Source: a virus. From it: a stretch of DNA of 29,315 nt. Positions within the stretch are counted from its first letter, which is position 1; the number at the start of each line of letters is the position of its first letter. Below the pieces are notes generated by a model that did not search any database, was not told where the DNA came from, and saw nothing but the letters and a program-made list of their open reading frames with translations. A program made the position numbers and the translations under genes. The DNA is taken from the IMG/VR virus record IMGVR_UViG_3300021185_003296, positions 1 to 29,315 of that record. One strand, given 5' to 3'. This document shows positions 1-29,315 of this stretch, piece by piece.

Positions 1-38
1 GCTGCTGCTGCTTCTGCATCGATAGTTGTTTCTGCCAT
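1..38 (-). CDS. 5' end of a leftward gene, product unknown (partial)
   Basis: Only the first 12 codons lie in the window, reading leftward from an ATG at 38-36 and beginning MAETTIDAEAAA. A GGAG Shine-Dalgarno element sits six bases upstream of this ATG. An in-frame ATG at 50-48 would add four residues, but it lacks a comparable ribosome site. The Ala-rich start does not identify a family. The gene is divergent from the structural genes to its right. Confidence 0.6.
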   Translation of the reverse strand, partial: MAETTIDAEAAA

Positions 39-97
39 TTTATTCTCCATTAAATTAAAAATTTTATACATAACGAAGAACTCACTATCTTATTTAT

Positions 98-105
98 TAT
101 AAATA
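98..105 (+). promoter_or_regulatory. T4-type late promoter (TATAAATA)
   Basis: An exact TATAAATA octamer lies in the intergenic gap 40 bases upstream of the first rightward gene, whose ribosome site is AGGAGGAG. In T4 this octamer replaces the -10 element and is read by RNA polymerase carrying gp55 and gp33, stimulated by the DNA-loaded gp45 clamp. The octamer is all A/T and so occurs by chance in an AT-rich genome. The case rests on its intergenic position in front of probable virion genes. Confidence 0.65.
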
Positions 106-144
106 ATAATACGCTAATAGTCAATTTCATAGGAGGAGACGAAG

Positions 145-336
145 ATGGCAATCAGAATAAATGGCGAAGATGTAATTACTGACGCACGAGCGTTTGCAAA
201 CATTTCAGGCGCAGACGCTGTATCTGGCCGAGCAATTAACAACTCACTTAAAACTCAGCAAAACGTTCTTAAAATATTTGATTCTGCTGGAAACGAAGTA
301 CGCGTTTTATATTGTGCTGCTGAAACACCAATTTAA
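145..336 (+). CDS. Small protein of unknown function, 63 aa
   Basis: Family not recognised. The ATG has a strong AGGAGGAG ribosome site eight bases upstream and is the first gene after a late promoter. The protein begins MAIRINGEDVITDARAF and has no obvious membrane segment. It has an Ala/Ser/Asn-rich middle and one cysteine near the C-terminus. The next gene, a probable virion protein, starts 11 bases after its stop, so the two are likely co-expressed late. A minor structural or tail-fibre-associated role fits the position. Being short and next to a tailoring-enzyme island, it could also be a modified peptide; that is only a guess. Confidence 0.75.
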   Translation: MAIRINGEDVITDARAFANISGADAVSGRAINNSLKTQQNVLKIFDSAGNEVRVLYCAAETPI

Positions 337-346
337 GGAATAGGTT

Positions 347-1372
347 ATGACAGCGCGATTAGGTTTATTCTTGGCGGCGCCTACTGGGGAGCCGTTTAAC
401 CAAATTAATGAAATGCCCACAGCTGGGATGAATAGTGTTCATGACTTTGCAAGTTATGTTTTATCTACTAATCCTGCAGTAAGGTTAGAAGTAAATACAT
501 CGAATGGCTCACAAATGGCTGGGCAACCTTTTGTAGACACTTATTATATAGCTGGTGCTTATACTACTCGTGTTGATAGATTTTCAACGGCAGCAGAAAC
601 ACCAAACATTTCTCAATCAACAGACAACTATAGTAGATTAAGAATTATTAGAGACACACCGTCCTTACCTACGGGTGACTCAAATAACTTACAGTATCCG
701 CTTTATCTTTATGATGATAACGGTACTACTCAACTTAGGACAATGACTCGTCAAGATTTTATTGATAGTTTTGTTACTCCCGCACTCCCAAGAGTGTTAA
801 CTTCTGCCTACTATAATGGAAGTACTGGTACTGGTAACGGTGGAATATATTTTATGACCACGAGTACTAACCCAACAAATGGTACGCTTGTTTCAAATAC
901 ACCAGTTGCAGTAAACGGTGTAGCAAACTTAGCTGCTTATACCTCGGGTGGTATACCTGAAACACAAAAGCAAAACACAAATACAAATTATTATATTGCT
1001 AAATGTACACCAGATCCAACAGCCTTTGATTTGTATGATCCTGATTTAGAACAATATGATTTGCCACTTTATTTTAATGCTGGCGATGAAACAATTAGAG
1101 TTCATACTCCGACCACGTGGGCAAACCTTCTTAATCCATTTTTAAGATATTACACGGGTAATACTGGTACTGGATATACTGTTGATTATAACTTGAGTGG
1201 CTCTGGCGCTCAGGTCGGTACAACCTATACTGACACAAGACGTACTCCAACTGGCACAGGCTATACTACTCGTTTTGTTAACGCGAACGATTATCGTACT
1301 CAGGAATTCCCAACTGGTACTGCAAGTACTATTTCAGCAAATACAAAACGACTATATGTAGAAAATATTTAA
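347..1372 (+). CDS. Probable virion structural protein (tail or fibre associated), 341 aa
   Basis: No named family is recognised. The protein is rich in Thr, Asn, Gly, Tyr and Ser and low in Lys. It has recurring short Thr-Gly stretches (NGSTGTGNGG, NTGTGYTVDYN, TPTGTGYTTRF), a composition typical of beta-rich phage fibre and surface proteins. It has no catalytic motif, signal peptide or transmembrane helix. The start follows an AAGGA ribosome site overlapping the previous stop. Position behind a late promoter and before a large enzyme island suggests a virion component, and it is the nearest candidate substrate for the tailoring enzymes. The structural assignment is inferred from composition and context. 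Confidence 0.6.
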   Translation: MTARLGLFLAAPTGEPFNQINEMPTAGMNSVHDFASYVLSTNPAVRLEVNTSNGSQMAGQPFVDTYYIAGAYTTRVDRFSTAAETPNISQSTDNYSRLRIIRDTPSLPTGDSNNLQYPLYLYDDNGTTQLRTMTRQDFIDSFVTPALPRVLTSAYYNGSTGTGNGGIYFMTTSTNPTNGTLVSNTPVAVNGVANLAAYTSGGIPETQKQNTNTNYYIAKCTPDPTAFDLYDPDLEQYDLPLYFNAGDETIRVHTPTTWANLLNPFLRYYTGNTGTGYTVDYNLSGSGAQVGTTYTDTRRTPTGTGYTTRFVNANDYRTQEFPTGTASTISANTKRLYVENI

Positions 1373-1390
1373 CAGATAAGGAAAAACAAA

Positions 1391-1990
1391 ATGGCAGAAT
1401 TTAGTGGAAAAGTGGTTGACGCTCAGTTTGTAGATGAAGAACATTCTATCATTAAAGTTTTGTATGAACAAGACGAACTAATTATGGTATATAACTTGGA
1501 TGTAAATCCAGACCACCCAGATTATAAACAGCTTATGTCCGAAGGATGGGATTTAGAAAAGATCGCTGAATCTACAGCTGAATATAAAAAGGCTGAGTCA
1601 GCAGCATTTAATATTGAAGTTAACGAAGCAGCAAGAGCGCTTGCCCAAGAAATGCTTGGTATGAAAGTTCTTCAAGATGAGAGAGATCGTCTTGCAGCAG
1701 AAAAAGAAATGCTGAAAGGCCGCACAGCCGAGCTGGGAGAGCAAGTCAATTCAACTGAAGAAATTTTAATTGGACTTGATAAAGAAGTTAAAATCAAAAC
1801 AAACCAAGTCGATAGTGCTTACTTTGAACATTTATGGGAAATAAATGAAAACAAAGAAGAGCTTTTTAAGTTTAAATTGTGGGCACTCGAATTAGATGCG
1901 GTTAAAGATGCAGGTAAAGAAATTAAGTCCTCTATTAGAAAGGCAACACGTATTTCGCAAGGTTTAGCGATTATTGATGCATTAATGTAA
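1391..1990 (+). CDS. Coiled-coil protein of unknown function, 199 aa
   Basis: The N-terminal 60 residues look like a compact alpha/beta domain (FSGKVVDAQFVDEE, then an IKVLYEQDELIMVY strand pair). A long Glu/Lys/Ala-rich helical stretch at about residues 65-150 should form a coiled coil. The C-terminal tail is helical and basic. An AAGGA ribosome site precedes the ATG. The stop codon directly abuts the ATG of the first radical SAM gene, so the two are probably translationally coupled. Tail assembly or fibre chaperone roles fit the context but are not shown by the sequence. Confidence 0.6.
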   Translation: MAEFSGKVVDAQFVDEEHSIIKVLYEQDELIMVYNLDVNPDHPDYKQLMSEGWDLEKIAESTAEYKKAESAAFNIEVNEAARALAQEMLGMKVLQDERDRLAAEKEMLKGRTAELGEQVNSTEEILIGLDKEVKIKTNQVDSAYFEHLWEINENKEELFKFKLWALELDAVKDAGKEIKSSIRKATRISQGLAIIDALM

Positions 1991-2692
1991 ATGCCTTATA
2001 TAGATAATGATTTGACCGCGATGGTAGACCTTTCAACCTATTGCAATGCGTCATGCCCGCAGTGTCACCGAACAGACCAAGAAGATATTTCTAAAAAGAA
2101 CTATTGGCTCCCTTTAGTTCAATGGTCGTTTGAAACCTTCAAACAAAGATTTCCAGAACAATCTCTTTATAGATACAGACAAATCATTTGCTGTGGTACA
2201 TGGGGTGATCCTATGATGAATAAAGATATTATGAAAATCATAAAATACATCTTATCAAGCAACAATAAAACAGTAGTAATTGTTAACACCAACGCAAGTC
2301 TAAGAGATGAAGATTGGTGGTGGGAACTTGGCATGATAAGTTACAAATATCATCATAGGCTTGAGGTCATATTTGACATTGATGGAGTTACACAAGAGCA
2401 GCATGCTAAATATAGGGTAGGAACAGAACTAGATAAAGTGCTAACACATATGAAAGCCTTTACTGAGTCTGGATCAACTGCTAAATGCTTTACTATCGTA
2501 TTTGAACACAACCAAGATGACGTTGAAAAAATAGGTGAATTAGCTAAAGCAAATGGAGCAAGTGCTATGTACATCCAACCTTCAAATAGATTTGATAAAA
2601 ACCCAGAGCAATTTAGATATATCCAAGAAGGAAAAATAAGACATTTAAAACCACCCACAAAATATACTGAATTTAAGGCTATAGGATTATGA
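1991..2692 (+). CDS. Radical SAM enzyme core, split from its SPASM partner (pair 1)
   Basis: A CxxxCxxC motif at C18, C22 and C25 follows a beta strand, as expected for the [4Fe-4S] cluster that cleaves S-adenosylmethionine. A CGTWGDPMMN stretch stands where the family usually has GGEP. A later VIVNTNAS strand and FDIDG match the TIM-barrel strand order. At 233 residues it holds only the core and no auxiliary-cluster domain. That domain appears to be the next gene, which overlaps by ATGA. No clear ribosome site precedes the ATG, which directly follows the upstream TAA, so translation may depend on coupling. Substrate unknown; radical SAM/SPASM enzymes commonly modify peptides or sugars. Confidence 0.85.
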   Translation: MPYIDNDLTAMVDLSTYCNASCPQCHRTDQEDISKKNYWLPLVQWSFETFKQRFPEQSLYRYRQIICCGTWGDPMMNKDIMKIIKYILSSNNKTVVIVNTNASLRDEDWWWELGMISYKYHHRLEVIFDIDGVTQEQHAKYRVGTELDKVLTHMKAFTESGSTAKCFTIVFEHNQDDVEKIGELAKANGASAMYIQPSNRFDKNPEQFRYIQEGKIRHLKPPTKYTEFKAIGL

Positions 2693-3075
2693 AAAAAATA
2701 CGTTGTTCTTTCTTTGAAAAAAATGAATTAAATATAAATCCAGATGGTCAGGTATATCCATGCTGCTTTTTTGCTAATACTCTTTTCCTAGCAAAACAAT
2801 TTGGGTATCCAAAGCAAGGCGATATAGATCTCAGAGAACAAGACAGAACCCATATACAAAACGGATTACAAAACTCTGAGTCTATAGCAGTCGGAGTAAT
2901 AGACAACAATCCAATATATAAAGAGTATGTTGAAAACGAAGCTGATTATAATTTAGATAATAAAAGCATTAGTGAAATAATAAACTCTGAATGGTATCTT
3001 AAACTTGAAGAGTCTCGTAAAACTTGGGATACCGCTCCTCAAGTATGCAAAAATTGGTGCACTGTTAATGACTAA
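2689..3075 (+). CDS. Stand-alone SPASM-like iron-sulfur protein (pair 1)
   Basis: A 128-residue protein with C6, then a NPDGQVYPCC stretch (C25, C26), and C120 and C124 in a terminal CKNWC motif. This Cys...G-x-x-x-PCC...CxxxC layout resembles the SPASM auxiliary-cluster domain normally fused to the C-terminus of a radical SAM core. Here it is a separate polypeptide whose ATG overlaps the stop of the core gene by ATGA, so equimolar production is likely. It has no SAM-cluster CxxxCxxC motif of its own. It probably supplies the auxiliary [4Fe-4S] cluster and part of the substrate pocket in trans to the preceding protein. Confidence 0.75.
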   Translation: MKKIRCSFFEKNELNINPDGQVYPCCFFANTLFLAKQFGYPKQGDIDLREQDRTHIQNGLQNSESIAVGVIDNNPIYKEYVENEADYNLDNKSISEIINSEWYLKLEESRKTWDTAPQVCKNWCTVND

Positions 3076-3766
3076 CATTATTGATTTCTATAATCGTTCA
3101 TATGGAATACCCGGCTTCGAACATCATAGAAAGCCTGGTACTAGAAATATCAATATGGATATAACTAATAGGTGTACTCTAGCATGCGTAACATGCGAAA
3201 GACAATATCGTATTCAATTAAAGGGAAAGGTTGTGGGAGAAGTTTTATCAGTGTCTGATTTTGAAAAATACATACCGTGGTTTGACCACTTTGATTTTTG
3301 TGGACAAGTTTCAGATCCTAGTATGCATCCTGAGTTTGATAAGATTTTAGAGCTTGTAGCAAAAAACGATAAGAGCGCTGATGTTCATAACACTGCTTCT
3401 CAAAGACCGGAAAGATGGTATAGAAAAATGTTTGATATATCATCGGGTACTAGAATAGCGTGGCGGTTTGGAATAGATGGATTACCAAAAGATTCTCATA
3501 AATATCGGACAAGGCAAGATGGTCAAAAGTTATTTGATATGATGTCTATTGCTGCAAAATACAATCCCAAATTTGAAATCTATTGGAAGTATATTGTTTT
3601 TAATTACAATCAATATGATATAGAAGAATGTAAACAAATGGCTAAAGACATGGGAGTAATATTTAATACTGTTAACTCACGAAGACATCCACCAGGCTTG
3701 AGACCAGAAGAAGAATTGACTTCAAAGCTTGCTATGGATAATACATATTTTTATCCAAATGACTGA
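3068..3766 (+). CDS. Radical SAM enzyme core, split from its SPASM partner (pair 2)
   Basis: The start is set at the ATG at 3068, giving MTNIIDFYN and an 8-base overlap with the previous stop. A longer in-frame reading would run back through the upstream gene. The 232-residue protein has CxxxCxxC at C36, C40 and C43. FCGQVSDPSMHPEF occupies the GGEP position, the same non-canonical style as pair 1 (G-x-x-x-DP), so the two cores probably arose by duplication. No SPASM cysteines lie in its C-terminal half; they are in the next gene. Likely partner and substrate class as for pair 1. Confidence 0.85.
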   Translation: MTNIIDFYNRSYGIPGFEHHRKPGTRNINMDITNRCTLACVTCERQYRIQLKGKVVGEVLSVSDFEKYIPWFDHFDFCGQVSDPSMHPEFDKILELVAKNDKSADVHNTASQRPERWYRKMFDISSGTRIAWRFGIDGLPKDSHKYRTRQDGQKLFDMMSIAAKYNPKFEIYWKYIVFNYNQYDIEECKQMAKDMGVIFNTVNSRRHPPGLRPEEELTSKLAMDNTYFYPND

Positions 3767-4100
3767 AAAATTTGATCCAATATGTATGACTAAAACTGAA
3801 GGTATGGCTCATACCTGCTCAGGACATTTGATTCCGTGTTGCCATCTTGATTACATTACCAATAGCGATCCCGCATATAGAGAACTACTTAAAGACAAAT
3901 TAAAACTATCAAACAATGATAGTGTGGAAGATATATTAACTTCTGACGAATGGTTAAATTTTGGGCGAGCCGTTTTTAAAGGATTAAATGAAGGAATAGA
4001 ATATGCTCCTACATCTTGTCAAAGAAAATGTGGTCCAAAAGATGGTTGGGATCCTAATCGTACGTCTAAGCTAGACGAGTATCCTAAAGGTTGGAAATGA
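3759..4100 (+). CDS. Stand-alone SPASM-like iron-sulfur protein (pair 2)
   Basis: The start is the ATG at 3759, overlapping the previous stop by 8 bases; the longer reading is a shadow of the upstream frame. The 113-residue protein has C9, C20, a SGHLIPCC stretch (C27, C28), and C87 and C91 in CQRKC, the same spacing logic as the pair 1 partner. It ends in a Lys/Trp/Pro-rich tail. It is interpreted as the detached auxiliary-cluster domain of the second radical SAM core. That both pairs show the same split argues against a sequencing error or random frameshift. Confidence 0.75.
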   Translation: MTEKFDPICMTKTEGMAHTCSGHLIPCCHLDYITNSDPAYRELLKDKLKLSNNDSVEDILTSDEWLNFGRAVFKGLNEGIEYAPTSCQRKCGPKDGWDPNRTSKLDEYPKGWK

Positions 4101-5197
4101 AACATTATTGCGCAGCACCTTTTACCCATATATCTATTGACCCACGAGGCGTGCTGCTTCCATGCTGTAGATATAAAAAACCTTTATCAAACTTAGATGA
4201 AGAAAGAATAGACGAAGGTTGGAATAATCAAAACTTTCAGGACTTAAGAAATCAATTTTTAAATGGTGAAAAGCCCGAGGCTTGTTCTGACTGTTGGCAT
4301 GCCGAGGAGTCTGGTAACCAAAGTTTACGAAGTGTTATTAATGGTTGGGCTCGTAATAAAAAGTTTGATTCGCCAATAGTAGAAGACGGTCCTGTTTATT
4401 ATGAATTTAAAACAACTAATGTGTGTAATCTTAAATGCCGTATGTGTGGTTCTTTTAATTCAAGTCAAATAGCAAAAGAAACAGAGTCAGTAGAAACTCG
4501 CAAACATTATTTAAAGCATAAATTAATAGGTACACACCATGAGCCTATCATATATGAATGGCTTAAAAAAGCTGATTATATTCTCTTTGCAGGTGGTGAA
4601 CCATTTGTAAACGAAGAAATTAAAAAGGTTATGACTTATATTGATGAGCAAAACCTAAATGCAATAAGAACATTAATGGTAACAAACGGAACTTATTGGA
4701 ATGAAAAATTTGTACGCCAATTAAAATCATTACTTGATTTAGATATAAGAATTAGCTTAGATGATATATACGAAAGAAATAATTATCAAAGGGAAGGTTC
4801 TGACTTTGATGTAATTGAACAAAACTTTATTAAGTTTTCAAAAAACTTCTATGGAAAGGTGACGTTTAACTGTACTTTGAATTGGTATAATATATATCAT
4901 ATAGATGAATTTTTAGAATATGCTGACGACTTTAATACACCCGTGTCAATACAGTATGTAGAAAACCCGTCATATTTAAACATTAGTAATTTACCTATAG
5001 CTGTAAAAGAGGTTATATGTAATAAGTTTAAAGATACAAAGGACGAAAGAATTAAAAAGATTATAAGACGAATGATGATTGATGGTGAAGATCAATTAGA
5101 TAAGTTTTGGAAACACATAAAATATTATGATAAACTGCGAGGCAACGATTTTAAAGTTGCTTTCCCAGAGTGGAGTAAGGTTCTTGAGAGCGTGTAA
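4097..5197 (+). CDS. Radical SAM protein with N-terminal auxiliary-cluster (twitch/SPASM-like) region
   Basis: The ATG at 4097 overlaps the previous stop by ATGA; the 366-residue product begins MKHYCAAPF. C5, C23, C24, C63 and C66 form a SPASM/twitch-like set (CAAPF, LLPCC, CSDC) in the first 70 residues. The SAM-cluster motif CNLKCRMC follows at C110, C114 and C117, with a canonical AGGEPF downstream and a VTNGTYW strand. The auxiliary region thus comes before the core, the reverse of the usual order. It resembles proteins annotated as twitch-domain radical SAM in marine phages (recollection of the family, not a search). Reaction and substrate unknown; a peptidyl or sugar substrate is plausible. 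Confidence 0.85.
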   Translation: MKHYCAAPFTHISIDPRGVLLPCCRYKKPLSNLDEERIDEGWNNQNFQDLRNQFLNGEKPEACSDCWHAEESGNQSLRSVINGWARNKKFDSPIVEDGPVYYEFKTTNVCNLKCRMCGSFNSSQIAKETESVETRKHYLKHKLIGTHHEPIIYEWLKKADYILFAGGEPFVNEEIKKVMTYIDEQNLNAIRTLMVTNGTYWNEKFVRQLKSLLDLDIRISLDDIYERNNYQREGSDFDVIEQNFIKFSKNFYGKVTFNCTLNWYNIYHIDEFLEYADDFNTPVSIQYVENPSYLNISNLPIAVKEVICNKFKDTKDERIKKIIRRMMIDGEDQLDKFWKHIKYYDKLRGNDFKVAFPEWSKVLESV

Positions 5198-6233
5198 CGC
5201 ACCATTTAATAACATGTACATTACACTTCAAGGTAGGGTTTCTCCTTGTTGGAAGCTGCCTGGTTTTTGTGAAACCTGGAGCAAAGATAAATCTTTAATG
5301 GATATATGGCAAGGTGATGTATTCCAAAAATATAGAGATGCGTTAAGTCAAAATGTATTTTTAGACCGATGCATGGAATGTAAAAGAGATATTGATAATG
5401 ATGTCTGGCCATTAGCAAAAGCTTATAAAAAGTTTCCAGTAAATACCATGCCATCTCTTATGGAAATAGAGTTAAGTAACCAATGTAATCTTGAATGTAT
5501 TATGTGTAATGGTAATTTAAGTTCCGGTATTAGAAAAAACAGAGATAATCTTCCACCATTACCACAGATATTTGATGATTCGTTTTTAGAACAAATGCGA
5601 GAGTTTATTCCACACCTTACTGAATTAAGAGTAAATGGCGGTGAACCTTTTGCTCAAAAAATATTATTAGATTTACTTGACGTTGTAGCTGAAATTAAAC
5701 CAGAACTTAAAATCAATATTGCAACTAATGGTACTGTTTATAATAAAAGAGTTCAAGGAATACTTGATAAGTGTAATATCCATTTAAACATTAGTATTGA
5801 TAGTTTAATTCCAGAACGATATGAAGAAATAAGAGTAAATGGTAACTTTGATACGCTAATGAAATATTTTGATATATTTAAAGATTATTGCCATACAAAT
5901 AAACGAAGCTTATCTATCATGGTTAACCCTATGAATATGAACTGGGATGAAATGATAGAGTTCGTAAGGTTTACTGATAAACATCAATGTAACCTTTGGT
6001 ACAATACTATATTATATCCAACCCATGTTACACTTAAACATTTGCCTGGTGCAAAACTTGCTGCGATTATTAACGACATGAAAAAAGAGCTAAATACAAT
6101 TATAGGTTTTAGAAACTATGACAAAGCAAAACATCTAATAAGCCAATTAGAAAATTGGTGCTTAGATTCTTTAGATGGAACTCAAATTGATTTATATACT
6201 GATGGAGGGAGTTTGATTAATGCAACCCGATAA
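5184..6233 (+). CDS. Second radical SAM protein with N-terminal auxiliary-cluster region
   Basis: The start is taken as the TTG at 5184, because GGAG lies eight bases upstream and the product (MRACNAPFNNMYI) then aligns with the start of the preceding paralogue (CAAPFTHISI). The 349-residue protein has C4, C22, C29, C63 and C66 in the N-terminal region. Core CNLECIMC follows at C101, C105 and C108, then NGGEPF and an IATNGT strand. It overlaps the preceding gene by 14 bases. Same permuted architecture as its neighbour, hence a tandem duplicate that has diverged; one PCC has become PCW. Function unknown beyond radical SAM chemistry. Confidence 0.82.
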   Translation: MRACNAPFNNMYITLQGRVSPCWKLPGFCETWSKDKSLMDIWQGDVFQKYRDALSQNVFLDRCMECKRDIDNDVWPLAKAYKKFPVNTMPSLMEIELSNQCNLECIMCNGNLSSGIRKNRDNLPPLPQIFDDSFLEQMREFIPHLTELRVNGGEPFAQKILLDLLDVVAEIKPELKINIATNGTVYNKRVQGILDKCNIHLNISIDSLIPERYEEIRVNGNFDTLMKYFDIFKDYCHTNKRSLSIMVNPMNMNWDEMIEFVRFTDKHQCNLWYNTILYPTHVTLKHLPGAKLAAIINDMKKELNTIIGFRNYDKAKHLISQLENWCLDSLDGTQIDLYTDGGSLINATR

Positions 6234-6828
6234 TATTATATTTGTAAAACATGGTACTAAATATAACGCTGAACATGTAAATAGATTACGTGACCAACTC
6301 ATGGAATATTATAAGTGTGCTTATATGTGTTATACCGACGATCCAATTGGAGTTGAAATTGAAACAATTCCATGCTTTGAGAAACCAACTTTAAAATATT
6401 GGTGGAACAAGCTTGCAATGTTTAGTAAAGACTTTCCAGTTAAAGGTAAATGTTTATTCTTTGATTTAGATATGGATATACAATCTGATCCAACCGATTT
6501 TATTAAATGGAACGGGTTAACTATACTTAAAGACTACTGGAAAGACGACTTGTACATGGCTCCACATGCCTATGATGTGCATATAAATAGTTCTGTAATT
6601 ACATGGACCGCGGGCGAACAAAATCATATATGGGAACACTTCTTATCTAATAAAGATTATTTTATGAGAAAGTACAAAGGTATCGATAGATTTTTAGTTC
6701 ACGAAGGTTTAAAATTTAATACGTTTGAACATGGACTTGTAAACAGCGTGGCTAATCCTTCTGAATGGAAAGCGCCAATTGATATGTATAATGGAATGAA
6801 ATATAATGTACAAAGAAGAAGTTTATAA
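6220..6828 (+). CDS. Glycosyltransferase, GT-A type, 202 aa
   Basis: The core shows CLFFDLDMDIQ, a hydrophobic strand running into a DxDxD cluster typical of the metal and nucleotide-sugar site of GT-A enzymes. It is followed by a conserved-looking SSVITWTAGEQ stretch and a late KAP segment. The N-terminal IIFVKHGTKYNAEHVNRLRDQL resembles the first beta-alpha unit of this fold. The gene starts 14 bases inside the end of the upstream radical SAM gene, with GGAGG upstream. Its place between radical SAM genes and a methyltransferase suggests it glycosylates the same substrate. Donor and acceptor are not predictable. Confidence 0.75.
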   Translation: MQPDNIIFVKHGTKYNAEHVNRLRDQLMEYYKCAYMCYTDDPIGVEIETIPCFEKPTLKYWWNKLAMFSKDFPVKGKCLFFDLDMDIQSDPTDFIKWNGLTILKDYWKDDLYMAPHAYDVHINSSVITWTAGEQNHIWEHFLSNKDYFMRKYKGIDRFLVHEGLKFNTFEHGLVNSVANPSEWKAPIDMYNGMKYNVQRRSL

Positions 6829-7453
6829 AAACGCTTTAGAAATTATCCGACAAATATACGAAGAGTCAAAGTATAATCCAGATATGGATTTATACCGAAG
6901 CTTAGATATTATCACCGCAACTAATGATGCTCAATTAGCCAGCAAAGAATGGCTTGTTAATAATTTAATCAAATACCTAGACACCAAACATCTTACTTTT
7001 CCTTTAAGAGATGTTTTAATAATGGGTAGTTGGTATGGATTAACAGGCGCTATTTTACGTCAACATATTAGCGACGATGTTAAAATATGGAATGTAGATT
7101 CTGATCCTTTGTGTGCAGACTTTGGATATAAACTTCAACACCACGAAAATACTATTCACGTAACTGATGATGCTATTGAATATTATTTTGATAGAGCGGA
7201 TGCTTTCCAATTAATTATTAATACAAGTTGTGAACATATGGAGGAAGAAGATATTCGTATGATATTGAACTCAAAACCTATTGATACTATAGCTTGTTTT
7301 CAAAGCAACAATTATCATAACGAAGCAGAACATATTAATACACACAACAGTTTAGACGAGTTTGTTGAATCATTACAACTAGCTAGCGTATATTATAAAG
7401 GAGAAATGAAGCCCTCTGAGGACTATACAAGGTATATGGTGATAGGAATATGA
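6806..7453 (+). CDS. Class I SAM-dependent methyltransferase-like protein
   Basis: A 215-residue protein with DVLIMGSWYGLTGAIL as a Rossmann motif I (GxxxG after a strand) and WNVDSDPLCADFG as the acidic strand that binds the SAM ribose. A VTDDA turn and a LIINTSCEHM strand (motif IV position) follow. The fold is that of class I methyltransferases, although the glycine motif is looser than usual. The start lies 23 bases inside the glycosyltransferase gene, and the stop overlaps the next ATG by ATGA. A small-molecule, sugar or peptide methyltransferase is plausible; target unknown. Confidence 0.65.
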   Translation: MYKEEVYKNALEIIRQIYEESKYNPDMDLYRSLDIITATNDAQLASKEWLVNNLIKYLDTKHLTFPLRDVLIMGSWYGLTGAILRQHISDDVKIWNVDSDPLCADFGYKLQHHENTIHVTDDAIEYYFDRADAFQLIINTSCEHMEEEDIRMILNSKPIDTIACFQSNNYHNEAEHINTHNSLDEFVESLQLASVYYKGEMKPSEDYTRYMVIGI

Positions 7454-9159
7454 GCAGGGTAATATTTACAACATACGACGACATTGATCATGTGGATGAT
7501 CGGTGGGGTGCGAACGTACACCAAATAGACCAAATTGAAGAATACAAAGATCGATTATTACTAAACAAAAGAATATATGCTGATGAAATTGGCGCCGACT
7601 TTAAGTTTTACTATAACACTATGAAAGACTTTGAGGTTGATGCTGGGTTTGATTTTGCAAAGGTAAATTTATATAAGCATTACTTAACAGCTCAATTGGC
7701 TGAAGAGTACGATGAAGTAATGTATGTTGATATGGATGTTTTATTTAATACTGAGCTTAATGTATTTGAAGAGCTTGATTTAGAAAAAGGTATTCATATC
7801 AAAGACCAAGATGATAAGATCGTAAATAAAAATATTAAAGAAATAGTATTTCAATCGGTTGGGCAGCGTAGTCCTACAATTAAATACCATATTACTAAAG
7901 ACTTGTTAGATGGCCAAGATAACCATGTAATGAATACTGGTATTATGATAGGTAAATCTAAACACATAAAACAAATTCATTACTATGATCGTATGATGGA
8001 AGCAATAGAAAAGCTTAATGAAATTAAATCAAATAACCTCGAAAGAGAAGATGGATCTCATTTAAGAGTTTATTATTATCCAAACAACGAAAGCATATTC
8101 TCTTATATCATGGAAAAATATGATGTACCATATGTATTAATGGATAAAGAATGGCATTATATTATTGCTGAGCCAGAAGAAATTAATTTAGATGATATTA
8201 AAATAGCTCATTTTGTTAACAAAAAGTTTAATACATTTTTTGAAGATAAAACAAAACTTATCTATTCAATTTATATTGAGATACCTGATGAGCGTTTAGA
8301 TAATCCAAAAGGTCGATCCGACGATCCCGTTAATAAAAGTCTACGAACAAAACAACGTTTAAGTAATTATGAAAAACAATTAATTGAGAACCATAAAGCT
8401 TATGCTGAAAGCGTGGGTGCGACTTATATTAACTTTCGTAGAGACGATGAGTATGAAGAGTTTTTTAATAGGTTTCCAGATTTGTCTGAGTATGATATTA
8501 TTAACTTATACAAGGTTCACCTTTTAGATAAGCTTACCCACACTGCTGATTTGGTTTTGTATATAGATTATGATGTAGTGTTTAACAAAAATATTGATGC
8601 ATTTAATTTCTTAAAGGCAGAGACATGTCTTTGTTGCGACATATCGTCAGCAGAAGATTCTGGTGTTACCCCTCGAGTTCGTGGTTATTTTGAAAAGTAT
8701 GATAAAGACTTTCGTAATCCACAGGCTAAATATTGGAACTGCCATGCTTTGTTGCAAGAGGAAGACCTTGATGGAGACAACAAAGTATTTAACACTGGTA
8801 TTATGATGGCTAGCCGGAAAGTAATGGATCGTTTAAACTACTTTGATGGTATTGATGATATTCTTGAAACAATGAAAGAGCTCAAGGAATTTTCGATGTA
8901 TCCTCCAGCCATACAAAAATCATTTGGTTATGACAACGAAACTATTATGTCTTATAAAGTTCAAATGAACAATGTCTCAGTATATCCATTGTCTCAAACG
9001 TGGCATTATAAACATGACGCCAATAAGATTAAAACATATGATAAAAATACTACTGAATTTGAACAAGAAAAAATAAGCTATAATAGTTTAGTAAAAGAAC
9101 ACAACGTAATTATGACACACTTTATTTCTAAGAACTTTGGTTTAATTTTTCAAGGATAA
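7450..9159 (+). CDS. Tandem-domain glycosyltransferase (two GT-A units), 569 aa
   Basis: Two homologous halves are visible. The first has YVDMDVLF (DxD at residues 94-96) and NHVMNTGIMIGKSK. The second has YIDYDVVF (DxD at about 373-375) and NKVFNTGIMMASRK. Each half also ends in a Trp-His-containing stretch (DKEWHYII; QTWHYKHD) and an IAHFVNKKF or MTHFISKNF tail. The order strand-DxD, NTGIM, WHY, HF resembles GT8-like retaining transferases. Both DxD motifs are intact, so both halves may be active, perhaps adding two sugars. The ATG overlaps the methyltransferase stop. Confidence 0.8.
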   Translation: MSRVIFTTYDDIDHVDDRWGANVHQIDQIEEYKDRLLLNKRIYADEIGADFKFYYNTMKDFEVDAGFDFAKVNLYKHYLTAQLAEEYDEVMYVDMDVLFNTELNVFEELDLEKGIHIKDQDDKIVNKNIKEIVFQSVGQRSPTIKYHITKDLLDGQDNHVMNTGIMIGKSKHIKQIHYYDRMMEAIEKLNEIKSNNLEREDGSHLRVYYYPNNESIFSYIMEKYDVPYVLMDKEWHYIIAEPEEINLDDIKIAHFVNKKFNTFFEDKTKLIYSIYIEIPDERLDNPKGRSDDPVNKSLRTKQRLSNYEKQLIENHKAYAESVGATYINFRRDDEYEEFFNRFPDLSEYDIINLYKVHLLDKLTHTADLVLYIDYDVVFNKNIDAFNFLKAETCLCCDISSAEDSGVTPRVRGYFEKYDKDFRNPQAKYWNCHALLQEEDLDGDNKVFNTGIMMASRKVMDRLNYFDGIDDILETMKELKEFSMYPPAIQKSFGYDNETIMSYKVQMNNVSVYPLSQTWHYKHDANKIKTYDKNTTEFEQEKISYNSLVKEHNVIMTHFISKNFGLIFQG

Positions 9160-9167
9160 ATAGACAT

Positions 9168-9884
9168 ATGCATAATACAACAAAACTCATAATTAACCAC
9201 GCGCTTTGCCACGTCTTACTTATTCCTGCATTTATGTATGGAGAAGCTTGGATGTTTTTGGCAGGGTTTTTGTGGTGGCAAATTATTGTCATTGTGGCTA
9301 TATCTGGCGGCTACCATAGATACTATTCACATAAAAGTTACGAGTGTAGTAAACTACATCAAATTATTATAAATGTTCTTGGAATATTTTCAGGCGCAGG
9401 TCCTGCTCTTACTTGGGCTGCTGTACACAAACAACATCACGCCACAAGCGATACATTAAACGACCCTCATTCATATCACCATAAAGGTAAGTTAGCTGTA
9501 TATTTAAATACGTGGGGATATGATTCTAAAATTAAAAGAAAATATATTAAAACATTGTGGCGAGACCCTATACTTAAATGGTTTCTAAAACATTATTTTA
9601 AATTAAATATAGCTATTGTATTGTTACTTACTTTAATACATCCTTTGCTTATGATATTTGGTTATGCTATTCCTGTTATACTTGCATTCCATGGTTATGG
9701 GATATTAAATATACTTGGCCACAAAGATGGGCCTACTAATTCTGCTATTGCTAATGTTTTAACCGCGGGAGAAGGATGGCATTTAAACCATCACAAAAAG
9801 CCTGGTAGTTATAAAATAGGAAACAAATGGTGGCAATTTGATCCTACCGCGTATTATATTACTCTTATGTTTAAAGGAAAGTAA
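9168..9884 (+). CDS. Membrane fatty-acid (acyl) desaturase, compact
   Basis: All three histidine boxes of the membrane di-iron desaturases are present: HRYYSH (50-55), HKQHH (87-91) and HLNHH (205-209). The ILGHKDGPTNS loop ahead of the third box is also seen. Hydrophobic stretches at about 8-46 and 145-180 supply the membrane spans. At 238 residues it is shorter than typical bacterial delta-9 enzymes of about 300 or more. Expected activity is insertion of a double bond into an acyl chain at the cytoplasmic membrane, using O2 and an electron donor not encoded here. It could alter host membrane lipids or an acyl group on another product. Confidence 0.88.
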   Translation: MHNTTKLIINHALCHVLLIPAFMYGEAWMFLAGFLWWQIIVIVAISGGYHRYYSHKSYECSKLHQIIINVLGIFSGAGPALTWAAVHKQHHATSDTLNDPHSYHHKGKLAVYLNTWGYDSKIKRKYIKTLWRDPILKWFLKHYFKLNIAIVLLLTLIHPLLMIFGYAIPVILAFHGYGILNILGHKDGPTNSAIANVLTAGEGWHLNHHKKPGSYKIGNKWWQFDPTAYYITLMFKGK

Positions 9885-10562
9885 ATGAAATTAAGATATA
9901 AAAATGAAGATCGCTTCGCAGAAACTATGGGATACGACGGATTTGAAGCCGATAAGGAAGAACTTAAAGCTATTTACAATAGAATTAAGCCTGAATGGGA
10001 AGGGCATAATAAAATCGGTATGGATGATGATCAAATTTTATATCATATTAGCTATGACGACAACATGGTACTATGGGATGAGATTTTCCAAGTCGTAAAA
10101 AGAATAGGCGAAAACTGTGGTGTAAAAATTATTTGGGAAGAAGTTAAACATGTAATGAAATTCACGTTTATGTATACTCAACCACGTGGTATTCTTCATC
10201 CGCATACTGCTCACAACTTAAGAGCTTTATCTGCTTTTAATATTCCGCTTATTGGCAAAACAGAGATTATTTTATACGACAGAAAAAAAGGTAAAAACCT
10301 AATGTTTCCAGGTAGTGATACATATGAGTATGCACGACATGAATACATTAACCCATGTTTCTTAAACGTAAATAAGTTACATGGTCTTGTGAATAACCAA
10401 GATACTGAACGCGTGATTTTAAAATGTCATATGCTTATTACACCTATTGAAACTATGATTGAAGCAACAGAAGGTGAAGAAACAATTAAACAATTACCAT
10501 ACGCGCCGTGGTTGGAAACTAAGTTCAAACAAAAGTTATGGTTAGCTAAGAGCTCTACATAA
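9885..10562 (+). CDS. Aspartyl/asparaginyl beta-hydroxylase-like cupin protein
   Basis: The segment around residues 104-125 (HPHTAHNL, then SAFNIPL) resembles the metal-binding strand of AspH-type 2-oxoglutarate oxygenases. LHGLVNN with H166 and a following Arg near 176 resembles the distal His/Arg pair. The usual HxD is not obvious: the region reads H105-P-H107-T-A-H110, so metal binding may differ or be lost. Length is 225 residues. An AAGGA ribosome site precedes the ATG, which directly follows the desaturase stop. It belongs with the other oxygenase-like genes of the island. Family call is from motif pattern only. Confidence 0.55.
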   Translation: MKLRYKNEDRFAETMGYDGFEADKEELKAIYNRIKPEWEGHNKIGMDDDQILYHISYDDNMVLWDEIFQVVKRIGENCGVKIIWEEVKHVMKFTFMYTQPRGILHPHTAHNLRALSAFNIPLIGKTEIILYDRKKGKNLMFPGSDTYEYARHEYINPCFLNVNKLHGLVNNQDTERVILKCHMLITPIETMIEATEGEETIKQLPYAPWLETKFKQKLWLAKSST

Positions 10563-11131
10563 TGGCTTATCCGGCTGAAATCAATGTGCTTAAAATGGAT
10601 TCTACAAATGAATCTATTTTTGTTCATAAGTTGAAAGAGCTTGAACAAACAGACAAAAGCAAAAATAAAGATTGGTGGCCAAACCTTATTGTAAATTATA
10701 AAAATTACGATCAATGGTATTTAGCTTTCCACAAAGAAGAAATTATATCTTTTTCTTGTGTTCAATTGTTTGGTAAAAGTACTGCCCGGCTTGCGACTAG
10801 ATTGTGGAATGGCGTAAAGAAAACTGGATTAGAAAGAGGAGTTATTTTAAATGAAGTATCTCCAGCTATGATTATGATTGAAATGCAATTAAAAGATTAT
10901 AAAAATTATAATGTTTTCTTTTCAATGCAACGGTTAAATAGAAGAAAGCACCTTGAAAAATTAGCTGAGAAGTTAAATATTAAATTAGGAAGATCCTTTA
11001 AATTAAACGATGGTATGCATCAAACATGTCCGTATGATGTTATTGATTGTTGGCAAAGTACAATATCTGAAAAAGAATTAAACTTGCCTGAAATGCCAAT
11101 TGAAGAATGGAAAGAGAAGTATTGTGACTAA
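10562..11131 (+). CDS. Unknown protein, possibly GNAT acyltransferase-like, 189 aa
   Basis: Not confidently recognised. The middle (DQWYLAFHKEEIISFSCVQLF, then ARLATRLW) loosely matches the strand-turn-strand and Arg-rich helix of GNAT-fold acyltransferases, but the pyrophosphate-binding Q/RxxGxG/A signature is not visible. The C-terminal third has no known motif. The start overlaps the previous stop (TAATG). The stop overlaps the next start, a GTG in GTGACTAA. It sits between two oxygenase-like genes, so it is probably part of the same pathway; an acyl transfer step next to a desaturase would be sensible but is speculative. Confidence 0.5.
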   Translation: MAYPAEINVLKMDSTNESIFVHKLKELEQTDKSKNKDWWPNLIVNYKNYDQWYLAFHKEEIISFSCVQLFGKSTARLATRLWNGVKKTGLERGVILNEVSPAMIMIEMQLKDYKNYNVFFSMQRLNRRKHLEKLAEKLNIKLGRSFKLNDGMHQTCPYDVIDCWQSTISEKELNLPEMPIEEWKEKYCD

Positions 11132-11747
11132 AAGCTTAATTCAAAAAACAAAAAGAGCACGTGTAAATGGACCAGGTCCAAAGAGAAACGAAATGCTTAC
11201 CTTTGCTAAAATTGGTGACGTTGATCCTGAATTGTTAGAACAACTTAAGTCTATATTATTAGAAAATCCACAAAACGATTTAGGTGGAGATGGATACAAT
11301 ATTTCTCAGCAATGTGATATTGAAAACGTATTTAATGCTGCTGATTCTTACAGGCAAGTTCTTATTCAAAAATCAATTCATGACGAAAATACTGCTTCAG
11401 AGTTTGACTATTCTGACTATGTATATGATGTAAAAGTTCCTTGGTTTAAATACATTTATAGATTAAGGTTATCTCATATGGGTCCTGGTCATACAATCAA
11501 CTGGCATATTGATACTGATACCAGTGTTATGTGTAGAGCTCAAATTTGTTTAAATGAAAATGATTCTGTGTTTAAATTCAAAACAAAGTCTGGTGTTGAA
11601 TCATTTACTATGAAGCCTGGTGAAATGTGGTTTATTAATACGGGTTGGCCACACAGTGTTGAAGGTGGAAAAACAGAAAGGTCTGTAGCAATATTTGGAT
11701 TTGAATATAGGGATTACAATGGAAATACTAACTTATTGCGCTCATAA
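11124..11747 (+). CDS. 2-oxoglutarate/Fe(II) oxygenase, AspH-like
   Basis: The start is set at GTG 11124, overlapping the previous stop; a longer reading would need translation back inside the upstream gene. The 207-residue product has a facial triad H128-x-D130 (WHIDTDT) and distal H177 (GWPHSVEGG). R186 in RSVAIFGF is the expected 2-oxoglutarate anchor. The spacing of about 49 residues between triad halves and the strand pattern fit the aspartyl/asparaginyl beta-hydroxylase group. It would hydroxylate a peptide or small-molecule side chain. The first 20 residues are basic and likely a flexible tail. Confidence 0.78.
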   Translation: MTKSLIQKTKRARVNGPGPKRNEMLTFAKIGDVDPELLEQLKSILLENPQNDLGGDGYNISQQCDIENVFNAADSYRQVLIQKSIHDENTASEFDYSDYVYDVKVPWFKYIYRLRLSHMGPGHTINWHIDTDTSVMCRAQICLNENDSVFKFKTKSGVESFTMKPGEMWFINTGWPHSVEGGKTERSVAIFGFEYRDYNGNTNLLRS

Positions 11748-12312
11748 TATAGAAGTAGATCATAACAAGATAGAACAAGAAATCTTATCAATACCTCTTA
11801 CTTCTTATCACTATGACAAATTTAGAAATACATATATACTTCCTTTGTTTAATCCTGCAGGCAAAACAGGTAAAGTAGATATTAATCTTGACGGAAATAT
11901 GAAATGGACTATGGATTTACCAAATGTTCAAAAAGCGTTTAGTCCAATTTTAAATGAGCTACCAGGAAGGTTTACTATACTCTATACTCCGCCCAATAAA
12001 GAAATGAATATACATTTAGATTGCAAAGAAGCGGAGGTTGGTACACGTCAATATAAGTGGCGTTACGTGGTTAAAGGTGATTTAAAAGGATTATATTTTT
12101 TAAATGAAAATATGGAAAAGGTTTATCCTAACCAAGGCGAAAGAAGTTATGTAATGGATGGAGGGCATCCACATTCTATTGATATTTCTGATAAACCAAA
12201 ATGGACTTTATGTATAGGATCTCCTTGGCGAGATAATTTACCTAGCGATTTAGATACATCAAAGTCATATATAATTAGTAGACCTAAAATAAAGGACCAG
12301 TGGAGTGTATGA
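11719..12312 (+). CDS. 2-oxoglutarate/Fe(II) oxygenase-like protein, AspH-type
   Basis: The start is the ATG at 11719, with GGGA upstream and a 29-base overlap with the previous gene. The 197-residue product has H99-x-D101 (IHLDCKE) and a distal GGHPHSIDI with H150 and H152. A KWTLCIGSPW strand follows, where an Arg anchor would be expected but a Lys is seen. It is related in pattern to the preceding oxygenase, so the two may be old duplicates with different substrates. The possible Arg-to-Lys change makes cosubstrate binding uncertain. Confidence 0.65.
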   Translation: MEILTYCAHNIEVDHNKIEQEILSIPLTSYHYDKFRNTYILPLFNPAGKTGKVDINLDGNMKWTMDLPNVQKAFSPILNELPGRFTILYTPPNKEMNIHLDCKEAEVGTRQYKWRYVVKGDLKGLYFLNENMEKVYPNQGERSYVMDGGHPHSIDISDKPKWTLCIGSPWRDNLPSDLDTSKSYIISRPKIKDQWSV

Positions 12313-13081
12313 AAAAGTAATGAATGAATGCTTTTATCTCCAAGAAGATATAGATTTAGACGAACAAGCATTCATAAACATATCATCTCAATTTGGAAAG
12401 TTGTGGAATGAGGAAGACCATCTTATAGCTAAAGAACCTTTGGGTGGCGAGGTTGTACAATGGACATCAAAAAACAAATTCATTAGGATGAGTATTCCTT
12501 GGCATGCCGATAACTCAGCTAGTAAAGAATACAAATATCCACTTAGATCATTTTACGCAGTATCCATACCAGACTCAGAAGATTCTAAATTATTTTTCTT
12601 AGATACTACTACGGCCTTTGAAATGATGAGTAAAGACAGACAACAATACTTAAGAGATTGTTCTATAATAGTTGGTGATAATCCAACGTTTAAACAATCT
12701 GGAAAATGGACCTTTGAAGATCCTTGGGTAGAACCATTCACAAAAATACATCCTATTACTGGACGAGAAAATATTAATTATGGATGTTTAGCGTTAGCCA
12801 GTGATGTGTTTGGATTAAGCCCAGACGAAGGTTACTCTGGAACTGAATCATATAACAAAGCCATATTACACCCCGATGGTTCTAAATGGTCTGATAAAGA
12901 AATATCAAAACTGTTTGAAGAAATGATAAATAAAGTTGGGGTATATGAACACAAATGGAAAGAAAAGCAATTCTTAGTTATGAACAATTGGGTTGGATTG
13001 CATTATAAACAAACCACTAAAATCATAGACCAAGAACGGTTAATCTGGAGAAGGACAATATTTCAACAATGGCATATATAA
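12305..13081 (+). CDS. TauD/TfdA-family 2-oxoglutarate dioxygenase
   Basis: PWHADNS provides H67-x-D69, and NNWVGLHYK provides H233. The closing ERLIWRRTIFQQWH has the Arg pair that anchors 2-oxoglutarate in TauD-like enzymes. The total of 258 residues is usual for that family. The start is a GTG at 12305 with AGGA eight bases upstream, overlapping the previous stop by 8 bases; an ATG at 12320 is an alternative five codons in. Family members hydroxylate small molecules such as taurine, carnitine precursors or free amino acids. Its subfamily differs from the AspH-like neighbours, suggesting a separate oxidation step. Confidence 0.82.
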   Translation: MYEKVMNECFYLQEDIDLDEQAFINISSQFGKLWNEEDHLIAKEPLGGEVVQWTSKNKFIRMSIPWHADNSASKEYKYPLRSFYAVSIPDSEDSKLFFLDTTTAFEMMSKDRQQYLRDCSIIVGDNPTFKQSGKWTFEDPWVEPFTKIHPITGRENINYGCLALASDVFGLSPDEGYSGTESYNKAILHPDGSKWSDKEISKLFEEMINKVGVYEHKWKEKQFLVMNNWVGLHYKQTTKIIDQERLIWRRTIFQQWHI

Positions 13082-13548
13082 CAACAATGGTTTCCACGGC
13101 AGGACCGGATGGAGACTCCGACTTTTTTAGCGACTATATAAACAATCCTAGTAAGCGCTATCAAGATTGGTCAGCACCTGTACTACCAGCAACCTTTTGG
13201 GAAAACTACGACTCCGTTTACTTGAGCTACAAAGATGCTAATAAAATTCTTTTTAGATCAAAATATGTCGACTCAAATAACGATATGTTTGTTACTCAAG
13301 TTTGGGAAAGCCAAGCTATTAGAGAACAATTTCTAATTGATGTTGACCATGCTCAATTTGAAGCAAACCTAAGCCATGGAATAACGCGTAACGATTACGA
13401 AGCTAACACATCAGTAATTGAAAGTGTTATTACAGACGTTTTAAACGCCGGCGATTATATCATTCAAATTTGTGCAGACGAGTATAGACGCCCAGGAATG
13501 GTTATTGGCGATCCCTTAAAAGGTGAAACAACATTTACTGTGGAATAA
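13069..13548 (+). CDS. Unknown protein closing the rightward operon, 159 aa
   Basis: Family not recognised. The ATG overlaps the end of the TauD-like gene by 13 bases. The protein is acidic (many Asp and Glu), soluble-looking and without signal or membrane segments. It has two predicted strand regions near YDSVYLSY and GDYIIQICADEY. One cysteine is present and no metal motif is seen. Its last codons overlap the end of the convergent minus-strand gene by 14 bases. No function is assigned. Confidence 0.65.
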   Translation: MAYITTMVSTAGPDGDSDFFSDYINNPSKRYQDWSAPVLPATFWENYDSVYLSYKDANKILFRSKYVDSNNDMFVTQVWESQAIREQFLIDVDHAQFEANLSHGITRNDYEANTSVIESVITDVLNAGDYIIQICADEYRRPGMVIGDPLKGETTFTVE

Positions 13549-14011
13549 CATTTCCAACTATGTGAGTGCGGATAAACTGTTCTCGATTTGCGTTGAGGGC
13601 AGTATGATATAAAGTAGTATCTACTAAATAAACTGATCCATCGGCTGGAAGTTTATAGACTTTACCGTCAATAATAAACATGCATCGTTCATTTGACGTT
13701 AGTGGAATATGAATCCTTGGCGTCAAGTCAATGTGATATGAATAACAGGTTCCTTTAATCATTTTCATAACACGGGTTCTATGCATCTTATATTTTGATA
13801 ATAATGAATATGTGTATTGCATATCGTCGTATAATGGTACAATGTATTCTGACTCATCAGCTCTTAAGTCATAAGTCTTTCCACAAGCTCCATCATAATC
13901 TCCTTCAAAGGCTCCTTGTAATGGAAACTGAGCAGAAACTTTTTTATTCTCTAATTCTTGAATAATCCATTCAATATCGCATTCACCAACTTTTTGTATT
14001 ACATCTTTCAT
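13535..14011 (-). CDS. Aspartyl/asparaginyl beta-hydroxylase-family oxygenase
   Basis: A clear AspH pattern is present: YHIDLTPRIHIPL gives H93-x-D95 with R99 close behind. Then come VYLVDTTLYHTALN with distal H136 and EQFIRTHIVGNV with R148 for 2-oxoglutarate. The length of 158 residues equals a bare catalytic cupin domain. It is the last gene of the leftward operon; its ATG overlaps the stop of the upstream SDR-like gene by ATGA. It likely hydroxylates Asp or Asn residues or a related small molecule. This is the most canonical AspH member in the island. Confidence 0.85.
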   Translation of the reverse strand: MKDVIQKVGECDIEWIIQELENKKVSAQFPLQGAFEGDYDGACGKTYDLRADESEYIVPLYDDMQYTYSLLSKYKMHRTRVMKMIKGTCYSYHIDLTPRIHIPLTSNERCMFIIDGKVYKLPADGSVYLVDTTLYHTALNANREQFIRTHIVGNVIPQ

Positions 14012-14445
14012 ATTGATATCGTTAGCTCCTTTACTCTATATTTTTGTTTAGTAACCCATAAAATCGTTTCAATAACATAATCTAAATCCATTTTTGGAGT
14101 ATCAACGTGTGCACATCTTTCAGTATCAAAGTATCCAAAGTTTAAACAAGTAACATTATGGCCCATGTTATATAATTGTTCGTTAGCTGCTCTTAAAGCT
14201 TTTTTCTCAATAGCATATTCAAATGCGTTTTCCCTACCAACACCATTATAGTCAGAAGCTCTTGAACCTAGACTAATTACTCTTTTACCGAGTTTGGCTG
14301 CCTTGAATAAGTTTTCAACTTGGGTATATCCATCATGTTTATTATTAATGAATATGTCGCACTCTTCTAAAGTATCAACAATTGGAAACAATTCAGCTAA
14401 TTCTTTGCCAAGACCTCGTCTTGTACCATTTACGTAGTATTTCAT
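14008..14445 (-). CDS. Miniature SDR-like NAD(P)-dependent protein, 145 aa
   Basis: The product shows the short-chain dehydrogenase set in order: GTRRGLG (GxxxGxG, residues 7-13), FINN (N34, N35), S61 after a strand (ISLGSR), and Y77-x-x-x-K81 (YAIEK). A helix and a final strand follow. Classic SDRs are about 250 residues, and the spacing between motifs here is strongly compressed, yet the catalytic Ser-Tyr-Lys candidates survive. It is flanked by oxygenases with ATGA overlaps on both sides. It may oxidise or reduce an alcohol or keto group made by them, or may only bind the cofactor. Confidence 0.72.
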   Translation of the reverse strand: MKYYVNGTRRGLGKELAELFPIVDTLEECDIFINNKHDGYTQVENLFKAAKLGKRVISLGSRASDYNGVGRENAFEYAIEKKALRAANEQLYNMGHNVTCLNFGYFDTERCAHVDTPKMDLDYVIETILWVTKQKYRVKELTISI

Positions 14446-15038
14446 AATTTATATCTCAGAGAAATTCCTGTTTTAATTCCTGACAAAACTCCTGTTGTAT
14501 GAATATATTTATTGTTAAATATCATGGCTGATCCTGGTGTAAAAGAATAAGCTTCACCGGTTAAACCAAACCACTGTTCTTTTGGTGCCCACTTTATATA
14601 TTCATATAGGTTATCATCTATAGGTTTATCTGTAAGTCCTTCGCAATCATAGTCATATGGTTTTCCCGCTACACCCGTATTAACTTGAAATTCCATAACA
14701 TCTGCGTGCAAACACCACGTAACACTGTCCTTATGATATTTTTGGTCGAATATAACAAGAGATGCATTGGGATCTGTAGTGTGTAATGGTACTACAACGT
14801 TAACAGTTTCTTTCCATTCTTCTCTATGGTCTGTATGTGGCAAGTATGGCTTTGTATGTTGGTAATAGTTGCCGCCAACTCTTTCCCACCCACTCATAAG
14901 TTCATCGATGATTTTTGTAGCAGGACCTGGATTTGCTTTTTTCATCGTGGGAGTATCATATTCATCTATAGAATTATACTCATCAAGCAAGCTTTGTATT
15001 TCTTCGTCAGTAAATATGTTTTGATAATATTTTTTCAT
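14442..15038 (-). CDS. 2-oxoglutarate/Fe(II) oxygenase (2OG-FeII_Oxy type)
   Basis: PYLPHTDHREEW supplies H68-x-D70. A long insert lies between two VVPL/FDQ strands, and PGSAMIFNNKYIHTTG supplies H180. GISLRYKL ends the protein with R195 as cosubstrate anchor. N-terminal FTDEEIQSLLDEY resembles the helix seen in prolyl-hydroxylase-like and phytanoyl-like members. Length is 198 residues. A GAGGAAATAA ribosome site precedes the ATG, which lies inside the end of the upstream oxygenase gene. The triad is intact, so it is probably active; substrate unknown. Confidence 0.8.
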   Translation of the reverse strand: MKKYYQNIFTDEEIQSLLDEYNSIDEYDTPTMKKANPGPATKIIDELMSGWERVGGNYYQHTKPYLPHTDHREEWKETVNVVVPLHTTDPNASLVIFDQKYHKDSVTWCLHADVMEFQVNTGVAGKPYDYDCEGLTDKPIDDNLYEYIKWAPKEQWFGLTGEAYSFTPGSAMIFNNKYIHTTGVLSGIKTGISLRYKL

Positions 15039-15567
15039 TTATTTCCTCAAAGCTTTTTCCGTATAACGAAATTCTTAAATTATATCTTTTGCCGTGTCCT
15101 GTATTATCTACCATGTGCATAGTTGAAGTATTTATTAGAGCAGCTTTATATCCATCTAAATTGTAAATCTTTCCGTTGTAATCAAAGGTTGTTGGAGCTC
15201 TTTCTGTATTTCTAAAGTCGTACATAAAAGCAGCTTTTGGAGCACCAACTGCAGCAGCTCCATCTATATGCCACTTTAATATTTTATCAGCTTTAGTAAT
15301 TAAAATAAAACAATTAAAGCCAACATCTAAATCATAATAGTTTATAAAGTCTTTAGCAATGACGTTAAGAGTTTTGTCTTTGTATTCCTTGAGCTCAGGA
15401 TTGTTTTCAACCCACTCGTCATGTCCATATATAGTCGTAACTTTTGGAACTGATCCCTGGTTATCTCTATAAAAAATGTTTTCAACATAACCTTTGAAAT
15501 GCTGATAATATTCTTCTATTTTGGAATCATCTAAAACATAGTTATCTATTTTCGTATAAGGTAACAT
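15007..15567 (-). CDS. 2-oxoglutarate/Fe(II) oxygenase-like protein, AspH-type
   Basis: LKWHIDGAA gives H100-x-D102, NTSTMHMVDN gives H151, and RYNLRISLYG gives R161 and R165 as candidate 2-oxoglutarate ligands. This is the usual AspH-like order and spacing. The N-terminal 95 residues carry no recognised motif. Length is 186 residues. A GGAGG ribosome site precedes the ATG. The gene overlaps its neighbours by 22 bases upstream and 32 bases downstream, an unusually long overlap that points to strong packing rather than simple ATGA coupling. Confidence 0.75.
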   Translation of the reverse strand: MLPYTKIDNYVLDDSKIEEYYQHFKGYVENIFYRDNQGSVPKVTTIYGHDEWVENNPELKEYKDKTLNVIAKDFINYYDLDVGFNCFILITKADKILKWHIDGAAAVGAPKAAFMYDFRNTERAPTTFDYNGKIYNLDGYKAALINTSTMHMVDNTGHGKRYNLRISLYGKSFEEINEKILSKHIY

Positions 15568-16229
15568 TCTTTTTCCTCCAACGAAGGTGTACGAAATTGT
15601 GTATAGTCTATTTTAATCTCAGTACCACCTGCCATTTGATCTAATACTAACTTATAAAGAGTTATGTTATTTTCTTTAGTCATGTGGCAATACCTTAAAT
15701 CCATATACTTACGACGTATTTCTAAAGCCGTTTCACCCCAAGCACTATCTTCTAACCTTGATATGTTTATGATAGGTGTTGCCTCAAAACCAAAATCCCA
15801 GTTTGCGCCATACATAAATTTGACGTCAGGTCGGGTTTCTAAAATTGAAGCTTTAAGAAGTCGAACATAATGTGATTCCTTTTCTTCATTATATAAATGT
15901 TTATGCCACATGCTGTAAGCAACGTATTCGTCATCAGTACCCATCCCAGAAGTATTTTCTACAAATGGTATGTGAAATCCATTGATTGATATTCTTCCTG
16001 GTCTTGGGAATACAAAAATGATATTGTCGTGTTGAGAATGATTGTCTATAAAAACTTTGTACATGTAATATGGATCACAGCCTTTTGTGCTGTAATTTGT
16101 AATATCGTAATTTTGTCTAAGAAGACTAACCCAACTGCTACCTGCGTTAGGTAATAAAGGATGTTTTAGTAAGTTATAATTTAAAACATCTTCATAAGAA
16201 AAGCTATCACCAAAAATACCTAAGTTCAT
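15546..16229 (-). CDS. SGNH/GDSL-like hydrolase
   Basis: The N-terminus reads LGIFGDSFS, placing the nucleophile candidate S9 in a GDS block I. SSWVSLLRQNY and the ITNYSTKGCDPYYM stretch match the helix and block II of SGNH enzymes. A DLRYCHMTKENN segment near the C-terminus could give the catalytic His. Length is 227 residues. Such enzymes act as esterases or O-acyl transferases on sugars and lipids. No ribosome site is obvious, and the ATG follows the nitroreductase stop by only three bases, so coupling is likely. It fits a pathway handling acylated glycans. Confidence 0.7.
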   Translation of the reverse strand: MNLGIFGDSFSYEDVLNYNLLKHPLLPNAGSSWVSLLRQNYDITNYSTKGCDPYYMYKVFIDNHSQHDNIIFVFPRPGRISINGFHIPFVENTSGMGTDDEYVAYSMWHKHLYNEEKESHYVRLLKASILETRPDVKFMYGANWDFGFEATPIINISRLEDSAWGETALEIRRKYMDLRYCHMTKENNITLYKLVLDQMAGGTEIKIDYTQFRTPSLEEKECYLIRK

Positions 16230-16232
16230 TTA

Positions 16233-16847
16233 TTAGCTTATGTACTCTACTTTGATGTCCTTAGTAAAAGTTGGAAAAGTAAAATCATTATCTTTCATAT
16301 CAACTCTGCGGTTTCTTGATTTATCAGGAAAACCAATACCCATCATAAGCATAACTCTTTCAGATCCTATAACTTCTCCAACCTCTTCTGGGTTAAAGCA
16401 TTGGCAACAGCCAGTAGAATAACCTAACAAGTTGGCAGTGTATGTTAAATAACCAGCTGCAATCCCAAGCGCAACATTAGAATCTTTAAATCTTTCTGGA
16501 TCTCCATCTTTGGATTGAGTATCTCTTTCCTCGGTTGTTCTTAAATGTTCATCTCTATCTTCTGAGAATGCAATCACTAGGTTAGCTAAAACCTGAGGAT
16601 TTTTCTTAGCTTCTCGAGTTTCAAAATTAATCATAAAGCCTTCGGTCTTATCATAAATACTTTCAATAATATCACGGTTCGTAATGAAGTGTACTTTATA
16701 AAAAACTCTATTTTGTTTTGAAGAGCATTGTGTAACAGCAGTTTGAAGAGTTTTAATATCTTCTTCTGGTAAGGATCGACTTAGGTCCCAGTTGCGTTGA
16801 CAATGCTGTGATTTCACTATTGTTTTTTCAAGAAAACTGTTGAACAT
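16233..16847 (-). CDS. Nitroreductase-family flavoprotein
   Basis: A 204-residue protein with an early R-N-W-D-L-S-R helix. CSSKQNRVFYKVHFIT lies where FMN-binding Ser/Asn residues are found in nitroreductases. DSNVALGIAAGYLTYTANLLGYSTGCCQCF is typical of the dimer helix plus glycine turn, and LMMGIGFPD is the closing strand. FMN-dependent two-electron redox is expected. It is the first gene of the leftward operon, preceded by a CTAGGAGGATATT ribosome site and a late promoter octamer. In peptide-modification clusters, nitroreductase-like enzymes act as dehydrogenases, a precedent from known families rather than evidence here. Confidence 0.85.
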   Translation of the reverse strand: MFNSFLEKTIVKSQHCQRNWDLSRSLPEEDIKTLQTAVTQCSSKQNRVFYKVHFITNRDIIESIYDKTEGFMINFETREAKKNPQVLANLVIAFSEDRDEHLRTTEERDTQSKDGDPERFKDSNVALGIAAGYLTYTANLLGYSTGCCQCFNPEEVGEVIGSERVMLMMGIGFPDKSRNRRVDMKDNDFTFPTFTKDIKVEYIS

Positions 16848-16876
16848 AATATCCTCCTAGGCGTCCATGTTTATAT

Positions 16877-16884
16877 TATTTATA
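16877..16884 (-). promoter_or_regulatory. T4-type late promoter (minus strand)
   Basis: The plus strand reads TATTTATA, that is TATAAATA on the minus strand, 30 bases upstream of the nitroreductase ATG in the divergent intergenic gap. It would make the leftward tailoring operon a late transcript. It sits back to back with a sigma70 promoter driving the early genes rightward. Chance matches of this A/T octamer are expected elsewhere, but the intergenic placement and distance fit. Confidence 0.65.
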
Positions 16885-16907
16885 TGAAAAAAAAATTAAA
16901 TTAACCG

Positions 16908-16936
16908 TTGACAAGGCTTTTTAACTATGGTATAAT
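16908..16936 (+). promoter_or_regulatory. Consensus sigma70 promoter P1
   Basis: Perfect TTGACA, 17-bp spacer and perfect TATAAT, with an extended -10 TGG immediately before the hexamer. The predicted transcript starts about 18 bases upstream of the ATG at 16961. The flanks (TTAACCG before, AACTATGG in the spacer) recur at the next promoter, 317 bases away. As a fully host-like promoter it should fire immediately after infection. Confidence 0.92.
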
Positions 16937-16960
16937 AGTACTATCAATAAGGAATATAAT

Positions 16961-17215
16961 ATGCTAAAAAATGATATATGGTACAAAGAGGAATTGTTGG
17001 AATCATTTGATGAGGTTTATCAGCATAATGGATACGCTTTGTTAAATGAACTGTACGAAGATGATGAACGCTTCTATAAAAACACTTGGATGTGGGGACG
17101 TGTCGAAGGTGACACAGTCTATGATGTTCGTATTCTTGATGACTTATCAAGTAATAGTTTTGCTAAATATGACGAAGCTATGGAATCTTTCTTAAAAAAA
17201 CTTGAAATAAAATGA
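16961..17215 (+). CDS. Small early protein of unknown function, 84 aa
   Basis: Family not recognised. It is a very acidic protein with many Glu, Asp and Tyr and a Trp pair (WMW) near residue 47. The C-terminal FLKKLEIK tail is basic. It has no membrane segment or metal motif. AAGGA lies upstream of the ATG. Preceded by a consensus promoter, it is likely expressed in the first minutes. Small acidic early phage proteins often target host enzymes, but nothing here identifies a target. Confidence 0.75.
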   Translation: MLKNDIWYKEELLESFDEVYQHNGYALLNELYEDDERFYKNTWMWGRVEGDTVYDVRILDDLSSNSFAKYDEAMESFLKKLEIK

Positions 17216-17224
17216 AATTAACTG

Positions 17225-17253
17225 TTGACAAAGCAGTTCAACTATGTTATATT
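17225..17253 (+). promoter_or_regulatory. Sigma70 promoter P2
   Basis: TTGACA, 17-bp spacer, TATATT, with extended -10 TGT. The surrounding bases (TTAACTG before, TTCAACTATG in the spacer) closely match promoter P1, so the two look like copies of one cassette. The predicted start is about 25 bases upstream of the ATG at 17285. Confidence 0.85.
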
Positions 17254-17284
17254 GATTGTATAAGGTAACAAAGGAAACCAAATA

Positions 17285-17587
17285 ATGAAATTCACATCTA
17301 AAAACCGCACTTCAACAGCATACCGTTTCACTGTAAAAATGGTTAATGGCCAAGTACATCCTGATGATATGGAAGCTGTTAACAATATTCGTGATCTTAT
17401 TAAAAATGCTAATAGCGAAATCCGTCGTTATAACTGGTCCTTTGTAAAACCTCAATACGTAAAACTTCAAGGTCGTGGCCCTCGTGCTGAAATTGCTCGT
17501 CGTGCTTATAGACATCCGCGGGCTTATGACCAAGGCCTACCTTTGAGCTTGGCGACATCTGCTGATGTATACGTATACGATCGCTAA
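17285..17587 (+). CDS. Small basic early protein of unknown function, 100 aa
   Basis: Family not recognised. The protein is rich in Arg and Lys, especially around RGPRAEIARRAYRHPRAYD, and starts MKFTSKNRTSTAYRF. The charge suggests nucleic-acid or acidic-protein binding. The ATG follows an AAGGAAA ribosome site and lies just downstream of promoter P2. Arg codons here are mostly CGT/CGC, unlike the AGA-rich late genes on the left, hinting at selection for high expression. Confidence 0.75.
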   Translation: MKFTSKNRTSTAYRFTVKMVNGQVHPDDMEAVNNIRDLIKNANSEIRRYNWSFVKPQYVKLQGRGPRAEIARRAYRHPRAYDQGLPLSLATSADVYVYDR

Positions 17588-17594
17588 ATAATAG

Positions 17595-17623
17595 TTGACA
17601 AACCATCTAAACTGTGATAGGAA
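17595..17623 (+). promoter_or_regulatory. Degenerate promoter P3 merged with a ribosome site
   Basis: Perfect TTGACA and a 17-bp spacer ending in TGA, but the -10 position reads TAGGAA. The AGGAA inside it is the ribosome site of the ATG at 17631. The spacer keeps the CTAAACTGTG pattern of P1 and P2. If still active, transcription would start at or near the ATG and lose the ribosome site. More likely it is a decayed copy. Confidence 0.4.
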
Positions 17624-17630
17624 TAGTACC

Positions 17631-17870
17631 ATGGATATGGAAAAACTACAAACACTTGATAAATTACCCTTAACTGAGGCTCAAGAAACTGCTACAAGCT
17701 TAATAGATCGTCGGAAGACACGAAAAGTTGTGGCTATGGGCTTGGAACGAGATATTCAAAAGGCCCGTTCATCGGCTGAAGTTTCTCGTATTATGTGGCA
17801 GGTTTATTTGTCAGGTAATGGTCTTGGAACTGTCGGTTCCCAATGGAAATCTTTTTATAAAGGTGTTTAA
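17631..17870 (+). CDS. Small early protein of unknown function, 79 aa
   Basis: The start is taken at ATG 17631, seven bases after AGGAA; a second ATG two codons on is possible. The protein is mostly helical by composition, with a basic RRKTRKVV patch and a C-terminal GNGLGTVGSQWKSFYKGV tail. No family is recognised. Its stop overlaps the next ATG (TAATG), so it is coupled to the nuclease-like gene. Confidence 0.7.
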   Translation: MDMEKLQTLDKLPLTEAQETATSLIDRRKTRKVVAMGLERDIQKARSSAEVSRIMWQVYLSGNGLGTVGSQWKSFYKGV

Positions 17871-18472
17871 TGTTTAAGCTACCCGAACCAATCATCGTCA
17901 CACTAGACGACAATCAAGTAAGTCATATTAATACTATGGCTCAAGAAATCTTTGAAGATCCTTATCGGCGTAGGGATCGATCTCTTGAAGCTGTGTATTC
18001 TCATTGCTGGGCTGGTGTTCCACTCGAGTTTGCTCTTCAAGCACAAGGTGCTACTATGAACCCTAACCAATTTGATTATTCAAATCCAGACTCTCATAAC
18101 TGGGATGTTGAATGGAACGGGCTTAAGGCTGAAGTTAAAAACTCCCAAGATCCTGGTAAATTACCAGATAAATATGAAAAGAAATGGTTGACCATATCAA
18201 ACTATATGGCAAATAAAATTGTAAGAAACCGTCGTTTATACCCAAATTGTGTTGACATAATCATATTTGGATGTTATAATAAACTATCTGAAAATACTTT
18301 TGACGTTCGTTGGCGGGCTGTTGTGCCCTTTGATACCATTCGCCAAAACCTTCGTAAGTGCCAAGAAAAGTATGATAACAATTGGACTATTGATCATGAC
18401 GGTGTAAAACGTATTAAGTATTTTTATAGTATAAAAACTGAACCACGCGCGATATATAACTATGATGTATGA
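17870..18472 (+). CDS. PD-(D/E)XK nuclease-like protein, 200 aa
   Basis: The segment WDVEWNGLKAEVKNS has D79 followed nine residues later by E88-x-K90, the core metal-binding layout of PD-(D/E)XK nucleases. It is preceded by a helix with LEFALQAQG, like the conserved helix of restriction-type enzymes. Later strands (CVDIIIFGCY, FDVRWRAVVPFD) fit the fold. No recognition domain is evident. It could degrade host DNA early or act in repair. An internal consensus promoter lies in its second half. Assignment is from motif geometry only. Confidence 0.6.
   Translation: MFKLPEPIIVTLDDNQVSHINTMAQEIFEDPYRRRDRSLEAVYSHCWAGVPLEFALQAQGATMNPNQFDYSNPDSHNWDVEWNGLKAEVKNSQDPGKLPDKYEKKWLTISNYMANKIVRNRRLYPNCVDIIIFGCYNKLSENTFDVRWRAVVPFDTIRQNLRKCQEKYDNNWTIDHDGVKRIKYFYSIKTEPRAIYNYDV
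18252..18280 (+). promoter_or_regulatory. Consensus sigma70 promoter P4 inside a coding sequence
   Basis: Perfect TTGACA, 17-bp spacer and perfect TATAAT with extended -10 TGT, all within the nuclease-like gene. It would start transcription about 195 bases upstream of the dNTP pyrophosphohydrolase and dCMP hydroxymethylase genes. The identical architecture to P1 makes a chance match unlikely. Confidence 0.82.
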
Positions 18473-18483
18473 ATGGAGTAAAT

Positions 18484-18816
18484 ATGAAACATGATAATGG
18501 CAAACCACCTATTAATTTAGTTCCACCTGAGGCTATCATTGCAGCTGCTCAGGTTTTTGGCTTTGGTGCTCAAAAATATGGTGAAAACAATTGGCGTCAA
18601 GATCTGGATAAGTTTCCATATTCTCGTCATTACGCTTCTATTATGCGACATCTTTTAGCTTTTCATTCAGGTGAAGATCTTGATCCTGAAAGTGGTTTAC
18701 CTCATACACATCATGCGCTAACTCAAATGATTATTTTGGTTATGTGTGAATTGCAAGGTGACAAAGATTTGATTGATGATCGCTTTAAAGTAGAGGATGA
18801 TACAAATGCGGTATAA
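18484..18816 (+). CDS. All-alpha dNTP pyrophosphohydrolase-like protein (dATP/dGTP diphosphohydrolase N-terminal type)
   Basis: The start is ATG 18484 after a GGAG ribosome site. The 110-residue protein begins with a KHDNGKPPINLVPP stretch. It continues with FGFGAQKYGENNWRQ, YSRHYASIMRHLLAF, GEDLDPESGLPH and HHALTQM, the signature of the small phage family annotated as dATP/dGTP diphosphohydrolase (MazZ-related). These hydrolyse dNTPs to dNMP and pyrophosphate. The gene lies directly before dCMP hydroxymethylase and overlaps it by 11 bases. It could do the job of T4 gp56 by removing dCTP and supplying dCMP; base specificity cannot be read from sequence. Confidence 0.8.
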   Translation: MKHDNGKPPINLVPPEAIIAAAQVFGFGAQKYGENNWRQDLDKFPYSRHYASIMRHLLAFHSGEDLDPESGLPHTHHALTQMIILVMCELQGDKDLIDDRFKVEDDTNAV

Positions 18817-19504
18817 TACAGTACAAGATATTCGAGAGTTCTTTATTGGTGAACTCAAAGATGAAGCATATGAAATTGACAAAACTGGTCAACGCACTAT
18901 TGAAATGCTAGGTGCAAGCTTTGTTGCTTCAGAACCAGCAATCTTTGGTGAACCAAGCCAAGCTTATATTAATGCTGAGCTTGCTTGGTATGAGTCGCAA
19001 TCAACAAACATTAAAGATATCTATGGACCTGATAAAGAACCACCTGCAGCGTGGCAGTATTCAGCTGATCCACATGGTAACATTAATTCAAACTATGGCC
19101 ATTTAGTATTTTCTAAAAAATACCATAATCAATTCCAAAACGCCTTTGATGAGTTATGGTCTAATATTGAAAGCCGTCGTGCTGAAATGGTTTACAACCG
19201 TCCTTCTATCTGGGTTGAGTTTAATGAAGGTGGCAAGTCAGACTTTATTTGTACTAACGCACAAACATTTTATATCCGTGACGATACATTGATGATGGTA
19301 TCTCAAATGCGTTCTAATGATGTAGTCTTTGGCTATAAGAACGATTACGCGTGGGCTCAATATCTAATGGATAAGTTTGTATCTCAATGGAATCAACAAT
19401 GCAGACTTCCAGGTAATAAGCACCCTACTATTCAAAAAGGTATGCTTATTTGGCAAGTCCAAAATTTACATGTGTATGAACGCCACTTTGGATTGGTGAA
19501 GTAA
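18806..19504 (+). CDS. 42: dCMP hydroxymethylase (T4 gp42 homologue)
   Basis: The 232-residue product tracks T4 gp42 along its length: DKTGQRTIEMLGASFVASEP near the N-terminus, INSNYG, SRRAEMVYNRPS, SDFICTN with catalytic Cys149, MRSNDVVFGYKNDYAW, and LHVYERHFGLV. These are thymidylate-synthase-fold residues tuned to dCMP. The enzyme converts dCMP and methylenetetrahydrofolate to 5-hydroxymethyl-dCMP. The start is ATG 18806, eight bases after AGAGGA. It implies that the phage replaces some or all cytosine with 5-hydroxymethylcytosine. Comparison is from memory of the T4 protein. Confidence 0.93.
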   Translation: MRYNTVQDIREFFIGELKDEAYEIDKTGQRTIEMLGASFVASEPAIFGEPSQAYINAELAWYESQSTNIKDIYGPDKEPPAAWQYSADPHGNINSNYGHLVFSKKYHNQFQNAFDELWSNIESRRAEMVYNRPSIWVEFNEGGKSDFICTNAQTFYIRDDTLMMVSQMRSNDVVFGYKNDYAWAQYLMDKFVSQWNQQCRLPGNKHPTIQKGMLIWQVQNLHVYERHFGLVK

Positions 19505-19674
19505 TGGTATTTTCAAAGCATAACATACAAGTTACCAATAAAGGTAAATACACATCAGATGCAGTACATGTCGACGATGATGGTAAAAATACAGTAGTAA
19601 ATATGTGCCCTGAGTTTGATACTGTTGATGAAGTAGTGGAATGGATTCAAACTCATATGGAGGATGATGCGTGA
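19504..19674 (+). CDS. Small protein of unknown function, 56 aa
   Basis: A short frame begins with an ATG overlapping the hydroxymethylase stop (TAATG) and ends in a TGA overlapping the next GTG (GTGA). It begins MVFSKHNIQVTNKGKY and ends HMEDDA, with a VDDDGKNTVVNM turn. The double overlap and lack of any other use of this 170-base stretch support it as a real gene. The GGAGG that serves the aldolase start lies inside its last codons. No family is recognised; the sequence could form a small beta-hairpin plus helix domain. Confidence 0.7.
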   Translation: MVFSKHNIQVTNKGKYTSDAVHVDDDGKNTVVNMCPEFDTVDEVVEWIQTHMEDDA

Positions 19675-20471
19675 GATTTATTGCAGCATTAGATCAAAGT
19701 GGTGGATCAACGCCTGGCACATTAGAAAGATATGGCGTTCAATATACTGAAGATAATATGATGGATAAAATCCATGATATGCGTCTTAGAATTGTAAACT
19801 CACCAGCATTTGATGATAGTAATATATCAGCAGCAATTTTATTTAAAGACTCAGTTACTCGTGGAATGGTTAATATCCTTGATGAAAAAGGTATTGATTC
19901 GTTCCTAAAGATCGACGAAGGACTTACTACAGACGGCACAATGAAACCGTTTGATGTAAATGATATATGCGAATGGGCTACAAACGGGATTGGTCCTAAA
20001 ATCTATGGTACTAAAATGCGTAGCGTTGTTAAGAATATTGATACGATTAAACCTGTTCTTAAACAACAGTTTTCAATAGCAAAAACAGTAAGCGAATATG
20101 GCCTAGTTCCTATCATCGAACCCGAAGTTGAAATCAATAATCCTGATAAAGAAGCAATTGAGCAAGAACTATATTATCAATTGGAATCGCTATCAACAGT
20201 AAATTTTCCTGTTATATTTAAACTAACACCACCAGTAGTACCAAACCTATATCATAACCTTACAGTGTTTCCTAATGTAGAACGGGTTGTGTTTTTAAGT
20301 GGTGGATATACTATAGCAGGAGCATGTAGTAAACTAAGGCTAAATAATAATGTAGTTGCTAGTTTTAGTAGAGCATTATCTGAAGGCTTAAAATATGAGT
20401 TGACAGATAAAGAGTTTAATGATATATTAAGTAATAATATAGAAAGGATTGCAGAAGCAAGCGATGGATGA
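19671..20471 (+). CDS. Class I fructose-bisphosphate aldolase
   Basis: The start is GTG 19671, with GGAGG seven bases upstream. The protein begins with FIAALDQSGGSTPGTLERYG, the hallmark of class I aldolases. It contains a FLKIDEG strand, YGTKMRSVV, PIIEPEVE and VIFKLTPP, in which K184 is the expected Schiff-base lysine. LSGGYT is the phosphate-binding turn. The length of 266 residues is slightly shorter than bacterial homologues of about 295. It interconverts fructose-1,6-bisphosphate with two triose phosphates, or condenses dihydroxyacetone phosphate with another aldehyde. It lies between hydroxymethylase and the DNA glycosyltransferase. Confidence 0.88.
   Translation: MRFIAALDQSGGSTPGTLERYGVQYTEDNMMDKIHDMRLRIVNSPAFDDSNISAAILFKDSVTRGMVNILDEKGIDSFLKIDEGLTTDGTMKPFDVNDICEWATNGIGPKIYGTKMRSVVKNIDTIKPVLKQQFSIAKTVSEYGLVPIIEPEVEINNPDKEAIEQELYYQLESLSTVNFPVIFKLTPPVVPNLYHNLTVFPNVERVVFLSGGYTIAGACSKLRLNNNVVASFSRALSEGLKYELTDKEFNDILSNNIERIAEASDG
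20400..20428 (+). promoter_or_regulatory. Sigma70 promoter P5 inside the aldolase gene
   Basis: TTGACA, 17-bp spacer, TATATT, with extended -10 TGA. It is placed near the end of the aldolase gene, about 30 bases before the coiled-coil gene and 330 before the agt-like gene. Confidence 0.7.
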
Positions 20472-20706
20472 ACCAACTGGTAAGCTTATTCAAATTACGG
20501 ACATAATTGAAACAAAAGTTCGCAAACAAAAAGAGTTAGAGTTCTATGAAAAAGAGCTTAAGAAACTCCAACAAAAGATGTACTTTATACAAAAAGACAT
20601 TGACATTACCAATATTATTATCAATATAATTGAGAACGAAAAGGTAATGGATATAAAAGAAAACATGGAAGCCAGAATGCTTGGCGATGATAGTGAAAAA
20701 CATTAG
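20464..20706 (+). CDS. Small coiled-coil protein, 80 aa
   Basis: The start is ATG 20464, overlapping the aldolase stop by 8 bases; an upstream TTG lacks a usable ribosome site. Residues 10-60 are a continuous Lys/Glu/Leu heptad-like helix (KVRKQKELEFYEKELKKLQQK), followed by an Ile/Asn-rich segment and an acidic tail. It probably oligomerises. No family is recognised. The 52-base gap after it leads to the agt-like gene, whose ribosome site is GAGGAG. Confidence 0.65.
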   Translation: MDEPTGKLIQITDIIETKVRKQKELEFYEKELKKLQQKMYFIQKDIDITNIIINIIENEKVMDIKENMEARMLGDDSEKH

Positions 20707-20758
20707 TATCTAAAATGGCTAAATAGTCCATAGCAAGATACAATGAGGAGATTATATT

Positions 20759-22183
20759 ATGAAAATTGCTTTTATTTTTGGTAAAGGTATTGAAGGTTGT
20801 GGTGTAACCAAAGGTGCAAACATCTTTGAAGATTGGTTAGTATCTCAAGGCCATGAAACTATGGTTATTGATTTTGATAATAAACAAAGCTTTGCCCGAG
20901 CTCAAAACGTAGATTGGCATGGAAACGTTTTACGAGTAGAGTCTAATCAAGAAATAGAAGATGTACCAAGTATAGTAGATGCTGTTAACACGTGTGACAT
21001 TGCTATTGTACACTCTTTTCCTACCCGTAAAAATGGAAAGTACATTGATAGATTTCGTCAGTTTGTAGAAGCTATTAATGATCCAATCATTGTGGTGCAT
21101 GATCATGCTATTACTAAAAATACTATTAATCGTCAGACTGGTGCTGGCGAGTTGTTTGCGTTGGCAGACATTGGTATTACACAATCATTTGAAGGATATT
21201 CACAAGAGTGTTATTTAGCACTTGATCCTGGCCTTGAAGGTAGACTACTTGAAAATCCTATTTGGGTTCGTACTGAAGATTACGATCAATATCGTGTTGA
21301 CTATGAAGATAGAAAAAAGCACTTTATGTATATGGGTCGTATGTCAACGCTAAAAGATCCTGGAATGATTTGTCGTATTGAACCGTATTTGAAAAATGAA
21401 TGGGATCTGACTTTGATGGGTTGTGAACGTTCTATTTCATCTATTGGTAATCCTGACTCTAAAACATTAGCAACTGATGCAGCTCCATATCATAAGTCTT
21501 ATCAACCAAAAATTCTATTTGTTGGAACAAACTCAGCTGGTGAACATTACCTTCCAGGCAAAGAGAAAAACAAAACTGGTACTACAATTACAGCTTATGA
21601 TGGATATAAGTATGATTTTGGTATGGGCCAGCTTGGTACCTCTATGGCTGCTTGGTGTGGATATCGCCTTGGTGATCCAAAGGAATATGGTTATCGTATG
21701 GAATATACAGTAATTGAATCATTCCTATTATCCTTGCCTGTTATTAGTAGACACTTTGCTGAAAACGCAGTATCACCTGAAGGTAAAAAGTGGGGTGAAT
21801 ATTATGGTCCACTTATCTCAGAAGCTACCAAGGAAGAAGAGCTTGCGGCTGAATTAAAACGTATTGCTGATAATCCTGAAGAATGGAAAGCTCGTACCAA
21901 AGCATGCCGTGAAATTGCTTATAAGTTTAATGATATTGAAGTTCTTGGTCCAAAATTCTTAGATTTTGTATTGACAAAAGGCAAAAGACATGATAAGATA
22001 GATTTTATAGATAGGATTTCAAGTTACTTCCCAAGTGCTCGTGAACGTCGCGAAAACGGAGAAATTATTATTTCAACTCCTGGAAGTGTTCTACTTGAAA
22101 AGCCTTTGACTCTTGTTGATGGAAGACAAAATGAAATTAAAGAACCCAAGCAAGTTGGTGCTACAATTGAAGGATTTTTCTAA
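20759..22183 (+). CDS. agt: T4 alpha-glucosyltransferase-like DNA glycosyltransferase (GT-B)
   Basis: The N-terminus reads KIAFIFGKGIEGCGVTK, in which residues 11-18 nearly repeat the GLEGCGVTK of T4 agt. DWLVSQGHE, KQSFARAQ and VVHDHAITK follow in the same places as their T4 counterparts. The C-terminal half has MYMGRMSTLKDP and EYTVIESFLLSLPVISRH, the donor-binding GT-B segments. At 474 residues it is about 70 longer than the T4 enzyme, chiefly in the C-terminal half. It should transfer a sugar to 5-hydroxymethylcytosine in DNA. The following kinase and cytidylyltransferase genes raise the chance of a donor other than UDP-glucose. Confidence 0.82.
   Translation: MKIAFIFGKGIEGCGVTKGANIFEDWLVSQGHETMVIDFDNKQSFARAQNVDWHGNVLRVESNQEIEDVPSIVDAVNTCDIAIVHSFPTRKNGKYIDRFRQFVEAINDPIIVVHDHAITKNTINRQTGAGELFALADIGITQSFEGYSQECYLALDPGLEGRLLENPIWVRTEDYDQYRVDYEDRKKHFMYMGRMSTLKDPGMICRIEPYLKNEWDLTLMGCERSISSIGNPDSKTLATDAAPYHKSYQPKILFVGTNSAGEHYLPGKEKNKTGTTITAYDGYKYDFGMGQLGTSMAAWCGYRLGDPKEYGYRMEYTVIESFLLSLPVISRHFAENAVSPEGKKWGEYYGPLISEATKEEELAAELKRIADNPEEWKARTKACREIAYKFNDIEVLGPKFLDFVLTKGKRHDKIDFIDRISSYFPSARERRENGEIIISTPGSVLLEKPLTLVDGRQNEIKEPKQVGATIEGFF
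21971..21999 (+). promoter_or_regulatory. Sigma70 promoter P6 inside the agt-like gene
   Basis: TTGACA, 17-bp spacer, TAAGAT, with extended -10 TGA. It is internal to the agt-like gene, about 180 bases upstream of the HAD-kinase fusion. The -10 differs from consensus at one position, so activity is less sure than for P1, P4 or P7. Confidence 0.6.
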
Positions 22184-23199
22184 TGTATCATAAACGTATC
22201 GTTGTAGACTTTGACGACACCTTAGCGTTCCATGAAAACAGAAATTTTGATGACGCCATTCCTAATGATGATTTGATTAAAAAGACAAATCAGTTATTTG
22301 ATGAAGGATGGCAAATTGATATTTTTACTGCTCGTGGATCTATTTCATGTAAAACACGTGAAGAAGCACGCCTTAAATATGAAGCTGGTATTATAGCCTG
22401 GCTTGATAAGTATGATGTTCAATATAATTCGCTTTCATTTGATAAACCATTGGCGGCTTACTATATTGATGATAAGGGTATTACTCCAGAAGCTTTCCTT
22501 GATGTTGATATTCGAGAGCTTGAAGGTGGTTTGTCTGGAACAGAAATCTTTACTGATGGTAAAGTTGTACATAAGCAAGATCCAAATGCTCATGATACTA
22601 ACACTTGGTTTAATGAAGCATTCTTTATTGGTATTAATGTTCCAATAATTCATCGTATTGTTGGTGAAACTATTACTATGGATTATATCGATCATGACGA
22701 ACAATTCTTTATGAAAGATTTCCATGTTGCTTTGGGTATGATCCAAACACAACTTCAAAGAATGAAAGGCCTTGAAGCATTAGATGAACTAAAATATCAA
22801 TCATATATTAATCGCATTAAAGACCATGCGGTAGCTTCAGGCCAAGTAGAACTGATTGATAATGCCGACTTATTGGAAACGTTTGATTTAAAAAGATCGT
22901 TTTCGCACGGTGATTTTGGCATTAAGAATATGTTATTTAAAGATCATGAGCTATATTTGATTGATCCAATTTGTAATGTATTTGGCTGTACTGAACTTGA
23001 CGTAGCAAAGTTTTGTGCTAGTTTGTATATCAACCAATATCATAAAGAGTATATTCTAAAATCTATTGATATCTTGGCTGCCGCAAACGATATAAATAAA
23101 CCTATGTTACTAGCACTTATACGTGCTGAAATTACACGCGTATATAAGTACCATCCTGACAAATCTTTTATTATGGAATGTTTTGAAAATGTTTACTAA
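22183..23199 (+). CDS. HAD phosphatase / APH-like small-molecule kinase fusion
   Basis: Residues 1-110 form a HAD domain: VVDFDDTLAF holds nucleophile D9 and D11, DIFTAR is motif II, and YYIDDKG is the acidic motif IV. Residues 120-338 look like an aminoglycoside/choline-kinase-type fold: GGLSGTEIFTDGKVVHK (strand, loop, Lys), WFNEA helix, hinge MDYIDH, catalytic HGDFGIKN and metal-binding LIDP. The TAATG overlap couples it to the agt-like gene. A kinase joined to a phosphatase beside a cytidylyltransferase suggests synthesis of an activated phosphorylated alcohol or sugar, for example a CDP-linked donor. Substrate unknown. Confidence 0.8.
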   Translation: MYHKRIVVDFDDTLAFHENRNFDDAIPNDDLIKKTNQLFDEGWQIDIFTARGSISCKTREEARLKYEAGIIAWLDKYDVQYNSLSFDKPLAAYYIDDKGITPEAFLDVDIRELEGGLSGTEIFTDGKVVHKQDPNAHDTNTWFNEAFFIGINVPIIHRIVGETITMDYIDHDEQFFMKDFHVALGMIQTQLQRMKGLEALDELKYQSYINRIKDHAVASGQVELIDNADLLETFDLKRSFSHGDFGIKNMLFKDHELYLIDPICNVFGCTELDVAKFCASLYINQYHKEYILKSIDILAAANDINKPMLLALIRAEITRVYKYHPDKSFIMECFENVY

Positions 23200-23653
23200 C
23201 AAATCTGAAATCGCGAGAAAAGTTGGAAAGCCGGTTGATGAAATCCGGATTGGATTTACCTGTTCAACTTTTGATATGCTGCACGCTGGTCATATTGTAA
23301 TGTTACAAGAGTCTAAAGAGCAGTGCGATTATCTTATTTGTGGTTTACTAACCGATCCAACTATAGATCGACCAGAAACTAAAAACAAACCAGTACAAAC
23401 TCCGTTTGAGCGCTATGTTCAATTGGCAGGGTGTCGGTTTGTTGACGAAGTAATTCCATTTAATACTGAACAAGAACTTGTCGATATGATTTTGACTATT
23501 CAACCACATATTAGAATTGTGGGAGAAGAGTATAAAGGTACGGATCATACAGGTGTTGGTTTATGCCCAATATATTATAACAAACGCAAGCATTCTTTTT
23601 CGTCGTCGGACTTGAGAAATCGCGTTATCGAATCCTCGAAAGGTAACAAATGA
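23189..23653 (+). CDS. Cytidylyltransferase-like nucleotidyltransferase (TagD/RfaE type)
   Basis: The start is ATG 23189, overlapping the upstream gene by 11 bases. The 154-residue product has GFTCSTFDMLHAGH with HAGH at 32-35 (HxGH), CDYLICGL, FERYVQLAGCRFVDEVIPF and KHSFSSSDLRNRV, which matches the STS/R signature of this superfamily. Members join CTP or ATP to glycerol-phosphate, ethanolamine-phosphate or heptose-phosphate. Paired with the preceding kinase it would complete a two-step activation route, and the agt-like enzyme is the obvious user. Nucleotide and substrate specificity are not determinable here. Confidence 0.85.
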   Translation: MFTNKSEIARKVGKPVDEIRIGFTCSTFDMLHAGHIVMLQESKEQCDYLICGLLTDPTIDRPETKNKPVQTPFERYVQLAGCRFVDEVIPFNTEQELVDMILTIQPHIRIVGEEYKGTDHTGVGLCPIYYNKRKHSFSSSDLRNRVIESSKGNK

Positions 23654-24855
23654 CTATTACTCATGCATCTATAGTTCCACTTATTGGCGGTGAAACCATT
23701 GGCTCAGCAAATGCCTTTGGTGCACCTCCAATTCATTTTATGTCTTACGAAGCTTTTGCTGCTAATGACAGTCACATTTTAAATTATTACGATAATGAAA
23801 TTCCTTATTATGTTTTAGATAAAGATATGGCACCACCATTAAATGAAAGAGCTGATGTTGTATCTTCAGTTTGTCCATGTGCTGGTTTATCAACTATGTC
23901 GATGGGTTATGGTGACGACAATCCAAACAATCAATGGATGAAAGAAACAGCTAATTATATCCTTGGTGAATATAAACCAAAAGTATTTTGGGGAGAGAAT
24001 GCTCCAGGATTTGCTGGTAAAATTGGTAAAACAGTTCGTGAAGAATTGAGAAGCATTGGTAAGAAAAACGGATATACAATGTCTGTATATAGAACTAAAT
24101 CCCTATTACATGGATCGCCGCAAGTTCGTGAGAGATCATTCTATTTTTTCTGGAAAGGTAATAGAACACCGCTTTTAGGTTACTTTAATAAACCTCATAC
24201 ACCCATTGAAGAAGTAATCCGTGGAGTTAAATCTAACTTCCAAACTGATGTAATCAATCATAAAAAGAAACCAACAGACAATCCATACTATAAGTTCATC
24301 TTAGAACATATTCATGGTGGTCGTACTCACAAAGAACATGCGGCTTTAATTGAACCAACATCAGCTCGTGGTGCCTGCGTTTATAGTTATATTGAACAGC
24401 AAGGTTATAGCTATTTACAAGTAGCTGATTGGATGGCTGAAAATGGATATGAACGTGAAGTAGAAAAGTGCAAATACAAACATGCTAAACTTGAATCAGG
24501 TAAAAGCATTATGCGACGTGGTGTAACAATTCCAAAAGATCGTATTGGAGCTTTTGTTGGTCATTATCCTTTAATGCTTGCGCATCCTGATGAAGATCGC
24601 TTTATTAATTATCGTGAAGCTATGACAATCATGGGATTGCCTGAAGATTTTGAGTTAGTAGATGCTAACCCAAGAAATGCTAATCATATTTGTCAGAATG
24701 TTCCAGTACAAACTGCGACTGACATGGCAACTGAAGTTAAAAAATATTTGAATAATGAGTTAATAACCGTTGACACGGACTACATTATGCAGTATAATCA
24801 TAGACAAGAAGCGCAATACACCGAACGCGGTGCAACTTTAGAGGCATTTTTATGA
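23650..24855 (+). CDS. C5-cytosine DNA methyltransferase-like enzyme
   Basis: Catalytic motifs are in order: a glycine-rich PLIGGETIGSANAF at motif I, SVCPCAGLS with nucleophile Cys77 (motif IV), GENAP with E116 (motif VI) and GSPQVRERSF (motif VIII QxRxR). A variable target-recognition region precedes INYREAMTIMGLPEDF (motif IX) and NICQNVPVQTA-like closing residues (motif X). Motif I departs from the usual FxGxG. The 401-residue protein should flip out cytosine and attack C6. With dCMP hydroxymethylase present, it may methylate residual cytosine, act on host DNA or modify hydroxymethylcytosine. The ATG overlaps the upstream stop. Confidence 0.85.
   Translation: MTITHASIVPLIGGETIGSANAFGAPPIHFMSYEAFAANDSHILNYYDNEIPYYVLDKDMAPPLNERADVVSSVCPCAGLSTMSMGYGDDNPNNQWMKETANYILGEYKPKVFWGENAPGFAGKIGKTVREELRSIGKKNGYTMSVYRTKSLLHGSPQVRERSFYFFWKGNRTPLLGYFNKPHTPIEEVIRGVKSNFQTDVINHKKKPTDNPYYKFILEHIHGGRTHKEHAALIEPTSARGACVYSYIEQQGYSYLQVADWMAENGYEREVEKCKYKHAKLESGKSIMRRGVTIPKDRIGAFVGHYPLMLAHPDEDRFINYREAMTIMGLPEDFELVDANPRNANHICQNVPVQTATDMATEVKKYLNNELITVDTDYIMQYNHRQEAQYTERGATLEAFL
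24770..24798 (+). promoter_or_regulatory. Consensus sigma70 promoter P7 inside the C5-methyltransferase gene
   Basis: Perfect TTGACA, 17-bp spacer and perfect TATAAT, without the extended TGn. It is located at the end of the methyltransferase gene, giving a start about 47 bases upstream of the DexA ATG. Preceded by ATAACCG, similar to the TTAACCG before P1. Confidence 0.82.
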
Positions 24856-25499
24856 GTACACATTTTATTATTGACTTTGAAACTATTGGTCAAAACTCTC
24901 GTGAAGTACCTGCTATTGATTGTTCATATACCACATTTGAGTGGGAACGATTTACGGAGAATCCATACTCATTTAAAGAGTTAGTTCTTGGTATGAAAAC
25001 TGCAAAGTTTGATATTAAAGACCAAATGGTTAATCATGGTTGTAAATATAACAAACGAGACTTGCAGTGGTGGTTAGATCAGCCACCTGAGCTTCGTACA
25101 AATATGAAGCCAAACCCAGAACTTGATTTGAAATCAGATCAGTTTATAGACCGACTTATTGACTATCTACAGCAAAAAGGCGACATTGCTTATTGGTGGT
25201 CTAGGTCAAATAGTTTTGATCCAGTTATTTTGGAACGTATTGCTCAAAATGCAGGACGACTTGAAAAGCTTGGTGCTTATTTAAAATGGTGGGCTGTACG
25301 TGATACTCGTACTTTTATCGATGCTAAATTTAATTTTAATGTGCCAGGTGGAAAGAATGGATTTATTCCCGTATCCAATATAGAAAAATGGGAATACAAT
25401 TTTAAAGCGCATGATAGTAAACACGACGTAGCAGCAGATGTTTTGAGGCTTCAAACTATCGTTAGAGCTGAAGCAGATTTGGAGCAAATTGAAATATGA
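24852..25499 (+). CDS. dexA: Exonuclease A (DexA), DEDD-type
   Basis: The protein starts MSTHFIIDFETIG, giving D8 and E10 of the DEDD 3'-5' exonuclease core. RSNSFDPVILE supplies the second-motif Asp, and AHDSKHDVAADVL the final His and Asp. These segments, together with WWLDQPPELRTNM, follow T4 DexA closely (215 versus about 227 residues). It degrades single-stranded or displaced DNA 3'-5'. The ATG overlaps the methyltransferase stop by ATGA and is also served by promoter P7. Identification is by recall of the T4 sequence. Confidence 0.9.
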   Translation: MSTHFIIDFETIGQNSREVPAIDCSYTTFEWERFTENPYSFKELVLGMKTAKFDIKDQMVNHGCKYNKRDLQWWLDQPPELRTNMKPNPELDLKSDQFIDRLIDYLQQKGDIAYWWSRSNSFDPVILERIAQNAGRLEKLGAYLKWWAVRDTRTFIDAKFNFNVPGGKNGFIPVSNIEKWEYNFKAHDSKHDVAADVLRLQTIVRAEADLEQIEI

Positions 25500-26377
25500 G
25501 TAAAATAGAAATATCAATCGAGCAACTAAGAGAGTATAAAATCTTTGTTGGAACTCCGATGTATGGTGGCCAATGCTCTGGTTCATACACTAAGTCTTGT
25601 ACTGACTTAGCTATGGTTTGTGCAGCAAATGGTATTACCGTTAGGTTTTACTACCTATTTAATGAGAGCTTAATTCAAAGAGCTCGTAACTATATTGTTG
25701 ACGAGTTTCTCAGATCTGATTGTACACACCTTTTGTTTATTGACGCAGACATTGGTTTTAATCCAAAGGATGTGTTTGGTCTTATTGCTGTACATAACCA
25801 AGATCCAGAAAAATATAACGTTGTTACTGGACCATATCCTAAGAAAACTATTGCATGGGAAAAGGTAACGACTGCAGTTAAATCTGGTAAGGCTGATGAG
25901 AATCCATTTGAGCTTGAAAACTATACAGCTGATTACGTTTTTAATCCTGTTAATAGGCAATCATCATTTGAAATTACATCACCACTTGAGGTTGGAGAAG
26001 CTGGTACAGGCTTCATGCTAATCCCACGTGATACGTTTACCAAGTTTAAAGAGAAGACACCGCATTTGGCTTATAAACCAGATCATGCACGTACAGAACA
26101 TTTTGATGGTTCAACTATGATCCATGCATATTTTGACTGTGTCATTGATCCTAAGTCAAAGCGTTACTTATCTGAGGATTATTTCTTTTGTAATGCCGCT
26201 CGATCTTTTGGCATGAAAATTTGGATGTGTCCTTGGATACAACTACAGCACATTGGATCCTACGTTTTTAAAGGTTCTCTTGGTCACATTGGATCTCTCG
26301 GTATGTCAGCTACCGCAGATAAAACCAGTAATAAAAAGAATTACAAAAAAAGTGTTGACAAAAAGCGTAAAAAGTGA
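25496..26377 (+). CDS. GT-A glycosyltransferase, 293 aa
   Basis: THLLFIDADIGFNP carries the DxD metal and donor site. ESLIQRARNYIVDEFL precedes it as in GT2/Anp1-like enzymes. Later GTGFMLIPRDTF and YLSEDYFFCNAARSFG give the acceptor loop and catalytic acidic residues, and WMCPWIQLQHIGSY closes the fold. The tail after residue 270 is strongly basic (KNYKKSVDKKRKK), suggesting nucleic-acid contact. Encoded between DexA and the clamp in the early region, it may be a second DNA-modification transferase rather than part of the late island. Substrate unproven. Confidence 0.78.
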   Translation: MSKIEISIEQLREYKIFVGTPMYGGQCSGSYTKSCTDLAMVCAANGITVRFYYLFNESLIQRARNYIVDEFLRSDCTHLLFIDADIGFNPKDVFGLIAVHNQDPEKYNVVTGPYPKKTIAWEKVTTAVKSGKADENPFELENYTADYVFNPVNRQSSFEITSPLEVGEAGTGFMLIPRDTFTKFKEKTPHLAYKPDHARTEHFDGSTMIHAYFDCVIDPKSKRYLSEDYFFCNAARSFGMKIWMCPWIQLQHIGSYVFKGSLGHIGSLGMSATADKTSNKKNYKKSVDKKRKK

Positions 26378-26383
26378 TACTAT
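26355..26383 (+). promoter_or_regulatory. Sigma70 promoter P8 for the clamp gene
   Basis: TTGACA, 17-bp spacer, TACTAT, with extended -10 TGA. It overlaps the last codons of the glycosyltransferase, and its predicted start is about 24 bases before the gp45 ATG. It is immediately followed by a late-promoter octamer. Confidence 0.8.
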
Positions 26384-26384
26384 G

Positions 26385-26392
26385 TATAAATA
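26385..26392 (+). promoter_or_regulatory. T4-type late promoter before gene 45
   Basis: An exact TATAAATA lies one base after the -10 of P8 and 21 bases before the gp45 ATG, downstream of the glycosyltransferase stop. It would allow continued clamp synthesis late in infection, when the clamp itself activates late transcription. Intergenic position supports it; activity is inferred. Confidence 0.6.
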
Positions 26393-26413
26393 CAATATTG
26401 AAGGAGCTATATA

Positions 26414-27082
26414 ATGAAATTCAGTGAACGTACTCTTACGATTCTAAAAAGTTTTTCGACCATTAACAAATCAATCCTAATGAAGGAAGGTAATGTTCTT
26501 AAAACTGTAACACCAGAAAAAACCCTAGTTGCAACTGCGACTATCCCAGATCAAATCCCATCACAAGCATGTGTATATGATTTGTCTCGGTTTTTATCCA
26601 TACTCGGTCTATATAAAGACCCAGATGTGGAATTCCATGATAAGTATTTTATCATTCAAAACGGCAAACAACGTACCAAATACGTTTATGCTGACATCTC
26701 CATGATCCATGCGGCTCCTGAAAAAGACATTCAGTTGCCATCAGCTGATGTTGAAGTTGCTGTATCATGGGAAGATCTTCAATCAGTACTTAAAGCTGCT
26801 GGAGTTCTTCAATTCTCGGAAGTTGCCTTTGTAGGCGAAGGTGGTAAAATCTACCTGAAAGCTATTGACGGCAATAACGATAACTCTGATGATTATGGTG
26901 TTGAGATCGGCACTACATCTGATGAATTTAAGATTATTATCAAAACTGATAATCTTAAGCTTTTACCTCAGGATTACCAAGTTACTCTATGCGCAAAGGG
27001 TATCTCTGAGTTTAAAAGCGAAGGTGTCACATACTTTGTGGCAATTGATACTAAGTCGACTTACAAAAAAGGAAATGAATAA
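26414..27082 (+). CDS. 45: DNA polymerase sliding clamp gp45
   Basis: The 222-residue protein begins MKFSERTLTILKSFSTINKSILMKEG, paralleling T4 gp45 (MKLSKDT..LLKNFATINSGI). It keeps a VYDLSRFLSIL segment and a WEDLQSVLKAAGVLQF helix. YQVTLCAKG and TYFVAIDTKST close the second domain, again as in T4. The trimeric ring tethers gp43 polymerase to DNA and, in T4, activates late transcription. An AAGGAG ribosome site lies eight bases before the ATG. Two promoter types stand immediately upstream. The stop overlaps the next ATG. Confidence 0.95.
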   Translation: MKFSERTLTILKSFSTINKSILMKEGNVLKTVTPEKTLVATATIPDQIPSQACVYDLSRFLSILGLYKDPDVEFHDKYFIIQNGKQRTKYVYADISMIHAAPEKDIQLPSADVEVAVSWEDLQSVLKAAGVLQFSEVAFVGEGGKIYLKAIDGNNDNSDDYGVEIGTTSDEFKIIIKTDNLKLLPQDYQVTLCAKGISEFKSEGVTYFVAIDTKSTYKKGNE

Positions 27083-27363
27083 TGGCTGATAATCAGACAC
27101 AAAACCCAGAACAAAAACAAGAACCGGTACAAATTTCGTTGCAGGATATTGCTACGATTGTACAGATGATTGATGTAACCTCACGCCGTGGTGCTTTTGA
27201 AGGACAAGAGCTGGCTGGCATTGGTATTCTACGTAATAAACTTGAAATGTTTCTTCGCCAGAATGCTCCAAAAGGTGAAGAGCCTCCTCAAGGTTCAATG
27301 CCTAACCCAGACGCTCCTGCTGCAGTACCAGGCGATGCTCCCCTAGCTGATAAGGTGAGCTAA
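27082..27363 (+). CDS. Unknown protein between clamp and clamp-loader genes, 93 aa
   Basis: The N-terminal 15 residues are Gln/Asn/Glu-rich and probably disordered. Residues 17-60 (ISLQDIATIVQMIDVTSRRGAF, then GILRNKLEMFL) form a likely two-helix domain. The rest is Pro/Gly/Ala-rich and disordered. AAGGA precedes the ATG, which overlaps the gp45 stop. I recall similar proteins at this position in marine T4-like phages, without known function. A replication accessory role is guessed from location. Confidence 0.75.
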   Translation: MADNQTQNPEQKQEPVQISLQDIATIVQMIDVTSRRGAFEGQELAGIGILRNKLEMFLRQNAPKGEEPPQGSMPNPDAPAAVPGDAPLADKVS

Positions 27364-27375
27364 GGAGGAAAACGA

Positions 27376-27495
27376 ATGCGGGCTCTCGTTATAAAACAAA
27401 CCCGCACCTTATTTTATATTATGATGGAGACATTATGTCTATTGATGCAAAAGCAAATGAAGTATTGTGGGTTGAAAAGTATCGCCCGCAAGTAA
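27376..27495 (+). CDS. Possible 39-aa leader peptide overlapping the gp44 start
   Basis: A frame from ATG 27376 has the best ribosome site in the region (AAGGAGG, seven-base spacer) and runs 39 codons (MRALVIKQTRTLFY...), ending 61 bases inside gene 44 in another frame. Its first codons lie in a GC-rich hairpin. Ribosomes translating it would cross the gp44 initiation region, so it could tune gp44 synthesis. It may instead be a remnant ribosome site; no protein homology is recognised. Confidence 0.35.
   Translation: MRALVIKQTRTLFYIMMETLCLLMQKQMKYCGLKSIARK
27377..27406 (+). other. RNA hairpin between genes 27082-27363 and 44
   Basis: TGCGGG at 27377-27382 pairs with CCCGCA at 27401-27406 around an 18-base loop. 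The following bases, CCTTATTTTATATT, are T-rich but interrupted, so it is a weak terminator at best. It might act as an attenuator or processing site between the clamp and clamp-loader genes. Confidence 0.4.
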
Positions 27496-28388
27496 TTAAC
27501 GACACTATCCTACCTGAAAAAACCAAAGCAATGTTTAAAAAGTTTGTCGCTGATGATAGCGTACCAAACTTACTGTTGTCTGGTGGTCCTGGTGTAGGTA
27601 AAACAACCATCGCAAAAGCTATGCTTGAAGAGATGGGTTGTGACTATATTGTAAAGAATGGTTCATTGAACGTAAACATTGATACCCTTCGCTATGATAT
27701 CTCAACATATGCCTCGGCTGTATCCCTTAGTGGCGGTCGTAAATATGTTATCTTTGATGAAGCTGATTACCTAAACGCTGCAAATGTTCAACCAGCTTTA
27801 CGTAATTTCATCGAGGAATATTCCTCTAACTGTGGATTCATATTCACATGTAACTTTAAAAACCGTATCATTGCACCTCTCCGCTCTCGTTTGAGTGAGG
27901 TTGATTTTACTATTGAAACCAATGATCGTCCACAGCTTGCTATGCAGTTTATGAAACGAGTAGAAGCAATTCTTGAAACAGAAAATGTTCCATATGATAA
28001 AGCTGTAGTTGCAAAAGTAATTCAAAAACATTTTCCTGACTTTCGTCGTGTATTGACTGAGCTGCAATCCTATGCAGCATCTGGTCGTATTGATGAAGGT
28101 ATTTTTGTTAACCTTAAGCAAGAGTCTATGGATGAGTTGTTTAAAATGCTCAAGTCTAAAGCTTTTACTGATATGCGCAAATGGGTTGCAAAAAACTCAG
28201 ACCAAGATATGAATGAGATGTTTCGTCGCATTTATGACATGGCATCAAATAAAGTTGAAATGAAAAGCATGCCTGGTTTTGTAGTAACATTGGCTGACTA
28301 TATGTATAAAGCAAACTTTGTTGCTGACCTTGAAGTTAACATGGTAGCTTTCCTTACAGAAGTTATGATGGAAGCTGAATACAAATGA
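27435..28388 (+). CDS. 44: Clamp-loader large subunit gp44 (AAA+ ATPase)
   Basis: Walker A GGPGVGKT at 50-57, Walker B VIFDEADYL with D108-E109, sensor-like FIFTCNFKNRI, and the SRL arginine-finger motif (R152) in PLRSRLSEVDF are all present. The N-terminal WVEKYRPQVINDTILP is the usual clamp-loader opening. The length of 317 matches T4 gp44 (319). Four copies with one gp62 open and load the gp45 ring. GGAG lies six bases before the ATG. The sequence around the start is AU-rich and is a likely RegA operator, as in T4. Confidence 0.96.
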   Translation: MSIDAKANEVLWVEKYRPQVINDTILPEKTKAMFKKFVADDSVPNLLLSGGPGVGKTTIAKAMLEEMGCDYIVKNGSLNVNIDTLRYDISTYASAVSLSGGRKYVIFDEADYLNAANVQPALRNFIEEYSSNCGFIFTCNFKNRIIAPLRSRLSEVDFTIETNDRPQLAMQFMKRVEAILETENVPYDKAVVAKVIQKHFPDFRRVLTELQSYAASGRIDEGIFVNLKQESMDELFKMLKSKAFTDMRKWVAKNSDQDMNEMFRRIYDMASNKVEMKSMPGFVVTLADYMYKANFVADLEVNMVAFLTEVMMEAEYK

Positions 28389-28591
28389 GCGAATGGATTA
28401 AAAAACTCGTAGGTATGCACACATGTTTTAATTGTGAAAAGCTTATGAGTAAAAAAGAAATATACAGTGTAGACATCGACACAGCTGAAGGTCCTCTTAA
28501 TTTTAAGATGTGCCAAACCTGTGCTGATGATTTTGATGATATGTTAAAAGAGTTGGAGGAAGCCCTTGCCGAAAGAGATCAGTCCCTTTGA
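28385..28591 (+). CDS. Small zinc-ribbon-like protein, 68 aa
   Basis: Two CxxC knuckles (C14/C17 and C43/C46) are separated by 25 residues, a probable zinc ribbon. An acidic helix (DDFDDMLKELEEALAERD) follows. The ATG overlaps the gp44 stop by ATGA, and the 3' end contains the GGAGG ribosome site of gp62 and overlaps it by 26 bases. No T4 equivalent between 44 and 62 is known to me. It may bind the clamp loader or an early regulator. Confidence 0.75.
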   Translation: MSEWIKKLVGMHTCFNCEKLMSKKEIYSVDIDTAEGPLNFKMCQTCADDFDDMLKELEEALAERDQSL

Positions 28592-28970
28592 TTTTATGAA
28601 CGCCGTGTCTTTCTCTAAGGAAGACCTTATTGGTAATCATGATAATCCAGAAATTGCAGAAAAAGAGTACACACCTTATATGGTTAACCGCGGGTTTACT
28701 AATTTCGAGGATACTATTCTTCATGCAAATGAAATGAATATGCGAGCACACTTATTCTATGATGCTCAATTTCAATACTACCGTGGTGCATTACGTAAAC
28801 GCAAACGGTTTTCCAAATGGCCTAAGGCTGATAAAAGTAAAGACCTCGATGCTATCCAAGAAGTTTACCAATGTAATCGTACCATTGCCAAACTATACTT
28901 GAAAGCTTTGAGTAAAGATGACCTAAGACTAATACATAATAAGCTAACTACTGGTGGAGTTTCAAAATAA
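28566..28970 (+). CDS. 62: Clamp-loader small subunit gp62
   Basis: The start is TTG 28566, five bases after GGAGGA; no nearby ATG fits. The 134-residue product has FDFMNAVSFSKEDLI near the start. NRGFTNFEDTILHANEMN and LFYDAQFQYYRGALRKRKRFSKWPK follow, matching the T4 gp62 pattern of an aromatic-rich segment then a basic R-K-R-x-x-K-W patch. T4 gp62 is 187 residues, so this is a short version. Position after gp44 and before RegA settles the call. The rare start codon may keep it below gp44, as the 4:1 complex needs. Confidence 0.88.
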   Translation: MPKEISPFDFMNAVSFSKEDLIGNHDNPEIAEKEYTPYMVNRGFTNFEDTILHANEMNMRAHLFYDAQFQYYRGALRKRKRFSKWPKADKSKDLDAIQEVYQCNRTIAKLYLKALSKDDLRLIHNKLTTGGVSK

Positions 28971-29038
28971 AATAAATATTATCTGATGGTCAAGGTGGGC
29001 ATCGTGATAATAATTAATAATAATAAGGTGCTATCGTT

Positions 29039-29315
29039 ATGCAAAATGAAGACATTTTTAAAGGTGTCGGTATAGAGATTTCGCTTCCCTCCCCAGATAG
29101 TTTTTTAAAGGTAAAAGAAACACTTACACGTATCGGTATTTCATCTCGTAAAGAGAAAAAGCTTTACCAGACGTGTCATATTTTACACAAGCAAGGTCGG
29201 TATTCGATCTTACATTTTAAAGAGCTTTTTATTTTAGACGGGAAGAAGAATACTTTTACTGACGAAGATGAAGCTAGAAGAAATACAATTGTGAATTTAT
29301 TAGAGGAATGGGATT
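29039..29315 (+). CDS. regA: Translational repressor RegA (partial, runs off window)
   Basis: The 92 residues in view include PDSFLKVKETLTRIGISS, KLYQTCHILHKQGRYSILHFKEL, LDGKK and EDEARRNTIVNLLEEW, all close to T4 RegA (122 residues). The protein binds AU-rich initiation regions of early mRNAs, including 44 and 45, and blocks translation. An AAGGTG ribosome site lies eight bases before the ATG. Compared with T4, the N-terminus carries about 11 extra residues (MQNEDIFKGVG). The 68-base gap before it contains only AT-rich sequence with TAATAA repeats. Confidence 0.95.
   Translation, partial: MQNEDIFKGVGIEISLPSPDSFLKVKETLTRIGISSRKEKKLYQTCHILHKQGRYSILHFKELFILDGKKNTFTDEDEARRNTIVNLLEEWD

Follow-up and report, generated by a model that had tools for sequence, protein, structure and literature searches.

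Radical SAM enzymes with a C-terminal SPASM or twitch domain, such as BlsE, SuiB, SkfB, anSME, MoaA and BtrN, combine a catalytic core, which carries the cluster motif CX3CX2C and adopts a partial TIM barrel, with a domain containing the cysteines for auxiliary iron-sulfur clusters, which normally reside in the same chain as the core. The function of these auxiliary clusters has been called largely enigmatic (PMC10470005, PMC9012708), and a search of the open-access literature did not reveal a SPASM enzyme built from two subunits. In contrast to the described enzymes, each of which is a single chain, core and auxiliary domain are encoded by two genes in the viral locus investigated here and in 84 of the 108 cores scored for this property. 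We consider it probable (about 0.7) that each of the two core/SPASM pairs of this locus constitutes one two-protein radical SAM/twitch enzyme, which likely modifies a sugar or glycan. A natural two-subunit version would allow the separate reconstitution, titration, swapping and reading of each cluster alone and may enable biochemists to attach or detach the domain of the second iron-sulfur cluster as desired.

The window, a stretch of 29,315 nucleotides (positions 1 to 29,315 of IMG/VR record IMGVR_UViG_3300021185_003296), is a fragment of a T4-like marine virus. It encodes a gp45-like clamp at 26414-27082 with 43% identity to cyanophage S-CAM9, and comparison of bases 1-25000 with 50,697 phage records did not identify a near nucleotide relative. 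Positions 1991 to 4100 contain four tightly packed genes in the order core1, SPASM1, core2 and SPASM2 (Table 1), and the open reading frames confirm the preliminary description of two cores of about 232 residues, each followed by a protein of 113-128 residues. The overlap between core1 and SPASM1 comprises 4 bases (ATGA), with AGGA located closely 5' of the SPASM1 ATG, and the one between core2 and SPASM2 comprises 8 bases (ATGACTGA). Since short overlaps are also found at other junctions of the operon (8 bases between SPASM1 and core2, 4 bases between SPASM2 and the next gene and 4 bases at 7450-7453), overlap alone is no mark of a split gene.

Table 1. Genes of the radical SAM operon and its surroundings in the window.
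Feature	Position	Strand	Basis
STR6, T/S/N-rich protein	347..1372	+	family in 27 loci, conserved near island
core1, radical SAM catalytic subunit, 233 aa, without auxiliary-cluster domain	1991..2692	+	PF04055 31.1 bits; CNASCPQC, CGTWGDP
SPASM1/twitch subunit, 128 aa	2689..3075	+	PF13186 34.8 bits; C6, C25, C26, C120, C124
core2, second divergent radical SAM core, 232 aa from ATG at 3068	3068..3766	+	CTLACVTC, CGQVSDP; 43% identity to Mosig gp84
SPASM2/twitch subunit, 113 aa	3759..4100	+	SPASM1-like five-cysteine pattern; 35% identity to Mosig gp85
Fused radical SAM protein, N-terminal twitch domain	4097..5197	+	NF033640 282.9 bits (cut-off 170)
Second fused N-terminal-twitch radical SAM protein	5127..6233	+	NF033640 148 bits, slightly under cut-off 170; PF04055 46.2, PF13186 32.8 bits
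GT4, glycosyltransferase-like neighbour	6220..6828	+	phrog_1962
MTx, class-I-methyltransferase-like neighbour	6806..7453	+	sequence motifs; no significant Pfam or NCBIfam match
GTdbl, two-domain GT8-like glycosyltransferase	7450..9159	+	PF01501 21.6 bits (cut-off 24.3)

The relationship of both pairs to radical SAM enzymes is reflected in their profile matches and in the conservation of their cysteines. Core1 and SPASM1 score above the Pfam cut-offs (29.5 bits for PF04055 and 21.5 bits for PF13186); core2 (19.2 bits) and SPASM2 (16.7 bits) score below them, and their assignment relies on homology, which for core2 includes its relationship to core1, and on conserved cysteines. The CX3CX2C motif that is characteristic of the superfamily is formed by C18, C22 and C25 in core1 and by C36, C40 and C43 in core2. 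The cluster cysteines and the sequence CGTWGDP of core1 are invariant across 19 aligned relatives, and CGQVSDP of core2 is nearly invariant in the cultured Pelagibacter phage Mosig EXVC030M and in a second metagenome contig (L001). The use of GxxGDP and GxxxDP motifs by the cores, which had been noticed in the preliminary description, is thus real but bears no relation to the split, since fused bacterial homologues contain CGNYGD or CGGYGE at the position of CGTWGD in core1, and the motif marks the family instead. Similarly, the proposed identical splitting of two duplicates is correct with respect to the split of both pairs, but core1 and core2 share 27% identity and fall into separate clades, and they thus represent two distant families rather than recent duplicates. 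Both small proteins carry the auxiliary cysteines of SPASM/twitch domains, with five residues that are kept in 80-81 of 81 homologues of SPASM1 and in 20-21 of 21 homologues of SPASM2. Because only five cysteines are conserved, compared to the about seven needed in the two-cluster SPASM subgroup, the pattern fits a single auxiliary cluster of the twitch type.

Directly downstream, at 4097-6233, reside two fused twitch-first radical SAM genes, the second of which may start at TTG 5184, so that both domain orders of the superfamily are found in one operon. These NF033640 proteins share the superfamily and similar twitch cysteines with the split pairs. However, they are fused and place the twitch domain first, whereas in the pairs a core gene is followed by a separate SPASM gene, and the NF033640 scores of core1 (29.5 bits) and core2 (21.7 bits) remain far below the cut-off of 170.

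The expected architecture of the assembled enzyme is illustrated in an AlphaFold2 model of a fused homologue (L012; pLDDT 94, pTM 0.92), which was obtained from an alignment containing fused and separate sequences. A partial TIM barrel is seen in this model, which represents the homologue and not the window's own chains, and both domains together match SuiB (Z 20.3), BlsE (19.3), SkfB (19.2), anSME (18.7) and MoaA (18.2), where differences in Z under 1 are to be regarded as ties. In a sequence-profile comparison, the closest relative of known structure is the cytosylglucuronate decarboxylase BlsE (E 4e-8). As the fused homologue is predicted with high confidence to be an ordinary SPASM/twitch enzyme, core and SPASM protein are most likely parts of a single enzyme. 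In such an enzyme, core and SPASM protein would be translated separately, with probable translational coupling. The core would bind the SAM-cleaving [4Fe-4S] cluster in its partial TIM barrel and make the 5'-deoxyadenosyl radical, and the SPASM protein, carrying a single auxiliary [4Fe-4S] cluster, would dock at the position of the C-terminal domain of ordinary SPASM/twitch enzymes. The auxiliary cluster may either position the substrate or accept an electron from the substrate radical, and the likely substrate would be a sugar or glycan of the glycosyltransferase/methyltransferase island of the phage.

A role in glycan modification is suggested by the genes surrounding the cores. The GT4 family is present in 36 of 97 loci and, among 93 loci, GT4 and MTx are each close to a core in 33 and GTdbl in 34; further recurrent neighbours include an SGNH-like gene (26 of 93, named from its sequence and belonging to no Pfam family), a carbamoyltransferase gene (20 of 93) and DegT aminotransferase genes. 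Core1 relatives with about 31-35% identity and the same cluster cysteines are found in Acidobacteria, Hyphomicrobiales, Bacteriovoracales, Paraburkholderia and Myxococcales (L068-L073), where, unlike in the window, they are single chains of 356-399 residues. Some of them have glycosyltransferase-like genes as neighbours and one has an MTx homologue, as in the virus: in a Hyphomicrobiales MAG (L069) the fused core adjoins genes resembling glycosyltransferases and a homologue of MTx (32% identity, E 7e-22), and in a Paraburkholderia isolate (L071) glycosyltransferase-like genes follow the fused homologue, with the glycosyltransferases in both cases assigned by reading their sequences. Campylobacter phage CP220 contains distant core homologues (32% identity) within a cluster of radical SAM and nucleotide-sugar-transferase genes (PMC2853527), which differ from the pairs described here as they are single chains of 326-342 residues. 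In pelagimyophage genomes, glycosyltransferases and radical SAM cassettes were located in the hypervariable host-recognition region (PMC7029224). Together with this literature, the glycosyltransferase and MTx neighbours, including those of the bacterial locus, favour glycan modification, to which we assign moderate confidence. Many loci are found away from glycosyltransferases, beside the replication genes gp46/gp47 or other genes, and the role may thus differ between loci.

An enzyme that modifies a peptide or virion protein, in a RiPP-like manner or during protein maturation, appears unlikely, although it is the most probable of the alternatives. It is in line with SuiB, SkfB, anSME and ChlB being among the top structural matches, where enzymes acting on peptides and enzymes acting on sugars reach similar Z, and with the presence of STR6 and other conserved proteins upstream in the window. 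STR6 is possibly a virion protein; its model (pLDDT 81) matches nothing in BFVD at E <= 0.001 or in the PDB at Z >= 2. Against modification of a peptide or protein argue the closest relationship by profile to BlsE and the recurrent genes for glycosyltransferases, carbamoyltransferase, SGNH-like proteins and DegT aminotransferases, and casual, non-systematic inspection did not bring a conserved precursor peptide to notice.

Whether the two halves belong together is reflected in their co-occurrence and in their evolution. Core1 and SPASM1 are found without the other pair in 54 loci, and core2 and SPASM2 in 10. The distance matrices of core1 and SPASM1 correlate with r of 0.56-0.80, compared to 0.25-0.49 when core1 is paired with core2 or with any of four families of neighbours at the same loci, and on eight loci the correlation of 0.80 between core1 and SPASM1 contrasts with 0.40 between SPASM1 and core2. 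The dN/dS relative to L001 is 0.075 for core1 and 0.166 for SPASM1, and SPASM1 shows a value of 0.14 relative to L004, as expected for purifying selection; for SPASM2 a value of 0.62 relative to L001 is based on very few changes. A pairing of SPASM1 with core2, which would correspond to a twitch-first order with about 360 residues combined, was also considered and is ruled out by the same single-pair loci and by the fused proteins L012, L013 and L030, which join core1 to a SPASM1-type domain. From the pairing, the correlated distances, the conserved cysteines, the model of the fused homologue and the signs of selection, we infer a physical association of core and SPASM protein.

The same data render it improbable that the SPASM protein is a stand-alone iron-sulfur electron carrier or scaffold common to several radical SAM cores and no fixed subunit. 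Such a carrier would be consistent with the SPASM-core-core-SPASM order in L006-L008, with a core1 in L111 (4234-4950) that is directly followed by a carbamoyltransferase gene and has no SPASM gene adjacent or elsewhere in its contig of about 10 kb, and with the report that in PapB an auxiliary cluster mediates electron transfer between molecules (PMC10470005). However, pairing proceeds by family, the distances of SPASM1 follow those of core1 better than those of core2, and in the model of the fused homologue both domains pack as one enzyme. We are similarly doubtful, if not slightly more so, about a dissociable and reusable auxiliary-cluster subunit, with cores that work with or without the SPASM protein or exchange it, in which case an iron-sulfur module that can be detached and swapped would serve the phage to tune redox properties or the scope of substrates. 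A selected two-gene enzyme, as initially suggested, appears from the sequences to be the best reading of a split that is widespread and old, where the SPASM cysteines are kept, selection is mostly purifying and the trees of core and SPASM protein correlate more strongly than those of core and neighbours.

The wide distribution of the split is illustrated in a survey of viral contigs, which, except for Mosig, are metagenomic and were clustered and gene-called by simple scripts. A scan of IMG/VR with core1 provided 39 loci, and at least 578 relatives were confirmed when an alignment of core1 served as the query, from which 79 loci were kept. Scans of viral contigs with the single core2 sequence and with a SPASM2 alignment returned few relatives besides L001, and a core2 alignment performed better, with 16 loci. 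After removal of near-duplicates, the tree comprises 114 distinct cores, 108 of which were scored as split or fused and six remained unscored. The 84 split cores include 66 of the core1 and 18 of the core2 family. The core1 of the window is part of a supported clade of four cores, all split, and the core2 clade of 22 members contains 18 split, four unscored and no fused proteins. The search for fused homologues, as proposed at the outset, identified 24; fused proteins occur among the more distant core1 relatives, including bacterial chromosomal ones, and none was found for core2. The label changes at least six times on the tree, with at least four changes forced by well-supported branches; as the tree is unrooted, these are compatible with either gain or loss of the split. 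Since the bacterial and Campylobacter phage homologues are fused, fusion is suggested to be the older state, and viral lineages appear to have split the enzyme and perhaps re-fused it, with marine viruses of the group making two proteins where bacteria make one. Two of 398 genomes of one bacterial phylum hold a close homologue, both fused, and among about 150 Pfam SPASM matches listed for 100 genomes of the same phylum none stands alone, since the three SPASM frames shorter than 160 residues all run off the end of their contig.

Neither sequencing error nor frameshift accounts for the split. It is found with identical frames in L001, whose core1 is 98% identical, and in relatives at 37-66% identity. 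In Mosig, whose genome was sequenced at 348x Illumina coverage (PMC7892664), the same core2/SPASM2 pair is encoded by gp84 and gp85 with an 8-base overlap; a search for a cultured phage with the core1 pair did not find one. Relative to core1, SPASM1 is located in the +1 frame in 35 pairs, in the -1 frame in 26 and in the same frame with an intervening stop in three, and relative to core2, SPASM2 is in the +1 frame in 10 pairs and in the -1 frame in eight. The genes most often overlap by 4 or 8 bases, but overlaps of up to about 50 bases, abutment and gaps are also seen. In the closely related contigs L006-L008 and L016, a SPASM gene is located upstream of a core, and contigs of sufficient length show the order glycosyltransferase-SPASM-core-core-SPASM. 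Separate genes in reversed order are seen most clearly at 4759-7126 of L006 (SPASM-core-core-SPASM).

It is thus very improbable that each pair acts as one gene, with programmed ribosomal frameshifting within the overlap producing a fusion. Although most pairs overlap out of frame, the mixed offsets, with +1 in some pairs and -1 in others, and the varied junctions, some of which abut or contain gaps, are not explained by any single programmed frameshift, and SPASM frames begin at start codons of their own, in most cases ATG, and may even precede a core. That sequencing or assembly went wrong, or that a frameshift recently broke a gene that is normally fused, would be in line with the fused proteins in 24 of the 114 tree rows but is next to inconceivable given the variety of overlaps and frames among 84 distinct split cores, the near-identical independent contig and the deeply sequenced cultured phage, the wholly split clades of the window, the reversed gene orders and the sisters L112 (split) and L117 (fused), which share their neighbourhood but differ by an additional linker segment in L117 instead of by one base. 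Close fused relatives one base away, which would be expected from such an error, were sought and not found, and the close relatives of both pairs are all split.

In the Mosig record, gp84 is described as putative molybdenum cofactor biosynthesis enzyme and gp85 as hypothetical protein, with no link between them, which implies that automatic annotation may miss such enzymes. A set of genes comparable to the metabolic gene run at 9168-16847 of the window adjoins the split pair of this phage. In the window, this run includes a fatty acid desaturase, a TauD-like dioxygenase and a nitroreductase, and several further proteins read like Fe(II)/2OG oxygenases. A class-I fructose-bisphosphate aldolase-like gene is located at 19671-20471 (PF00274, 23.9 bits). 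Finally, a match to the T4 DNA alpha-glucosyltransferase at 20759-22183 (PF11440, 34.7 bits) and a C5-cytosine DNA methylase at 23650-24855 (PF00145, 66.9 bits) suggest that the virus may modify its own DNA as well.
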